NCBI GenBank assembly: GCA_013298025.1
Contig: JAAFJE010000002.1
Span: 124,001 to 188,000 of the forward strand
DNA length: 64,000 nucleotides
Reading direction: 5' to 3'
From: Cytophagales bacterium
GTDB taxonomy: Bacteria > Bacteroidota > Bacteroidia > Cytophagales > Spirosomataceae
The translations under genes were made by a program, and so were the position numbers. Positions 1 to 64,000 of this stretch are shown one piece after another (the stretch's first letter is position 1; each line of letters opens with the position of its first letter). The notes beneath the pieces are model-generated. The model saw nothing but the letters and a program-made list of their open reading frames with translations. It searched no databases and was not told where the DNA came from.

Positions 1-1946
1 TCGCCTACAGGTTCGGCATTCATAGGAGGTTCTGGATGCTTTTCGCCAAATGCCAACACGGGGTCTTTGGCAGCATAATACATATCAAATAAAATAGCTT
101 CGCCGGGAATATCAGCCATTTGAATTTGGTTGATAAAAATTTGCTCTACTACGCCACCTCTACCACGTGCCGACTTGAAACGCAAGCCAATGTCTGTTCC
201 CATAAAAGTGCAATTATTGACAAACATATTGCGTACACCGCCCGACATCTCGCTACCAATCACAAAGCCTCCGTGTGCGTGATAAACTGTACAATTATTG
301 ATAATGACATCTTCGGTTGCTGCACCTCTTTTACGGCCTTCTTCGTCACGCCCCGACTTGATACAAATGCCATCGTCGCCTACATCGAACAGACAATCCT
401 CCATCAATACATTGTGGCACGATTCTAAATCGATACCATCGCCATTTTGGGCATGCCAAGGATTTTTGGCACGTATATTTTTGAGCGTAAGATGCTCGGA
501 AAGAAGTGGATGCAAGCACCAAGCAGGTGAGTTTTGGAAGGTAACGCCTTCTAATAAAATGTTTTTACAACTCGTAAAAGAAAACATATTAGGACGCAAG
601 AAATCTTTGATATGTTCAAAATCTTTGATGTCTTTTCCATTAACTAATACGCCAGGTTTGTCGGCTGTTGAGCCGGCCAATGATTTTTGGGTAGGATACC
701 ATATACTTTTATCAGGATTCAACAAACCACCTGTGCTTAGTAATTTTTCCCAAGCAGAAGCCGTCATTTTTGCCTTTTTCACAGGTCGCCAAGCGTCACC
801 TGCCCCATCGAGTACACCAAAGCCTGTAATAGCCACATTCTCAATATTCAAGGCATAAAGTGGTGCTTGACAGCGAACAGCCGTGAGTCCTTCGTAGGTT
901 GTTTTGATGAGCGGATAGTCGTCGAAATTACTGCTAAATTGCACCAATGCCCCTTTCGCCAAGTGCAGGTTGACATTACTTTTGAAGATAATCGGGCCCG
1001 TAAGCCATAAGCCAGCAGGTACATAAACAGTTCCTCCACCAGCTTGACTGCACATATCAATTGCCTGATTGATAGCCTTGGTATTGAGCGTTTGCCCATC
1101 GGCTTTTGCTCCATAGTTTACAATATTGAATGTATCTTTTTTGAAAACAGGCACGTAAATTTTAGGTAATTCATACGCATATTTACCATCATGTACCGAA
1201 TGTTTGAGGTAAGATTTGAGTGGTAAGCCCAATTTTTGTACGTCATCTAACACCAAACTAGCCATGGTTTCTGCACCAAATTTTGAAAAATGCGTGTCGT
1301 CGTTTACGCCTTTTGGAAATTTACGGAAAGTATTAGGAGCATAGTGCATAAACAAACGCTTAGAACCCTCTACGCCCATTTTTTCGATAACCACCTGACT
1401 TTTCGCATGGAGGTCAATCAAAGGTACTCCCAATTCTTTGGCAACCGCTTTAACGGCAGCAGGATAATCGCCATGTTGGTCAACGAATTTACCATTTTCG
1501 TCAAATTTACGACGCATCACAGGCGTAATCAATACAGCATTGCCGCCTTTTGCCTGTGTTTCTTTTACAAAGCGTGCTAAATTTTGACGAAAAGTAGAAC
1601 TAGGATTGGTATAACGAGTAGAATCGTTGATTTTTTGGTCGTTATGACCAAATTGGATGAAAACCCAATCCCCTTTTTTCACTTGTGAAATTACTTTTTC
1701 CCATAGCCCCTCGTTGATAAAGCTTTTGGTACTTCTGCCATTTTTAGCATGATTTTGAATCTCGATGGCATCCGTAAAATATTTTGGTAAAACCATGCCC
1801 CATCCAGTTTCTGGCTCATCGGTCGGAAGTTTATTGGCCATCGTAGAATCGCCAATGAGGAATAACGTAAGTTTATTGTCGTTTGCTTTGAAACTACACA
1901 AAATTAGTACTATAAAAACGAGACAATTGGATATAATTTTTTTCAT
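1..1946 (-). CDS. Rhamnogalacturonan acetylesterase (CE12-like) fused to GH28 polygalacturonase, 3' end cut by window edge
   Basis: One uninterrupted frame of about 648 codons runs from an ATG at 1946 off the left edge. Residues 1-22 are a signal peptide. Residues about 25-245 are an SGNH hydrolase like CE12 rhamnogalacturonan acetylesterases: GDST (Ser34), AKNG (Gly70), FGHND (99-103) and DDTH (Asp216/His219). From about residue 272 (FNIVNYGAKADG) a GH28 right-handed beta-helix follows, with NGDGID (501-506), GDDGI (Asp524/525), HGG (His558) and a GLRFKS segment, matching the GH28 catalytic Asp, His and Arg-Lys motifs. The enzyme should deacetylate and cut pectic galacturonan outside the cytoplasm. 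KduD upstream on the same strand and a LacI regulator fit pectin use. The fusion of two activities in one chain is uncommon. The C-terminus, and any sorting tail, lies outside the window. Confidence 0.88.
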   Translation of the reverse strand, partial: MKKIISNCLVFIVLILCSFKANDNKLTLFLIGDSTMANKLPTDEPETGWGMVLPKYFTDAIEIQNHAKNGRSTKSFINEGLWEKVISQVKKGDWVFIQFGHNDQKINDSTRYTNPSSTFRQNLARFVKETQAKGGNAVLITPVMRRKFDENGKFVDQHGDYPAAVKAVAKELGVPLIDLHAKSQVVIEKMGVEGSKRLFMHYAPNTFRKFPKGVNDDTHFSKFGAETMASLVLDDVQKLGLPLKSYLKHSVHDGKYAYELPKIYVPVFKKDTFNIVNYGAKADGQTLNTKAINQAIDMCSQAGGGTVYVPAGLWLTGPIIFKSNVNLHLAKGALVQFSSNFDDYPLIKTTYEGLTAVRCQAPLYALNIENVAITGFGVLDGAGDAWRPVKKAKMTASAWEKLLSTGGLLNPDKSIWYPTQKSLAGSTADKPGVLVNGKDIKDFEHIKDFLRPNMFSFTSCKNILLEGVTFQNSPAWCLHPLLSEHLTLKNIRAKNPWHAQNGDGIDLESCHNVLMEDCLFDVGDDGICIKSGRDEEGRKRGAATEDVIINNCTVYHAHGGFVIGSEMSGGVRNMFVNNCTFMGTDIGLRFKSARGRGGVVEQIFINQIQMADIPGEAILFDMYYAAKDPVLAFGEKHPEPPMNAEPVG

Positions 1947-2006
1947 CGAAGTTTATACTATGGTTAAATATTGGATAATATTTTTATTGGCTAAAGAAGT
2001 TTAAAA

Positions 2007-2056
2007 ATGAGTGCTTTAGTGAAAGAAAGTGCTGTTTCAATCACTAAAAAACTCAT
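2007..2056 (-). promoter_or_regulatory. Long hairpin between kduD and the pectinase gene
   Basis: 16-bp arms at 2007-2022 and 2041-2056 pair with only two mismatches around an 18-nt loop. On the minus strand the hairpin is followed by TTTTTAAAC. It could be a kduD terminator about 170 nt after the stop, or a leader structure or attenuator about 60 nt before the pectinase start. No other gene is visible in the 278-bp gap (1947-2224). Confidence 0.6.
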
Positions 2057-2224
2057 GTACAACAATTATCAAGTGGTTAGGTAACATCCAAGGTTTAGAG
2101 GTTGCTCCCCAAAAAACTAATTAATAGAACTGTGTGCTCAAACTCAATTATCTATCCTTATAAACATATAAGCGCTGTAAAATTGGGATGATTGGTCTAT
2201 CCCAAAATTGTAGTATTTGTAGTC

Positions 2225-2995
2225 TTAGCGACCCATCCAGCCACCGTCAACGGTCAAGATAGTGCCGTTTACATAGTTACTTGCCGCAGAAGCCAAGAAC
2301 ACCAATGGCCCTTTGAAGTCTTCGGGTTCGCCCCAACGACCCGCTGGAATACGGTCGAGGATGGCTTTACTTCTTTCGGCATCGGCACGCAAAGCAGCCG
2401 TGTTGTCTGTAGCAATATAGCCTGGTGCAAAGGCATTAACGTTTACGCCTTTACTAGCCCACTCGTTTGAGAATGCCTTCACCAAACTAGCCACTGCACC
2501 TTTACTAGCAGCATAACCGGGTACAAATACACCTCCTTGGAAACTCAAAAGAGAAGCGGTGAAAATGATTTTTCCAAAACCACGAGCCACCATATCTCTA
2601 CCAAATTCACGGGCCATAATAAACTGAGCATCAAGGTTTACACTCAATACTTTATCCCAATATTCGTCTGAGTGTTCGGCAGCAGGGTTACGTAAAATCA
2701 TTCCTGCGTTATTAATGAGAATATCTACTGGAGCTTGGTTTGCTTTGACATCGTTGATAAAAGCGTACAATTGCGTTCTATCGCTCATATCTACTTTATA
2801 GCCTACGAAATTGCGACCCAAAGCTTTTACTTCTCTTTCTACCAAGCTGTCTTTGTCTTCAATTGTTACTGAAGCCCCGATAATATCGGCACCAGCTTCG
2901 GCAAGGGCTAATGCAATTGCCAAACCAATACCTCTGTCGCAACCTGTTACGAGTGCCACTTTATTTTCGAGACTAAATAATTTAGATAAACTCAT
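2225..2995 (-). CDS. kduD: 2-dehydro-3-deoxy-D-gluconate 5-dehydrogenase (SDR family)
   Basis: Classical short-chain dehydrogenase of 256 aa. The Rossmann motif is TGCDRGIG (17-24), NNAG is at 95-98, and the catalytic Tyr-Lys is YAASK (Tyr161, Lys165) with Ser148/151. The N-terminal MSLSKLFSLENKVALVTG pattern and C-terminal VDGGWMGR match KduD. KduD interconverts 2-dehydro-3-deoxygluconate and 3-deoxy-hexosulosonate intermediates made from unsaturated galacturonides, in the cytoplasm. It lies upstream of the polygalacturonase gene and divergent from a LacI regulator, which supports the pectin role. KduI and the later kinase and aldolase are not in the window. Related SDRs such as gluconate 5-dehydrogenase are the main alternative. 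Confidence 0.88.
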   Translation of the reverse strand: MSLSKLFSLENKVALVTGCDRGIGLAIALALAEAGADIIGASVTIEDKDSLVEREVKALGRNFVGYKVDMSDRTQLYAFINDVKANQAPVDILINNAGMILRNPAAEHSDEYWDKVLSVNLDAQFIMAREFGRDMVARGFGKIIFTASLLSFQGGVFVPGYAASKGAVASLVKAFSNEWASKGVNVNAFAPGYIATDNTAALRADAERSKAILDRIPAGRWGEPEDFKGPLVFLASAASNYVNGTILTVDGGWMGR

Positions 2996-3149
2996 GGAGT
3001 AATAAATTAAGGTTTAAAATGTATATTGACTTTTTTAAAGAATTATTCTTAGTATATACCAATGCTAAAGGCGTTTGGTGTTGTCGAAATTAGAGCGGAT
3101 AAAAAGCGTGGGCAAATTTTAGGATGAATATTTTTATGCAATCGTTGTC

Positions 3150-3161
3150 GGCAACGTTGCC
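3150..3161. promoter_or_regulatory. Candidate LacI-family operator, perfect 12-bp palindrome
   Basis: GGCAACGTTGCC is a perfect palindrome with the central CG step typical of LacI/GalR operators. It sits in the divergent 292-bp region between kduD and the lacI-type gene, placed to control both. Binding is inferred. Confidence 0.5.
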
Positions 3162-3209
3162 AAAACACTTTCATTTTTGATTTATTTTATATAATTTAGT
3201 ATATTATCT

Positions 3210-3226
3210 TGAAAGTAGTACTTTCA
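3210..3226. promoter_or_regulatory. 17-bp palindrome near the lacI-type promoter
   Basis: TGAAAGTA-G-TACTTTCA has perfect 8-bp arms around one base. It ends about 24 bp before the candidate -7 element of the regulator gene, so a bound protein would cover the -33 region. It may be an autoregulatory site. Its sequence differs from the 3150-3161 palindrome. Confidence 0.4.
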
Positions 3227-3249
3227 TACATAAATTTACAAGAGAGGTA

Positions 3250-3257
3250 TATCTTTG
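3250..3257 (+). promoter_or_regulatory. Candidate Bacteroidota -7 promoter element for the LacI-type gene
   Basis: TATCTTTG matches the Bacteroidota TAnnTTTG consensus 31 bp before the start codon. No clear TTTG -33 element lies at the usual distance. Confidence 0.4.
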
Positions 3258-3287
3258 TAGAAAATTGGACAAAAACAAGACGATATT

Positions 3288-4304
3288 TTGGAAACGGCAA
3301 CCATAAAAGACATAGCAAAGGCACTGAATCTGTCAACTTCTACTGTATCACGGGCATTGCGAGGCAGCTACGAAATCAATCCTGAAACCAAACGGATTGT
3401 GTTGGAATGTGCCGAAAAACTCAATTATCGACCCAATCCCATTGCCTTGAGTTTGAAAGAAAACAGAAGTAGGGCTATCGGAGTGATTGTACCTGAAATA
3501 GATAACCCCTTCTTTTCGCAGGCCATCAATGGCATCGAAGCGATTGCCTACAATCGGGGCTACCATGTAGTGATTTTTCAAAGCCACGAGTCGTATGAGC
3601 GTGAGTTGGTAAATGTGCAACACTTGCTTGCAAGGCGTGTCGATGGCGTACTGATTTCGCTGTCGGGACAAACCAACAACTACGAGCATTTGCATGGCTT
3701 ACAAGAAAAAGGCGTGCCATTGGTTTTCTTCGACCGCTTTACCGATGCCATTACTACGCACAAAGTAATTGCAGATAATTTCAAAGGAGCTTTTGAAGGG
3801 ACAGAACATTTGATTTTATCGGGGCGTAAAAAAATTGCTCACTTGGGAGCATCTTCTTTTCTTTCTATTACCACCGAGCGAATTAAAGGCTATAAGGCAG
3901 CCTTAGAAAAATACAATATTCCTTTCGACGAAAGCCTGATTCGGTATTGTAATTTTAGCATTCAAGAAATGGAAACGATTATTGACGATTTGCTATCAGA
4001 ATCGAATCCGCCTGATGCCATTTTTACGGTAAGCGACCGCCTCGCTATGGCGTGCTTGACCATTTTAAAAGAGAAGCATATTGCTATTCCGAAAGATATA
4101 GCCGTGATGGGCTTTACCAATCTCAAAGTAGCCTCATTGCTAGAACCAGCCTTTACGGCAGTGGTACAACCTGCCCTTGAAATGGGACAAAGAGCCGCCG
4201 AATTGTTGTTGGATTTGGTTGAAAAAAAATCGAAAGCCCCTACCAATTTCCAAACGATTCGCCTGCCTACAGAGTTGGTTATTCGGAAATCAACGGCGTT
4301 GTAG
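3288..4304 (+). CDS. LacI/GalR-family transcriptional regulator
   Basis: 338 aa. Residues 4-50 form the LacI helix-turn-helix with hinge: ATIKDIAKALNLSTSTVSRA, then a YRPNP hinge start near residue 46. Residues about 60-335 are the periplasmic-binding-protein-like effector domain with IGVIVPEIDNPFF. No in-frame ATG lies close upstream, and the HTH begins right after the chosen start, so translation appears to begin at TTG. The gene is divergent from kduD with two palindromes between them. It probably represses the pectin genes in response to a galacturonate catabolite; the effector is not known from sequence. A strong terminator follows at 4362. Confidence 0.9.
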   Translation: METATIKDIAKALNLSTSTVSRALRGSYEINPETKRIVLECAEKLNYRPNPIALSLKENRSRAIGVIVPEIDNPFFSQAINGIEAIAYNRGYHVVIFQSHESYERELVNVQHLLARRVDGVLISLSGQTNNYEHLHGLQEKGVPLVFFDRFTDAITTHKVIADNFKGAFEGTEHLILSGRKKIAHLGASSFLSITTERIKGYKAALEKYNIPFDESLIRYCNFSIQEMETIIDDLLSESNPPDAIFTVSDRLAMACLTILKEKHIAIPKDIAVMGFTNLKVASLLEPAFTAVVQPALEMGQRAAELLLDLVEKKSKAPTNFQTIRLPTELVIRKSTAL

Positions 4305-4361
4305 GCGAATTTTCGCCTCTTGTATATGCTGAAATACCACTGCGTAGCCATAAGAATCCAC

Positions 4362-4412
4362 TTCCTCCTCTAGTCTTAGCAGTTACGACAACTAGAGGAG
4401 GAATATTTTTTT
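4362..4412 (+). terminator. Rho-independent terminator after the LacI-type gene
   Basis: 13-bp perfect arms (4362-4374 and 4391-4403) with a 16-nt loop, followed by TATTTTTTT. Confidence 0.85.
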
Positions 4413-4475
4413 AATGATGAACCCATGGTAACGAGAACAACAAACAAGTAAGATGCGATAAATGCTTCATGCCTT

Positions 4476-4830
4476 GATGCCCTTGTTGGAGTTATCTCCA
4501 ACAAGCTATGCGTCAGCAACAAACCCAACTTTCATGCCCTTGTTAGAGTTATCTCCAACAAGCCATGCGTCAGCAACAAACCAAACGTTAGTGCCATTAA
4601 CTTAATTTTTTTACGCCCTCGTTCATGCCCTTGTTAGAGTTATCTCCAACAAGCCATGCGTCAGCAACAAACCAAACGTTAGTGCCATTAACTTAATTTT
4701 TTTACGCCCTCGTTCATGCCCTTGTTGGAGTTATCTCCAACAAGCTATGCGTCAGCAACAAACCAAACGTTAGTGCCATTAACTTAATTTTTTTACGCCC
4801 TCGTTAGAGTTAGTTCCAACAAGACAAGCA
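4476..4830 (+). repeat. Tandem REP-like palindromic repeats (about 91-bp period)
   Basis: Each unit carries CTTGTTGGAG-TTAT-CTCCAACAAG, a 10-bp stem with a 4-nt loop, or a variant with one stem mismatch. A conserved tail follows (GCGTCAGCAACAAACC and TTAACTTAATTTTTTTACG). Units start at 4533, 4624 and 4715, exactly 91 bp apart. A shortened copy precedes them at 4476 and a degenerate one follows near 4801. They lie directly upstream of a RAYT-type transposase gene, whose expected substrates are such hairpins. Confidence 0.88.
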
Positions 4831-4870
4831 TCTGAAATAAATCAAATTTTAGTACTACAAACTTAATGCT

Positions 4871-5392
4871 ATGAATCATCACTATATACAGTTTTTTACA
4901 GCTACAATTCTTTGGTGGAAGCCTTTGCTCAAACCTGATAAGTATAAGCAAATCGTTATTGATAGTTTGAAATTCTTGGTTGAAAATAAGCGAGTAAAAG
5001 TATATGGCTTTGTGATTATGCCAAATCATATTCACATAGTCTGGAAAATCAATGAAAACTATTTATTGAAAGATGTACAACGAGATTTTTTGAAATATAC
5101 CGCTCAACAAATCAAATTTGATTTAATAAAGAATCATCCTGCTGTTTTATCCTATTTTGAAGTAAATCTAACTGACCGACAATACCAGTTTTGGGAAAGG
5201 AATCCATTAAGTATAAACTTATACTCAAGAAAAGTCATTGAACAAAAGCTATCCTATATTCATGCTAATCCATTAAAAGGAAAGTGGCTGCTGGCAAATA
5301 GTCCTGATAAATATTGGTTTTCATCTTATCGTTTTTGTGAAATGAATATTGATGATTTTGGATTCTTAACTCATTATCTTGAGGATAGTTAG
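4871..5392 (+). CDS. REP-associated tyrosine transposase (RAYT, Y1/IS200-like)
   Basis: 173 aa with the Y1 transposase fold. The metal-binding HUH motif is PNHIHIVW (51-58), the likely nucleophile is Tyr129 in LSYIHANPL, and the C-terminal FSSYRF resembles the RAYT WSSYR motif. Family members cut and join single-stranded DNA at REP hairpins and are usually single-copy, host-tamed proteins. The gene is bracketed by direct REP units on the left (4476-4830) and an inverted copy on the right (5399-5441), a REPtron-like layout. Length and motifs look intact, so it may be active. The terminator and promoter are not clear. Confidence 0.87.
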   Translation: MNHHYIQFFTATILWWKPLLKPDKYKQIVIDSLKFLVENKRVKVYGFVIMPNHIHIVWKINENYLLKDVQRDFLKYTAQQIKFDLIKNHPAVLSYFEVNLTDRQYQFWERNPLSINLYSRKVIEQKLSYIHANPLKGKWLLANSPDKYWFSSYRFCEMNIDDFGFLTHYLEDS

Positions 5393-5398
5393 TGGCAA

Positions 5399-5441
5399 GT
5401 TGCTGACGCACGTCTCGTTGGAGATAACTCTAACAAGGGCG
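5399..5441 (-). repeat. Inverted REP-like copy downstream of the RAYT gene
   Basis: Read on the minus strand, this matches the upstream units (CCCTTGTTAGAGTTATCTCC and then GCGTCAGCAAC), in opposite orientation to the 4476-4830 block. The gene is therefore flanked by inverted REPs. Confidence 0.8.
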
Positions 5442-5447
5442 GAAAAA

Positions 5448-5868
5448 CCCCTAATTACAATCAAGAAACAAGCATTTGCAGTAAGAAAACAACTAATTAC
5501 AATCAAGAAATAACATCTGCATTTAAGAAAAGCCTTGTTACAATCAAGAAACAAGCACTTACAGTAAGAAAACAGCTAATGACAATCAAGAAACAACATC
5601 TAAATTTAAGAAAAGCGTAATTACAATTAAGAAACAAGCATTTACAGCGAGAAAACAGCTAATTACAATCAAGAAATAACATCTAAATTTAGGAAATGGA
5701 TAGTTGCAATCAAGAAATACTATATTGCAATAAAAAATGAGCAATTAAAATCAAGAAACACCAACTAAAATCAAGAAATAAGCAACTAAAATAAGGAAAT
5801 TGACAATTGTTTTCGAGAAAAGACTATTTGTACATAAGAAATGGATAGCTACAATAAGAAAATAACCA
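5448..5868. repeat. Array of about twenty degenerate 21-bp repeats
   Basis: Units of 20-23 bp share an AAGAAA core about every 21 bp, for example TAATTACAATCAAGAAACAA and CATTTACAGTAAGAAAACAG. Four unit types recur in order, giving a higher-order period near 84 bp on the left, and the array decays to the right. Read on the plus strand, part of it encodes heptads of the form LTIKKQx, as in the segment LVTIKKQALTVRKQ, but stops and the lack of a start argue against a gene. Phased A-tracts at two helical turns would predict bent DNA. It lies between two REP copies. Function unknown. Confidence 0.8.
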
Positions 5869-5874
5869 TCTTTT

Positions 5875-5963
5875 GATGCCTTTGTTGGAGTTATCTCCAA
5901 CAAGCTATGCGTCAGCAACAAACCAAACGTTAGTGCCATAAACTTAATTTTCCAACGAGGGCG
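5875..5963 (+). repeat. Further REP-like copy, right of the 21-bp array
   Basis: It contains the perfect stem (TTGTTGGAG-TTAT-CTCCAACAA) and the full tail of the 91-bp unit. It ends in CCAACGAGGGCGG, a fragment that reads as the opposite orientation. Confidence 0.8.
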
Positions 5964-6041
5964 GTAAATTTTGTCGAGAAATATCACTAGCATGATAAAT
6001 ATATTGATTACAAGCTTTTTAAATCAAAAATACTACTTACT

Positions 6042-6743
6042 ATGAACTCATTATTCAAAATTACCCTAGGCTGTTACTTGTTCGCCTACGCCTTTTGCTG
6101 TCATGCACAAACAAATACATTTATGGTACTAAAAGCAAAGTCTGGTGTAAAAACAAAGCAGGTTCATATTGCGTCGCTAGATGCTCATAATAAATATGTA
6201 TCTAAATTTAACGATTGTAGCATAAACCTCATTGAAAAGAACGAAACATCATATTTGTTGTGTATCTATGCTAAAAATAATCAGTTGATTTACAAAAGTA
6301 GTTGCCAAGGTATATCCCAAATTTATGAAGATTCCGTAGGTATTTATTTGTTAGAATATTCATTGTTTACCGAAGACGGACACACCGAAGGTAAGATTAT
6401 CACTTTTGATGCTGAACAACAACGCTTACTAAAAAGTAAATATAGCTATGCCAACTGCACAAATCCCATGCGATTTGATGGTAAACTTTGGGTAATTTCT
6501 GAGATGAAATTACTACAATTCAACGCCCAACTAGCTGTTGAATCCCGTAGAAAAATAGATTTATACAAGTCGAATAAGGAAGTCACAGCAACTTACGCAG
6601 ACACGTATAGGTTTTATGGGTTAGATAATGAAGGGAACGAAATAAGTGTAAATTTTACGCCTTATTGCCCCCAAATAGCATATAAAAAATATACAGGACA
6701 GCTCAATGTTCATGCCTCTCGCATTCATATTCTTTTAAATTAA
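6042..6743 (+). CDS. Secreted protein of unknown function (intact copy)
   Basis: 233 aa with an N-terminal signal peptide (hydrophobic residues 4-20, cleavage near CHAQT). No domain is recognised. The body alternates short hydrophobic strands (YLLCIYAK, YRFYGLDN), suggesting a beta-rich, possibly propeller-like periplasmic or surface protein. From 6381 on, its sequence lies inside a 1165-bp block that recurs at 16880, where only the last part of the gene is present. This copy is therefore the original. It converges with the photolyase fragment, 14 bp away. Confidence 0.7.
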   Translation: MNSLFKITLGCYLFAYAFCCHAQTNTFMVLKAKSGVKTKQVHIASLDAHNKYVSKFNDCSINLIEKNETSYLLCIYAKNNQLIYKSSCQGISQIYEDSVGIYLLEYSLFTEDGHTEGKIITFDAEQQRLLKSKYSYANCTNPMRFDGKLWVISEMKLLQFNAQLAVESRRKIDLYKSNKEVTATYADTYRFYGLDNEGNEISVNFTPYCPQIAYKKYTGQLNVHASRIHILLN

Positions 6744-7545
6744 TACCTTCAAGGCAATTACAACGCATCTAATTGGCTCAAATACATTTCAGCTTGTTGT
6801 AAAAGCTCCTTTTTTTGTTGCGCTGGCATTTTATCGAGCGTTACATAAGCCATACCTATGCGTGGATTCCGTTGAAGTTTACTTCTGTTGCGTTCGTAAA
6901 AATGCCAATAAAGTGAATTGAAAGGACAAGCCTTTGCTCCTGTTTTTTGTTTGTTGTCATAAAAACAAGAGCTACAATAATCACTCATTTTATCAATATA
7001 GTTTGCCGAAGCGGTATAAGGTTTTGAGCCAACAATACCACCATCGGCATATTGGCTCATGCCACGGGTATTGGTGATTTCTACCCATTCAATGGCATCA
7101 ATATAAATGCCCAAATACCATTTGTCCACTTCATCAGGATGAATGCCAGCTAACAAACAAAAGTTGCCAATCACCATTAATCGTTGAATATGATGGGCAT
7201 AAGCCCTATTCAACGATTGACCTATACAATGCTTGAGACAATTCATTTTTGTTTTGCCTGTCCAGAAAAATGAAGGCAGCGAATGCTGGTGTTCAAAGAA
7301 ATTTAACTGCTTGAAATGGGGCATTTGGTGCCAATAAATGCCTCGCATATATTCTCGCCAACCAATAATTTGTCTTACAAATCCTTCAATTTGGGCAATA
7401 CTGATACTATCTTGGTTTGCTTGCCAATGAGCTACTGCTGTACTTACGATTTCGATAGGTGAAAGTAATTTAAGATTCATTGAAAACGACAAACGGGCAT
7501 GATACACCGACCAATATTGCATTGCCATCGCATCTTCGTAAGTGC
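6381..7545 (+). repeat. Long direct repeat, left copy (flanks fructan island)
   Basis: 1165 bp identical to 16880-18044 at a constant offset of 10499 bp. Only about three substitutions and no indels were seen by eye (for example at 6387 and near 7381 and 7428). It holds the 3' part of the secreted-protein gene and the 3' half of the photolyase gene. Confidence 0.95.
6758..7528 (-). pseudogene. Truncated FeS-type photolyase (C-terminal half)
   Basis: The 256 codons equal residues 254-509 of the intact photolyase at 17257-18786. Homology stops at 7545, where island DNA begins, so the N-terminal antenna half is missing. The methionine at 7528 is an internal one (MAMQYW). The C-terminal FAD/FeS part, including the CSSC and ACPFN cysteines, is retained, but without the N-terminal domain the product is unlikely to work. 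Confidence 0.9.
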
Positions 7546-7720
7546 AACCTCAAGTCACAAATGTAACAATATTGATATTTTGTATTACAATCATTATATC
7601 ATTTATTAAAACACCAAGCACATCATCAAACCAACAGACTGACTATAAGAAACTTATAAATATGTATCAAAATTACAAGTAATTGAATGATTACTAAAAT
7701 CTGCTTTTAAAACTTTGATC

Positions 7721-7728
7721 TAATTTTG
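7721..7728 (+). promoter_or_regulatory. Candidate -7 element ahead of the sugar-porter remnant
   Basis: TAATTTTG fits TAnnTTTG 29 bp before the ATG at 7757. No matching -33 TTTG was seen at the usual spacing. It may still serve the SusC operon if transcription runs through the remnant. Confidence 0.35.
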
Positions 7729-7756
7729 GTTCATCAAAAAACTTAATAAGGTTGAC

Positions 7757-8032
7757 ATGAATCAAAATCTTCAAATATTTTTCTGGTCGCTATCTGCTAC
7801 ACTTGGAGGTTTTCTTTTTGGCTTCGATACAGCTATTATTTCTGGGGTTGGACAAACCCTTCAAACACTTTATTACAAAAACCCTATTGTGTGCAAGCCT
7901 AGAGGTGAAAAAAGAGTATTACTTTTTATGAATACCAGTTTCTTTGAGCATACTAGCTATAAGATAAGTGTAATGAATTTTCTTGTACTATGGATTCATT
8001 TACAACTACTTATGAAGGATGAATCTCCTTAA
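7757..8032 (+). pseudogene. N-terminal remnant of an MFS sugar porter
   Basis: The first about 35 codons carry the start of a sugar-porter first helix and its signature (LGGFLFGFDTAIISG, like XylE/GLUT proteins). After QTLQTLYY the sequence loses all similarity, and the frame ends at 91 codons with no further transmembrane helices. The normal length is about 450 aa, so nearly the whole transporter is deleted. In complete fructan loci a fructose importer often sits beside SusC, which suggests the island lost it. The open tail is probably chance. Confidence 0.75.
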
Positions 8033-8126
8033 TTTCAAAGAGGCTAGGCTTATAAAAAACCTTTTAAAGAATTGATACTTAAACAATACAATAAGAACAA
8101 ATAATATAACATTAACTAATCAATTT

Positions 8127-11100
8127 ATGTTTGCCAAAAAATTAATACCAATTATTTTATTCAGCCTTATTGCTAATACAGTGTTGGCTCAAAAAATTAT
8201 CAAAGGTGTTGTAAAAGACAATAATTCAAATGAACCATTGATTGGAGCGAGTATAAAGGCATTGGGGAAAAATATAGGAACCTTGACTGATATAAATGGG
8301 AACTTCGAATTACGTGTACCAGACAGTACAACTACCTTGGCTACTTCATATACTGGTTATCAAGAGCAAAAAGTTTCAATTAGCAGTAGAAGCTACGTAA
8401 TAGTTCTATTAAATGCTGGAAAGCTGCTTGGAGAGGTAGTCGTGGTAGGCTATACCACTGAAAAAAAGAAAGACTTAACTGGTGCCGTAGCCGTAGTTAA
8501 ACTAGATGAGGTGAAAGATTTACCTACAGGAAATGTTATGAAAAATATTCAAGGAAGAGTTGCAGGAGTTTCTGTATTAACTGATGGTTCACCAGGATCT
8601 GCCGCTACTATTCGAATCAGGGGATCAGGCACATTGAATAATAATGACCCACTTTATGTGATTGATGGAGTACCTACAAAAAATGGTATGCATGAACTCA
8701 ATCCGGCAGATATTGCGTCTATTCAGGTATTGAAAGATGCTGCATCGGCTAGTATTTATGGTTCAAGAGCAGGCAATGGTGTCATTGTTATTACCACCAA
8801 AAATGCGAAGTCCGAAGGCGTTAAAATAACATTTGATAGTAACTTGTCAATGCAGCAATACGGCAACCGGTTACAACCTTTGAATGCACAGCAACGAGGT
8901 GAAGTATTCTGGCAAGCGAATGTTAATTCTGGTTTTAAGCCCACCTCGCCACTTTATAATTTTCAATGGAACGGAGATTTGAAAAATCCTATTTTGGGTA
9001 GCGTAAGTACCAATGAATACCTAGATGCTAGTAAAACTATGATTCCAGCTGATACCAGATGGTTTGACGAAATTTCGCAACAATCCTTTATACAGTCCTA
9101 TAATTTAGGGGTAAGCAAAGGTGGTGAATTGGGTAAATCCTTTTTCTCAGTGGGTTACTATAATCATGACGGAATCATCCGTGAAACTAATTTTAGAAGA
9201 ATAAATGTAAGATTGAATAGTGACTATTTATTGCTAAAAAAGAAACTTAAGATTGGTCACAATTTTCAGATTTCATATCAAGAGGAAAGTCAAATTCCTG
9301 TAGATCAAATACTATTTACATCATTGGTGCAACACCCCTTGGTACCTGTTCGTACAATTAATGGGGGGTGGGGAGGACCTATTTCAGGGATGACCGATAG
9401 GCAGAATCCCGTTCGACTTATTGAAGATAACAAGCAAAATCAATATTCGTATATAAGACCATTTGGGAATGTTTATTTAGAAATATATCCGTTTAAAAAT
9501 TTAACATTAAGGTCAAATTTCGGAGTTGATTATAGTATATTTTATTCAAGAGGACTCCAGAAAAGATACACATCTGGATTCTTAACTGAACCCAATAACC
9601 GTTTAAGTTCTAATGCAAATGTAGGAGGTAATTGGATATGGTCTAATACAGCAAACTATCATCTCGAAAGCGGTAATCATGAACTTAATTTTTTGTTTGG
9701 AACGGAGGCAATTAAATATAAGCAAGAGTTTTTTGGTGCAACACGCCAAGACTTTCTAATTGAAGATTTAAACTTTACTTATTTAAGTTCTGGTTCATCT
9801 GACCAAACAAATTATGGAGGTGGGCTAAAATGGTCATTGATGTCATACTTTAGTAAAGTTAACTACAATTTCAAAAATAAGTATCTACTTTCCGTAACTC
9901 TGAGAAGAGATGGAAGTTCACGTTTTGGTCCTAATAATCGATTCGGTAATTTCCCAGCCGCTTCACTGGGATGGCGAATTTCCGAAGAACCTTTCTTGAA
10001 TAATCTAACAAATAAAGGTATTGATCTTAAATTAAGAACAAGCTGGGGTATTAACGGAAATCAAGAGGTTAATCCATTGGCTCAATATAATATTTACCTA
10101 GCTAATTATGGGAAAGAAGATGCTCTATTTGATAATCCCAGACCACCAGTTTTTGTTCCGAAACTTGGTACGGCTTATGATATAACGGGAACAGATATAG
10201 GCAATTTACCGTCTGGCTATATTAATGTGCAGCAGGGCAATCCTAATTTGAAATGGGAAACGACTACACAACTAAATTATGGACTAGATTTATACATGAA
10301 TAAATTCAGCCTTTCTATTGATTATTTTAAGAAAATCACTTCAGATATTTTATACCTACGTTCACTTGTATCGGCTGTCGGAGAGGCGAGCAGTCAGTTT
10401 GTAAATGGAGGTTCTGTATCAAATGAAGGTATTGAAATTGTTAGTTCATACGATGGAAAAGTTGGAGCAGTGAGCTATGCGATAAACGGAAACCTCGCTA
10501 CTATTAAAAATAGAATTATTGATATCCCGAAAGATTTTTTTATCCGTCTTCCTTTGGCAAGTAATGTATCAAATGATGCTCAAATAGAATTGATAGGGGG
10601 AAAAACAATAGGACAATCACTCAATTCCTTTTATGGATATGTAGCTGATGGGCTTTTCCAGAATCAAACTGAAGTAGATGTCCATGCTACTCAGTCAGGT
10701 AAAGGCATTGGCAGAATTCGTTATAAAGACTTAAATAATGATGGCGTAATTGACAATAAAGACCAGACCTTTATAGGGAAAGCAGATCCATCTCTGGCTT
10801 TTGGTTTAAACCTAAAATTAGAGTATAAATCATTTTCATTAGAAACGTTTTTTCAAGGTGTGACAGGTATTCAATATTATAATAGCTATAAAACCTATAC
10901 AGACTTTGCCTCTCTATGGCCTGGAACAAATTGGGGCATACGAACGCTTAATGCTTGGTCAGAAAAAAATCCAAATTCTACCATACCACGTCTTACTTCC
11001 ATTGATTTAAATAATGAAGGAAGAGTTTCATCCTATTTTATTGAAAATGCTTCGTACTTGAAGCTTAGAAATCTACAGTTGGCTTACCAAATGCCTAAAG

Positions 11101-11264
11101 CTATTGTTGAAAAATTAAATTTCAAGAGTGTACGAGTTTATGTTCAAGGGCAAAATTTATTTACCATCAAAAGTAAACAATTCACTGGACCAGATCCTGA
11201 AAATCCAAACTTTGCATTTCCAATCCCAATCGTTTATGCCATTGGCACAAACTTAACATTCTAA
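8127..11264 (+). CDS. susC: SusC-family TonB-dependent oligosaccharide transporter
   Basis: 1045 aa. Signal peptide at 1-21 (ending VLAQ), a carboxypeptidase-D regulatory-like domain at about 23-105, the SusC motif GEVVVVGYTT, a plug domain with IRIRGSGTLNNNDPLYVIDG and ADIASIQVLKDAASASIYGS, then a beta-barrel to the C-terminal aromatic residue. It imports oligosaccharides across the outer membrane with SusD as lid and TonB as the energy source. The adjacent GH32 makes fructan oligosaccharides the likely cargo. The 124-bp gap to susD is consistent with one operon. There is no sensor or anti-sigma gene nearby. Confidence 0.95.
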   Translation: MFAKKLIPIILFSLIANTVLAQKIIKGVVKDNNSNEPLIGASIKALGKNIGTLTDINGNFELRVPDSTTTLATSYTGYQEQKVSISSRSYVIVLLNAGKLLGEVVVVGYTTEKKKDLTGAVAVVKLDEVKDLPTGNVMKNIQGRVAGVSVLTDGSPGSAATIRIRGSGTLNNNDPLYVIDGVPTKNGMHELNPADIASIQVLKDAASASIYGSRAGNGVIVITTKNAKSEGVKITFDSNLSMQQYGNRLQPLNAQQRGEVFWQANVNSGFKPTSPLYNFQWNGDLKNPILGSVSTNEYLDASKTMIPADTRWFDEISQQSFIQSYNLGVSKGGELGKSFFSVGYYNHDGIIRETNFRRINVRLNSDYLLLKKKLKIGHNFQISYQEESQIPVDQILFTSLVQHPLVPVRTINGGWGGPISGMTDRQNPVRLIEDNKQNQYSYIRPFGNVYLEIYPFKNLTLRSNFGVDYSIFYSRGLQKRYTSGFLTEPNNRLSSNANVGGNWIWSNTANYHLESGNHELNFLFGTEAIKYKQEFFGATRQDFLIEDLNFTYLSSGSSDQTNYGGGLKWSLMSYFSKVNYNFKNKYLLSVTLRRDGSSRFGPNNRFGNFPAASLGWRISEEPFLNNLTNKGIDLKLRTSWGINGNQEVNPLAQYNIYLANYGKEDALFDNPRPPVFVPKLGTAYDITGTDIGNLPSGYINVQQGNPNLKWETTTQLNYGLDLYMNKFSLSIDYFKKITSDILYLRSLVSAVGEASSQFVNGGSVSNEGIEIVSSYDGKVGAVSYAINGNLATIKNRIIDIPKDFFIRLPLASNVSNDAQIELIGGKTIGQSLNSFYGYVADGLFQNQTEVDVHATQSGKGIGRIRYKDLNNDGVIDNKDQTFIGKADPSLAFGLNLKLEYKSFSLETFFQGVTGIQYYNSYKTYTDFASLWPGTNWGIRTLNAWSEKNPNSTIPRLTSIDLNNEGRVSSYFIENASYLKLRNLQLAYQMPKAIVEKLNFKSVRVYVQGQNLFTIKSKQFTGPDPENPNFAFPIPIVYAIGTNLTF

Positions 11265-11388
11265 TATTAAATACATTAACACCAAACATATCACTGGAAA
11301 ATCAGTAACCATTCTCAGAACAAATCGGGAGATTAGTTGAAAATCAATCGTATTAGAAGAGGTAATTAAATTTTAAAAACAAAACTTT

Positions 11389-13107
11389 ATGAGAACTAAG
11401 TATATACTTTTAATCATTCAGATTTCTATATTTTTTTCTGGTTGTACTGATTTCTTGCAACAAGCTCCTCAAGCAGTACTTGCAGACGAAACGTTGAACA
11501 CACGTGAAAGTATAGAGGGGCTTGTGAATGCTGCTTATGCCTCACTTGCTAATGACCATTACACAACACCAGTCATGCTTTGGCCATATGGAGATTTACG
11601 GTCTGGTGATGCACACAAGGGGGGTGATGGACCAGCTGATATTGCGATCTATCATGCCATGGAAATCTTTACAACTTTGCAGTCAGACATGAGTACTTAT
11701 GCCCCCTCTACACTTGGGGATATCAGTAATAAAAAATGGGAGAGGCAATACATATTTATATCAAGAATAAACAATGCTTTAAGAAGACTTAATGACTACA
11801 AAGGGTCGAATTATCCTGAAAAAACTCAACGTATCGCAGAGCTAAGATTTTTGAGAGGCTATATGTATTTTGACCTGAAAATTCTCTACAAATTCGTTCC
11901 ATATATTACAGAAGAACTTTCAGTAGAGGAAATTGAAAAATTAAGTAACAGGGCATTGACAGATTTTGAGTTATGGTCAAAAATAGCTGAAGAGTTCAGG
12001 TTTGCCTCAGAAAACCTGCCTGGGACTATAGGAGATAAAGGAAGACCTAATAAGTGGACGGCAAAGACAATGCTTGCAAAAACATTGCTTTACCAAGCCT
12101 ATAAACAAAATGAAAATCATCAGGTAGAATCTATCGACTCGAAAAATTTAGAGCAGGTAGTCAAATTAGTTGATGAAGTTACAGAGTCTGGTTTGTATGG
12201 CTTAGAAACAGACTTTGCTAACCCATTCCGTTTTGTTTTTGAAAATGGTAAAGAAGCCATCTGGCAAATTCAGAGGTCTCATAATGATGGCACATCAATA
12301 GGGAATCTTGACTATTCGGCTATGCTAAGCTATCCGATGAGTAGTGAATATGGTTGCTGTTGGTTTCATATTCCTACGCAAAACCTAGTTAACTCTTTCA
12401 AAACTGACAATAATGGATTACCAACAGCTAATTTTAATGATTCGGATTTGAATCTTACAAAAGACAACGTTGACCCTAGATTAGACCATACAGTCGCACA
12501 ATCTGGCAAGCCCTTCAAATATGAGCAATCCCTGATTTACCAAACGAATACTTGGGCAAGACAACCTAGTATCTATGGCCCATACTCTTCCCTGAAAGAA
12601 GTAGAATCTCCAAAATGTTCATGTTTTGAAAAAATTCCTCCATTTATGTCAAGCTCAAAAAACACAATAATAGTTCGCTATGCAGACCTTTTACTATGGA
12701 AAGCAGAGGCATTGATAGAATTAAATCAGCCCAATGCTGGAGTTGAAATAATAAATAGAATACGAGCGAGAGCTGGAAATAGTACAAATCTTCTGAAAGA
12801 TAAGAACGGGAATCCATTGAGCATCTACAAGGTCGGTTTATATGGCAATCTTTCAAAAGATCAAGCAAGAGTGGCACTTAGAAGAGAAAGACGATTAGAG
12901 TTGGCAATGGAAGGACACCGTTTTTTTGACCTCGTAAGATGGGGGATTGCTTCAGAATATATGAATGAATATTTTATTAAAGAAAAGTTAAGAAGGGATC
13001 ATTTAAAGAGTGCCACATTTATTAAAGGAGTACATGAATATCTTCCAATTCCACAAATTCAGATCAATTTGAGTAAAGGGCTTTATATTCAAAATCAAGG
13101 TTATTAA
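11389..13107 (+). CDS. susD: SusD/RagB-family outer-membrane glycan-binding lipoprotein
   Basis: 572 aa. Lipoprotein signal with lipobox FSGC (Cys19). The N-terminal SusD segment TDFLQQAPQ is followed by TPR-like helices (AELRFLRGYMYFDL). The C-terminal SusD motifs include RYADLLLWKAEALIELNQ, INRIRARAG and RRERRLELAMEGHRFFDLVR. It binds glycans at the surface and caps SusC. The binding pocket cannot be read from sequence, but neighbours suggest levan or inulin fragments. It lies between SusC and the DUF4960-like gene in the same direction. Confidence 0.95.
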   Translation: MRTKYILLIIQISIFFSGCTDFLQQAPQAVLADETLNTRESIEGLVNAAYASLANDHYTTPVMLWPYGDLRSGDAHKGGDGPADIAIYHAMEIFTTLQSDMSTYAPSTLGDISNKKWERQYIFISRINNALRRLNDYKGSNYPEKTQRIAELRFLRGYMYFDLKILYKFVPYITEELSVEEIEKLSNRALTDFELWSKIAEEFRFASENLPGTIGDKGRPNKWTAKTMLAKTLLYQAYKQNENHQVESIDSKNLEQVVKLVDEVTESGLYGLETDFANPFRFVFENGKEAIWQIQRSHNDGTSIGNLDYSAMLSYPMSSEYGCCWFHIPTQNLVNSFKTDNNGLPTANFNDSDLNLTKDNVDPRLDHTVAQSGKPFKYEQSLIYQTNTWARQPSIYGPYSSLKEVESPKCSCFEKIPPFMSSSKNTIIVRYADLLLWKAEALIELNQPNAGVEIINRIRARAGNSTNLLKDKNGNPLSIYKVGLYGNLSKDQARVALRRERRLELAMEGHRFFDLVRWGIASEYMNEYFIKEKLRRDHLKSATFIKGVHEYLPIPQIQINLSKGLYIQNQGY

Positions 13108-13132
13108 TTTTTTAATTTTAAATTTTACTATT

Positions 13133-14395
13133 ATGATTTTTTCAAATTTATTCAAAACAAAATGGATGTCTCTTTTGGGCATTCTATTCCTTTTTGCCTC
13201 TTGTGATAAAAGCGAGACGGTGGTGCCAGGAGAGGCATCTATTATTACATTCTCAATCAATGGACAAAATGCAACGATTGATGAAAGTGCCAAAACAATA
13301 ACAATTGAAGTTGCCCCAAGTGTTGACATTACGGCAATTGTTCCGATTATATCTGTTTCCAGTGGAGCAACCACAATACCAGCCACAAATACCAAAATCA
13401 ATTTTTCACAACCAGTAACTATAACGGTGACAGATAAAAGTGGAACTGTAAAGAATACATATACTGTAACCGTTACAAAAAAAGTAGTTAAGCGAATGGC
13501 ATTTATTGGATGGGCAGCTAAGAACACTACTGAAGCGTGGAATGCACTGGATGGTACTGATTATACTTTAGATGATGACCAGGCCGCTTCTGAATGGTTT
13601 TTCAAAAATATGACTTCAGAGACCGTTGAAACGTATTATCTATCTTTTGAAGAGGTTGCCGCAGGAGCTGACTTGAGTAAATATAATGCTATATGGATTC
13701 AGTTTGACGGAGGCTGGTGGGGGGGCGAAGTAGCCCAATTTCCAAACAACCAAAAGCATTGCATTCTATCATCAAAAGGTATTCAATTTGATACACCTTG
13801 CAATGATTTAGCTAATAAATTCACAAGCAATATTAAAAAGTACTATAATGCAGGAGGTAATATACTACTAGGTAATTACGCAGGTATGCTCGTAGATGAA
13901 ATTGGAGTTGTTAGTAATGCGGATGCTCAACCAAATAATACTTTTGGGGGTGTAGGTGTTGAAACTTGCTGTACTGCTGATAACTGGGGTACAAGATGGG
14001 CCGCTGACCCTAAACATCCTATTTTTGATGGAGTAGTAACAGCTACAGATCCAAATTGTACTGGACCTTTCTACATTATGCTTGAGAGTGGGTCTCAAAG
14101 AAAGAACCGTTCTGCACAGTATAACCTTAATTTTGGTCCTTGGGCACCAAATGGCGATGCAGACCCCTTGGCAGATAGGAAAAAAGCTTGGCAAACTATG
14201 GTTGGTGGTATAATTCTTCAAGAAAATTGTGGAGGAAATGAAGCACAAACTGTGCTATGGGAAGCTAAAGGAGGCAAAGGTAGAGTAGTTGCTCATTTAA
14301 GCGGATTGTACGATTGGTATGTTGGAAATTCAGGTCCAGCAAATAACAATATCCGTATTTTAACCAAAAATACACTTAATTTCTTAGCACAATAA
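13133..14395 (+). CDS. DUF4960-like surface lipoprotein of a fructan locus
   Basis: 420 aa, starting 25 bp after susD. Lipobox FASC (about residue 24). Residues about 30-120 form an Ig-like DUF5018-type region (ITFSINGQNATIDESAKTIT, then TITVTDKSG and YTVTVTKK). From about 122 (RMAFIGWAAKN) a domain resembling DUF4960 follows, with aromatic clusters such as FDGGWWGGE and DNWGTRW that could bind sugar. Proteins of this type recur next to SusCD and GH32 in fructan loci. The likely role is surface fructan binding at the SusE/F position. The domain assignment is from memory of the family and should be searched. Confidence 0.7.
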   Translation: MIFSNLFKTKWMSLLGILFLFASCDKSETVVPGEASIITFSINGQNATIDESAKTITIEVAPSVDITAIVPIISVSSGATTIPATNTKINFSQPVTITVTDKSGTVKNTYTVTVTKKVVKRMAFIGWAAKNTTEAWNALDGTDYTLDDDQAASEWFFKNMTSETVETYYLSFEEVAAGADLSKYNAIWIQFDGGWWGGEVAQFPNNQKHCILSSKGIQFDTPCNDLANKFTSNIKKYYNAGGNILLGNYAGMLVDEIGVVSNADAQPNNTFGGVGVETCCTADNWGTRWAADPKHPIFDGVVTATDPNCTGPFYIMLESGSQRKNRSAQYNLNFGPWAPNGDADPLADRKKAWQTMVGGIILQENCGGNEAQTVLWEAKGGKGRVVAHLSGLYDWYVGNSGPANNNIRILTKNTLNFLAQ

Positions 14396-14596
14396 TTTCA
14401 ATCAGGGCAAATGCCTGATAAAATTTTATTTTTTAAAACTTATATTATTCAAATTGTAAAAGCTGGCAAATAGGCCTCTATAAAATTTTATAATTAGAAA
14501 CATAGAGACCCAAACCAATGAATATTTTTAAAATTTGAATATTTGTTATTTAAAATTTTGTTCATGCGTTTGTCCTACATTTTAACTTAGTAGGTC

Positions 14597-16846
14597 ATGC
14601 AAAATATTTTTAGAAATAATATTCTAATCAATGCCTTTACAGGTGTATTGATTTTGATGTTTTTCATTTTCTCAAAAAGTGTACTTGGTCAAGATTATAA
14701 AGAATTATACAGACCTCAAATTCATGTTTCTCCAACTACTGGATTTATGGGAGACCCCAACGGTCCCTTAAAATATGAAGGTAAATATAGATTTTACTGG
14801 TGGGGGCATATGGATTCTAATGACCTTATTTATTGGAGAGAAATTAACAAAGATGTTCTGAATGGAACACCTTCAGGTTTTGGAGAATGGAGTGGCTGTG
14901 TTGTCATTGATACTGCCAATACCAGTGGTTTGAGTCAAGGAAGTAATGTGCCTAGAATCGCCTTGTTTACACTGAATAATAATTCAAATGGTAATCAGTC
15001 TGTGGCAGCTGCGGTCAGTCAGAATGCTGGATCATTTTCATTTTTAGATAAAAATCCAGTTCTACAAACAAACGAGAAGGATTTCAGAGACCCTCAGGTT
15101 TTTTGGCATAACCCCACAAAAAAATGGATTATGATTATCACAAAATCTGACCAAAGAACCATTAGGTTTTACTCTTCTAAAAATCTGTTACAGTGGGAGT
15201 ACATGAGCGAATTTAAAGGTAGAGGAGCAGTAAAAGAAGTTTGGGAAGTACCAGATATGTTTGAAATTCCTGTTAATGGTGATAATAAAAACAAAAAATG
15301 GGTTTTAACTTGTGGCATGGGTCCCAATCGAATGCAATATTGGGTCGGAGATTTTGACGGCACTAGGTTTACACTTGACACAAAGGATAACCTTTTGACT
15401 GGGAGAAATTTTCAAGGTGACGTTTTTGAAGACTTTGAAACTGATTTAAAAAAGTGGACTATTACTGGCCAAGCATTTGGGAATAGCCCTGTCGAATCAG
15501 AACTACCTGAACAGCAGGTCGTCAGTGGAAAAATGGGATTTCAATATTTGAACTCATATCATGGTAAGGATCTTTCTGTAGGATTATTACAATCTACTCC
15601 TGTCAAAATTAATCAACCCTTCTTAAATGTACTTGTTGGTGGTGGAAATACGGGAAAGGTTGGAATTCGTGTCATAATAAACCAAAATGAAATTGGATCA
15701 ACCAGAAATACTAGAAATAGTGAGCAGTTTATGTGGCGTTCAATTGATTTAAGTAAATATATTGGAGAAACAGCCATAATTGAAGTTTTTGATGAAGCTA
15801 CTGGAGATTGGGGGCATATTAATATTGATCAGATAATTTTTTCAGACGTACAACTAGAGTTGAGGCTTGAAAATGCTAACTGGATTGATTTCGGAACCGA
15901 TTACTATGCAGGAAAATCCTTACGAAATTATGACGCTGATGATAGCAGATTAATTTATATGGCTTGGATGGGTAATTGGACTTATGCTCAGAATGTACCC
16001 ACTTCCCCATGGAAAGGGTCTCAATCTTTATTTAGAGAAATGGAACTTTTATATTCTGAGAAAGAGGGATATAGTCTGATACAAAAACCTATTAAAGAAT
16101 ATTTAGTTCTGAGGAAGAGTGATAATGAGATTAATAAGACTACTTTTTCATTCAAAAAGGAATTAAAAATAAACGATTTTAGAATACCATGGAATGTAGC
16201 GGAATTCAAGATTTCATTCGAGATTACAAAAGAAAATGGTTCATTTGGTATTAAATTAGCCCAAGGTTCAGCTCAAGAGATTGAAGTCAAGTTTGATCCA
16301 CAAGCTAATTTATTAAGTGTAAATAGAAGCCAACTACCATTTAGTTTCTCAGGACTTCAAACTACAACTGCTCCAATTTTTTTAAACGGGAAAAAGGAAA
16401 TTGATTTACATATTTTTCTTGATCAAGCATCTATCGAAGTTTTTGCTAATGATTATAAAACCAGACTCTCTCTTTTAACTTTTAACGAGCCAGATAAAAA
16501 TGAAGTAAGTTTATTCAGTGAAAATGAAGCCAAAGTTAAATATTTGCACGCATGGGAATTGAAATCAATATGGAACATTATCAAAGAGGTTAAGGTTGTA
16601 TTAGCAAATGAAAAAGAGGTTATAGAAAAAACTACCATTTACCCAAACCCTTCTGGCAATTCTATTGTATGCCCATCTATTCAACCAAGAAGCAAAGTTT
16701 ATATAATTGATTTAACAGGACATATTATGGATTGTATCTTGAATGAACCTCAAACTGTTGATGTTTCAAAACTACTCCCTGGCACATATTTTCTCGTCGT
16801 TAATAATGATGGCATCTCTGAAAAATTCAAATTTGTAAAAATATGA
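14597..16846 (+). CDS. GH32 fructan hydrolase with inserted beta-sandwich and type IX sorting tail
   Basis: 749 aa. Signal peptide ends near VLGQ (31). GH32 catalytic motifs: GDPNG (52-56, nucleophile Asp53), FRDPQ (163-167, Asp165) and WEVPD (Glu217 as acid/base). An insert at about residues 277-415 interrupts the propeller after GDVFEDFETD and resembles a galactose-binding-like or CBM domain. The propeller then resumes (YMAWMGNW), followed by the GH32 C-terminal beta-sandwich (IFLDQASIEVFAND). Residues about 680-749 (IYPNPSGNSI, then LPGTYFLVV) are a type IX secretion tail, so the enzyme should reach the cell surface. The substrate is levan or inulin; endo versus exo mode cannot be decided. 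Confidence 0.93.
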   Translation: MQNIFRNNILINAFTGVLILMFFIFSKSVLGQDYKELYRPQIHVSPTTGFMGDPNGPLKYEGKYRFYWWGHMDSNDLIYWREINKDVLNGTPSGFGEWSGCVVIDTANTSGLSQGSNVPRIALFTLNNNSNGNQSVAAAVSQNAGSFSFLDKNPVLQTNEKDFRDPQVFWHNPTKKWIMIITKSDQRTIRFYSSKNLLQWEYMSEFKGRGAVKEVWEVPDMFEIPVNGDNKNKKWVLTCGMGPNRMQYWVGDFDGTRFTLDTKDNLLTGRNFQGDVFEDFETDLKKWTITGQAFGNSPVESELPEQQVVSGKMGFQYLNSYHGKDLSVGLLQSTPVKINQPFLNVLVGGGNTGKVGIRVIINQNEIGSTRNTRNSEQFMWRSIDLSKYIGETAIIEVFDEATGDWGHINIDQIIFSDVQLELRLENANWIDFGTDYYAGKSLRNYDADDSRLIYMAWMGNWTYAQNVPTSPWKGSQSLFREMELLYSEKEGYSLIQKPIKEYLVLRKSDNEINKTTFSFKKELKINDFRIPWNVAEFKISFEITKENGSFGIKLAQGSAQEIEVKFDPQANLLSVNRSQLPFSFSGLQTTTAPIFLNGKKEIDLHIFLDQASIEVFANDYKTRLSLLTFNEPDKNEVSLFSENEAKVKYLHAWELKSIWNIIKEVKVVLANEKEVIEKTTIYPNPSGNSIVCPSIQPRSKVYIIDLTGHIMDCILNEPQTVDVSKLLPGTYFLVVNNDGISEKFKFVKI

Positions 16847-16879
16847 ACTTAAAGAAACGGTTTATCCACTATATTTTTA

Positions 16880-17242
16880 CACACCAAAGGTAAGATTATC
16901 ACTTTTGATGCTGAACAACAACGCTTACTAAAAAGTAAATATAGCTATGCCAACTGCACAAATCCCATGCGATTTGATGGTAAACTTTGGGTAATTTCTG
17001 AGATGAAATTACTACAATTCAACGCCCAACTAGCTGTTGAATCCCGTAGAAAAATAGATTTATACAAGTCGAATAAGGAAGTCACAGCAACTTACGCAGA
17101 CACGTATAGGTTTTATGGGTTAGATAATGAAGGGAACGAAATAAGTGTAAATTTTACGCCTTATTGCCCCCAAATAGCATATAAAAAATATACAGGACAG
17201 CTCAATGTTCATGCCTCTCGCATTCATATTCTTTTAAATTAA
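16880..17242 (+). pseudogene. 3' fragment of the secreted-protein gene
   Basis: This repeats the last about 120 codons of the gene at 6042-6743. The 5' part with the signal peptide is replaced by island DNA. An internal ATG at 16967 leaves a 91-codon frame, but it lacks a signal peptide and probably a promoter. Confidence 0.85.
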
Positions 17243-18044
17243 TACCTTCAAGGCAATTACAACGCATCTAATTGGCTCAAATACATTTCAGCTTGTTGTA
17301 AAAGCTCCTTTTTTTGTTGCGCTGGCATTTTATCGAGCGTTACATAAGCCATACCTATGCGTGGATTCCGTTGAAGTTTACTTCTGTTGCGTTCGTAAAA
17401 ATGCCAATAAAGTGAATTGAAAGGACAAGCCTTTGCTCCTGTTTTTTGTTTGTTGTCATAAAAACAAGAGCTACAATAATCACTCATTTTATCAATATAG
17501 TTTGCCGAAGCGGTATAAGGTTTTGAGCCAACAATACCACCATCGGCATATTGGCTCATGCCACGGGTATTGGTGATTTCTACCCATTCAATGGCATCAA
17601 TATAAATGCCCAAATACCATTTGTCCACTTCATCAGGATGAATGCCAGCTAACAAACAAAAGTTGCCAATCACCATTAATCGTTGAATATGATGGGCATA
17701 AGCCCTATTCAACGATTGACCTATACAATGCTTGAGACAATTCATTTTTGTTTTGCCTGTCCAGAAAAATGAAGGCAGCGAATGCTGGTGTTCAAAGAAA
17801 TTTAACTGCTTGAAATGGGGCATTTGGTGCCAATAAATGCCTCGCATATATTCTCGCCAACCAATAATTTGTCTTACAAAACCTTCAATTTGGGCAATAC
17901 TGATACTATCTTGGTTTGCTTGCCAATGTGCTACTGCTGTACTTACGATTTCGATAGGTGAAAGTAATTTAAGATTCATTGAAAACGACAAACGGGCATG
18001 ATACACCGACCAATATTGCATTGCCATCGCATCTTCGTAAGTGC
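16880..18044 (+). repeat. Long direct repeat, right copy (flanks fructan island)
   Basis: 1165 bp matching 6381-7545 with about three mismatches. The left limit is CACACC at 16880 and the right limit AGTGC at 18044. Beyond it the photolyase gene continues intact. Confidence 0.95.
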
Positions 18045-18786
18045 CAAAGTGAGGCAAACAATGTTCAACAAAAAAATGAAGTAATTGCAATGATTCACTT
18101 CGGGTAACTGGCCAAAAAAAATGTTTAGCATCCACCGAACCAATGGTTTGAATACCATTTTTTTGTAAAAGTACTTCAATATCCGAGACATCCCTATCAA
18201 ATAACAGTGGTTCAACAGGACGATGGTGTTTAGGAAGTTTTTTTCGATTATCTGCATCATAATTCCATTGTCCTGTAAGAGGCTCGTTGCCATCCATCAA
18301 AATATCATGTTTTTTACGCATCATGCGGTAAAAGCTTTCCATCAGAAAAGTCTTTTTACCTTTGAAGAAATCGGCTAATTCATTTCTGCTACTTAAAAAA
18401 TGTTCGGTGTCATATACTTTGGTCGGAATACTTAGGCTATCTGCAAACGCCTTTAGTTGTTTGTCAAGACGATATTCGTCGGGCTGTTGGTATTCAAAAT
18501 GACTAATGCCGTGCTGGGCAATTAACCAAGCTAAATTTTGGGTAAGCGATTGACTATTCTGTTCGTCGTCGAGTGATAAATACCGTAGGGCAAAACTATT
18601 TTGTTGCAGTTTTTCAGCAAAAAGACGCATAGCCGTAAAAAAGCCCAACACCTTTTGTATATGGTGCCGAACATAGTCGGTTTCTTGTCGCATTTCCATC
18701 ATGACGTACAATACATCATGTTTTTGCTGTTGAAACCAAGCATGATTTTCGTTGAGTTGGTCGCCTAGAATGAGTCGAAGAACCAT
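17257..18786 (-). CDS. FeS-type bacterial cryptochrome/(6-4) photolyase-like protein
   Basis: 509 aa. The N-terminal half (VLRLILGDQLNENHAWF) is the Rossmann antenna domain of the PhrB/FeS-BCP group. The C-terminal half binds FAD and carries the iron-sulfur cysteines, CSSCFYD and ACPFNSLYWHFYERN near residues 435-465. Family members repair UV (6-4) photoproducts using light, or act as photoreceptors. Length is normal for the group. The ATG at 18786 begins the conserved domain directly. Its 3' half is duplicated at 6758-7528. It converges on the truncated secreted-protein gene, as in the original gene order. Confidence 0.92.
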   Translation of the reverse strand: MVLRLILGDQLNENHAWFQQQKHDVLYVMMEMRQETDYVRHHIQKVLGFFTAMRLFAEKLQQNSFALRYLSLDDEQNSQSLTQNLAWLIAQHGISHFEYQQPDEYRLDKQLKAFADSLSIPTKVYDTEHFLSSRNELADFFKGKKTFLMESFYRMMRKKHDILMDGNEPLTGQWNYDADNRKKLPKHHRPVEPLLFDRDVSDIEVLLQKNGIQTIGSVDAKHFFWPVTRSESLQLLHFFVEHCLPHFGTYEDAMAMQYWSVYHARLSFSMNLKLLSPIEIVSTAVAHWQANQDSISIAQIEGFVRQIIGWREYMRGIYWHQMPHFKQLNFFEHQHSLPSFFWTGKTKMNCLKHCIGQSLNRAYAHHIQRLMVIGNFCLLAGIHPDEVDKWYLGIYIDAIEWVEITNTRGMSQYADGGIVGSKPYTASANYIDKMSDYCSSCFYDNKQKTGAKACPFNSLYWHFYERNRSKLQRNPRIGMAYVTLDKMPAQQKKELLQQAEMYLSQLDAL

Positions 18787-19140
18787 GTTTTAGGAAGTTT
18801 TATAAGAAAAACATCTACAGGCGTAATTTGTTTGTAGGCAAACACCGCATAGCTTTTGTGTAACTTCATTTTTAGGCTTATGTATTTCTGCTGAACACAA
18901 AACAATACGTTTTTTGAAACATCCTATTTATTTTTTTGTTTATCAAGTAAATGTTTTATTTTTAAACACTTAGTTATTGAAAAGTTATGCTAGTTAATAA
19001 AATTTTTTAGACCACTAGAGCGTTTTATCAGCACATTTAATAGGTTAATTTTATGCAACACCGTTTTATCACTAGCCAAATTTTAGGATAAATTAGGTAC
19101 AACAACAGTAAGATATGTTAAATTAAATCTTTATTCTTCT
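18787..19140. other. 354-bp AT-rich intergenic region
   Basis: Divergent promoter region between the photolyase and the PepSY-like gene. No gene, clear operator or strong hairpin was seen. Confidence 0.6.
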
Positions 19141-20313
19141 ATGAAAAAACTAATTTTTGTGGCGTATTCGCTCATTTCAGTGAGTGTGTTTACGAGTTGT
19201 AAAGAAGCCTTGGAGGTTGAACAGCAACCAATTCAAGGACAAGCAGACGCTCCTTCTATAGCCAAAATTTCGGCTGTCATCAAACAAGGCTATCCCACAG
19301 CAACCGATATTGTGGTTGTTCCGATAGATTCTAGCAAAGTATATGGCTGTGATTTCAAAGTCAATGGCGTTGCTCATGAGGCGACGGTTTCGGCTAATGG
19401 TGTAATTTTAAGTACGTATGCTGTCAAAGACGATACCGCCAAAACGACCTTACCAGAAGCTATCAAAGCCTATTTAAACACGAATTATACGGGCTATAAA
19501 TTTGAAAAAATAGCCGTGGGAAACGACGCTACAGGGGCTGTTTCCTACAAAGTATTGATTACGTATAAAGAACAAAGCATTACCTTGCTTTTTGATGCTA
19601 CAGGTACTTTGATTGCAACATTTGCGGAGTCGAAAGGACAAGAACCTAGCAAAACTCCCAAAACCTACACGGTTGCGTTGGCAGATTTGCCTGCGAATAT
19701 CCAGCGTCAATTGAGTGGCTATAGTTTTATAGGGGCGGTTATTAAAATAGATGCCGATAATACCAAAAGCTATTTTGTTTCTATCAAAAAGGGAAATGTT
19801 TTTTACGAATTGACCTTCGATAACAACGAGGTTTTAATCAAAGCCAATGAAGTAAAACTTGAACCACAAGTGAGCGATAAATATTTGAGTGAATCGGATT
19901 TACCACAAGTGATAAAAGATTATATTTCAAGTAATTATTCAGGTTGGAAATTTGAAAAAGGACTGGCTGTATCGAAAGATTCGGTTGTGAGTAATTATAT
20001 TGTAGCCATTTCAAAAAATGAAAAATATACGACACTCACATTTGATGGTAATGGCAAGATTATCAATGTCAACGCCCCATCAACAGCGTTGCCCAAAGTT
20101 GAAGATAAGGCTATTACGAGTAATGACTTACCCAAAGTAATTACCGATTATCTCACAAAAGTTTATACAGGTTGGTCGCTTATCAAAGGGAGTGTTAACT
20201 TAAAGGATGGTATTGTACAATCGTACTTGCTCTACATTGCCGTTGGGACAAACGGGTACTATGTGTATTTCGACAAAGACGGGCAATTTGTGGCAGCCAA
20301 AAGAGATAAATAG
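19141..20313 (+). CDS. Lipoprotein with four PepSY-like (BLIP-like) repeats
   Basis: 390 aa. Lipoprotein signal with FTSC (Cys20). Four repeats of about 80-90 aa follow, each with a helix ending in a NYTGYKFEK or NYSGWKFEK type turn, then strands ending in LLFDATG, LTFDGNG or VYFDKDG. This is the pattern of the PepSY-like / putative beta-lactamase-inhibitor-like family common in Bacteroidota. The role is unknown; such periplasmic domains are thought to inhibit or bind proteases or peptides. It appears monocistronic. Confidence 0.75.
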   Translation: MKKLIFVAYSLISVSVFTSCKEALEVEQQPIQGQADAPSIAKISAVIKQGYPTATDIVVVPIDSSKVYGCDFKVNGVAHEATVSANGVILSTYAVKDDTAKTTLPEAIKAYLNTNYTGYKFEKIAVGNDATGAVSYKVLITYKEQSITLLFDATGTLIATFAESKGQEPSKTPKTYTVALADLPANIQRQLSGYSFIGAVIKIDADNTKSYFVSIKKGNVFYELTFDNNEVLIKANEVKLEPQVSDKYLSESDLPQVIKDYISSNYSGWKFEKGLAVSKDSVVSNYIVAISKNEKYTTLTFDGNGKIINVNAPSTALPKVEDKAITSNDLPKVITDYLTKVYTGWSLIKGSVNLKDGIVQSYLLYIAVGTNGYYVYFDKDGQFVAAKRDK

Positions 20314-20789
20314 CCAGCAAAGTTGGAACAGGACGCAGGATTTACAAGTATTTAAACTTATCAAATATTATTTTATCAGAAAAGTTTTTCAGAGAAATTC
20401 CCGTTTTCTTTGTTATTTTTTCGACTTTCATACAATATTGTACAATTTCAAGAATCGTAGTATTATTTACAGCAAAATCAGGCTTACTAAGTTTAATTAT
20501 TCAAAGAATGTGTAAATTTCGTTTGGAAGTACGAAAATTTAATGTTAAATTTAATTAAGGAATTCGCTCAACAGCGTTACATTTTGTTAACCAAAAGAGG
20601 TAAAACAAGTAACATTTCCAAAAAGTTTGAGGCTTTGACAACCGACTTTGACCGATAAAAGTGTTGGGAAGCCTTTGTAAGCCTCAAACTTGAGCAGATT
20701 CTTCTTTTGATTCCTTGAAAGTATAGCTTTCAACAACCTAGGGCATCAAAAGAACTAATCTAATCTTTAACCTTAAACAGAGAGTGCGT
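20314..20789 (+). other. 476-bp leader region of the hibernation factor gene
   Basis: No gene is visible. The region holds a perfect 13-bp inverted repeat listed separately and otherwise AT-rich sequence. It presumably contains the hpf promoter. Confidence 0.5.
20623..20691 (+). promoter_or_regulatory. Inverted repeat in the hpf upstream region
   Basis: Arms AAGTTTGAGGCTT (20623-20635) and AAGCCTCAAACTT (20679-20691) pair perfectly over 13 bp around 43 nt, about 100 nt before hpf. No T-tract follows, so it is less likely a terminator than an operator pair or leader structure. Confidence 0.5.
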
Positions 20790-21146
20790 ATGAAATTACA
20801 GGTGCATTCAATTCACTTCGACGCAGACAAGAAGCTGCTAGAGTTCATCCAAGCAAAGTTGAACAAGTTGGATACGTTTTATGACCGAATTACAGGAGGT
20901 GAGGTGTATTTAAAGTTAGACAAAGGCGAAAGTCCAAAAATTAAAAAGAAAATGTTGGAAGTAAAAATAAGTTTGCCCGGTGCAACTTTATTTGTCAGAG
21001 AGATGGGAACAACATTTGAAGAAGCCATGGACATTGCCATCGAAGCTTTGAAAGTCCAGCTAAAAAGATTCAAAGAAAAAGTACAAGAAAAATCACTCGG
21101 TAATCGCAATACACTCTTAGAGCTATCAATGGCTACAGAAAGTTAA
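20790..21146 (+). CDS. hpf: Ribosome hibernation promoting factor, short form
   Basis: 118 aa with the HPF/YfiA beta-alpha-beta-beta-beta-alpha fold: VHSIHFDADKKLLEFI, LDTFYDRI, KMLEVKISLPGATLFVRE and the long C-terminal helix EAMDIAIEALKVQLKRFKEK. It binds the 30S subunit and silences ribosomes in stationary phase. A GTG lies two codons upstream (20784), but the ATG at 20790 begins the conserved domain and is the better start. It lacks the long-form C-terminal dimerisation domain. A terminator follows directly. Confidence 0.93.
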   Translation: MKLQVHSIHFDADKKLLEFIQAKLNKLDTFYDRITGGEVYLKLDKGESPKIKKKMLEVKISLPGATLFVREMGTTFEEAMDIAIEALKVQLKRFKEKVQEKSLGNRNTLLELSMATES

Positions 21147-21165
21147 GCAACCGTTTACTATATCA

Positions 21166-21197
21166 AAACAGGAAGCACCTAAGCTTCCTGTTTTTTT
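21166..21197 (+). terminator. Bidirectional terminator between hpf and the FAD oxidoreductase
   Basis: ACAGGAAGC-ACCTAA-GCTTCCTGT with A and T tracts on either side. It serves convergent genes. Confidence 0.85.
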
Positions 21198-21214
21198 ATG
21201 CCATTCGCCTCCAT

Positions 21215-22141
21215 CTAAGTCGCCAAAGCATCCGCTAGAGCTTTTCCAGACAAAAATGCTCCTTCCACATTTCCTACGCCAAAAGCATCGCCACCAACCC
21301 ATATAGGGCTATTTTCCAAAGCCAAACAAGGCGTTTCGGCTCGTTGTGCCGCCAAGCTGTACCGCCAACGATGTATTTGCAAGTGCGTAAAAGGGCCATT
21401 GCCAAGCCAAGGTTGGGCTGCTTCGAGTAAAAGTGCCTGTACTTTTTCAGGCGATTCCTCCAAATAGGTTTTGCTAAATGCTGCCGAAGCATGCAGTGTA
21501 AAAGTGGTTTGTGCGGTGATGCCTTTGTTGGCGTTATCGACAAGCCAAGCCACAGGGCTATTTTCTGGGGCTAGTCCCCCATCTAATGCCAAAGAATAGG
21601 GTGTTTCGCCCATTACCGCCCAACAAGGCTCATATACAATAGCGTCGAGTATCTGCTGTTCGGCTTCGGTCAATGCAATGGCACTGTCTGCCAAAAGACT
21701 ACGTATTTGAGGCACAGGCATCGTAAGCACCAAGTAATCGAAGGCGTATTGTTCGCCATTTTCGGTAACAACCATATTCTCATCAATCTTTTGCACCTTG
21801 GTTTGTAGCTGTACCGTAAGATTAGCAGCCATGGCTTTGGCGATGCCACTCATGCCTTGCGTTCCTACAAATCGTTGGTGTTGTCGGTCGTTTACTTGCC
21901 ACGTTTGTACGATTCCTTGCTTTTGCAAATCGGTCAAAAAAGCTTGAAATGCGGGTGTTTTGGCAGCAATATATTGGGCACCGTGGTCGGCACGGCTTGC
22001 ACCCAAACGCCGTGTAGCCAACCTTCCTCCTACCCCTCGTCCTTTGTCTAGTACAACTACTTCAAATCCTTTGGCAGCCAAATCGTTGGCGGCGGTGAGT
22101 CCTGTCATGCCTGCCCCAACAATCACAACTTTTTTTTTCAT
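21215..22141 (-). CDS. NAD(P)/FAD-dependent oxidoreductase, amine-oxidase/renalase-like
   Basis: About 308 aa from the ATG at 22141; a longer frame reaching 22195 adds a poorly fitting leader. The N-terminal dinucleotide-binding motif VVIVGAGMTGLTAANDLA, then DKGRGVGGRLATRR and ADHGAQYI, are typical of this family. The C-terminal GGDAFGVGNVEGAFLSGKA closes the FAD site. The substrate is unknown; the protein is cytoplasmic. It converges with hpf across a terminator. Confidence 0.85.
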   Translation of the reverse strand: MKKKVVIVGAGMTGLTAANDLAAKGFEVVVLDKGRGVGGRLATRRLGASRADHGAQYIAAKTPAFQAFLTDLQKQGIVQTWQVNDRQHQRFVGTQGMSGIAKAMAANLTVQLQTKVQKIDENMVVTENGEQYAFDYLVLTMPVPQIRSLLADSAIALTEAEQQILDAIVYEPCWAVMGETPYSLALDGGLAPENSPVAWLVDNANKGITAQTTFTLHASAAFSKTYLEESPEKVQALLLEAAQPWLGNGPFTHLQIHRWRYSLAAQRAETPCLALENSPIWVGGDAFGVGNVEGAFLSGKALADALAT

Positions 22142-22413
22142 GGTTCTATTTTTTTCTTGCTTAGAATAACTACGCACCAACGAGATTGTTGGCAAGAAGA
22201 GGTAGTTTTCGCTTAAAAATGTATTTATTTCAAAAAAAAAGTCAAAATGTATAAAAAATCAACACGATTGCTGACAAATGTTTAAAGATTAGCAAAAGAT
22301 ATTTTTGTAACTTTGAGAACTAATCTGCGTAAGAACACCCCAACAATCACACTTATAAAAGGCATTACTTACGTAAATTAACCATTTTTAATACCCAGAA
22401 AACTAACTCAACC

Positions 22414-23730
22414 ATGAGAAAACTTGTATTTTTCTTTTTTATGCTAACTGTTGGCTTGAGCTGTAAAAAAAGTGATAACAATTGGCAACAAAAAGCAGCA
22501 AATCCTGAATTTTTACGTCGCACACAGCTACAACTCACCGAATCTATCATCCACGATATTTTTGCACCGCCTGTATCAAGTCGTATTTATATGTATTCGG
22601 CCTTAGCTGCCTACGAAAGTTTAGTGCCGGGCAATCCAGCATATAAGTCGATGGTTGGGCAACTCAATGGGTTCGAGAAGGTTGCCAAACCCGAAGCAGG
22701 CAAAGAATATTGCTACCCATTGGCAGCCGTAAAAGCCTATTTGACCATCGGAAAAAACCTTACTTTTGCCCAAGAAGTGTATGCTGATTTTGAGAAAAAA
22801 CTTTGGGAAGATTACCAAGCCACGGGTATTCCCGACGATGTATATGAGCGTTCGATTGCCTTTGGCGACTCGGTAGCGGCTTCTATCATGAATTATTCTA
22901 AAAAAGATAATTATAAGCAAACCAGAGGTTTTCGCTATACCGTTACGCAGAAAAAAGGCACTTGGGTTCCTACGCCTCCAGCGTACATCGACGCAGCAGA
23001 GCCTAATTGGATGAAAATAAGACCCGTAAGTCTTGATTCTGCCTCGCAGTTTAAACCTGTACCGCCTTTCAAATACGACCTTTCGGAAGGCAGCGAGTAC
23101 CGCAAAATAGTGATGGATGTATATAATACCATCAAAAATTTATCGGAAGAACAAAGGGCTATTGCGAACTTCTGGGACTGTAATCCATTCAAAATGAACA
23201 TTACAGGTCATGCCATGTTTGCTACCAAAAAGGTATCGCCGGGGGGGCACTGGATGGCCATTGTAACGCAAACCTCTCGCCAACTCCATGCCGATGTTTA
23301 CAAAACAGCCGAAGCCTATTTGCTTACGTCAATGGCTATTTTTGATGGGTTTATTTCTTGTTGGGATGAAAAATACCGCTCTATTTGCGTAAGACCCGAA
23401 ACGGTAATCAACGAAAGTATCGACAAAGATTGGCAACCTGTTTTACAAACACCCCCTTTCCCAGAATATACTTCGGGTCACTCGGTGATTTCGGGAGCGG
23501 CATCGGTGGCTTTGACACACGTATTGGGCGATAACGTAGCTTTTGCCGATTCGTCAGAAATGCAATATGGCTTGCCTGTACGTAAGTTTTCGTCTTATAA
23601 ACACGCCGCCGAAGAAGCCTCTATCAGCCGTTTGTATGGCGGTATCCACTTCCGTCCTGCACTCAACAATGGTTTAGAACAAGGCAGAAAAGTAGGTAAC
23701 TGGCTAATTCAGACCATTAAAACGAAGTAA
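22414..23730 (+). CDS. Vanadium-dependent haloperoxidase-like PAP2 lipoprotein
   Basis: 438 aa. Lipoprotein signal (GLSC, Cys17). The helical PAP2/vanadium peroxidase core has the sequence signatures KYRSICVRPETV, FPEYTSGHSVISG and RLYGGIHFRPALNNG, corresponding to the phosphate/vanadate-binding Lys-Arg, SGH and Arg-His motifs. It acts in the periplasm or outer membrane as a phosphatase or haloperoxidase; sequence alone does not decide. It is monocistronic with a large terminator hairpin after it. Confidence 0.85.
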   Translation: MRKLVFFFFMLTVGLSCKKSDNNWQQKAANPEFLRRTQLQLTESIIHDIFAPPVSSRIYMYSALAAYESLVPGNPAYKSMVGQLNGFEKVAKPEAGKEYCYPLAAVKAYLTIGKNLTFAQEVYADFEKKLWEDYQATGIPDDVYERSIAFGDSVAASIMNYSKKDNYKQTRGFRYTVTQKKGTWVPTPPAYIDAAEPNWMKIRPVSLDSASQFKPVPPFKYDLSEGSEYRKIVMDVYNTIKNLSEEQRAIANFWDCNPFKMNITGHAMFATKKVSPGGHWMAIVTQTSRQLHADVYKTAEAYLLTSMAIFDGFISCWDEKYRSICVRPETVINESIDKDWQPVLQTPPFPEYTSGHSVISGAASVALTHVLGDNVAFADSSEMQYGLPVRKFSSYKHAAEEASISRLYGGIHFRPALNNGLEQGRKVGNWLIQTIKTK

Positions 23731-23747
23731 TTATACGAAAAAAAATA

Positions 23748-23819
23748 GCGGAGGTCAGCTTTTTGATGAAAGAATTGGGCAAAAAGCTCAATATATTTCA
23801 TCAAAAAACTGACCTCCGC
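23748..23819. terminator. Very long bidirectional terminator hairpin
   Basis: 24-bp arms (GCGGAGGTCAG and TTTTTGATGAAA against their complements) with a single G-T wobble, an inner smaller stem, and A/T tracts on both sides. It separates convergent genes. Confidence 0.85.
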
Positions 23820-23833
23820 AAGTAAAAAACACC

Positions 23834-24718
23834 TTACTTTTTTTTCGCTTGTTGGGCTATGGCATCCCACGTTTCATCAGATAAGGTATGAAAGCCCGAA
23901 AATTCACCTGCTCCCATGAGCCATTCGCCGCCATCGATGGTCACAACTTCGCCGTTGATAAAAGAAGCATAATCAGATAATAAAAAAGCCGCCAAATTAG
24001 CTAGTTCTTGATGGTCGCCTACACGCTTGAGGGGTACTCTGTGGGCGGGGTGGTGTTCGTTTACCAATTTTTCTCCTAAAATTTCAGCAGGAAATAGCCT
24101 TTCCCAAGCTCCTTGCGTTGGAAATGGCCCCGGAGCAATGGCGTTCGTGCGTATGCCGTATTTTGCTCCCCACTCTACCGCCAACGAACGAGTAATGGCC
24201 AATACACCCGCTTTAGCCGCCGCCGAAGGCACAACAAACGCCGAGCCTGTCCAAGCATAAGTTGTCACAATATTCAATACCGAAGCTTTGATGTGTTCGG
24301 CAATCCAATATTTACCAAAAACTAAGGTAAAATTATACGTTCCCTTCAACACTATGTCCACAACGGTATCGAAAGCCCTTGCTGAAAGCCTTTCGGTAGG
24401 GCTGATAAAATTGCCAGCCGCATTATTGACCAGCCCATCCACACGCCCAAAATGAGCCACCGCATCGGTCAATACCTTTTCTACCTGTGCATAATCTCGG
24501 GCATCGCAAGCCAAGGGCAATACCTGTCCTCCTGTTTCAGCAGCAAGTTCTTCGGCCGTTTTTTGTAGGGTTTCTAGTTTGCGAGAAGCTATGACAACCG
24601 ATGCACCGAGCATTAAAAAATACCGTGCCATTGATTTGCCAAGCCCTGTTCCGCCTCCTGTTACAACAATCGTCCTGCCTTGCAAGGCGTTGTCTCTTAA
24701 CATTGGTTGATGATACAT
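23834..24718 (-). CDS. SDR oxidoreductase, 2,4-dienoyl-CoA reductase-like
   Basis: 294 aa. Rossmann motif TGGGTGLGKSMARYF (about 20-34), NNAAGNFISPTERLS, KAGVLAITRSLAVEWG and the extended C-terminus GEWLMGAGEF. The NNAAGNF and APGPFPTQGAWERL segments match peroxisomal-type 2,4-dienoyl-CoA reductases, where Tyr of the usual YxxxK is replaced; here the AAAKAG stretch likewise lacks Tyr. It would reduce double bonds during beta-oxidation of unsaturated fatty acids. It is a single gene on the minus strand. Confidence 0.83.
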   Translation of the reverse strand: MYHQPMLRDNALQGRTIVVTGGGTGLGKSMARYFLMLGASVVIASRKLETLQKTAEELAAETGGQVLPLACDARDYAQVEKVLTDAVAHFGRVDGLVNNAAGNFISPTERLSARAFDTVVDIVLKGTYNFTLVFGKYWIAEHIKASVLNIVTTYAWTGSAFVVPSAAAKAGVLAITRSLAVEWGAKYGIRTNAIAPGPFPTQGAWERLFPAEILGEKLVNEHHPAHRVPLKRVGDHQELANLAAFLLSDYASFINGEVVTIDGGEWLMGAGEFSGFHTLSDETWDAIAQQAKKK

Positions 24719-24795
24719 TTATAATGTTTAAATGTTTTTATTGTATTTTTCAAGTAATATAATACAATAAAAACAGCAAACAAACCTTTCAGGTT

Positions 24796-24830
24796 AAAAT
24801 AAAAAGCCGTGAAGGAAATCTTCACGGCTT
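24796..24830 (-). terminator. Terminator of the yceI-like gene
   Basis: AAGCCGTGAAG and CTTCACGGCTT form a perfect 11-bp stem with a 5-nt loop; TTTTTATTTT follows on the minus strand. Confidence 0.88.
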
Positions 24831-24866
24831 CTCTAACCAAAATCACCACCAATGGCTTTAGGTTAC

Positions 24867-25463
24867 TTATTTTGCAGATAAAGTGATGTCTAAGGTAAAT
24901 ACATCGTCGATAGCTTTGTCGCCGATTGATTCAAAGAATTTCTTAGAACCATATTTCACGCCAAACTCAGTACGGTCAACTGGGATAGAAGCTGTAGCAG
25001 TTACTTTGCCACCAGCTACTGTGATTTTTGCAGGGAAAGTGATGGTTTTTGTTACACCGTGCAAAGTCAAATCGCCAGTGATGTTGCTACCAGCTACTTT
25101 AGTGATTTTGAACGTAGTAGTTGGGAATTTTTCTACTTCAAAGAAATCGCCAGTAGTGATGTGGCTGATGAATTTTTTGTTGTATTCTTCGTTTGTGATG
25201 TCTGTACAAACGATAGATTTCATGTCAATTGTAAAAGAACCTCCTACAACTTTACTTTTGTCAACCGACAAAGAACCGCTGCTGATGCTGATAAATCCTT
25301 CGTGCTGACCCGTTACTTTTTTAGCCAACCAGTGGATTTTACTTTCTTTGGTATCAACTGCCAATGTGCTTGCTTTTTTAGCTTTAGCACCGTTTCCTGC
25401 CAATGTTGCACTTGCTACTGCTACTGTTACGAAAAGACTTGCAATAAATTTGATTGCTTTCAT
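24867..25463 (-). CDS. YceI-family periplasmic lipid-binding protein
   Basis: 198 aa. Signal peptide ends near LAGN (24). The YceI lipocalin-like barrel is indicated by SKIHWLAKKVTGQHEGFI, GGSFTIDMKSI, HITTGDFFEVEKFPTTTFKI, GDLTLHGVTKTITFPA and DRTEFGVKYGS. It binds an isoprenoid or similar lipid in the periplasm. Two MarR-type genes lie upstream on the same strand, a pairing common in Bacteroidota that suggests MarR control. Confidence 0.92.
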   Translation of the reverse strand: MKAIKFIASLFVTVAVASATLAGNGAKAKKASTLAVDTKESKIHWLAKKVTGQHEGFISISSGSLSVDKSKVVGGSFTIDMKSIVCTDITNEEYNKKFISHITTGDFFEVEKFPTTTFKITKVAGSNITGDLTLHGVTKTITFPAKITVAGGKVTATASIPVDRTEFGVKYGSKKFFESIGDKAIDDVFTLDITLSAK

Positions 25464-25561
25464 GGTAAAATTTTGTTTGTAAAGTTAAGAATGGAAAGTA
25501 CTATCATAATAAGGTTGCTTTGCTTGCACAAGGCATCTTCCGACGGTATTCCCTACGGCTG

Positions 25562-26020
25562 TCAATCGACCGAGTTACGTATTTTGTCGAGCAAATTGCT
25601 TAGTAAATTGGCCTCCTCTTCGCTGAGTTGATGAAGGGCATTTTCCCACACACTTTGCTGCTGGTCAAGCTCTGCAAGCAGGTCAAGACCTTTTTGCGTA
25701 ATGACTACATCTACTTGTCTGCGGTCTTTTGGGCATTCGGAACGAACTACCAACGACTTCAAAATAAGCTTATCTACGAGCCTTGAGGCATTAGACATTT
25801 TGTCGAGCATTCGCTCAATGATTCCACAAACCGTAATCGGATTGGGGTATTGTCCCCTCAAAATCCTCAATACGTTGTACTGCTGAAGCGTAATGTCATA
25901 TTGCTTCAACAAATCGCTTTGAAGGCCACATAGCCAGTTGTTGGTGTACATAATATTGACCACCATTTTGGCGTAAGGCGACTTAAACATCTTTTGCTGT
26001 ATGTCTCGTTCGATACTCAT
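25562..26020 (-). CDS. MarR-family transcriptional regulator (paralogue 1)
   Basis: About 152 aa from ATG 26020 (MSIERDIQQK); this start aligns with the next gene, while a longer frame to 26062 does not. Winged-helix features: LLKQYDITLQQYNVLRILRG, MSNASRLVDKLILKSLVVR, the wing ECPKDRRQVDVVITQKG, and a C-terminal dimer helix. It lies between yceI and a second MarR gene and is likely part of that regulatory unit. Confidence 0.88.
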   Translation of the reverse strand: MSIERDIQQKMFKSPYAKMVVNIMYTNNWLCGLQSDLLKQYDITLQQYNVLRILRGQYPNPITVCGIIERMLDKMSNASRLVDKLILKSLVVRSECPKDRRQVDVVITQKGLDLLAELDQQQSVWENALHQLSEEEANLLSNLLDKIRNSVD

Positions 26021-26096
26021 ATTTTGATGAAACAAAATTAATGTAAAAACATTATATGTCAATACATTAATTTGTTAATTTTTGTTAATAGTCTAT

Positions 26097-26567
26097 TTAT
26101 TTACAAATTTCACTAGGGTTCGGATAAATTTTATTAAGCAGCACTTGCAATTGCGTCGCCTCGGTGTCGGTTAGCACAAGTGCTTGTGCTTGCCAGTTTT
26201 GTAATTGATTTTGAAGCACTTGTGTCAAGGCTATGCCTTCGGGTGTAATGGTAATATCAACGGCACGCTTATCGCTTTGGGCTTGACAACGCACCGCCAA
26301 GCCTTTTTTACAAAGTTTGTCAACCAACCTCGATACATTCGACATTTCGTCACGCATATTCTCCAGAATACAATTGACTCTTACAGGATTGGGGTAGCGT
26401 TCTTTTAGCACACATAATACCGTAAACTGTTGTTCTGTCAAATCGTGAGGCTTAAAAAACTGGTGCATTTCGGACACAAGCCAATTATTAGTAAACATCA
26501 AATTGACTGCCAATTTCTGATAAGGATTGACAAAAGCTTTTTGTTTTATATCTTTTTCAATAGACAT
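26097..26567 (-). CDS. MarR-family transcriptional regulator (paralogue 2)
   Basis: 156 aa, clearly duplicated from the same ancestor as the neighbour: MSIEKDIKQKAF against MSIERDIQQKMF, shared NPVRV/NPITV and MSNVSRLVDKL segments, and similar length. The wing is QSDKRAVDITITPEG. The 76-bp spacing suggests separate promoters or an operon. The ligand is unknown. Confidence 0.88.
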   Translation of the reverse strand: MSIEKDIKQKAFVNPYQKLAVNLMFTNNWLVSEMHQFFKPHDLTEQQFTVLCVLKERYPNPVRVNCILENMRDEMSNVSRLVDKLCKKGLAVRCQAQSDKRAVDITITPEGIALTQVLQNQLQNWQAQALVLTDTEATQLQVLLNKIYPNPSEICK

Positions 26568-26733
26568 TTTGAGAACGTTTTGAGGGTAATAATAGCGTTA
26601 TGTATTTTTACAGTATTTATGCTCATGTTGTAAAAAGCATAATATTTGTACAAATATACAACAAGCTGTTATCTGTATATAATGTAGCTACACACACTTT
26701 TTACAGAAGGTTGTAGCCATCCACCAAAGGACA

Positions 26734-28599
26734 TTAGCGAAAGGGAACAATTTCGGGTGCAGCTATGTCAAAATCTCGTAGTCTAAAATTGTATGTATCA
26801 CTAAAGGCTGCATTGAGCGTTTGTATATCGGGTAAATTGGGGTAATACGTAAATTTCAACTGAAAAGTATTGAAGGTTAAGTTTTCATTTCTCAACCGAA
26901 TGCCCAAACCTACACCTGTAAAGGGAGCGTGTTGGATGAGTTGTTGAAACCGTGGAGCAACGTAAGCGAAGTCTATTTGAAAAAAAGGTGCCATTCTAAA
27001 TCCCACCAGATTGACACGTGAAAACAGTACAGCCTGATAGCCCCAAGCGAGTTTTTTTGTTCCCCAAAGTTTATCGCTACTGATACCGAGCATTCCGTTT
27101 TCGCCATTGATGTTGAGGTATTCGCCTGTATAACGATTATTGCCAAAGGCATATTTTAAGGTAAGAAAATGCCTGAGTTGACTCTTCCGAAAGGTGTGTA
27201 GTTTAGAAAAATAATTCGATTCTATGCTCAAGCCTGTTGTACCATTCGAGTATCCTCCTGCGTTGACCAAGGCGTATAAATAGCCATTATGCGGTAAATA
27301 ACGCCCCCAAGCTCCTTTAAAACCCACATAAGCCCTATTGCCCAAAATATCGGAATGCTCAACCCCTGTCACAAATGTTGCCAAATACCCATAAGGCACG
27401 TCTTCGGTAATACCAAAGCCATAAATCAAGACATCTCTTTTATAACGTCTATTAGAAAAACCTATACCTAACAAATAATCGGTATGGTTACGAAACAATT
27501 GGTTGGTATCGGCAGACACCTTTGGGCGTTGGGTATAAATAACATTGGTAAACCTCGCTCCTACCACCAAACGGGTTCTACTTTGATTTTCGGGTGTAAG
27601 AAAGGGCAATTTGTAAGAACGAGCCAGCCATACATCAACGTAATTTTGTGCTACAGGAAAGAACAAAAAGGTACTGTCTTGCCGAAGTGTGGTGGCATCG
27701 TAGCCTCTAGCGGTTGTTTGTCGGTTGAGGTCGTAGCGAAGCTCAAAACCTCCAGCCATTTTCATTTCGGGCGTTAGAAAAGGGCGAAACAATTTGAATC
27801 CATAATGTGTGTTTTGTCGCCGCAGCAACATATCGAGTTGTCCTGTGACAAAGCTTCTTCCGATGTACGGCACGGTGTAAGTGGTGGCGTATTCGATGGC
27901 AGGACTTTGTAAAAAATTCATAAAAAAGGTATTCCGCCACGAATGTCCCAGCCCTAAAAAATTCACTTGATTGATGCTCACATCGTATTTACTCAGCCCT
28001 CCCATACCTACATCGGGAATCAACGACCAAATATCTTGTGTAACGACCAACAAATCGACCAAGTTCGGAAAAAGTTCATCGGGTATCACCAAAATACGGG
28101 CATCATGCAAGATATTACTGTTACGCATCAAACGCTCGTTGTCTTTTAGGCGGTCGGCATCGAGAATATCACCCGATTGAAACATCAGAAACGATTTCCG
28201 AATTACCCATTCTTTGGTATTGGTATGCAGCGAACTGAAAAACTTCTCGCTGCTGGTGGCTTCCCGAACGGTATCAATGACGCTTTCGCCAAAAACCCTT
28301 AAACGCTTGATATAGATATTTCTAATCACTCGTCCTTCATACATTTGAAAGGGATTTTCTTCTACCGAAGTCACTTCTTGCCCCACGGCATTGGTGTTAT
28401 AAATATCTTGAAACACCAAATGATAGAGTTCATTGAGCCATTTATTTTTAGAAAATCGCTTTTTGATTTTTGTATAAATTACGCTATCTTTTTGATTTTT
28501 ATTTACCTGTAAAGCATTGGTAAGCAACAACTTATTGAGGCTGTCGGGAGCTTGTCCGAAGCCTTTTAAACCCATGCACAAAGAGCCTATACATATCAA
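26734..28599 (-). CDS. Omp85/BamA-like outer-membrane protein with POTRA-like region
   Basis: At least 621 aa. The N-terminal half has POTRA-like strand-helix patterns (IRNIYIKRLRVFGESV, then SGDILDADRLKDNERLMRN and LLVVTQDIWSLIPD). The C-terminal half is a beta-barrel rich in aromatic strands (LFSRVNLVGFRMAPFFQIDF) related to surface-antigen barrels. The 28599 start is a TTG, giving a clipped signal peptide. In-frame codons continue upstream as KIPLLIA, and a full signal peptide would begin at an ATT codon at 28623, just after an in-frame TAG at 28630. No upstream ATG, GTG or other TTG exists. Function: outer-membrane assembly or transport, unspecified. Confidence 0.75.
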   Translation of the reverse strand: MICIGSLCMGLKGFGQAPDSLNKLLLTNALQVNKNQKDSVIYTKIKKRFSKNKWLNELYHLVFQDIYNTNAVGQEVTSVEENPFQMYEGRVIRNIYIKRLRVFGESVIDTVREATSSEKFFSSLHTNTKEWVIRKSFLMFQSGDILDADRLKDNERLMRNSNILHDARILVIPDELFPNLVDLLVVTQDIWSLIPDVGMGGLSKYDVSINQVNFLGLGHSWRNTFFMNFLQSPAIEYATTYTVPYIGRSFVTGQLDMLLRRQNTHYGFKLFRPFLTPEMKMAGGFELRYDLNRQTTARGYDATTLRQDSTFLFFPVAQNYVDVWLARSYKLPFLTPENQSRTRLVVGARFTNVIYTQRPKVSADTNQLFRNHTDYLLGIGFSNRRYKRDVLIYGFGITEDVPYGYLATFVTGVEHSDILGNRAYVGFKGAWGRYLPHNGYLYALVNAGGYSNGTTGLSIESNYFSKLHTFRKSQLRHFLTLKYAFGNNRYTGEYLNINGENGMLGISSDKLWGTKKLAWGYQAVLFSRVNLVGFRMAPFFQIDFAYVAPRFQQLIQHAPFTGVGLGIRLRNENLTFNTFQLKFTYYPNLPDIQTLNAAFSDTYNFRLRDFDIAAPEIVPFR

Positions 28600-28727
28600 C
28601 GCTATGAGTAATGGTATTTTAATATATCGCTACAAGAAGTTATTCGTTCCTACTATCGTAAGGAAATATCGTAATTTATTGGCTTATTTTAACGAACTTT
28701 GCCTTATATTTTCAAACATTTAAGATA

Positions 28728-29309
28728 ATGCTTTTCTTAGAAAAATCCTTAATTCTGGCTTCCAATTCGCCCCGACGACAACAACTTTTGCGTGATGCAG
28801 GGTTTGTGTTTACGGTAAAAGTAAAACCCACCGAAGAAGATTTTCCTGCTACCATGCCTCCTGCCGAAGTGCCTGCTTTTTTGGCAAGAAAAAAAGCTGA
28901 GGCTTTTACCGATGAACTACAAGACAACATTATACTCACAGCCGATACGATTGTGGTAATAGGCGACGAAATTCTCAATAAACCTGCCGATGTGCAAGAA
29001 GCCCGTCAAATGCTACAAAAATTATCGGGTCGTCAGCACCAAGTAATCACGGGCGTTTGTATCATGACGCAAGAACAAACCCATACGTTTATTGATACCG
29101 CCAATGTATTTTTTAGAGCATTAACGGACAAAGAAATTGATTATTACATTGATACGTGTAAGCCCTTCGACAAAGCGGGCAGTTATGGCGTGCAAGATTT
29201 TATTGGTATGGTGGGCATTCCACGCATGGAAGGCAGCTATTTCACGGTTATGGGCCTGCCCATTCATCAAGTGTATGAGGCATTACAACCTTGGATTATT
29301 TGGCGGTAA
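28728..29309 (+). CDS. maf: Maf-family nucleoside triphosphate pyrophosphatase
   Basis: 193 aa with Maf/YhdE motifs: LILASNSPRRQQLL near the N-terminus, TADTIVVIGDEILNKPA, LSGRQHQVITGVCI and KAGSYGVQDFIG. It hydrolyses dTTP/UTP or modified nucleotides in the cytoplasm. It is divergent from the Omp85-like gene with 128 bp between. Confidence 0.93.
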   Translation: MLFLEKSLILASNSPRRQQLLRDAGFVFTVKVKPTEEDFPATMPPAEVPAFLARKKAEAFTDELQDNIILTADTIVVIGDEILNKPADVQEARQMLQKLSGRQHQVITGVCIMTQEQTHTFIDTANVFFRALTDKEIDYYIDTCKPFDKAGSYGVQDFIGMVGIPRMEGSYFTVMGLPIHQVYEALQPWIIWR

Positions 29310-29502
29310 GTAATTGCGTGATTGAGTGGTTTAGTGATTGAGCGATTCACAAGGCAATTTTCTCATTTTCAAATATTTACACCTAACTAACAAAAATATA
29401 AATCACTGAAAATCAAAATATTCATGCACTAATTCACCATTCACAATTGACTAATTCCCAATTTTGCATTGATACGTTGGTCCACCAACAATAGAAGATT
29501 AC
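29310..29502. repeat. Low-complexity GATTGAGTG-type intergenic repeat (degenerate)
   Basis: It begins with GTGATTGAGTGGTTTAGTGA and ends with CACTAATTCACCATTCACAA, partly complementary, like the cleaner hairpins at 35040 and 47374. No gene is seen. Confidence 0.5.
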
Positions 29503-30444
29503 ATGATAGTAAAAAATTTACATCCACGAAACCTACATCATGGCTCTTATGATTTTGAGGCATTGATACAACATTGTCCGACGTTAGCCGATTGGGTTTT
29601 TACGAATCAATACGGCAAGCAAACCATTAATTTTGCCGAGCCACAAGCCGTCAAATCGCTCAACAAAGCCTTGCTTGCGATGTATTATGGCATTCGTTTT
29701 TGGGATATTCCGCCGCAATATTTATGCCCACCCATTCCCGGTCGAGCCGATTACATTCATCATATAGCCGATTTATTGAGCCTAAATACTGGACAAAAAC
29801 CTCCTACAGGCGAGAAAATCAAGGTTTTAGATATTGGCGTAGGTGCTAATTGTGTGTACCCTATTATTGGGCATCAAGTGTATGGTTGGCGTTTCGTTGC
29901 CTCCGACATCGACGCAATTTCTTTGCGTTCGGCTCAAGCAATTATAACGCACAATCCATCATTGAGTAAAGCCGTGACTTGTCGCTTACAAACTTCGGCA
30001 CAACATTATTTCAAAAATATCATACAGCCCAACGAGTTTTTTGACGTAAGTATCTGCAATCCACCTTTCCATTCTTCGGCGGCAGCAGCCAACGAAGGAA
30101 GCTTGCGAAAACAACGGAATTTAACAGGAAAATTAGTAGAAAAACCTGTCTTAAATTTTGGAGGAAAAAGCAATGAATTATGGTGCGAAGGCGGAGAGGC
30201 TCGTTTCGTAGCCCAAATGATTCGAGAAAGTAGAAGCTATGCAACGCAGTGTTTATGGTTTACCTCGTTGGTTTCAAAAAAAGAAAACCTTTTTTCTTTA
30301 GAAAAACAACTACAAAAAGTTCAAGCACAAAACGTTGTCACCATGCCAATGGCACAAGGCCAGAAAGTCAGCCGAATATTGGCTTGGACTTTCTTGACTC
30401 CTGAACAACAAACCGACTGGATAGCGGTTAATCGAGCAAAGTAA
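29503..30444 (+). CDS. rlmF: 23S rRNA (adenine-1618-N6)-methyltransferase
   Basis: 313 aa. The start LHPRNLHHGSYDFEAL is diagnostic of RlmF (YbiN), with the SAM-binding LDIGVGAN (109-116) and the catalytic NPPF (186-189) followed by HSS. It methylates A1618 in 23S rRNA. Length matches E. coli RlmF. The stop adjoins that of the convergent AMP nucleosidase gene with no spacing (30444/30445). Confidence 0.93.
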   Translation: MIVKNLHPRNLHHGSYDFEALIQHCPTLADWVFTNQYGKQTINFAEPQAVKSLNKALLAMYYGIRFWDIPPQYLCPPIPGRADYIHHIADLLSLNTGQKPPTGEKIKVLDIGVGANCVYPIIGHQVYGWRFVASDIDAISLRSAQAIITHNPSLSKAVTCRLQTSAQHYFKNIIQPNEFFDVSICNPPFHSSAAAANEGSLRKQRNLTGKLVEKPVLNFGGKSNELWCEGGEARFVAQMIRESRSYATQCLWFTSLVSKKENLFSLEKQLQKVQAQNVVTMPMAQGQKVSRILAWTFLTPEQQTDWIAVNRAK

Positions 30445-31218
30445 TTATTCAAAGCGAAGGTGTTTGACAGATTCGCCCGAAACAGCCAGCTCTATCAAGG
30501 CATCAATACCGATTTGCAGGTGTTTTTCGACATAATTAGCCGTCACTTTTTTATCGCTTTCCTCAGTTTTTACGCCATCGGGGGTCATGGGGTTGTCAGA
30601 CACCAGCAACAAAGCACCGTGTGGGATTTTATTGGCAAAACCAACGGTAAAAATAGTAGCCGTTTCCATGTCAATGGCCATCGCACGAATGTCTGTCAGG
30701 TATTGCTTAAACTGCTCGTCATGCTCCCATACCCGGCGGTTGGTGGTGTAAATTAGCCCCGTCCAATAGTCCATTTCATGTTTTTTAATCATCGACGAAA
30801 CCGAACGTTGTAAACGGAAAGAGGGCAACGCTGGCACTTCTTTGGGCATATATTCGTCGGAAGTTCCTTCGCCTCGCACAGCCGCAATGGGTAAAATCAA
30901 GTCGCCGAGGGTTAAATTTTTTTTCAAGCCTCCGCATTTACCCAAAAATAACACCGCTTTGGGTTGTATTGCCGTGAGGATGTCCATGACGGTAGCCGCC
31001 ATCGGCGAACCCATACCAAAATTGATAATGGTGATATTATTGGCCGTAGCGGTTTGCATGGGTCGGTCGATACCCTTGATTGCAACCGAAAATTGTTCGG
31101 CAAACATATCGACGTAGTTTTTAAAATTTGTCAGCAAAATGTACTGTCCAAATTCTTCAATTGCTGTACCTGTATAACGAGGCAACCAATTGTTGACAAT
31201 TTCTTCTTTTGTTTTCAT
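30445..31218 (-). CDS. amn: AMP nucleosidase
   Basis: About 257 aa from ATG 31218 (MKTKEEIVNNWLPRYTG); an ATG two codons earlier (31224) is also possible, and the longer frame to 31326 overlaps the next gene and fits no homologue pattern. Nucleoside phosphorylase fold: NFGMGSPMAATVMDIL, LFLGKCGGLKKNL, AIDMETATIFTVGF and LVSDNPMTPDGVK. It splits AMP to adenine and ribose 5-phosphate. This is the short form typical of Bacteroidota, without the E. coli N-terminal domain. Possible alternative: a related purine nucleosidase. Confidence 0.87.
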   Translation of the reverse strand: MKTKEEIVNNWLPRYTGTAIEEFGQYILLTNFKNYVDMFAEQFSVAIKGIDRPMQTATANNITIINFGMGSPMAATVMDILTAIQPKAVLFLGKCGGLKKNLTLGDLILPIAAVRGEGTSDEYMPKEVPALPSFRLQRSVSSMIKKHEMDYWTGLIYTTNRRVWEHDEQFKQYLTDIRAMAIDMETATIFTVGFANKIPHGALLLVSDNPMTPDGVKTEESDKKVTANYVEKHLQIGIDALIELAVSGESVKHLRFE

Positions 31219-31317
31219 ACGCATAAAGATGAAGTGATTTAACAAAACAATGGGGATTTCTCGTTTTGCTCCTATTTTTGCACTAATCAATCGTACAAAC
31301 ATCCGATTCACAAAGCT

Positions 31318-31761
31318 ATGGAGCAATTGAATATTCCTTCATTTGAGTACAAATTAAGAAAAAATGCTGGAAAGTTATACATCTACGACGAGCTTCGTAA
31401 AAAGTTCTTGGTGCTTACGCCCGAAGAATGGGTGCGTCAGCATTTTGTTCATCATCTTATCAATCATTACCAATATCCTAAAAGTTTAATCAAGCTCGAA
31501 AGTGGTTTGCAATACAACCACCGACAAAAGCGTAGCGACATCCAAGTATATGACCGCCAAGGAAATATCTTTATGATTGTTGAGTGTAAAGCTCCTTATA
31601 TTGCTCTTTCTCAGGCAGTTTTCGACCAAGCAGCCCAATACAACAAGGTCTTACAAAGCCCTTATTTGTGTATCACTAATGGTATGAGCCATGCTTGTTG
31701 CCATACCAATTGGCAAACCCAAGGCATTAGCTTTTTGCCTGATTTGCCTTTATTTACCTAG
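31318..31761 (+). CDS. Orphan HsdR_N-type (PD-(D/E)xK) protein
   Basis: 147 aa resembling the N-terminal domain of type I restriction HsdR subunits. The core strand set RSDIQVYDRQGNIFMIVECKAP (in two parts: RSDIQVY and VECKAP) gives the nuclease Asp and Glu-x-Lys. No helicase domain and no hsdM or hsdS lie nearby. Single small HsdR_N proteins are conserved in many Bacteroidota, so it is probably a housekeeping nuclease or DNA-binding protein rather than defence. It is divergent from amn and followed by pafA. Confidence 0.8.
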   Translation: MEQLNIPSFEYKLRKNAGKLYIYDELRKKFLVLTPEEWVRQHFVHHLINHYQYPKSLIKLESGLQYNHRQKRSDIQVYDRQGNIFMIVECKAPYIALSQAVFDQAAQYNKVLQSPYLCITNGMSHACCHTNWQTQGISFLPDLPLFT

Positions 31762-31852
31762 AAAAAATGATATATTTCATGATATGTTAATAGGCAAAAC
31801 AGCACAGCAAGGCATGATGTTTTTGTATATTTGTCGAAAAAACAGCTTCATT

Positions 31853-33502
31853 ATGCAAAAAAAAACCTTGATGTTGTGGCTAGGGCTGTCGCTAGGCATA
31901 ACATCGCAAGCACAAACTACGCTCAAAACAACGCCTAAGTTACCCAACAAGCCTAAATTAGTGATTGGGATTGTCGTGGACCAAATGCGTTATGATTACC
32001 TTTATCGTTACGCAAGCAAATACACCAATGGAGGCTTTAAACGCCTAATGGGCGAAGGCTTCAATTGCCGTAATCATCATTACGACTATGTGCCAACGGT
32101 AACGGCCGCAGGTCATGCCGCCATTTTCACGGGTTCGGTGCCAGCCGTAGATGGCATTGTTGGCAATGAGTGGTTCGACCAAAAAGCAGGCAGAACCGTG
32201 TATTGTGTAGAAGATTCTACCGTAAAAACCATAGGTGCAGATACCAAGGCAGGCTTGATGTCGCCGAAAAATTTATTGGTATCGACCATTACCGACCAAC
32301 TCAAAATAGCCAATAATTTTCAATCGAAAACCATCGGTATTGCCCTTAAAGACCGAGGGGCGATTTTGCCCGCAGGCCATACCGCCAACGCAGCATATTG
32401 GTTCGACTCGAAAGACGGGCATTGGATTACCTCAAGCTTTTACATGAAAGATTTGCCAACTTGGGTAAAAGATTTCAACGGTAAAAAAATTCCACAAAAA
32501 TACATCGCCCAAGGCTGGAATACCCTGCTCCCAATAGAACAATACACCGAAAGTACGCCCGACGACCAAGCACACGAAGGCAAACTGAGCGGTGAACAAA
32601 AGCCCGTTTTTCCGCATGAATTGGCCGCACAAGCAGGCGTTAATTTGCTCGAAGTGATTCGCTCTACGCCTTATGGCAACAGCCTTACCAAAGATTTTGC
32701 CTTGGCGGCTATCCAAAACGAACAACTTGGCAAGGGCTCACAAACCGATTTTCTTACTGTAAGTTTTTCTTCAACCGATTATGTAGGTCATGCGTTTGGC
32801 CCTAATTCTATCGAAGCCGAAGATACTTATTTGCGTTTAGATAAAGATATAGCCGAGCTATTAAGCTTTTTAGATGGCTATGTAGGCAAAGAAAATGTAT
32901 TGGTATTTCTCAGTGCCGACCACGGCGTAGCCGACGTGCCAGGTTTTTGGCAAGCACACAAGTTACCCGCAGGTACACTCGATGGAGCAGCGATGGCAAC
33001 GGCTGTAAAAAATGCCTTGAATGCTAGTTTTGGCGAAGGGAATTATATCAAAGCCGACGAAAACAACCAATTTTACCTAAATCACGCTTTATTGAAAGCA
33101 CGAAAAATAAGCGTAAGTCAGGTATATGAAGTCATCAGAGAAACCTTGCTACAACGCAACGACGTAGCCGATGTAATTGACCTACAACATATTAGTGAAT
33201 CAAGTATTCCAACTTATCAGCAAGGATATGTACGCAACGGCTTCAATCCACGCAGAAGTGGCGACATCTTGTATTTCCTCAATCCAAGTTGGTTTACGGG
33301 CAGAAGTACAGGTACTACGCATGGCTCGGTGTATCGTTACGATACGCACGTACCTTTGTTGTGGTACGGTTGGAAAATCAAGCATGGTGAAACTTCGCAA
33401 CGCACCAATATTTCAGACATCGCCCCTACGGTAGCCGACTTGCTCAGTATTCTCGAACCCAACGGCAGTGTTGGAAATGTGATTACGGAAGTAGTAAAAT
33501 AA
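31853..33502 (+). CDS. pafA: PafA-type alkaline phosphatase
   Basis: 549 aa from ATG 31853 (MQKKTLMLWLG); the frame extends upstream to 31691 but only this start gives a signal peptide (ending SQAQ). Alkaline phosphatase superfamily features: first metal Asp in GIVVDQMRYDYL (43), nucleophile Thr84 in PTVTAAGHAA, Asn105 in IVGNEW, metal ligands SSTDYVGHAF and SADHGVAD, and a late His in TTHGSVYRYD. This is the phosphate-insensitive, periplasmic PafA group of Bacteroidota, active on phosphomonoesters. Terminator at 33525. Confidence 0.93.
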   Translation: MQKKTLMLWLGLSLGITSQAQTTLKTTPKLPNKPKLVIGIVVDQMRYDYLYRYASKYTNGGFKRLMGEGFNCRNHHYDYVPTVTAAGHAAIFTGSVPAVDGIVGNEWFDQKAGRTVYCVEDSTVKTIGADTKAGLMSPKNLLVSTITDQLKIANNFQSKTIGIALKDRGAILPAGHTANAAYWFDSKDGHWITSSFYMKDLPTWVKDFNGKKIPQKYIAQGWNTLLPIEQYTESTPDDQAHEGKLSGEQKPVFPHELAAQAGVNLLEVIRSTPYGNSLTKDFALAAIQNEQLGKGSQTDFLTVSFSSTDYVGHAFGPNSIEAEDTYLRLDKDIAELLSFLDGYVGKENVLVFLSADHGVADVPGFWQAHKLPAGTLDGAAMATAVKNALNASFGEGNYIKADENNQFYLNHALLKARKISVSQVYEVIRETLLQRNDVADVIDLQHISESSIPTYQQGYVRNGFNPRRSGDILYFLNPSWFTGRSTGTTHGSVYRYDTHVPLLWYGWKIKHGETSQRTNISDIAPTVADLLSILEPNGSVGNVITEVVK

Positions 33503-33524
33503 AAGTTTTGCTCCATAAAAATAG

Positions 33525-33555
33525 AAAGAGACTTAATGATTTTAGGTCTCTTTTT
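33525..33555 (+). terminator. Terminator after pafA
   Basis: AAAGAGAC and GTCTCTTT, 8-bp perfect stem, followed by TTTATTTTTAT. Confidence 0.85.
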
Positions 33556-33717
33556 ATTTTTATAAAGAAAAAACCTTATTTTTGATAAAAGTCTTTTTTA
33601 CAAAATAGATTTACACTTGACTCTTAAAATTATTTTGTATATTATTAATGCAGAATTTTAAATATAAGACTATAGAAATAAAATTTTAACTTACATAAAC
33701 TTAATCGCCCAAATCTT

Positions 33718-35031
33718 ATGAAAATAGCAGTAGTTGGAACTGGCTATGTTGGCCTCGTAACAGGCACTTGCTTTGCGGAAACAGGAAACCAAGTAACTTG
33801 CGTTGATATAGACGTAAAAAAAGTTGAAAAACTGAAAAGTGGTGTCGTCCCTATTTATGAACCCGGTTTGGATGTACTTTTCAATCGTAACACCGCCGAT
33901 GGCCGATTAAGTTTTACCACTAATTTGGCAGAGGGCATCAAAGATGCTAAAGTAATTTTCTTGGCGCTTCCTACGCCTCCCGGCGAAGATGGCTCGGCCG
34001 ACTTGAAATACATCTTGAAAGTTGCCAACGACCTTGGTCCTTTGCTTGACCAATACGTAGTGGTAATCGACAAAAGTACTGTGCCTGTGGGTACGGCAGA
34101 CAAAGTAAAAGCTGCCATTGCTCAAAATGCTGATACAGAGCTTTTTGATGTGGTGTCAAACCCTGAGTTCTTGCGTGAAGGCGTTGCCGTAGAAGACTTC
34201 ATGAAGCCCGACCGTGTGGTGATTGGCACAACTTCCGACAAGGCTAAAGCTGTCATGAACAAGCTTTACGCTCCGTTGGTTCGCCAAGGGAATCCGATTA
34301 TTTTCATGGATGAGCGTTCGGCAGAAATGACTAAATACGCTGCCAATGCTTTCTTGGCTACGAAAATTACCTTCATGAACGAAATTGCCAACCTTTGCGA
34401 AATCGTAGGTGCAAACGTGGACGACATCCGCAAGGGTATCGGTACCGACTCTCGTATTGGTAAACGCTTCTTGTTTGCAGGTATTGGCTACGGTGGTAGC
34501 TGTTTTCCTAAAGACGTGCAGGCTTTGGAAAAAACCTCAAAAGATGTGGGCTATGATTTCCAAATCTTGAAAGCGGTGATGGGTGTAAACGAAAACCAAA
34601 AAACCAAGCTTATTCCTACCATCAAAGAGCACTTCGGTGGCGATTTGAAAGGCAAAGTATTCGCTATGTGGGGCTTGGCGTTTAAGCCTTATACCGACGA
34701 TATTCGTGAAGCACCAGCCTTGTACAACATCAAAGAATTGTTGGCAGAAGGTGCTATCATCAAGGCATTCGACCCCGAAGCAATGCCTAATGTCAAAGGA
34801 GTTATCGGCGATGCCATCACTTATACCAAAGGTCCTTACGAAGCTATCAAAGAAGCAGATGCCCTGTTGATTATGACCGAATGGCCTCAGTTCCGTACAC
34901 CTGAGTTTGAGGTGATGGAAGTATTGTTGAAAAACAAGGTTATCTTCGACGGCCGTAACTTGTACGAATTAGAGCAAATGAAAGAATTGGGCTATACGTA
35001 CTATTCAATTGGTAGAGAAACAGTGAAATAA
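33718..35031 (+). CDS. ugd: UDP-glucose 6-dehydrogenase
   Basis: 437 aa. N-terminal NAD site MKIAVVGTGYVGLVTGTCFA, central EFLREGVAVEDFMKPDRVVI, and catalytic Cys262 in GGSCFPKD. It oxidises UDP-glucose to UDP-glucuronate. The next gene decarboxylates that product, giving UDP-xylose, so the pair supplies sugar nucleotides for exopolysaccharide or glycoprotein. A 22-bp hairpin repeat lies between the two. Confidence 0.96.
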   Translation: MKIAVVGTGYVGLVTGTCFAETGNQVTCVDIDVKKVEKLKSGVVPIYEPGLDVLFNRNTADGRLSFTTNLAEGIKDAKVIFLALPTPPGEDGSADLKYILKVANDLGPLLDQYVVVIDKSTVPVGTADKVKAAIAQNADTELFDVVSNPEFLREGVAVEDFMKPDRVVIGTTSDKAKAVMNKLYAPLVRQGNPIIFMDERSAEMTKYAANAFLATKITFMNEIANLCEIVGANVDDIRKGIGTDSRIGKRFLFAGIGYGGSCFPKDVQALEKTSKDVGYDFQILKAVMGVNENQKTKLIPTIKEHFGGDLKGKVFAMWGLAFKPYTDDIREAPALYNIKELLAEGAIIKAFDPEAMPNVKGVIGDAITYTKGPYEAIKEADALLIMTEWPQFRTPEFEVMEVLLKNKVIFDGRNLYELEQMKELGYTYYSIGRETVK

Positions 35032-35039
35032 TTGTGATT

Positions 35040-35094
35040 GAGCGATTGAGTGAATGAGTGATTTAAACACCAATCACTCATTCATTCAATCACT
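35040..35094. repeat. GATTGAGTG-family intergenic hairpin
   Basis: GAATGAGTGATT and AATCACTCATTC form the core, extended to about 22 bp with two mismatches around an 8-nt loop. It is made of 7-8-bp GATTGAG/GAATGAG words. Related elements lie at 29310 and 47374. Confidence 0.75.
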
Positions 35095-35107
35095 AAATAT
35101 AAACAAC

Positions 35108-36091
35108 ATGAAACGAGTATTAATCACAGGTGGAGCGGGTTTTTTAGGCTCACACCTTTGCGATAGATTCATCAAAGAGGGCTATCATGTGATAGCGATG
35201 GATAATTTGATTACGGGTGATATAAAAAACATAGAGCATCTTTTCAAATTACCCAACTTTGAATTTTACCACCACGATGTATCAAAGTTCATCCACGTGC
35301 CGGGTGAATTGGATTACATTTTGCACTTTGCTTCGCCAGCCTCTCCCATTGACTACTTGAAAATTCCTATTCAAACCTTGAAAGTAGGTTCGTTGGGTAT
35401 TCACAACTGTTTGGGATTGGCGAGGGTAAAAAATGCAAGGGTATTGATTGCCTCTACCTCTGAGGTATATGGCGACCCAAGTGTACACCCTCAAAACGAA
35501 GAATACTGGGGCAATGTAAACCCTGTAGGGCCGAGAGGGGTATATGACGAAGCCAAGCGTTTCCAAGAAGCGATGACGATGGCGTATCATACGTATCATG
35601 GGCTAGAAACCCGTATTGTGCGTATTTTCAATACCTACGGACCAAGAATGCGTTTGAACGACGGCCGTGTGTTACCAGCATTCATCGGACAAGCGTTGAG
35701 AGGCGAAGACCTCACGATGTTTGGCGACGGCTCGCAAACACGCTCTTTCTGTTATGTGGACGACCTCGTAGAAGGGATTTACCGCTTGTTGTTGAGCGAT
35801 TATCCATATCCTGTCAACGTGGGTAATCCTGATGAAATCACCATCAAGGAATTTGGAGAAGAAATCATCAAGCTCACAGGCACATCACAAAAATTAATTT
35901 CTTTGCCCTTGCCCGTTGACGACCCTAAACAGCGTCAGCCAGACATTACGAAAGCCAAAGAAATCCTTGGTTGGGAGCCTAAAGTAAAACGTGCCGAAGG
36001 TTTGAAAATTACCTATGAATACTTCAAATCATTGCCACACGAAGAGCTTTTCAAAATGGCAAACCATAGAGAATTTGAGAAAAAACACTAG
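35108..36091 (+). CDS. UDP-glucuronate decarboxylase (UDP-xylose synthase)
   Basis: 327 aa from ATG 35108; an earlier ATG at 35054 would translate the hairpin repeat and is rejected. Extended [17 protein letters not shown] (NAD), [17 protein letters not shown], the catalytic STSEVYGDP and GVYDEAKRF (YxxxK), [17 protein letters not shown], and [12 protein letters not shown]. These are the hallmarks of UXS. It follows ugd with 76 bp between. A terminator follows. Confidence 0.94.
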
Positions 36092-36117
36092 CAGGTACGT
36101 TTGTTTTTGAGTTCCAA

Positions 36118-36153
36118 CAAAAAATCCCGAGTCTTACGACTCGGGATTTTTTT
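36118..36153. terminator. Strong bidirectional terminator
   Basis: AAATCCCGAGTC-TTAC-GACTCGGGATTT, 12-bp perfect stem with a T7 tract, between convergent genes. Confidence 0.95.
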
Positions 36154-36180
36154 ATTCAGTTATCTTTTATTCAAAAAGTA

Positions 36181-39100
36181 TTAGTTAAACAAATAACGAA
36201 CCCCTAATTGAATTTGGTAAAGACTTGATAAAGAGTAGTTTTTCACAAAAGCATCTTGCAATAAAACGGTGCTACCATTTACGGTTTGCGTAGCTAATTT
36301 ATACGTAAGGTTGCCAGAAGCATCTAAACCCGTAGTTAAAGGTACTGCTGAAGTAGCAGAGTAACCTACACCCGATGTACTAGAAATCAAGTTACCTACG
36401 TTTTGAATATCTGCTCTGAAACGCAAAGTGTTAGTTTTATTACCTACTTTCAAATTGAAATCTTGCTCAACAGAGAAGTCGAAACGAGTCAACCAAGGGA
36501 ATTGTTGACCATTTCTTTCTACATAAGAACCTCTACGAGAAGATAAATAAGCATCGTTGTCAACCCAAGCATCGAAAGCTGTTTGTTGTTGAGCAGGAGT
36601 AAATGCACCATTGGCAATAAAGTTTAACGACTCTCCTTTCTTAGGAATATAAATCAAGTCGTTGTTTTGACCATCACCATTCATATCACCTGAATAAGTA
36701 TATGAAAGTTTAGAACCACTGCTAGATACCATACCTAAAGTAAAAGTAGTAGCTCCTCCCAATTTACCACCATAATTAATACGGTAGTTTACATATCCTA
36801 CTATTCTATGACGCAAGTCGTTGCTTGAATAATCTAAACCTAAATAGTTCACCCCTGTAGTTGTTGGTGTAGCAGCATCTACCGTACTACCCACAGAAGC
36901 TACATCTTTCGCCATTGAGTACGTATAAGCAAGCATACCACCAAGACCATTGATAAGTGGTCTTTCTAATTTAGCCGTAAAGCTATAAGAATATCCTTGG
37001 TCTGTGTTTGTTAAGATATAAGCACTGTTCGTTGCAGAGTTGATGTAAAGAGAGTTTGCAGAAGCAACCGATTTTGGATAACGTGGACGAGTATCTATTC
37101 CACTAAAGGTAGTAGTTGCGGCTTTCAAGTTTACATCCACATATTTCAACGCATTGATATTTTGGTTGTAGATATACTCTAATGTACCTACGAAACCGAA
37201 TGGCAATTTTTGGTCAACAGCAATATTTGATTTCCAAATTTGAGGGAATTTCAAATTCTCGTCGTTAGCATTTACAGTGAAAGCAGGAATGGTAGCAGTT
37301 GTTGGTGTGTATTTGCTTGGGTCTAAGGTGAATGGATATGCGGTCGTATTGTTTTGTGTTAATACAGCTGTATTCACACCATTGTTACCCAACTGATTTG
37401 AAATCAATACATAAGGCATACGTGACAAGAAGTATCCAGAACCACCACGGATTTGCGTTGACTTATCACCTTTCACATCCCAGTTGAAACCAATTCTTGG
37501 CGATAAATAAACTCTACCTTTAGGCATATTTGCCGTATTTACTTTATAATCAGAACCATCTGGAGCCTTGTAAGTCAAGGCAGCTACAGCTTTGTTATCG
37601 TAATCAATTTCAGTGCCTATACCGATGTAATCTGCACGCAAACCTGCCGTTAATTTCAAGTTATCCTTCACTTGGTATTCATCTTGGATATAACCCGAAT
37701 ACGTAGATACTTTGATTACTTGCCAAGGCTCTTGTCCGTTTGGCAACAATGAGAAACGATAGTTGAAACGAGCTAAAGTCACTGGCGAAACCGTTAAATT
37801 CGGATTGGCGATATAGGCATTCATCGCTGTTTCAAAATCTGCCATCGACTTATATACATATACCCCCTGAGAAGCTGGGAAGAACAAGTTGTTTGATTTG
37901 AAATATTCGTAAGACAAACCAGCCGTTAAGGTATGTTTTCCAGCAAAATACGTCAAGTTATCTGTAAAGTTCAAAGTAGAGTAATCTAATTTGTTACTTG
38001 GCGTAAATGGGTCCATACCAGCCGAGGTATAAGTTGTTTGCGTACTTGGGTCTTGGATTTCAATCAACGGGAACAATTGCGTGCGATATTTTCTATCCTC
38101 GATTTGCTTGTTATAAGTAGCAATGAAGTTGTTGGCAATTTTAGAGCTAAACGTAGAGTTCAATTCGGCAACAATCGAGCGTGTATTATCCATGATAATA
38201 TAGCCTGTATTTTGTGGCGACATTGAGTTGGTGTTATTGGTACGAGTACCAAAACCTGCGGTATTACTACTGTTACTACCCGAAATCAACTGGTCAGATT
38301 GTGAATCATGGTGCGAGTAACGAAGCGTTAATTTATGCTTATCGTTGATGTTGTAATCAAAACGTACCAAGAATTTTTTACTTTCAGATTCACTGTTAAA
38401 ACCGTCCAAAGCACCAGCGTTCCAACCAAGTTTAGACATAATGTCCGCCACTTTTTGCATATCGGCCAAAGTAGTTCTTGAGATGTTTGCACCAGTCGTA
38501 CCTCTGTTAGCCGACCAAGTTAAAGCAGGTGTTGAGCTATTGATAAATTCACCGTTTACAAAATAAAATAATTTGTTTTTGATGATTGCACCACCCGCAC
38601 GGAAACCTGTAGTTTTTTCGCTAAAGTTGGTAATACTTACAGGCGTATCTCCAATTTTGTTTCCAACCAAATTTTGGTTTTTAAAGAAATGGTAAACTGA
38701 ACCAGACGTTTCGTTTGTTCCAGAACGAGTTACGGCGTTGATAGCCGCACCAGCAAAACCAGACTGACGCACATCGAATGGAGCGATGTTGATTTGTAAT
38801 TGCTCAACGGCATCTAGCGAAATCGCACCGTAGCCTGTTCTACCACCAGCCTGAGCTTCGTTACCCAAACCGAAACCGTTGTTGAATACCGAACCATCAA
38901 TGGTAAAGTTGTTGAAACGAGAATCTTGACCTGCAAACGAAGAACCGTTGCTGTACGCATTGTAGCGTGTAATACTGTTGATGGTACGGTTCAAGGTAGG
39001 TAAAGAAGAAAGGGTTTGTCCTGAGAAAGTTGCCGAAGCACCTGTTCTACTCGAACTAAAAATATCGCTCTTTCCAGCTTTTACCACTACTTCTTGTAAT

Positions 39101-39462
39101 TGCTTTCCTTCTTCTACAAGTTTGAAGTTTAGCGTGGTAGCAACACCCAAAGTAGTGAAAACGTCCGACATTACCTCTGTCTTAAAACCAACAAAAGTAA
39201 CTGTTACAGTAAATGGGCCACCTACACGAACACCCGGTAATGTAAAGCGACCAGCCGTGTTGGTAGAAGCACCATAACGAGTTCCAGATGGGGTGTGTAC
39301 AGCAATGACAGAGGCACCTGGAAGTGGCTCGCCTTTGGCATCTACTACGCTACCCGCAAAAGAGGAAGACGTGACCTGGGCAAATACCTGCACACTCGAA
39401 ATAGTAGCGAATATTGCAAATAGCAAGCTTACAACTACTTTAGTGGTAAAAACTTTTTTCAT
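36181..39462 (-). CDS. Oar-like TonB-dependent receptor
   Basis: 1093 aa. Signal peptide (ending VFAQ), a carboxypeptidase regulatory-like domain ([20 protein letters not shown]), then a plug with [14 protein letters not shown] and the Oar-type [19 protein letters not shown], followed by a large barrel ending in VRYLFN. No partner lipoprotein or enzyme is adjacent, so the cargo is unknown. The Oar group is linked to adhesion, protein export or uptake. The 391-bp upstream region is long and AT-rich. Confidence 0.92.
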
Positions 39463-39853
39463 AATAATGAAATTGGAATTTAGTTATAAATTGAATGGAT
39501 GAAATTCTTTGCAAAATAACAACAAAAAATTAGTTTCGGCAATATCATGAAATTAACAAAATATAAACTTAGTTAACTTAAATTACTGATTTTTAATGAA
39601 ACCATTTATACTTTATTTAAAAAATACCATTTTTACGCTTAATTTTTATAACTTATACAAGATTCATTCTGATAAAAAGAGTACTCTATTCGTTTAGTAT
39701 TTTTTGAAGATTAGAAAAATAAATGTATATACCTATATTTAATGATATAAATAATAATTTTTAATAGCTTGCATTACTCAAACCTAATGATTTTATTTAT
39801 TTTTATTTTTAGCAAAACCCAAACTCTTACCTTGTATTTTATATCGTTATCGT
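39463..39853. other. 391-bp AT-rich intergenic region
   Basis: Promoter region shared by the divergent Oar-like receptor and GDPD genes. It consists of poly-A/T runs; no gene or clear operator was recognised. Confidence 0.55.
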
Positions 39854-40726
39854 ATGTCTTTCTTTCCTTCCAAAAAACTATTTGCAGGGCTTTTTTTATG
39901 TTGTAGCTATTCGTTACAAAGCCTCGCTCAAATCCCATTCAATGCTTTTTCAAAGCCCATTATTGCTGCTCATAGAGGTGGTTTTTATGAAAAAGAGCCT
40001 GAAAATAGCCTAGAGGCTTTCAAAGAAACGGCTCAACAACTCAATCGTCAACCTTTCTTTATAGAACTAGATTTAAGAGAAAGTGTCAACGAACGTATTT
40101 ATATTTTGCATGACGAAACCTTCGACCGCACTTCTACAGGAGCAGGGCTTATCAAAAGAACGGATGATTATTTTATCAAAAACTTTTCACTCAAAAACAG
40201 AGCAGGCGAAGTTACGCCCTACAAAATTCCTACTTTTGAGGAGGTCTTGCAATGGGCAAAAACGCAGAAAAACCTGTATTTGATGATTGATGTCAAAGGC
40301 ACTTCTTGGGAAAGAGCCATCGACCTTGTCGATTTTTATGAGGTACGAGCCAAATGCCTCTTTCTTACCTTTAACCTCCACGATACTCAAAAGGTTTTCA
40401 AAATTGCTCCGTCGGCGATGATTTCGGTTCTTATCACTACAACTGAGGAATTAAATGAGTTAAAAGCCTTACAAATCCCCAAAAATCAGTTGTTTATTTA
40501 TATCAACCCTCGTACTACCAAGGCTACACTCAAGCAAATCCACCAAGAAAAATTTATCTGCATGACCGACGTAAGCGAAAATAGTAAGCAAACCACCAAG
40601 CCTTTTGCCAATCCTTTTAAAAAACATTTTTATCGAAAAATTCGCCGCTCCAAGCAACTTGATGTGCTTATAACTGATTACCCTGTTGTGGTAAATCGTA
40701 TCTTTGCAAAAAGAAAATCAAAGTAA
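39854..40726 (+). CDS. Glycerophosphodiester phosphodiesterase family protein
   Basis: 290 aa. Signal peptide ending LAQ (26). GDPD TIM-barrel motifs: AAHRGG (His40), EPENS (Glu50), ELDLR (Glu71/Asp73), HDETFDRTSTGAG (His86) and YLMIDVKG. It hydrolyses glycerophosphodiesters to glycerol 3-phosphate and an alcohol in the periplasm. The following hydrolase gene starts 2 bp after the stop, so the two, and perhaps the RsmI-like gene, form an operon. Confidence 0.9.
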   Translation: MSFFPSKKLFAGLFLCCSYSLQSLAQIPFNAFSKPIIAAHRGGFYEKEPENSLEAFKETAQQLNRQPFFIELDLRESVNERIYILHDETFDRTSTGAGLIKRTDDYFIKNFSLKNRAGEVTPYKIPTFEEVLQWAKTQKNLYLMIDVKGTSWERAIDLVDFYEVRAKCLFLTFNLHDTQKVFKIAPSAMISVLITTTEELNELKALQIPKNQLFIYINPRTTKATLKQIHQEKFICMTDVSENSKQTTKPFANPFKKHFYRKIRRSKQLDVLITDYPVVVNRIFAKRKSK

Positions 40727-40728
40727 GC

Positions 40729-41499
40729 ATGAAATTATACTATCGCAAAGCAGGAGATTCGGGACAAGCACTTATCATATTACATGGCATTTTTGGGTCG
40801 TCTGACAACTGGCTGACCATTGGAAAAGTATTAGCCCAACACTACCAAGTGTACATGGTTGACCAACGCAATCATGGCCAATCGCCACACAGCGATGAGT
40901 TCAATTACGAAGTACTAGCCGCCGACTTGAAAGAGTTTATCGAAGCACATCAACTGCTCAATCCTATCATTATTGGGCATTCGATGGGAGGCAAAACAGT
41001 GATGCAATTTGCCATGAATTATCCGACCCTTTTCGGTAAAATGGTGGTGGTTGACATTGCCCCCAAATTCTATCCAGTGCATCATGCCATGATTTTGCAA
41101 GGGCTTCACGCCGTGCCTTTGGCAACTTTGAGCAGCCGCACAGAAGCCAACGAAATTCTGAAAAGATTTGAAGAAAACGAAGGCGTTCGACAATTTTTAC
41201 TAAAAAACCTTTGGCGTAACCCTGCCAAAGACAACCAGTTCGATTGGCGTATCAACCTGCCTGTCATTACCCAAAATATAGATGTAGTGGGGCATGAATT
41301 GAGCAACGAAAAAGTGATTGAGAAGCCTGTTTTGTTTATCAGAGGAGCTTCGTCGCATTACATCCAACCCGAAGATGAGCGACGTATTTGGGAGCTTTTT
41401 CCACAATACGAATTAGTGAGCATTCCGAATGCAGGTCATTGGGTACAAGCCGACCAGCCACAAGCTTTTGTAGAAGCCTTGCAGGCGTTCATTCACTAA
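40729..41499 (+). CDS. Alpha/beta hydrolase, YbfF esterase-like
   Basis: 256 aa. Oxyanion segment LHGIFGSSDNWL, nucleophile Ser85 in GHSMGGK, and His237 in NAGHWVQADQP; DQRNHGQSPHS is characteristic of the YbfF group of acyl-CoA or short-ester hydrolases. The protein is cytoplasmic with no signal peptide. It is translationally close to the GDPD gene and 15 bp before the methylase gene. Confidence 0.9.
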   Translation: MKLYYRKAGDSGQALIILHGIFGSSDNWLTIGKVLAQHYQVYMVDQRNHGQSPHSDEFNYEVLAADLKEFIEAHQLLNPIIIGHSMGGKTVMQFAMNYPTLFGKMVVVDIAPKFYPVHHAMILQGLHAVPLATLSSRTEANEILKRFEENEGVRQFLLKNLWRNPAKDNQFDWRINLPVITQNIDVVGHELSNEKVIEKPVLFIRGASSHYIQPEDERRIWELFPQYELVSIPNAGHWVQADQPQAFVEALQAFIH

Positions 41500-41514
41500 A
41501 ACAATGCCATTGAT

Positions 41515-42210
41515 ATGACCCTTTTTTTGATTCCCACTACCTTAGCTCCAGATACCGCCGAGGCTGTTTTGCCTGCTCAAATCAAGCAAGTAGTGAGCCA
41601 GACCGATTATTATTTTGTAGAAAATATCCGCACGGCACGCCGTTTTATCAGCGAGCTAAAACTAGGCAAAACCATTGATGACTTGCATTTCTACGAATTG
41701 GATAAAAATACAACCGTACAACAAGTAAAAGGGTATTTTCAAGGCATTCCGCCTGATGCAGCCATTGGGGTGATGTCGGAAGCGGGTTGTCCGGGCGTTG
41801 CCGACCCTGGTGCCATTGCTGTACAAATGGCCCATCAACTAGGCATACGAGTAGTGCCATTGGTGGGGCCATCGTCGATATTATTGGGCTTGATGGCTTC
41901 GGGCTTTTCAGGACAATCCTTTGTTTTTCACGGGTATTTACCCATTGAAAAAGCAGCTAGGCATAAAATGCTGAAAGTATTGGAAAAAAATGCCCAAAGT
42001 TTTCAGACGCAGATTTTTATGGAAACCCCCTTTCGGAACAATGCTTTTTTAGACGATATTTTACAAATCTGCCACCCCGATTTAAAGCTTTGCATAGCCT
42101 GTAATGTAAGTGCGAGCGACGAGTTTATCCAGACCAAAAGCATTGCCCAATGGCGTAAAGCCAAGCCCGATTTACATAAAAAACCTACGATGTTTTTGAT
42201 GAGCCAGTAA
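41515..42210 (+). CDS. RsmI-like SAM-dependent methyltransferase (tetrapyrrole methylase fold)
   Basis: 231 aa. The N-terminal LFLIPTTL and central GVMSEAGCPGVADPGA and VVPLVGPSSILLGLMASGFS follow the RsmI fold that O-methylates C1402 of 16S rRNA. This is a short Bacteroidota variant that usually coexists with true RsmI, so the substrate may differ. It ends the GDPD operon; the accessory island begins after it. Confidence 0.85.
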   Translation: MTLFLIPTTLAPDTAEAVLPAQIKQVVSQTDYYFVENIRTARRFISELKLGKTIDDLHFYELDKNTTVQQVKGYFQGIPPDAAIGVMSEAGCPGVADPGAIAVQMAHQLGIRVVPLVGPSSILLGLMASGFSGQSFVFHGYLPIEKAARHKMLKVLEKNAQSFQTQIFMETPFRNNAFLDDILQICHPDLKLCIACNVSASDEFIQTKSIAQWRKAKPDLHKKPTMFLMSQ

Positions 42211-42380
42211 GGGGAGGGTTACGAAGGCACTGCTTTTGTAAAGTTATGTGTAAGTGTAAAACCTACACCGCAAGCAAAAATTTCAAGATACGTAGAGAGC
42301 CAACCAATGTTAAAATGCTAATTATAGTCTGTGGTATAAATTGAATACTAAAAGTAGCTTTGTGCATACTTTAGTTAGCA

Positions 42381-42623
42381 ATGATTTCAGAATATAACAT
42401 ACTAAACATATTCGGAGAAAACGTAAGAAAGCACAGACGTTTACTCAATATTTCTCAAGAAGAATTGGCACATCGTGCTGACCTTCACAGGACTTACATT
42501 GGTATGATTGAACGAGCTGAAAAAAACATTACGCTTGTAAACATGCAGAAAATTGCTAATGCTTTAGAAGTTAACATTGAAGACTTAATCAAAGTTAGCA
42601 ATCATGGCAAAAAAACAAATTAA
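42381..42623 (+). CDS. Xre-type HTH regulator, restriction-controller-like
   Basis: 80 aa, almost entirely one HTH_3 domain: NVRKHRRLLNISQEELAHRA, then LHRTYIGMIERAEKNI and ANALEVNIEDLIK. The size and sequence resemble C proteins that time expression of type II restriction genes. The next reading frame overlaps its 3' end, as restriction genes often do after a controller, but that gene is broken. It may now be an orphan or may control the downstream DUF4365 pair. Confidence 0.85.
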   Translation: MISEYNILNIFGENVRKHRRLLNISQEELAHRADLHRTYIGMIERAEKNITLVNMQKIANALEVNIEDLIKVSNHGKKTN

Positions 42624-42812
42624 CCCTTACATCATTATTCACGGTGAGTATTTCATTCCAGAAAAAACAAGCGATGTTTTTATGGAAGTAGAATTTGAGT
42701 ATGAAGTTAAAAAAAGGTTTTGGCGGCATTACACTTAGGAGACTGGGAATGTAGAGTCTGTAGACCAGTTCCACAAGTTAATCCGCAACTAGACCATATT
42801 TCAAATGGATAG
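42604..42812 (+). pseudogene. Broken HNH-nuclease-like gene overlapping the controller
   Basis: ATG 42604 opens MAKKQINPYIIIHGEYF for 44 codons to a TAG at 42736. If the frame shifts at the A-run near 42712, it continues as VLAALHLGDWECRVCRP and QLDHISNG to a stop at 42810. The CxxC and the DH step are typical of the zinc-binding and HNH core of restriction-like nucleases. So it is probably a frameshifted, truncated restriction enzyme. The family assignment is tentative because little remains. Confidence 0.55.
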
Positions 42813-42950
42813 CGAGAAAGCCAACACTTATTGCCGACTCAGGGGAAATAGAAACTCGGTAAAAGGAAACAGGTTAACAATCAGTTGTTTGAATAAGCCC
42901 AATTGAAACAAAAAACCAAATGCACAGACTAACAACTTTGAAATGTCAAT

Positions 42951-43460
42951 ATGTTAACAAGAAATCAGATAGAAGCTGAACTAAGTCTTGCCTATATACA
43001 GGCAGTGGCTGCTGCGGAAACATTCGCTGTGGACGTTCCGCATATTGATAGCGATAGTGTTGATGCAATTATTTCAGGAAAAGGGAAAATTGACTCAACT
43101 TCATTAAGGCATTCACCAAGAATTGAAGTGCAATTAAAAGCATCTATACATGCACATCCTAATAGTAACGGAGATATACCTTTTGACCTCACCATAAAAA
43201 ATTATGACGATTTAAGGGCTGACACAGTGTTGCCTCGTTTGCTCATTCTTTTGGCTCTGCCTCAACAGCAGGCTGATTGGCTCATACACCAACCCGATAA
43301 ACTCATTTTGCAGCAATGTTGTTATTACCTTAATTTGAAAGGACAACCTGCAAGTTCAAACGGTGGGCATCAAAGGGTTTATGTTCCAACGGCTAATATT
43401 TTAACGCCAACAGCGTTAAAGACATTAATGATAAAGGCATCAAAATTAGAAGACTTATGA
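42951..43460 (+). CDS. DUF4365-like PD-(D/E)xK protein, coupled pair member 1
   Basis: 169 aa. SDSVDAIISGKG and RIEVQLKAS fit the Asp ... Gln-x-Lys nuclease core of DUF4365 proteins, followed by the family-like LPRLLILLALPQQQADWLI. The C-terminal QRVYVPTANILTPTALK is also present in longer members. DUF4365 proteins are frequent in defence and mobile regions. Its stop overlaps the next start by 4 bp (ATGA), so the two are translationally coupled. No signal peptide. Function inferred, not shown. Confidence 0.65.
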   Translation: MLTRNQIEAELSLAYIQAVAAAETFAVDVPHIDSDSVDAIISGKGKIDSTSLRHSPRIEVQLKASIHAHPNSNGDIPFDLTIKNYDDLRADTVLPRLLILLALPQQQADWLIHQPDKLILQQCCYYLNLKGQPASSNGGHQRVYVPTANILTPTALKTLMIKASKLEDL

Positions 43461-44608
43461 CAGTGAACGATATACTCAAAGCAGTGCCTGAATTAAAGTT
43501 TACTGAACTTCAGGCTTATTTAAGAAATACAGGTTGGGCAAGAATTGAAGCACCAAAACAAAGTATTGCACTTTTTCAAAAACAAATAGGAAATAACTTT
43601 TTTGAAACGCTACTACCTCTTTCAAAAGATTATTCAGATTATACCTACAGAATTGTAGATGTGCTTGAAAATATTGCACAAGCAGAAAACAGAGAAGTGC
43701 ATCAGGTTCTTACTGATTTATCTATTCCTCCTGGAGATACTGTCAGGTTTAGAGTGATAAACAAAGATACTGTTGGTGGCACCATTTCATTTTTAGAAGG
43801 TTTCAACCTTTTAGAAGGAGCCAAGAAGGCATTGTTTACAACCGCTTGCGACATTGTGCAGCCAGAGAAATATCATAAAAGATTAGGTTTGAAAGGTGCT
43901 CAACAGTTTATTGAAGAATGTAGGTTAGGACAAACAGAAAAAGGTAGTTTCATTGCTTCTGTTATTTGTCCTTTCGTTAATCAAACACCCGAAGATAAAG
44001 CCCAACAACTATCCATATTTAATCGAGCAGAAGAATTCAGGCATTCACTCACAAGAAAAGTTACAACACGGTTAATGTCATCATTGGCAGAAATTAAAAG
44101 TGCCATTGACAGAGGTGAAGAAAACAGAATTGTTGACCTTGAAGGTGAAAATATCATAAGTGGTAATTTTTTGGAAAGCATTGTTGAGTTGAATTCCACA
44201 AAGGAAACCTCCGAAATTGAAATCGTTACCAGTTGGTCGGTATTTGCCAAAGAGCAACCACAAATAGCAAGAGCCATTAAGTTCAGTAATGATTACGTTC
44301 CTGTTTTAGAGAATATAATCAGCAAAGTAAAACCAATTGATAAAGGATTTGAAGATGATTTTATAGGAAAAATATCACTCACAAAAGCTAACCCTGATAT
44401 TCATTCAAGAAACGAAGGAGAAATTGTTTTGAATTACATTATTGGTGACGAAGAAAAGGTTTCCAAAGCAAGGGTGGTTTTGAATAATGAAGATTATGAA
44501 AAAGCTTGCGAAGCTCATAAGCAAGGTAAAACAGTAAGCATAAGAGGAAAATTAGTAACAGTTGGACGTTCAAAGACAATAGAAAACCCATCTTTTAAGA
44601 TTGTCTAA
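43457..44608 (+). CDS. Protein of unknown function, coupled pair member 2
   Basis: 383 aa, no recognised domain. It is charged and mixed alpha/beta, with no signal peptide or membrane segment. Features: an N-terminal short helical region (VNDILKAVPELKFTELQAYL), a central long helix pair (FNRAEEFRHSLTRKVTTRLM), and a C-terminal strand-rich part with VSIRGKLVTVGRSK, which could be a small beta-barrel. The 4-bp overlap with the DUF4365-like gene suggests they act as a complex, with this protein as sensor or adaptor. AT-rich codons (AGA, AAA) resemble the island rather than the flanks. Confidence 0.7.
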   Translation: MTVNDILKAVPELKFTELQAYLRNTGWARIEAPKQSIALFQKQIGNNFFETLLPLSKDYSDYTYRIVDVLENIAQAENREVHQVLTDLSIPPGDTVRFRVINKDTVGGTISFLEGFNLLEGAKKALFTTACDIVQPEKYHKRLGLKGAQQFIEECRLGQTEKGSFIASVICPFVNQTPEDKAQQLSIFNRAEEFRHSLTRKVTTRLMSSLAEIKSAIDRGEENRIVDLEGENIISGNFLESIVELNSTKETSEIEIVTSWSVFAKEQPQIARAIKFSNDYVPVLENIISKVKPIDKGFEDDFIGKISLTKANPDIHSRNEGEIVLNYIIGDEEKVSKARVVLNNEDYEKACEAHKQGKTVSIRGKLVTVGRSKTIENPSFKIV

Positions 44609-44619
44609 TAGCTGTTCTA

Positions 44620-44717
44620 ATGGCAAACTTCTTCACCGAAAGCAAAATAGAACAAATTTCTTGGATATTCTAAGCAATTCCTTATCATATATTGTGTAAC
44701 ATGGTTCTGACCCATTA
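44620..44717 (+). pseudogene. Possible relic of an HsdR-like N-terminus
   Basis: ATG 44620 encodes MANFFTESKIEQIS then a stop at 44671. A one-base shift gives ISLDILSNSLSYIV, and nearby HGSDP appears. The order ESxIEQ ... LDIL ... HGxD resembles the beginning of type I restriction HsdR proteins. The remainder of the gene is absent. It is speculative on such a short stretch. Confidence 0.35.
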
Positions 44718-44768
44718 TAACCAAAAACACATAACTCCCTTATTATCAAACAAATTCATTCATAAGCA

Positions 44769-45410
44769 ATGATACATTTTGAAATATTTACATTTAATCC
44801 TTTTCAAGAAAATACCTACGTTGTGTGGGACGAAACCCTCGAATGTGTCATCATCGACCCAGGTTGTCATGTGTATGAAGAGAGAAAAGCCCTCACCAAT
44901 TTTATCAACGACAACAAACTCAAGCCCGTAAAGCTACTCAATACTCATACGCATATCGACCATGTGTTGGGCAATGCTTTTATTAAACGAACCTACAATA
45001 TTGCCTTGCATATTCATGAAAAAGAATTACCTATTTTATCAAATGCACCGCATAGAGCCGCCTATTGGGGTTTTCCAGCATACGAACACGCCGAACCAGA
45101 TGTTTTTTTAGAAGAAAAAAGTATGGTAACTTTTGGAAATAGTAGCTTTGAAGTGCTTTTTACACCCGGACACGCCCCTGGCCATGTCGTTTTTTATCAT
45201 GCCGAACAAGGCTTTTGTATTGGTGGCGATGTGCTGTTTAAGGGTAGTGTCGGACGTACCGATTTACCGCTTTGTAGCTTCCCAGACCTCGAAAAAAGTA
45301 TCCGAACACAACTTTATACCTTGCCCGATAACACCGTGGTGTATCCCGGACACGGCCCTAGTACCACCATTGGGTTTGAGAAAAAACATAACCCTTACGT
45401 GCGTCTATAA
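44769..45410 (+). CDS. MBL-fold hydrolase, glyoxalase II-like
   Basis: 213 aa. Metal motif THTHIDH (His60, His62, Asp64, His65), GHAPGHVVFYH, GGDVLFKGSVGRTDLP and YPGHGPSTT. This matches the YcbL/persulfide-dioxygenase/glyoxalase II branch that hydrolyses thioesters. The protein is cytoplasmic. It probably forms a unit with pssA 20 bp downstream. Confidence 0.9.
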   Translation: MIHFEIFTFNPFQENTYVVWDETLECVIIDPGCHVYEERKALTNFINDNKLKPVKLLNTHTHIDHVLGNAFIKRTYNIALHIHEKELPILSNAPHRAAYWGFPAYEHAEPDVFLEEKSMVTFGNSSFEVLFTPGHAPGHVVFYHAEQGFCIGGDVLFKGSVGRTDLPLCSFPDLEKSIRTQLYTLPDNTVVYPGHGPSTTIGFEKKHNPYVRL

Positions 45411-45430
45411 TTCATTTTTAACAGTAATTT

Positions 45431-46180
45431 ATGATTATGAACATCAAAGCCCATCTTCCTAATATTCTCACTTGTGGCAACTTGCTCAGTGGTATTTTTG
45501 GCTTACATTTTCTTCTAAAAAGCGATGACTTTGTTAATCAACCTCAACAACTCATCATCCCTTCCATTTGTATTGGTATCGCTCTTGTATGCGATTGGCT
45601 TGATGGCTTTATTGCACGCTTGTTACACGTGAGTTCGCCTATTGGGAAAGAATTAGATTCATTGGCCGACATGGTGACGTTTGGCGTATTGCCTGCTTTT
45701 ATCATGCTCAAACTCATCGAAGGGAGTTGTACCACAGGCACTTGTACGGTAGGATTGTTTGGGTTTTATAAACCTTATATCGCTTTTGCATTAGCCGTAT
45801 TTTCGGCTTTACGATTGGCAAAATTTAATGTAGATACCCGTCAAAGTCATTCTTTTATTGGTGTGCCAACGCCTGCCAATGGCATGGTAGTTGCGTCATT
45901 GCCTCTCATTTTGGTGTATCATCCTGCCTACCGTGATTGGGTATTAAACTTTAATGGACTGGTTGTTTATTCGATTGTGATGTCGTATTTGCTTGTGGCA
46001 GAATTACCACTTTTTGCCCTAAAGTTCAAATCGTTTGCTTGGAAAGAAAACCAAATCAAATACCTATTTCTTTTATTATCGCTCGTCTTGGTTGCCCTTT
46101 TGAAGTTTGTGGCCATTCCGCTTATCATCTTTTTGTATGTACTTATTTCTATAATTGACGCACTGAAATCAGAAAAATAA
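45431..46180 (+). CDS. pssA: CDP-diacylglycerol--serine O-phosphatidyltransferase
   Basis: About 249 aa (ATG 45431, or 45437 two codons later). The CDP-alcohol phosphotransferase signature is complete: CDWLDGFIARLL ... GKELDSLADMV. Multiple hydrophobic helices follow, including AVFSALRLAKFN. It makes phosphatidylserine from CDP-DAG and serine, the precursor of phosphatidylethanolamine, in the inner membrane. Terminator after it. Confidence 0.94.
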   Translation: MIMNIKAHLPNILTCGNLLSGIFGLHFLLKSDDFVNQPQQLIIPSICIGIALVCDWLDGFIARLLHVSSPIGKELDSLADMVTFGVLPAFIMLKLIEGSCTTGTCTVGLFGFYKPYIAFALAVFSALRLAKFNVDTRQSHSFIGVPTPANGMVVASLPLILVYHPAYRDWVLNFNGLVVYSIVMSYLLVAELPLFALKFKSFAWKENQIKYLFLLLSLVLVALLKFVAIPLIIFLYVLISIIDALKSEK

Positions 46181-46186
46181 GTAACA

Positions 46187-46253
46187 AGCTTGTAGCTATT
46201 TGATGTTGAAATAAAGGCTTTTATTCATCAAATAGTTACAGGCTGTTTTTTTT
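46187..46253 (+). terminator. Terminator after pssA
   Basis: A 19-bp stem with two wobble positions (AGCTTGTAGCTATTTGATG paired with its near-complement), followed by a T8 run. Confidence 0.88.
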
Positions 46254-46277
46254 AGTATTATGTGTTATAACTATTGT

Positions 46278-47351
46278 CTATTTCAATTTCTTTCCTGCAA
46301 TATCTTCCCATTTATAGAAATGAAAAGTACGGTCGTCGCTCATGGCGATGAATAATCCTTTTTTGAAAGTACTGTTTAAAGGCACAGACACTACTTCTGA
46401 GCCATCGCTTTGTACGGCTTTTACTTTTACTACTTTCAATAAAGTATGCTCGTGTGGATTTTGAGCTGTTCCTTCTCTACTAAAAATATGAAATTGGTTT
46501 GCTCCTTGGTCTGAAACCAAAATGTAACCTTTCTTTCTGGAAGTCTGATAAATAGAAATGCCTTCGTGGTCTTCGGTAAAACCTGTGGTGGCAAACAAAG
46601 CCAATTCCTGATTTCCTTTTGAAGGTTCGGCAAAATACTTTCTTACGCCAACGCCTTCGTCGGAATAATAGATATAGCCCAATTCGTCATCAACGGCAAT
46701 GGATTCTATTTCTTTTTTGCCACTGTAAGCTCCAAATTTTCTTACTAAAGTAGCTTTTACTTGTCCTTTTCCGTCGTCTTCCAACAGATATTGCCATAAA
46801 TAAGTACCATCAGTTGGCCCAGATTTCCTACCGACAATCGCATAGATTTGTCCTGCTTTATTTTTGTATAAAGCAATGCCCATCAAATCACGGTACTCTG
46901 CTCCTGTTTCGTTCTCAAATACTTCAATGCCTCCGTTGTCAACGGGTTTCATGTCTGGCAAAGCGTAAATTCGGAGTTTGTGCGTAAAACGCTCTGTCGT
47001 TACTGCAATGTCTGTGGCTTTGTTATTGAGTTTCAAACCATACTCAATATCCACATTATCAGGTCTTTTCAGGTTACGAACTACTTTATCTTCTTGAATT
47101 TTTCCTTGTAAATCATATACATACAAAGCACCGTCGATGTCTTTGTCTGTCCCAATCACCAGACTTTTGCTAGCATCTTTCGGATTAATCCAAACAGCAG
47201 GGTCGTCGGTATCGTGTTTTACAGGTTCGGTGATAAAAGTAGGCTGTATAATCTGTTGTTCGCTGTTATTATTTTTTGTTTGTACTGCCACTTGTTTACA
47301 AGCAGTAAGCGATAAACCAAGTAAAAAAATACTTAAAAACCGATGATTCAT
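46278..47351 (-). CDS. Beta-propeller phytase lipoprotein
   Basis: 357 aa. Lipobox LTAC (about 17). Beta-propeller phytase features: HDTDDPAVWINPKDASKSLV, GTDKDIDGALYVYDL, RPDNVDIEYG, AEYRDLMGIALY, IESIAVDDELGYIYYSDE and EDHEGISIY, with the acidic calcium and phosphate ligands kept. It removes phosphates from phytate at the surface or periplasm. The upstream genes on the same strand encode a beta-helix lipoprotein and a TonB receptor, indicating a phytate uptake locus. Confidence 0.92.
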   Translation of the reverse strand: MNHRFLSIFLLGLSLTACKQVAVQTKNNNSEQQIIQPTFITEPVKHDTDDPAVWINPKDASKSLVIGTDKDIDGALYVYDLQGKIQEDKVVRNLKRPDNVDIEYGLKLNNKATDIAVTTERFTHKLRIYALPDMKPVDNGGIEVFENETGAEYRDLMGIALYKNKAGQIYAIVGRKSGPTDGTYLWQYLLEDDGKGQVKATLVRKFGAYSGKKEIESIAVDDELGYIYYSDEGVGVRKYFAEPSKGNQELALFATTGFTEDHEGISIYQTSRKKGYILVSDQGANQFHIFSREGTAQNPHEHTLLKVVKVKAVQSDGSEVVSVPLNSTFKKGLFIAMSDDRTFHFYKWEDIAGKKLK

Positions 47352-47373
47352 TATTTATCTCTTCTTTTAATTG

Positions 47374-47454
47374 TTAGTTAGTGAGTTGTGAATTAGTGAA
47401 TGTTTCTAAAAGGTAATTAAAAATTAATTCACTGATTCACAACTCACTAACTAA
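47374..47454. repeat. Near-perfect 28-bp inverted repeat between beta-helix and phytase genes
   Basis: Arms 47374-47401 and 47427-47454 match at 27 of 28 positions with a 25-nt loop. They are built of TTAGTTAGTGAGTTGTGAAT-type words. A third, direct partial copy extends to 47480. It lies inside the putative operon and could attenuate or stabilise the transcript. Confidence 0.85.
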
Positions 47455-47480
47455 CTAATTCACAATTCACTAACTCACAA

Positions 47481-48728
47481 TTATTTAACTCCAAAAGCAC
47501 CAATATAAGAAGCTGGTTCTGGAGATTTGTAGCTTTGTCCGTTAATCGTAATGCCGTCTTTGAAATTTCTGGTGAAAGTAGTAATTCCTTTATTCAAGGC
47601 TGGCGAACCTGTTGTTAAATGGAAATCCCAAGAAGAAGAAAAATCTGCATTATAGCTATCAGTATTCACTGGATAATTCACAAATTTCGGGTCGTTATCG
47701 CCTGCTTTTGTGCCAATTACATCATTTTTACCTGCTAAAATTTCAGTACTTGGTTGGAATTGGTTTACTCCTTCTTGCGTGTAACCGTAATACAATGAAT
47801 TACTTACGATAGAACGATTGTCTTCTGGTTTTTTCACATCTCTTTTAATACCGAAACGAGTATTTGCCATCAAGTTGTTGTACAAATCAGCACGTACACT
47901 TGCTTCTAACCAAATAGAACCGCCTTTAATCGTTGGTCTTCTCCAGCCTGTGTTTACAATGGTATTATTGTAAGCCACCACGTAAGCTTGCGGAGTACGG
48001 TCGCCAGAATTTGATAATTTCAAGGCATTTGTATTAGTGCTGTAAATCAAATTATAAGCCACATCAGCCACGCAACCCGATTTAATATTGATGGCTTCGC
48101 CACCGCTTTCGCCCGTTGTATGGAAAGTGTTATTGGTAAAAATGATGCTTCCGCCTTCCAAATACGTACAGTCGTCTTTCCAGTAACGAACGATTGAATT
48201 TTGCATCACTAATTTTCCTGCCGTATTTGAAAACCAGATTGCTGGGTCGAATTCACCGCTAACGGCTTTGTACAAACCTTGCTTTACAGAAGTTGAAGAT
48301 TCGGTTGTTACCGCTCCGCCATATTCCAAAATTGCATTGCTAAGTACCAATTCTGCACAAGTTTTTGAGGCTAAAATACCACCCCAAAGTTTTCCAAATT
48401 TGTTTTTGGCAATTCTTGCTCCTTCTGGAACGGTCAATTTTACAGGATTGGCTGTACTTCCCAACACGTACAAATTACCGTTTACAATTACTTCTGGCTT
48501 TGCCGTTGTGTCCATTACTACGGTTACGCCTTCTTCAATGGTCAAACTTTTTCCTGCTGGAATAATGATGTCGGTTTTTACTTGGATGATAGAACCTTTT
48601 GTCCAAGTTCCTGATACTTCACCTGTTACGGTTTGTTCAACTACTGGCGTTGTGTTGTCGTCTTTACTGCACGCAGCGAACAAGGTCATCAATAACATGA
48701 TGCCCACAAACATTTTTGAATTTTTCAT
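47481..48728 (-). CDS. Right-handed beta-helix lipoprotein
   Basis: 415 aa. Lipobox FAAC (about 20). GTWTKGSIIQVKTDIIIPAG begins a parallel beta-helix with repeated strand turns (SLTIEEGVTVVMD, LVLSNAILEYGG, IIFTNNTFH, ADLYNNLMANTRFGI). Surface proteins of this kind often follow TonB receptors in nutrient loci and may bind the ligand or act as a lyase; no catalytic residues are evident. It starts 28 bp after the receptor stop, so the two are in one operon. Confidence 0.82.
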   Translation of the reverse strand: MKNSKMFVGIMLLMTLFAACSKDDNTTPVVEQTVTGEVSGTWTKGSIIQVKTDIIIPAGKSLTIEEGVTVVMDTTAKPEVIVNGNLYVLGSTANPVKLTVPEGARIAKNKFGKLWGGILASKTCAELVLSNAILEYGGAVTTESSTSVKQGLYKAVSGEFDPAIWFSNTAGKLVMQNSIVRYWKDDCTYLEGGSIIFTNNTFHTTGESGGEAINIKSGCVADVAYNLIYSTNTNALKLSNSGDRTPQAYVVAYNNTIVNTGWRRPTIKGGSIWLEASVRADLYNNLMANTRFGIKRDVKKPEDNRSIVSNSLYYGYTQEGVNQFQPSTEILAGKNDVIGTKAGDNDPKFVNYPVNTDSYNADFSSSWDFHLTTGSPALNKGITTFTRNFKDGITINGQSYKSPEPASYIGAFGVK

Positions 48729-48756
48729 GATAAAATTTGATGTTAAAGTTTTTGAA

Positions 48757-51513
48757 TTAGTATTTGAATTTTATGCCGATTAGATAACTCCTCTGATAGT
48801 AGTCTTCTCGAATCAAGGTTTTGCCATTACTGCTGGCTTGGTCTGGAATATTACTGTTTACAGGGTTGGTATTTTTGATGAAAACTCGCATGGGCGTATT
48901 CAATAAATTGTTGGCTTTGGCAAAAATCACCCAACGCTCGCTGAGTTTTTTTTCTACCGAAAAATCCATTTGGATAAAGGCTTCTTGCCATAAATCATTG
49001 TCTAAAAACTGCGAAACGGTATTGATACGCTCGCCTGTATATGAAGCCGCCAACTGGGCATCCCAGCCAGTTTTATTGTTTTTATAGAGTAAAGAAAAAT
49101 TGCCGATATGTTCCGACTGCCCGTAAAGTGGACGAGTTTGATTGACCGAAATCGAACTCAAATTACCTGCACTATCACGCACTCTGATATTCTTTTTGGT
49201 GGTGATAGAAGAATTGGTATAAGTATAATTCGCTTTAATTCCGAAGTTTTTGAAGTACTTGATAACATCTAATTCAAAACCATAATTATTGGCATTACCA
49301 AAATTCCCGGGCGTATAAAAAACATCTTGCCCACGGGTTTCATCTACTTGCAAAGTGTATTCAATCGGATTTTTGATGGCCTTGTAAAAAATCCCTGCCA
49401 TTACTTGGTCTGTTGGATTAGGAAAGTATTCGTATCGCAAATCAATATTATCCGCTATCGCACGCTGTAAATCTGGATTTCCTCTTTCTTGAAATTCTTC
49501 GTTCACTACTTTTCCCGGTACTATTTCAAAAAATCCCGGACGATTGATTGAACGGAAATAAGAAGTACGCAGGTTTTGAGTATTACTTAAACTATGTTTG
49601 ATATTCAAACTTGGTAAAAAATCGGTATAAACCTGATTGCCCGAAGGACGAAGTTCGCCCAAAGGAAATAGCATTTGATAACCTTGGTCTGTATGTTCTA
49701 CCCGAAGTCCACCGATAATTTGCGTAGCTGCTGTATTCAATTTTGCCATTAAATACCCTGCCGCAATTTTTTCAGTAGCATCATAATTCAAAGCCGAAGC
49801 TACTGTTCCTCTTGGGTTTTGAACGGTAAAATTTACTTCGTCGTAGCTGTTAAAATCTCTTCCATAAACTGCCAAAAGGTTGGTAGGTTGTAAGATGTAA
49901 TTATTATAAAAATTACTTCTTTGCTTATCTCGATACAACACACCAGTACTGATTTCCAATGGATTAGCATTCCAAGCACTTAAATAAATAAGGTTCAAAT
50001 AAGTGGCTAAATCTCGGTCGTCGTTGTGTTCCCAGCGTCGGCTACTTTGTTGCGGATAGATTTTCGTTTCTACAAAATTTTCTCTTTTACCCAATACGCT
50101 AAAACTGGTATTGTCTGGCGTTTGGTTTGAAGCCGTAGAATACACCGCCGACCAATTGAATTTTAATTTTTCTACTAATTGGTGCGTTCCTTGCAAAGTA
50201 CTATTGAAAATTTGCTGTTGCGTTACTCTTGAACGAATGCTGAAAGTTAAGCCTGCATTTCCTTTTTCAAGGTCGTAGCCGCCCGAAGAGTATTCTGTGG
50301 TTTTGGTGTCACGCAATTGTTCATTCAGCAAATTCATGTAGGCATTGTACCATTGAATTTTATTGTTTTCGTTCAAACGAAAATCAATTTTAGCGTGTAA
50401 GCCCAAACGCTCCTGACGCTCGGAGTATTGGCGTTCTGCCAAGCTGGTAATTCTTGAGGTTCTTTCAGTATCATACACCGTTGAAGAATAAAATTTACTA
50501 TTACTTCCACGGTAAGTATTCTGAAAACTGCCTGCTAAAATTACACCCAAACGATTTTGTAGGAAGCGGTTTCCGATAGAGAAACCGCCTACAAGGTTTG
50601 GAATTGGTTTCTTGGTTTGAAGTGTTAGTGTTCCTTTCGGAAAATCTTTTGCTGTGGCTGAATAAGTATTTCCGTTCAATTCATAAGGCGATAATTGCTG
50701 AATCTGGCTGGCATTGAAGCTTGTAAAATCACGATTCATAAATAATTCGTTGTAACCGCCTGCCAAATTTCCTTTGATTTCTAACTGATTTGGTGCGTCT
50801 TTCATCACCATATTTACCACACCACCAACGGCATCTCCTTCTAAATCAGGCGTTAAGGTTTTGAATACTTCTAATCGCCCTAACAATTCTGAAGGAAAAA
50901 TATCTAAAGGCACATAACGATACTTATTGTCGGGACTCGGAATTTTGATGCCGTTTACCAAAGTATAATTGTAACGTTTGTCCATGCCTCGCAAAATGGC
51001 GTATTGTCCGTCGCCATTACTGTTTCTTTCAATAGAAACGCCCGATACTCTTTGGATTAAATTTGCTACCGTCAAATCTGGTGAAATTTCAATGGCTCTT
51101 CCCGAAACAATATTCATCAACTGATTGGCTTTTCGTTCTGAAAAACGAGCGGAATTTTCGGTCGATTTATCGGCACTGGCTCTTACGACTACTTCACTCA
51201 AAGACTGCTTGGCATCGGGTTCTAAACTAAAATTTAGAAAAAGGTCTTCTTTGCCAATCGTGATTTCTTTGGTGATACTCTGGTATGAAACATAGCTAAT
51301 TTTTACCTGATATTTCCCTGCTGGCAATTGCTTGATGCTGAAAGAACCGTCTAAACCTGTGGCATCATAAAAGCCCTTTTTATCCAATCTTACATTCGCT
51401 CCAATCAAAGGTTCTCCTGTTTCTTTGTCGATTACTTTTCCACTAAATGTTCCTGAAAAAGCGGTAAATGACAGCAGGATAAAACAATATATTAGGCTGT
51501 AAATTCTGTTCAT
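48757..51513 (-). CDS. TonB-dependent receptor of the phytase locus
   Basis: 918 aa. Signal peptide (ending AFSG), a carboxypeptidase regulatory-like domain (FSGKVIDKETGEPLIGANVR), a plug with LIQRVSGVSIERN and ILRGMDKRYNYTLVNGIKIP, then a barrel ending IGIKFKY. The plug is of the outer-membrane receptor beta-barrel (non-SusC) type. With phytase downstream the likely cargo is phytate breakdown product or chelated phosphate. The cargo is inferred from context. Confidence 0.9.
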   Translation of the reverse strand: MNRIYSLIYCFILLSFTAFSGTFSGKVIDKETGEPLIGANVRLDKKGFYDATGLDGSFSIKQLPAGKYQVKISYVSYQSITKEITIGKEDLFLNFSLEPDAKQSLSEVVVRASADKSTENSARFSERKANQLMNIVSGRAIEISPDLTVANLIQRVSGVSIERNSNGDGQYAILRGMDKRYNYTLVNGIKIPSPDNKYRYVPLDIFPSELLGRLEVFKTLTPDLEGDAVGGVVNMVMKDAPNQLEIKGNLAGGYNELFMNRDFTSFNASQIQQLSPYELNGNTYSATAKDFPKGTLTLQTKKPIPNLVGGFSIGNRFLQNRLGVILAGSFQNTYRGSNSKFYSSTVYDTERTSRITSLAERQYSERQERLGLHAKIDFRLNENNKIQWYNAYMNLLNEQLRDTKTTEYSSGGYDLEKGNAGLTFSIRSRVTQQQIFNSTLQGTHQLVEKLKFNWSAVYSTASNQTPDNTSFSVLGKRENFVETKIYPQQSSRRWEHNDDRDLATYLNLIYLSAWNANPLEISTGVLYRDKQRSNFYNNYILQPTNLLAVYGRDFNSYDEVNFTVQNPRGTVASALNYDATEKIAAGYLMAKLNTAATQIIGGLRVEHTDQGYQMLFPLGELRPSGNQVYTDFLPSLNIKHSLSNTQNLRTSYFRSINRPGFFEIVPGKVVNEEFQERGNPDLQRAIADNIDLRYEYFPNPTDQVMAGIFYKAIKNPIEYTLQVDETRGQDVFYTPGNFGNANNYGFELDVIKYFKNFGIKANYTYTNSSITTKKNIRVRDSAGNLSSISVNQTRPLYGQSEHIGNFSLLYKNNKTGWDAQLAASYTGERINTVSQFLDNDLWQEAFIQMDFSVEKKLSERWVIFAKANNLLNTPMRVFIKNTNPVNSNIPDQASSNGKTLIREDYYQRSYLIGIKFKY

Positions 51514-51640
51514 ATTTTCTTTGTATTGTCTTTATTTCGCTTGCTGATATTGTGATGTCAGAGAAATAAAAAATTATTTTGCACTCGTTTTTTTGATGAG
51601 GCAAAGGTGCAAATACAATCAGAACAGAAGCAAATTTTGG

Positions 51641-51702
51641 GCGTTACAAAAAGGCAACAGCGTTACAAAGTCCATAAACAAGAAGGCAACAAGCGTAACA
51701 AA
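51641..51702. promoter_or_regulatory. Three direct GCGTWACAAA repeats upstream of the phytase-locus receptor
   Basis: GCGTTACAAA at 51641 and 51660, and GCGTAACAAA at 51693, with GGCAACA between each pair. They lie 128-190 bp before the receptor start and next to the TPR-HTH regulator gene, so they are candidate binding sites for it. Confidence 0.4.
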
Positions 51703-51794
51703 TAAAATATAAACAACTGATTTACAGTAATATAAAAATAAATCCTCGACACATTATTAAATTATTACCGTTACATTTCTGAATCGTTAAGTAC

Positions 51795-53444
51795 TTATAA
51801 AGCTTGAATAAATGCCGAAAGACTATCGCCTTGAGCAAGGTTTAGTTTCTTTCGTAATCGGTAGCGAACTACTCTTAAACTATCTTGAGAAATGCCCAAG
51901 AGCGAAGAAATATCCGCAGAAGTAAGATTCATTTTTAGCAAAGCAATCAATCGTAAATCGTTTGCCGTGAGGTTCTCGGAAGTAGCTTTTAGTTTATCAA
52001 AAAAGCTTTGATGTACTTGTTCAAAAATTCCTCGAAATTCTTCCCAGTACTGGTCGTGATTAAAACTTTGGTTGATTTCCTGCATGATTTGTCGAAGCTG
52101 TCGTTTGGGGTCTCGGCGGTCGTCTTTAATCATTTCTTCCAATCGGTGATAGAGTTTTTCAAGCAATTGGTTTTTCTGAATCACGTGTAGCGTATGCGAA
52201 CTCAATTCTTTTGTTTTGATTTCCAAAAGGTTTTTTAGGTTTTCTTCTTCCAATACTTTGTTGCGTAAAGCTACTTCCATCAAGGCTTTTTGCGTTTCAA
52301 ATACATGGTTTCTTTCTTCATTCAACACTCTTTCGCTTTTGATTTTCAAACGCTGGCGACTGATGATAACCGTTGCCAAAGCTGCCAACAAAATCGTAAC
52401 GATTCCGATGGCAAAACCAATAATTTGGTTTGTTTTTCGGGCGTTGTTTAGTTGCTCTATTTCATTATTTTTTTTGGTAATATCGTACATTACTTGTAAC
52501 AAAGCCAATTGTTTATTACTGTTTTCATCATAAATATCCAAAGCCGTTTTTCGACTTAATTCTAAATAATGAAAAGCACTGTCATTGCGTCCCATCAAAT
52601 TATAGGCTTTGGCAATGTCACGGTAAGCACCTGATAATTGATACGTTTCCTTAGAAACTAAAGCCAAATCCAAGGCTTTTTTTGAATATACTAAACCCTC
52701 CTTTAGCTTTCCTGTTTTCCTCAAAACATCGCCCAAATTATTCAGAACTTCAATTTGAGCAATGTGATTTTTAGTTTTTTGATTGGTTAAAAAGGCTTGC
52801 TGATAATAAAAATAAGCCGAATCGTAGCGAGCTAAATCTTCGTAAATACTTCCAATATTTTCATAAATCTTAGACATTCCTTGACGATTATTGATTTTTT
52901 GGTAATGACCCATCGCTTGTCGCTGATAGGTAAAGGCACTATCGTACTTCTGTTGTTTTTCATACAATTGCCCGATTTTGCCCAAAGTATTTGCCATGCC
53001 CAAATCGTTGTGGGTACTTTTATAAATAGCAAAAGCTTCATCGTAATGTTGGCGAGCCAGCTTTCGCTGACGATTATAGTAATACAAAACCCCCAAATCA
53101 TTCAGGTTTTCTGCCAATAAATCTTTCTTCTGGTTCGCCTTGAAGAGCTTACCGGCTTGTAAATGAAAATCTAAAGCCTGCGGATAATGACCAAAATGAT
53201 AACAGATTTGTCCCATTTGTTGCAAGTAAATACCTGCCTGTACGGCATCTTTCTGCTCGTTGGCTTTAGTATATTTTTCTTTCAACAACCGAAAAGTAGC
53301 GTCTGGTTGTAGCGTAAAATTTGACTGTTGGATTTCTTCCTCATTTTTAAAAGTCTGAGAGAATAATACCAAAGGAGTAAAGTAAAAGAAAAGCAAGAGA
53401 TTTTTTTGCCTACAAAAACCCAATAGAAATTTGAAGTAATTCAT
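51795..53444 (-). CDS. TPR/transmembrane/HTH regulator
   Basis: 549 aa. Signal-like N-terminus, then about seven TPR repeats (LNDLGVLYYYNRQRKLARQH, LGKIGQLYEKQQKYDSAFTY) to about residue 320, a transmembrane helix (IIGFAIGIVTILLAALATVI, about 340-360), a coiled coil, and a C-terminal LuxR-type HTH (LTANDLRLIALLKMNLTSAD, then ISSLLGISQDSLRVVRYRLR). This one-component architecture is common in Bacteroidota. It lies directly upstream of the receptor-phytase operon in the same direction and probably regulates it. Confidence 0.85.
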   Translation of the reverse strand: MNYFKFLLGFCRQKNLLLFFYFTPLVLFSQTFKNEEEIQQSNFTLQPDATFRLLKEKYTKANEQKDAVQAGIYLQQMGQICYHFGHYPQALDFHLQAGKLFKANQKKDLLAENLNDLGVLYYYNRQRKLARQHYDEAFAIYKSTHNDLGMANTLGKIGQLYEKQQKYDSAFTYQRQAMGHYQKINNRQGMSKIYENIGSIYEDLARYDSAYFYYQQAFLTNQKTKNHIAQIEVLNNLGDVLRKTGKLKEGLVYSKKALDLALVSKETYQLSGAYRDIAKAYNLMGRNDSAFHYLELSRKTALDIYDENSNKQLALLQVMYDITKKNNEIEQLNNARKTNQIIGFAIGIVTILLAALATVIISRQRLKIKSERVLNEERNHVFETQKALMEVALRNKVLEEENLKNLLEIKTKELSSHTLHVIQKNQLLEKLYHRLEEMIKDDRRDPKRQLRQIMQEINQSFNHDQYWEEFRGIFEQVHQSFFDKLKATSENLTANDLRLIALLKMNLTSADISSLLGISQDSLRVVRYRLRKKLNLAQGDSLSAFIQAL

Positions 53445-54233
53445 AATGAAGACCGATGAAAAATTTCATAAATTTCTATTGGATAATTTAATGTTAGCAC
53501 AAAAGTATGAAGCTTAATGAATATTTAATATGAGCTACACCCTTTATGAGAGCAAAATAACCTGTCTGGTCGTTGGTTAAACAAAGCGTTCCTACGACCA
53601 GAACGAGGGCTACATTCTTTGTATTCATACGCCATTTGGAGCAGTACGAAAGCTATACCAAACAAAAAACTAACACGCCTGTAAGTCCACAAGCGAGTAT
53701 CCAACCAATGAGCTTTTCCATTGTCTTACGTTAGGTTAATTGTGATACAATCTATTTATCAGGTAGGATTGTACGCAAGTTTCAATACGCCTTAGCAACT
53801 TTTGAAGTTTCTTTTTGCAAGCCTACTGCATACCAAGATTGTTTAGGTTTTTAGTAATTTGTACAATCTTTCATGTAGTATCTCATTAGTATAAAACATT
53901 GAAAATGAGTATCTATACATTCCAAACAATACTTCTTACCATTCATAGAACCATGTAGAAATAGCCATACAATGTGAGTTTTTTACTATATATTTTTTAG
54001 AAAATTTTACGTTGTTTGGTACATCTGTCGCATTTCAAATAATTGAACTATATTTTTGCAAGTTTATCAACAATTTTATCCTATTTTTACTAAAAAATTT
54101 TACATTTGAATAAAATACTGTACGCAATGATTTTTGGATTTGAGAGGTAAACCTCATTTTAGCACTATCCTAAAACTGAATCTTGCGTACAGCACCAACT
54201 CGGCGTTCATTATTCACAATTTATAACTAAACT
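53445..54233. other. 789-bp intergenic region, mostly featureless
   Basis: AT-rich with no conserved gene. The only item is a possible 22-aa hydrophobic frame on the minus strand at 53653-53721 (MEKLIGWILACGLTG...), listed separately. It presumably contains the promoters of the TPR-HTH regulator gene and of fabH. Confidence 0.5.
53653..53721 (-). CDS. Possible 22-aa small membrane peptide
   Basis: ATG to TAG, 23 codons: MEKLIGWILACGLTGVLVFC plus LV. It is a single hydrophobic helix with a charged start, as in small inner-membrane peptides. No ribosome site is visible and it may be chance. Confidence 0.2.
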   Translation of the reverse strand: MEKLIGWILACGLTGVLVFCLV

Positions 54234-55235
54234 ATGGCGTATTCCCGCATTACTGGCGTAGGGCATTATGTTCCAGAAAACATCATCACAAACGAATACT
54301 TAACAACCCTCATGGATACCTCCGACGCTTGGATAACCGAGCGAACGGGCATTAAAGAACGGCGTTATTTTACCAAAGGCAAAGATACCAATGCTTCGAT
54401 GGCGACCGAAGCCAGCAAAATTGCCTTGGCAAGGGCGAATCTTTCGGCTACAGCCATCGACTTTATTATTTACGCCACCATTACGCCCGATTATTTCTTT
54501 CCGGGCCCTGGTTTTATTTTACAGCGAAATTTGGGTATAGCAGGCATTGGCGTACTCGATATTCGAGACCAATGCTCGGGGTTTGTCTATGCGTTGTCGG
54601 TAGCAGACCAGTTTATACGGTCGGGAATGTATCGAAATATTTTAGTTGTTGGAGCCGAAATTCAATCTACTTTTCTCAACCACACAACCGAAGGCAGGGG
54701 CGTTGCCGTAATTTTTGGCGATGGTGCTGGGGCAGCCGTGGTGCAAGCAACGGAAGATGAAAACCATCGTATCCTTTCTACCCATCTTCATGCCGATGGC
54801 ACGTATGCCGAAGAATTATATGTAAAAGAACCGGGCAGTTCGGGAGGAGAACGCTTTTACGAGCAACTTCTCGAAAACCCACAAATGGGCGATGTGGTCA
54901 TGAATGGCAATGCGGTTTTTAAACACGCTGTGGTACGTTTTCCTGAAGTTATCAAAGAAGCCTTAGCTCATAACCAGCTACAGTCCAGCGATATAGATTT
55001 ATTAGTACCACACCAAGCCAACTTACGTATTGCCGAATATGTGCGACAACAACTTGGCTTAACGCCAGCACAGGTCATGACCAATATTCAATATTATGGC
55101 AACACAACGGCAGCTTCTATTCCGATTGCTATGAGTGAGGCTTGGGAACAAGGTCGTATCAACGCAGGCGATTTGGTCTGTTTGGCTGCTTTTGGCAGTG
55201 GCTTCACGTGGGGGTCGGCATTGCTGAGATGGTAA
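54234..55235 (+). CDS. fabH: 3-oxoacyl-ACP synthase III family protein
   Basis: 333 aa. Thiolase fold with the KAS III catalytic triad: Cys114 in DQCSGFVYAL, His260 in VPHQANLRI and Asn290 in YGNTTAASIP; TSDAWITERTGIKERR is the family's N-terminal motif. It condenses acetyl-CoA with malonyl-ACP to start fatty acid synthesis. Standing alone, without plsX or rpmF, it may be a second FabH or a CerJ-like paralogue. Confidence 0.9.
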   Translation: MAYSRITGVGHYVPENIITNEYLTTLMDTSDAWITERTGIKERRYFTKGKDTNASMATEASKIALARANLSATAIDFIIYATITPDYFFPGPGFILQRNLGIAGIGVLDIRDQCSGFVYALSVADQFIRSGMYRNILVVGAEIQSTFLNHTTEGRGVAVIFGDGAGAAVVQATEDENHRILSTHLHADGTYAEELYVKEPGSSGGERFYEQLLENPQMGDVVMNGNAVFKHAVVRFPEVIKEALAHNQLQSSDIDLLVPHQANLRIAEYVRQQLGLTPAQVMTNIQYYGNTTAASIPIAMSEAWEQGRINAGDLVCLAAFGSGFTWGSALLRW

Positions 55236-55271
55236 TTGTTGGGCAATAGGTAAAATCTATTGCCCAACAAT
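55235..55271. terminator. Bidirectional hairpin between fabH and the CoA-binding protein
   Basis: ATTGTTGGGCAATAG and its exact complement, a 15-bp stem with a 7-nt loop, touching both stop codons. Confidence 0.8.
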
Positions 55272-55634
55272 TTAGTATTGCCCCGTAGAAAGCATCACCA
55301 AGGTACAGGCCTCTTCTACCTGAATACCTGCTTCGCTGGCTTGTTGCTCGAACGCGGGGTTTTCTGTCCCTGGATTAAAAATGATGCGTTGAGGCTTGAG
55401 CGATAACACATAATTGATGTATGCTTGCTGATGGTTCGGACTTACATACAACGTTACTGTATGAATATCTTCTACTACGGGTAAGTCCGTCTGAATGGCT
55501 TGTCCAGCAATACTACCTTGCTTGATGCCCACCAAACTTACCTCATGCCCATGTTGCAAGAGCATATTAGTTGCCAAATAAGCGTATCGTGCTGGATTGG
55601 GCGTAGCACCGATAACAAGTGTTTTCTTCGACAT
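55272..55634 (-). CDS. CoA-binding domain protein (YccU-like)
   Basis: 120 aa Rossmann-like CoA_binding_2 protein: KTLVIGATPNPARYAYLA, a central TLYVSPNHQQAYINYVL, and IIFNPGTENPAFEQQASEAG. Small stand-alone proteins of this type bind CoA or a nucleotide; the role is unknown. It is cytoplasmic and converges with fabH. Confidence 0.88.
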   Translation of the reverse strand: MSKKTLVIGATPNPARYAYLATNMLLQHGHEVSLVGIKQGSIAGQAIQTDLPVVEDIHTVTLYVSPNHQQAYINYVLSLKPQRIIFNPGTENPAFEQQASEAGIQVEEACTLVMLSTGQY

Positions 55635-55685
55635 AAAGTATCAAATGTTTGGTAAAATATAGAGATTGTTAAGGGAAAAGAACTA

Positions 55686-56237
55686 TTATATACTCAAACG
55701 CTCATGGATAGTTTTCAGGATATTTAATTGTTCCTCCTCTTTCGTTGTCCCCCACAAATCTACCTTTAAAATTTTTGTGACTTGTGTATTTCTTTTTACT
55801 ACCAGTAACGAGTAAAAAGTTTTTTCACGCTTTCCAATAAAATACGTATAAATGATAGAGCTATAATTAGGTTTGTTGCTATGCTCTATTATTGTGAAAT
55901 GCTTAAAATAAGAGCTATCTGGTTTTAACTTATTAAGCTCCGATTGCATAACTTTTGAAGTTGAAACTACATATTTTTGATTAGAGTCAGTGTAAGTATA
56001 ATAATTGTTTGTTTTAGTTTTTATATCAATTTTACCTAAATCATCCGAGCGACTGTACAGCCAATGGTATTCTGTATAACGGTCTCCAAATCCTACACTG
56101 AATTTGAGTTTCCAATGATAGGGTATATACATGGTTATATCTGGGCCTTTAACAACAAGTTTTTTCGTTTTTATATGGACTACTTTTTCACAACTCAATA
56201 ATACAATGGCTGTAAGCACAAAAAGGGATTGATTCAT
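55686..56237 (-). CDS. Lipoprotein of unknown function
   Basis: About 183 aa from ATG 56237 (MNQSLFVLTA); a start three codons upstream (56246) is equally open. Lipobox LLSC. The body is strand-rich with many Tyr and Lys (YTEYHWLYSRSDDLG, YTYFIGKREKTFYSLL). It resembles small Cytophagales lipoproteins with no named domain. It shares no operon partner. Confidence 0.65.
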   Translation of the reverse strand: MNQSLFVLTAIVLLSCEKVVHIKTKKLVVKGPDITMYIPYHWKLKFSVGFGDRYTEYHWLYSRSDDLGKIDIKTKTNNYYTYTDSNQKYVVSTSKVMQSELNKLKPDSSYFKHFTIIEHSNKPNYSSIIYTYFIGKREKTFYSLLVVKRNTQVTKILKVDLWGTTKEEEQLNILKTIHERLSI

Positions 56238-56344
56238 GATTACCAAATCTGTTTAACAAATATATTTGAATGTAATTAGATTTAGAATCCAACCCGCTAA
56301 CAAGTTGGACAATCTTATATGTGTGTTGTTATAAAGGAAAATCT

Positions 56345-56548
56345 ATTTTAACACATAGAACAAGCCATCTCAGAGATTAGAAAACCTATCTTTTTCATAG
56401 AAAAACCCATCTAAAACATAGAACAAGCCATCTCAGAGATTGGAAATCCCATCTTTTTCATAGAAAAACCCATCTAAAACATAGAACAAGCCATCTCAGA
56501 GATTGGAAATCCCATCTTTTTTATAGAAAAACCTATCTAAATCTAAAA
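56345..56548. repeat. Second 21-bp repeat array, with exact 63-bp superunit
   Basis: Nine clear units of 21 bp: CATCTAAAACATAGAACAAG+C, CATCTCAGAGATTGGAAATC+C and CATCTTTTTCATAGAAAAAC+C recur in the same order three times (56367-56534). An eroded first unit and a partial last one flank them. The plus frame reads as heptads HLKHRTS-HLRDWKS-HLFHRKT, with L at position 2 and basic residues at 5-6, but a TAG in the second unit and no start argue against a gene. It shares period and core (AGAA) with the array at 5448. Confidence 0.9.
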
Positions 56549-56628
56549 GACACATAAAGAACATAACCATGCCGATGCAGCAAGGAAAAAGCGGCATCGA
56601 CATGGTCATTTGTATTGGTTTGATAACT

Positions 56629-57528
56629 TTATTTTTTACGTAAAAAATCAGGGATTTTTTCAATGATATTCATGATTTTTTTGAAATAGCGTTTGGCTTC
56701 ACCCACGGGTTTAAAGCCCTTCCAAGCGGTTTGATTAAGGTAAAAATCAAAACGTTCTTTGTATTTGGGTAGGCTATCGTAGCTTTCATAAATGGGCTTG
56801 CGACCAATAAAGTGAATAAGCAAGGGTGGTTCTGGATACTCGTCGGAAGCAAAGGCATTCCAAAGCGGACTTAGCTCAACCCAACGGTTTGCCAATACAA
56901 TGTTTAAGCCGTATTGGTCGGGATAATTGGCATATTTTTCGTTGTCTTTGATGCACTGCACAACCTTTTCAGGAATGTTTTCTTCACGCCATTGTTTGAT
57001 GTTTACAACCAAAATCCCTGTATTGAAATACTTGGTATCGGCAGGAAAGCCGAGTTCTTTATAATTCAAAATGCCTCCCCAAGCATTGCTAAACACCAAC
57101 AAACGGGGGTCTATCACGGCAGCCACAAGGTTGTTGCCCAAATCTAAATTCCAGAGGGCAGCAATGTCTGTTTCCACAATCATATCTACGTCTAAATAGA
57201 TGATTTTCTCATATTTTTCAGGAATAAAATAAGGAATAAAAATACGAGTATGGATATTTTTGGGATACGAACTGCGGTCGAATGGAATATGCAAATGGTC
57301 GGGAATAGCCTCATCTAAAGGAATCCAAATCAAACGAATACGACTGGCATCGAGCGAAGCCGAGAGCATTTGTTTGCTTTTTTTAGAAATCTTGTCTTCA
57401 ACCACAAACACTTCTATCAATTGAGTGCCTTTGTAATGGTATTCGATAGACTTCAACAATGCCCCCAACAGCACCAAATAGTGGTCGTCGCAGGCAACAA
57501 TAATGGCAATGGTAGATTGATTTTCCAT
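56629..57528 (-). CDS. Glycosyltransferase family 8
   Basis: 299 aa. IIVACDDHYLVLLGALLKSI opens the nucleotide-sugar fold, YLDVDMIVE (Asp113/Asp115) is the metal DxD, and KYFNTGILVVNIKQWR and LLIHFIGRKP are GT8 features. It adds a hexose to a lipid-linked or glycan acceptor in the cytoplasm. It is the last gene of the leftward exopolysaccharide cluster. Confidence 0.92.
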   Translation of the reverse strand: MENQSTIAIIVACDDHYLVLLGALLKSIEYHYKGTQLIEVFVVEDKISKKSKQMLSASLDASRIRLIWIPLDEAIPDHLHIPFDRSSYPKNIHTRIFIPYFIPEKYEKIIYLDVDMIVETDIAALWNLDLGNNLVAAVIDPRLLVFSNAWGGILNYKELGFPADTKYFNTGILVVNIKQWREENIPEKVVQCIKDNEKYANYPDQYGLNIVLANRWVELSPLWNAFASDEYPEPPLLIHFIGRKPIYESYDSLPKYKERFDFYLNQTAWKGFKPVGEAKRYFKKIMNIIEKIPDFLRKK

Positions 57529-57610
57529 AAAAGGCTATAGGATAAATCCACAAGATATTTTGCGTGGATTGAGAAATCGCTTAAAGTTTAATCCATTTAT
57601 TTTCAGAATT

Positions 57611-58777
57611 TTACGAATCATGTGGCGTATGCAAAAATTTCTTTTTGGCTTCGCCCATTTTCAAAATAGCCCTGATAAATCGGAAGAATAATGAAGGTAA
57701 AAGACTTATTTCTTTCCACGTAATAAGCTTTTTCAAGAATGCTGGCGTTGAAATATAGAAGGTAAAAAGTAAGGCAAATAGCTGCCCGAATGATAATTGC
57801 AACAACGTTTTATCAGCAAAAAACAGGGAAATAAAAGAGAAAAACATCAACATTCCCAACAAGATAATGCGAGGTGGCAACAAAGCCTGAAACACCTTAT
57901 TGGCATAATCCACGTTTCCTTTGAAAAGATACACAATACCCGAAACAAAATTTTGGCGAAGGTATTTAAACTGGGCGGCAATCCAACGGGTACGTTGTTT
58001 TTCAAAAACCTCTTCGTTTTGTACTTTTTCGTCATATACAATGGCATCGTCTATGTAATCAAACTCGATGCCTTGTTTGAGCAAACGCATTTCTAGTTCT
58101 TTATCGAAGCCTCCAATGGCATTGATTTGCTCCATGACATTTTTAAATAATTGGTATTCAAAAGCCATACCCGACCCAATCAAGGCCGACGACAAGCCCA
58201 AGGCTCGGTGTCCTTTCCGCAAAATATGGTTGTTGATTTCTTCGCTGATGGCATCTAAAATAGCCGTAGGCGAATTGGTATTTTTGGCAGTTCGGTGGCC
58301 TTGTACTACCCGATAGCCCAAGTCGAAGGTGGCATTTACCTTGGTAATAAAATCAGCAGCCATGATGTTGTCGGCATCCAAAATAAGGGCTACGTCGTAA
58401 TTATCGCCAATATAATTCATGGCATATTTCAAGGCCTTCGATTTGGTCGATACATCAAATGTTACTTCTAAGGTCTGCACCCGATGCAATTGTTTGAGCT
58501 TTTCTACGGTTTCGGGCTTGAGCGAGTCGGCAATGACCACCACATCGAACAAAGCCGCTGGGTAGTCTTGCACCAATGCCATACGTGCCGATTCTAGTAT
58601 CACTTTGTCTTCTTTGTATGAAGGCAAGAATACCGCAAACTTGCGTTGTTTGAGGGGCTTTTTGGTAGTAGTTTTGGTATTTTTTAGTCGACCTGCTATG
58701 GCGAATACCAATAAATACACAGTGAAAATACTCAGGAAGAGTAGGAAAAATACAAGTACAGTTACAATTATTTCCAT
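57611..58777 (-). CDS. Membrane glycosyltransferase family 2, processive type
   Basis: 388 aa. N-terminal transmembrane helix, then the GT2 domain: VFLPSYKEDKVILESARMAL, LILDADNI (DAD), and the processive motif QRTRW (in EKQRTRWIAAQF). Two more transmembrane segments lie near the C-terminus (LGMLMFFSFISLFFAD). Cellulose- or hyaluronan-synthase-like enzymes have this layout. Polymer identity is unknown. It lies 82 bp upstream of GT8 in the cluster. Confidence 0.9.
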   Translation of the reverse strand: MEIIVTVLVFFLLFLSIFTVYLLVFAIAGRLKNTKTTTKKPLKQRKFAVFLPSYKEDKVILESARMALVQDYPAALFDVVVIADSLKPETVEKLKQLHRVQTLEVTFDVSTKSKALKYAMNYIGDNYDVALILDADNIMAADFITKVNATFDLGYRVVQGHRTAKNTNSPTAILDAISEEINNHILRKGHRALGLSSALIGSGMAFEYQLFKNVMEQINAIGGFDKELEMRLLKQGIEFDYIDDAIVYDEKVQNEEVFEKQRTRWIAAQFKYLRQNFVSGIVYLFKGNVDYANKVFQALLPPRIILLGMLMFFSFISLFFADKTLLQLSFGQLFALLFTFYISTPAFLKKLITWKEISLLPSLFFRFIRAILKMGEAKKKFLHTPHDS

Positions 58778-58829
58778 CGTTAAATCAGTATTTTTTTATA
58801 GTCAGTACAAATTTTATGTGTCTAGTTGC

Positions 58830-59717
58830 CTATTTACTTGGTACAATATTCCACCAATAGCCTCGTAGAAAAGGTTTGATGTAATCAAAACGTTTATCTT
58901 TGAGGAAAACTAATAAATTCTTAGGAATCGACACCAAGGTAAAAAAGCTAAAACTAATGAGCCACTGTAAAGTAGTAAAATTTTTACGCATAAATTTAAG
59001 CCTATTGCGTGTCATATAATACATTTTCAGGGGACTTCCCTTGCCTGTCGATACCGATTCTTTGTGCAGCACTGTTGATTCGGCTACATACCAAACCAAA
59101 AATCCGTCGTTTCTACAACGCTTACACCAATCGAGTTCTTCGTAATACAGGAAATAGGAATCGTCCATCAGTCCTGTTTTAGCCAATACCTCTCTCGATA
59201 CAATAACTGCCGCCCCATGAATATAGCAGGTTTCTCCGCTTTTATCAAACTGTCCGAGGTCTTTTTGGTGTTTGCCAAACGCTTCGCCTCTGCCTGTAAA
59301 TACATCTATTTCGGGTGCACCGGCATATTGAATCATGTTGTCTTCGTAGAAATATTTGAGTTTGGGGCTTGCCATACCAATCCGAGGATGCTGCTGCATG
59401 GTTTGTACGAGTGGTTGCAAAAAATCGACGGGAACTTCGGTGTCGTTGTTGAGCAACAAAATGTATGCCCCTTGTGCTTCTTTAATGGCCAAGTTGTTGC
59501 CTCCTGCAAAGCCCAGGTTTTCTTCGCTAAAAATAAATTTCACCCAAGGGTAATCATCAACCAAAGGCTTTACACTTGCCGTTGGGCTTCCGTTATCGAC
59601 TATCCACACTTCGACGTTGGGATAAGAGATATTTTTTACTGAATCTAAAAATTCTTTTGTTACCTGTGGCTGGTTGTAATTGACAGCAATGATTGATACA
59701 AGCGGAAATGCGTTCAT
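58830..59717 (-). CDS. Glycosyltransferase family 2
   Basis: 295 aa. VSIIAVNYNQPQVTKEFLDS, IVDNGSPTASV, LLNNDTEVP (metal site), CYIHGAAVIVSREVL and YYEELDWCKRCRNDGF are typical of rhamnosyl- or galactofuranosyl-transferase-like GT2 enzymes. No clear membrane anchor; a hydrophobic C-terminal stretch (LISFSFFTLVSIPKNLLVFL) may attach it to the membrane. It is part of the leftward cluster. Confidence 0.92.
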   Translation of the reverse strand: MNAFPLVSIIAVNYNQPQVTKEFLDSVKNISYPNVEVWIVDNGSPTASVKPLVDDYPWVKFIFSEENLGFAGGNNLAIKEAQGAYILLLNNDTEVPVDFLQPLVQTMQQHPRIGMASPKLKYFYEDNMIQYAGAPEIDVFTGRGEAFGKHQKDLGQFDKSGETCYIHGAAVIVSREVLAKTGLMDDSYFLYYEELDWCKRCRNDGFLVWYVAESTVLHKESVSTGKGSPLKMYYMTRNRLKFMRKNFTTLQWLISFSFFTLVSIPKNLLVFLKDKRFDYIKPFLRGYWWNIVPSK

Positions 59718-59858
59718 ACGATGGTGGTTAAGTACTAAGTCATTAGCTTTGAATGCTGAATTTTAGGTATAATTATACAGCTTTTCTCTTAAAAAACCAA
59801 TAAGCTTGTGTAGAATCCTGAATGATAAAAAATAGTTTTATCAAGAACTAGCTCGTTT

Positions 59859-61067
59859 TCAAACCTTAGCCGAAATAATAATTTTCGTTAACACTTCATC
59901 CAACTGTCGGCCTCGCTCTTGCCATGAATTGGTTTTTGCCATCGCTACTCGTGCTTTTTGCTTGTCGTCGGAATCGTTTTCGAGCAAATCGCCCACTTTT
60001 TCTACAAATACATCTGGCGTATCGGCAATATGAATCACCGACGAAAACTCGCCGAGTGGGGCAAAATCGGTAGCCACTACGCCAAGCCCTGCCGCCAAAT
60101 ATTCGTTTACTTTCATCGGGTAAATAGCGGCGGTTTGCTCCGATTTGATGAAAGGAATAATGCCTATATGAAACGTTTTGAGGTAATCAATCAATTCGTG
60201 GGGCTTTTTTGCTCCCTCAAAAACGATGTTAGGGTATTGCCGTAGTACGTCGGTATGGCATTTTACGTCTGCCATGTCGTCTAACACTCTTCCTACAATC
60301 ACGATTTTAGCCGTTGGAAAACGCTGTGCCATTTGCTCGAAAATGGCGTAGTCGATGCGTTGGTCTAATGTGCCAATATAGCCAATTACTTTTTCCAAAG
60401 ATTTGTGCGAAAACGGGACAAAAGCCGTTTGGAACAGGTTGAAATCTACTCCGTTTTTTACCGTAAAAATCTGGTCGTTATAAGGCTTTTTACTTTTCCA
60501 TAAACCTTCTGATGATACCACCATAGCATCTACTTTTTGCATAAAAGACGCTTCCAAACGACTCCCGTGGTCTTTTGCCCATACACTTGCACTGATTTCG
60601 TCGTAGCAATAATACACTTGTTTGTGCGGTTGAAAGAACGAAAATAAGCCCAAGCCATAAATTGGATTATAGGCATTGACCATCACGTAATCTTTGATTT
60701 GAAGCTGTGCCAAGGCTTTTTTGATACTGCTACGAATCAGCAAAGCGTTGAAACGCAACATCAAGTTGAAAAACCCATGTTTTTTGATAAAATTGATAGG
60801 AAAAATAGGAGGCACCGACAACACATAAATCGTTGCTCCATTGGGAAGTGGAATAGTACGGACACGATTCTTCAAGCCGAGGATATGCTTCACGGGAATC
60901 CGAAAAGGATTGCGTCGCAAGACCTGTAACACATCTTTGATTGTATATTGATAGTCAATATACAACACTTTACGTCTGCTGGCTAGTTCAGACATCAAAT
61001 GAACCGTGCTTTTAACATAATCTCCTTCCCAAGCAGGGAAGGCTACACATACCACATCGAATTGCAT
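59859..61067 (-). CDS. Glycosyltransferase, GT4-like (GT-B fold)
   Basis: 402 aa. The N-terminal half (VVCVAFPAWEGDYVKSTVHL) and C-terminal half form a GT-B fold: YIGTLDQRIDYAIFEQMAQR, KIVIVGRVLDD, IVFEGAKKPHELIDYLKTFH, and the nucleotide-binding MKVNEYLAAGLGVVATD. The acceptor is unknown. It follows the Wzz fusion gene by about 180 bp, separated by a hairpin. Confidence 0.9.
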   Translation of the reverse strand: MQFDVVCVAFPAWEGDYVKSTVHLMSELASRRKVLYIDYQYTIKDVLQVLRRNPFRIPVKHILGLKNRVRTIPLPNGATIYVLSVPPIFPINFIKKHGFFNLMLRFNALLIRSSIKKALAQLQIKDYVMVNAYNPIYGLGLFSFFQPHKQVYYCYDEISASVWAKDHGSRLEASFMQKVDAMVVSSEGLWKSKKPYNDQIFTVKNGVDFNLFQTAFVPFSHKSLEKVIGYIGTLDQRIDYAIFEQMAQRFPTAKIVIVGRVLDDMADVKCHTDVLRQYPNIVFEGAKKPHELIDYLKTFHIGIIPFIKSEQTAAIYPMKVNEYLAAGLGVVATDFAPLGEFSSVIHIADTPDVFVEKVGDLLENDSDDKQKARVAMAKTNSWQERGRQLDEVLTKIIISAKV

Positions 61068-61141
61068 ACAATAGAGGCTACTATGAAAAAATATGAGAAA
61101 TTACTTTGTTCGTTTGGCTTATGCGTCTTGGCTGATAAACC

Positions 61142-61198
61142 AAAAGCACAGCATGAATAACGAAAGGTTGGGGTCTCATCTATTCATCCTGTGCTTTT
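61142..61198 (-). terminator. Hairpin after the Wzz fusion gene
   Basis: AAAAGCACAG and CTGTGCTTTT, plus inner ATGAATA/TATTCAT, an 18-bp stem with one mismatch and a 21-nt loop. On the minus strand it follows the Wzz stop and is followed by TTTTGG, so it is either a weak terminator or a partial read-through signal for the downstream glycosyltransferase genes. Confidence 0.65.
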
Positions 61199-61245
61199 CA
61201 GTAATTAATACTGCGTCAATAACTTACCAATGAAGCCATTCGCTT

Positions 61246-64000
61246 TTAATTTTCTAATACGATAATATTTGTATTCGTTTTTTGTGTTATTTCCTGTGCT
61301 TTTTTATCAGCCACATTCTTTTGCTCAAACTTTCCTACACATACTTTATACAACACACCACTCGAACCCTGAGACTCGGCAATTTGGGCATCAATCCCTG
61401 CTTTTTTGAAGGCCTGCACTTGCTTCTGAGCGTTTTCTTTGCTTTTAAACACGCCGCCGTACAATCGGTACTTGGCTTGTTCAGAAGGAAGTGCGACTGG
61501 CTTTGCGACCTGTACAACGGGCTTATTGGGTACGACTGCTTTAGCGGAAGTGGGCTTCACAGTCGTTGGCGTATCCCAATTATCAGAGGTTTTTGTCGGG
61601 GATTTTGTGGAATCAGACGGTTGCTGTTCCAGTGTTTCCCTATGCTTTTTCACCGAATCATGGATAATTTTAGGAGGTAAATTATCTAGTTCCTGTGGGT
61701 CAATCACTTGGTTGGGGTCTATGGCAGGAGAAGAAACTTTTGCCCTCGCCAACGAATCCATTTTATTACCTAGCAGGAAGTCTGAGAACTTTTCAAATTT
61801 AGATTCAGGAGTTGTTCGCCAGAAAAGATATAGCGAAGAGAACAATACCGTTCCTCCAATAATTACCGTTGTAAGTCCTCGTAAAATTCTCATGCGTCGG
61901 CGTACTTTTACCCGATAATAAGAAATGCTTTTAGGTTTTTGGCTTTCCTCTAAATAAGACGTTACTTCTGGAGCAGCTTTCAGTTCTACCAAGTCGCTCA
62001 AGCCCGTTTCGTTAAACCACGCTTTTTCTTCTTCATGCTTCAACAACTCATGTTTGAGCTTGATATTGGTATTTTTACTTTCTCGTTTACGTAAAACAAG
62101 GCTCTTAAATTTACGTCTGAACCAAGAGCGAACTTTAGGAATTTCGCCGATGATACCCTCCAAGAAATCATGTTTTACTTTGTTCAACAGCAAGCCAATC
62201 GGGCGGCTAGTGCTTTCGGTATAAGTCTGAAACATATACTTATCGGCCACATCCCACACACGAGTAGCATCGGCAAGTAATAAAGTAAAAGCAGCTTTAC
62301 GCACCAAATTCACAGGAATGGGGTGGCTAATCAGCGGAGGTAATTCTAAGAAAATGTATTCACAATCTGAAAAATCTTCGTTTTCCACCAAATCTTCTAC
62401 AAGACTGGCACTCACAAAACTAGGTTTGAGTTGATAGGTAAAAGCAAAATCTTCTGAAAAATCATGAGGGTTTAACCACACAGCTCTCGAACCACCATCG
62501 TTTATTCTGGCACAAAGTTTACTGATAAAATAGCTCTTTCCTTCGGAACGACGAGTGCTACAAACAATCACCAACTGCGGATGCTCGGCAATATCACTGC
62601 TGAGTTTTTTGATACGAGAAATCGCTTGGTTGAGCGTATAGGTTTCGATAACATTGAATAAGATTTCATGTTGCTGTGGGTCAACCAAGGGCAAAGCTCC
62701 TACAAATGGAATACCAATTTGTTTTTCTGCCAACGTTGGCATTTTCAACGATTTATCCGCAAATTCTTTTCCTACAATAAAGCCCAACGACAAAATGAAG
62801 CCTGCCATAAAGCCCGCTACAATAAGCGAATTACGCTTAGAAGGCTCAGGTTTTGTGGGCATTTTTACCTCATCTATTACACGCAAATTGGTGGACATCA
62901 TGAGGTTTTGCTCACGAATTCGGCTCGTATTTAAACTACCTAAGATAGTCAAATACTCCTTTTCAATAACCCCAATTTCACGCTCATAGCGGCTTACTGT
63001 AGAGCCTAATGGGGCGAGTCGGTCATATTTTTCATCAAAACTTCGCTTAACATCTTTCAAAATCAGCAATCGTGCTTGGGTTTTATCAATATTGATTACT
63101 GCCGCAATCCACTCGCCAAAATACATTTTGTTCGGAATGCCATTTTTAGAATTATTCACATAATAATAATCCAGCATTCCTTGTTTAAGCTTTTCTTCTA
63201 ATTCCGTTAGTTTACGCTTGATTTGTTCGATAGCTTGCTCACGAGGCGTGCTATCAAACTCCATCAAAGTAAGACGAGTAGTATAAAGGTTAATGGAATC
63301 ACGAAGGGCTGAAAAACGTCGGCTTTTGGCAATAAGGTCTTCACGAAGTCCTAGTTTGGTATCTAAATCACGCAAAACAGCACGGCTCGATTCGATGTCA
63401 GACACGAGTGCGTTGATGCGTTCTTCGAGGTCGGCTTCTTTTACCGCAACAATTTTGGTTTGCTCGTAGTAGTTAATAATTTTATTGCGGCTCGAAAAAT
63501 CGGTAAGATTATCCTCCGAATTTTTGAGTTTATCCCCTACTCTTCTGAGTTGTTCTTCAAAATATGCTACTACATTGCCCGTTTCATTTACTTTTAGGCT
63601 TTTGTAGCGGTCGGTTACTACTTTGATAATAATTTCGAGGGTTTGTTTTACTACGGCAGGGTCGTTGGCCGAGTAAGAGATTGTCACCATATCACTACTA
63701 TTCTGGCGTGCTACCCCGAACCTACTCAAAATTCCCATACCCGAATAAATACCTTTTTCGGAGGTCATCAAGTAGTTATAGATTTTACTATCATCTCGTT
63801 TGATGTCCTCTTGTACATTTTTGAGGGTTTTATCAAAAGATGAATAATCCACCAATTTTTTTATATCACTGTCTGTTAAAACCTCTTTCAATTTGCCCAA
63901 TGTGTAGGCGTTGGCCACATTCGGATTAGGCTCTTTCAATATCAAGTGGTTGGCTAGTAGGCGAAGCCCGACTTCATCCATGGTGCTTTTCGACTTCATG
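61246..64000 (-). CDS. Polysaccharide co-polymerase (Wzz) / BY-kinase-like / SPOR fusion, 5' end cut by window edge
   Basis: At least 917 aa. The frame begins inside the Wzz periplasmic region, so the true start and first transmembrane helix lie beyond 64000. Residues about 20-370 are coiled-coil periplasmic Wzz sequence; 388-407 is the second transmembrane helix after KPEPSKRNSLIV, the PxxP-like Wzz motif. About 470-640 is a P-loop domain related to BY-kinases, but the Walker A is CSTRRSEGKS (the leading Gly replaced), Walker A' is YIFLELPP with Glu for Asp, and there is no C-terminal Tyr cluster. About 703-727 is a third transmembrane helix, then a Pro/Ser/Thr linker and a SPOR domain (about 843-917). 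Chain-length control with a degenerate kinase and a peptidoglycan-binding end is unusual. Confidence 0.83.
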   Translation of the reverse strand, partial: MKSKSTMDEVGLRLLANHLILKEPNPNVANAYTLGKLKEVLTDSDIKKLVDYSSFDKTLKNVQEDIKRDDSKIYNYLMTSEKGIYSGMGILSRFGVARQNSSDMVTISYSANDPAVVKQTLEIIIKVVTDRYKSLKVNETGNVVAYFEEQLRRVGDKLKNSEDNLTDFSSRNKIINYYEQTKIVAVKEADLEERINALVSDIESSRAVLRDLDTKLGLREDLIAKSRRFSALRDSINLYTTRLTLMEFDSTPREQAIEQIKRKLTELEEKLKQGMLDYYYVNNSKNGIPNKMYFGEWIAAVINIDKTQARLLILKDVKRSFDEKYDRLAPLGSTVSRYEREIGVIEKEYLTILGSLNTSRIREQNLMMSTNLRVIDEVKMPTKPEPSKRNSLIVAGFMAGFILSLGFIVGKEFADKSLKMPTLAEKQIGIPFVGALPLVDPQQHEILFNVIETYTLNQAISRIKKLSSDIAEHPQLVIVCSTRRSEGKSYFISKLCARINDGGSRAVWLNPHDFSEDFAFTYQLKPSFVSASLVEDLVENEDFSDCEYIFLELPPLISHPIPVNLVRKAAFTLLLADATRVWDVADKYMFQTYTESTSRPIGLLLNKVKHDFLEGIIGEIPKVRSWFRRKFKSLVLRKRESKNTNIKLKHELLKHEEEKAWFNETGLSDLVELKAAPEVTSYLEESQKPKSISYYRVKVRRRMRILRGLTTVIIGGTVLFSSLYLFWRTTPESKFEKFSDFLLGNKMDSLARAKVSSPAIDPNQVIDPQELDNLPPKIIHDSVKKHRETLEQQPSDSTKSPTKTSDNWDTPTTVKPTSAKAVVPNKPVVQVAKPVALPSEQAKYRLYGGVFKSKENAQKQVQAFKKAGIDAQIAESQGSSGVLYKVCVGKFEQKNVADKKAQEITQKTNTNIIVLEN

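Follow-up and report, generated by a model that had tools for sequence, protein, structure and literature searches.

A foreign-looking levan/fructan-type locus between 1166-bp direct copies of a gene-pair segment in a Cytophagales bacterium

Introduction

PUL exchange among Bacteroidota is considered frequent and generally involves ICEs or plasmids; few scars left by other transfer routes can still be read. One footprint known as insertion with long target duplication was reportedly described in Helicobacter pylori by Nobusato et al. in 2000. According to the excerpted literature, it was derived from two H. pylori strains and often involves restriction-modification genes (PMC1643837), with duplications "in the order of 100 bp" (PMC3874152). 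For Pseudomonas fluorescens, IS481 accompanied by a large duplication has been reported, with entry at breaks as the suggested route (PMC11708052). Campbell integration is a second point of reference, and a third is merodiploid formation by transformation, for which the accessible text describes sister-chromatid duplication during DNA uptake, the modeled donor fragment being one that recurs in part in the host chromosome (PMC3784515). For the encoded functions, the closest described system is the levan utilisome of Bacteroides thetaiotaomicron, to which the structures 8A9Y, 8AA0, and 8AA2 belong (PMC7618045, in excerpt).

Here we analyzed a window of 64,000 nucleotides from a Cytophagales bacterium (contig C12, 124001-188000), in which a PUL-like gene block lies between two copies of a segment shared by a secreted-protein gene (S) and a photolyase gene (P). 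The locus resembles the H. pylori insertions in having its gene block between direct target copies, and differs in carrying a PUL and not restriction-modification genes (frequent, not essential, in the published cases) and in its 1166-bp duplication, roughly ten times the 100-bp order quoted in the excerpt of PMC3874152. With Campbell integration it shares direct repeats of a homologous segment and one truncated gene per side; unlike that case, no vector, replication, or mobilization gene was seen, and the donor homology would be a host fragment cut mid-gene. The merodiploid model, as excerpted, has no foreign insert (PMC3784515). The likeness to the levan utilisome lies in adjacent SusC, SusD, DUF4960 binding protein, and GH32 genes. 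The utilisome GH32 is a surface lipoprotein, whereas the island enzyme carries a T9SS tail plus an inserted module and shows no lipobox (by eye), and the island further differs by a destroyed transporter gene and by the lack of any regulator or kinase gene in the block. The footprint type is thus known from other bacteria, its metabolic cargo and length being less usual; a PUL case of target duplication was absent from the matches listed in a literature search, and a published one is possible.

Results

A near-identical direct repeat with complementary truncations. Positions 6381-7545 recur at 16880-18044; the offset stays at 10,499 throughout, and the copies differ by three substitutions without any indel (script comparison), as the sequence-only reading of this DNA had described; base 6380/16879 is identical too, which makes the repeat 1 bp longer on the left, that is, 1166 bp at 99.74% identity (blastn). 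Both repeat edges fall mid-gene, in S and in P, and the features on the two sides are as follows.

6042-6743, plus strand: S, intact secreted-protein gene, 233 aa (signal peptide by eye; ORF list)
6380-7545, no strand: left repeat copy, with the 3' part of S, the intergenic stretch, and the 3' part of the photolyase gene (script comparison, blastn)
6758-7528, minus strand: P', 256 aa from an internal ATG, lacking about the first 247 codons (aligns to residues 248-509 of P)
16879-18044, no strand: right repeat copy (script comparison, blastn)
16967-17242, plus strand: S', remnant of S without its 5' part, 91 codons from an internal ATG (ORF list)
17257-18786, minus strand: P, intact photolyase, 509 aa, DPRP family (ORF list, family match)

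The truncations are complementary, as had been proposed: the left side holds an intact S with a 5'-truncated photolyase, and the right side the reverse (ORFs). From the internal start codons onward, the shared parts of S and S' and of P and P' encode identical proteins. Since the S-P pair is legible across both copies, the two genes were probably a unit before the event, and the earlier point that recombination between the copies would give back this pair is supported.

S matched no Pfam or NCBIfam family; of the 150 family genomes searched, S was found in one, namely its own, and a search of viral contigs gave no relative. The photolyase was found in 30 of the 59 genomes searched (own included), among them all four congeners (66-69%). 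A conserved S-P adjacency was rejected, as no other ORF of the window matched within the 20 kb around the photolyase in each of these four. As for local synteny, just 22414-23730 and its neighbor 21215-22195, right of the locus, stay together in the congeners; for a third right-side gene (20742-21143), G003 was the one congener with a match, at a distance of about 36 kb. An empty S-P site was not demonstrable in the four congeners, which lack S and local synteny.

The substitutions sit at 6387 (G/A), 7382 (T/A), and 7430 (A/T). The last two are silent. The first, which is 7 bases away from the edge, replaces E with K in the broken S copy; the seven matching bases at 6380-6386 may represent microhomology at the right junction, or position 6387 a later point mutation. 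All three lie near the repeat ends, and the interior runs for 994 bp without any mismatch; for three randomly placed substitutions, the probability of an uninterrupted run this long or longer is 0.013.

A DNA search of the genome (5,439,419 bases, 53 contigs) returned two copies of the repeat. Same-contig direct repeats of at least 300 bp and at least 95% identity were scanned for in 1,244,771 bases on five contigs, about 23% of the genome (C12, C6, and C2 whole, C51 minus 718 bases, C34 minus 579, with 3270 N in C6). There were three, the S-photolyase repeat included, the second being an overlapping tandem repeat (C12, 237.8-239.8 kb). No second bracketed insertion was found in the 1.24 Mb scanned. 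The third repeat is a 727-bp stretch (99.45%) common to two adjacent caspase-like genes (by eye; G000:C6, 147275-149375), which suggests a recent duplication or gene conversion there.

No exact repeat resolved in the scanned sequence is longer than the 994-bp identical core, which exceeds ordinary short-read length, and the assembly is a draft of 53 contigs in which the 16S gene was not found (it may be masked). These points speak for an assembly error, in which S-P would be intact and the PUL would lie on a separate circle threaded through the repeat. We consider such an error distinctly improbable. Against it, the window contains no N and within-contig exact repeats of 640, 606, and 409 bp were resolved too, which means that reads or inserts bridge several hundred bases in this assembly. 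Whichever layout is right, all four junctions between repeat and flank would exist, the alternative being a separate 10.5-kb circle.

Gene content of the intervening DNA. Between the repeat copies lie the following features.

7546-16878, no strand: putatively inserted DNA, 9333 bp (script comparison, blastn)
7757-7882, plus strand: 5' fragment of a sugar MFS transporter gene, 42 residues (homology)
7883-8126, no strand: 244-bp scar between the MFS fragment and SusC (sequence searches)
8127-11264, plus strand: SusC-type TonB-dependent transporter (family match, structure relatives)
11389-13107, plus strand: SusD-family protein (family match)
13133-14395, plus strand: DUF4960 protein (family match, structure relatives)
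14597-16846, plus strand: predicted GH32 fructan hydrolase with a T9SS sorting tail (family match, motifs)

Among solved structures, SusC is closest to its counterpart in the B. thetaiotaomicron levan utilisome (sequence in 8a9y), and the DUF4960 protein matches chain T of 8a9y/8aa0/8aa2. The closest solved relative of the GH32 is an exo-inulinase (8i12). The GH32 retains DPNG, RDP, and WExPD, which we take to be the catalytic motifs; its catalytic region is split by an inserted module of about 150 residues (276-428), and the same full-length layout occurs in the nearest full locus found elsewhere (L069). Judging from these matches, we infer that the insert carries genes for all four outer-membrane components of a levan-type uptake system: SusC, SusD, DUF4960 protein, and GH32. 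The fructan locus named in the sequence-only reading is a partial PUL, with its MFS transporter truncated.

The MFS fragment shares 69% identity with the transporter encoded in the second fructan locus of the host, and the rest of the gene is lost. Within the scar we found no convincing MFS 3' remnant, no repeated or mobile element, and no exact inverted repeat of at least 9 bases; one 8-base pair (7895/8044) is at about chance level. An IS or MITE at the scar was rejected, as the 581-bp left end (7546-8126) has no convincing other copy in the genome, its matches being 73% to the start of the C51 transporter and otherwise E 0.017 or weaker. The deletion that left the scar may have occurred either before or after capture. 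Separately, a stretch upstream of both MFS starts is shared between 7720-7865 and host locus L043 (9790-9935, minus strand), at 73% over 146 bases and with CTAATTTTGGTTCATCA. This element presumably resembles the Bacteroidota -7 promoter box.

The second fructan-type locus of the host, on contig C51, comprises an MFS transporter (Sugar_tr), a PfkB kinase, SusC, SusD, and GH32, and its MFS and PfkB genes are intact. The island as a copy of this locus was rejected, with identities of 40% (SusC), 44% (SusD), and 35% (GH32). Strong GH32 domain matches outside the island were present in all five genus genomes (own included), so fructan use is probably not new to the genus. The four complete island genes may work as an uptake module, since the MFS transporter and PfkB kinase of the C51 locus would supply the parts that the island lacks. 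A roughly 180-bp repeat, in five copies at 91-98% identity, was also seen on C51 (13035-36074).

Composition and relatives of the insert. Comparison of the insert with its host found it low in GC, GC3, and codon score. Its GC content was 34.9% versus 39.6% for the contig; values as low or lower occurred in 6 of 707 equal-size contig windows, all starting at 248-253 kb, away from the island. Relative to 498 host ORFs of at least 300 aa, the four island genes fell in the lowest 2.8-7.0% for GC3 and the lowest 1.6-9.8% for codon score. S was low as well (percentile 10.0 for GC3 and 6.8 for codon score, same 498 ORFs), so that low values are not confined to the insert; the photolyase had an ordinary codon score (percentile 81.1) and a somewhat low GC3 (percentile 14.5). 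The departures of the island genes are moderate, not extreme.

The distribution of the genes was narrow in samples of the family, order, and class, which overlap and were each drawn from a larger group. DUF4960 was detected in 1 of 150 family genomes, its own, and in 8 of 390 order genomes (own included; seven above the cut-off); with the island protein as query (E<=1e-15), 6 of 395 class genomes matched, again own included. A GH32 of the island type (E<=1e-60) was found in 1 of the 150 family genomes, likewise its own. The nearest full locus found, L069, comes from another family of the order and runs MFS, SusC, SusD, DUF4960, GH32, second GH32, with identities to the island of 65% (SusC), 64% (SusD), 53% (DUF4960), and 47% (GH32). 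The true donor is not among the loci found, L069 being the best. On these grounds the 9.3-kb insert looks foreign in origin. The earlier suggestion is supported in that foreign-looking DNA lies within a convergent S-P pair, with a duplicated target.

Edges of the insert and nearby repeats. No IS, integrase, transposase, or repeated element was found at the island edges, and no tRNA in window positions 1-30000; like the repeat, the truncations, and the foreign character, this is read directly from the DNA. The ends thus show none of the marks (IS, integrase, or tRNA) of a composite transposon or ICE. Inside 7546-16878, no integrase or transposase was recognized (ORFs of at least 90 aa, Pfam), in line with the earlier statement that no integrase is present.

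Outside the repeat, 988 bp to its left, lies a REP-associated tyrosine transposase (RAYT) gene (4871-5392; NCBIfam REP_Tyr_transpos, 68.4 bits, under the 80-bit cut-off), flanked by REP-like palindromes (CTTGTTGGAG....CTCCAACAAG) in several 91-bp repeats at 4474-5963. REP/RAYT was rejected as a cause: the REP copies end at 5963, outside the repeat, and no link was seen.

Bracketing was also examined in 14 loci, each ending at about 20 kb or at the contig end. No direct repeats of at least 80 bp and at least 90% identity were found around the 13 loci of other genomes (L042, L066-L077), and bracketing as a habit of such loci was rejected. In L043, the second fructan-type locus of the host, a 178-180 bp repeat formed three pairs, all lying outside the PUL and to one side of it.

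Discussion

The reading we prefer, at even confidence, is that a 9.3-kb foreign levan/fructan locus was inserted in the S-photolyase pair with a 1166-bp target duplication by capture at a duplication junction. Repair or replication of the S-P region would produce two chromosome ends, such as those of the two sister arms, that share an overlap of 1166 bp; each end would be joined, without homology, to a linear foreign fragment, which would thereby end up at the junction of a tandem duplication in one event. We favor capture because one step gives the scar and has precedent. The insertion itself is deduced from the repeat alone; that capture took one step, that a break occurred, and in what order the events came are likewise deductions. 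The duplications of published restriction-modification insertions are about ten times shorter, which we count against capture. No real Ku was found in the genome, the sole match scoring 26.1 bits, 1.1 over the cut-off. Ku-dependent end joining was rejected, as this match is a DUF4301 protein (727.7 bits) whose protein Ku score, 23.8, is below the cut-off. Capture would therefore need another joining pathway or a replication-linked rearrangement.

Exactly the observed scar is also predicted if a single RecA crossover brought in a 10.5-kb circle with the PUL and a 1166-bp S-P fragment on it (Campbell integration), a route that we hold to be doubtful. Such a circle could come from linear fragments ligated in the cell, or from excision in a strain already so arranged. 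In E. coli conjugation, 56 of 60 Lac- clones gave a duplication-diagnostic PCR product, and the duplications of 109-950 bp in 14 sequenced clones are ascribed, in the excerpted text, to single crossover of circles missing part of the homologous fragment (PMC3240628). The circle must, however, contain a stretch of host DNA that is 99.7% identical and breaks off mid-gene on either side; it needs prior foreign-host joins, so homology alone does not explain the arrangement, and because the host fragment must first be gained, an illegitimate join is required on either route. No replication or mobilization genes were seen in the insert (ORFs, Pfam). When the repeat was compared with 72,556 plasmid records, no place covered 80% of it; 42 records had photolyase-type matches at 60-80% identity over at best 43% of the repeat, and among the matches listed, these fall on the photolyase part. 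The same records gave one DUF4960 match, at 26.7%, and SusC matches in 172 records, each best place being <60%. The Campbell or duplication-capture interpretation of the sequence-only reading fits the scar, with the qualification that a circle needs earlier non-homologous joins. Its simplest explanation, homology-driven acquisition, is not established, since non-homologous foreign-host joins are needed earlier in any case.

A Hymenobacter sp. NBH84 plasmid (L072, 105-119 kb) has fructan-type SusC, SusD, MFS, kinase, and GH32 genes adjoining two tyrosine-recombinase genes, and SusC matches were seen on further Hymenobacter plasmids (24 Hymenobacter records).

The layout might instead have arisen stepwise, by a tandem duplication of S-P followed by placement of the PUL between the copies through insertion/deletion, or by a larger duplication trimmed by deletions; taken jointly, we judge these two variants improbable. 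A small duplication without flanking repeats is described for pneumococcus in the excerpt of PMC3784515, and a separate deletion did happen inside the insert, at the MFS scar, but two to three events are needed, and PUL-like DNA is absent from window positions 18045-64000 and 1-6379 (blastn).

A further idea, highly improbable in our estimation, is that one repeat and the PUL together form a homology-addressed 10.5-kb cassette. RecA recombination between the copies would free it as a circle, and a single crossover could then bring it into any cell that has an S-photolyase pair. If so, a nutrient-uptake locus would spread within a species without integrase or transposase, and repeated excision, integration, or gene conversion would preserve the near-identical core.

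Excision at the locus is measurable by PCR, and in sister strains the locus offers a concrete place to tell capture at a duplication from circle integration. Under the preferred capture reading, the footprint known for restriction-modification genes would extend to metabolic cargo. The fresh-looking scar suggests that an uptake module arrived without a recognizable mobile element, in a host that, on this reading, already had a transporter and a sugar kinase when the module arrived.
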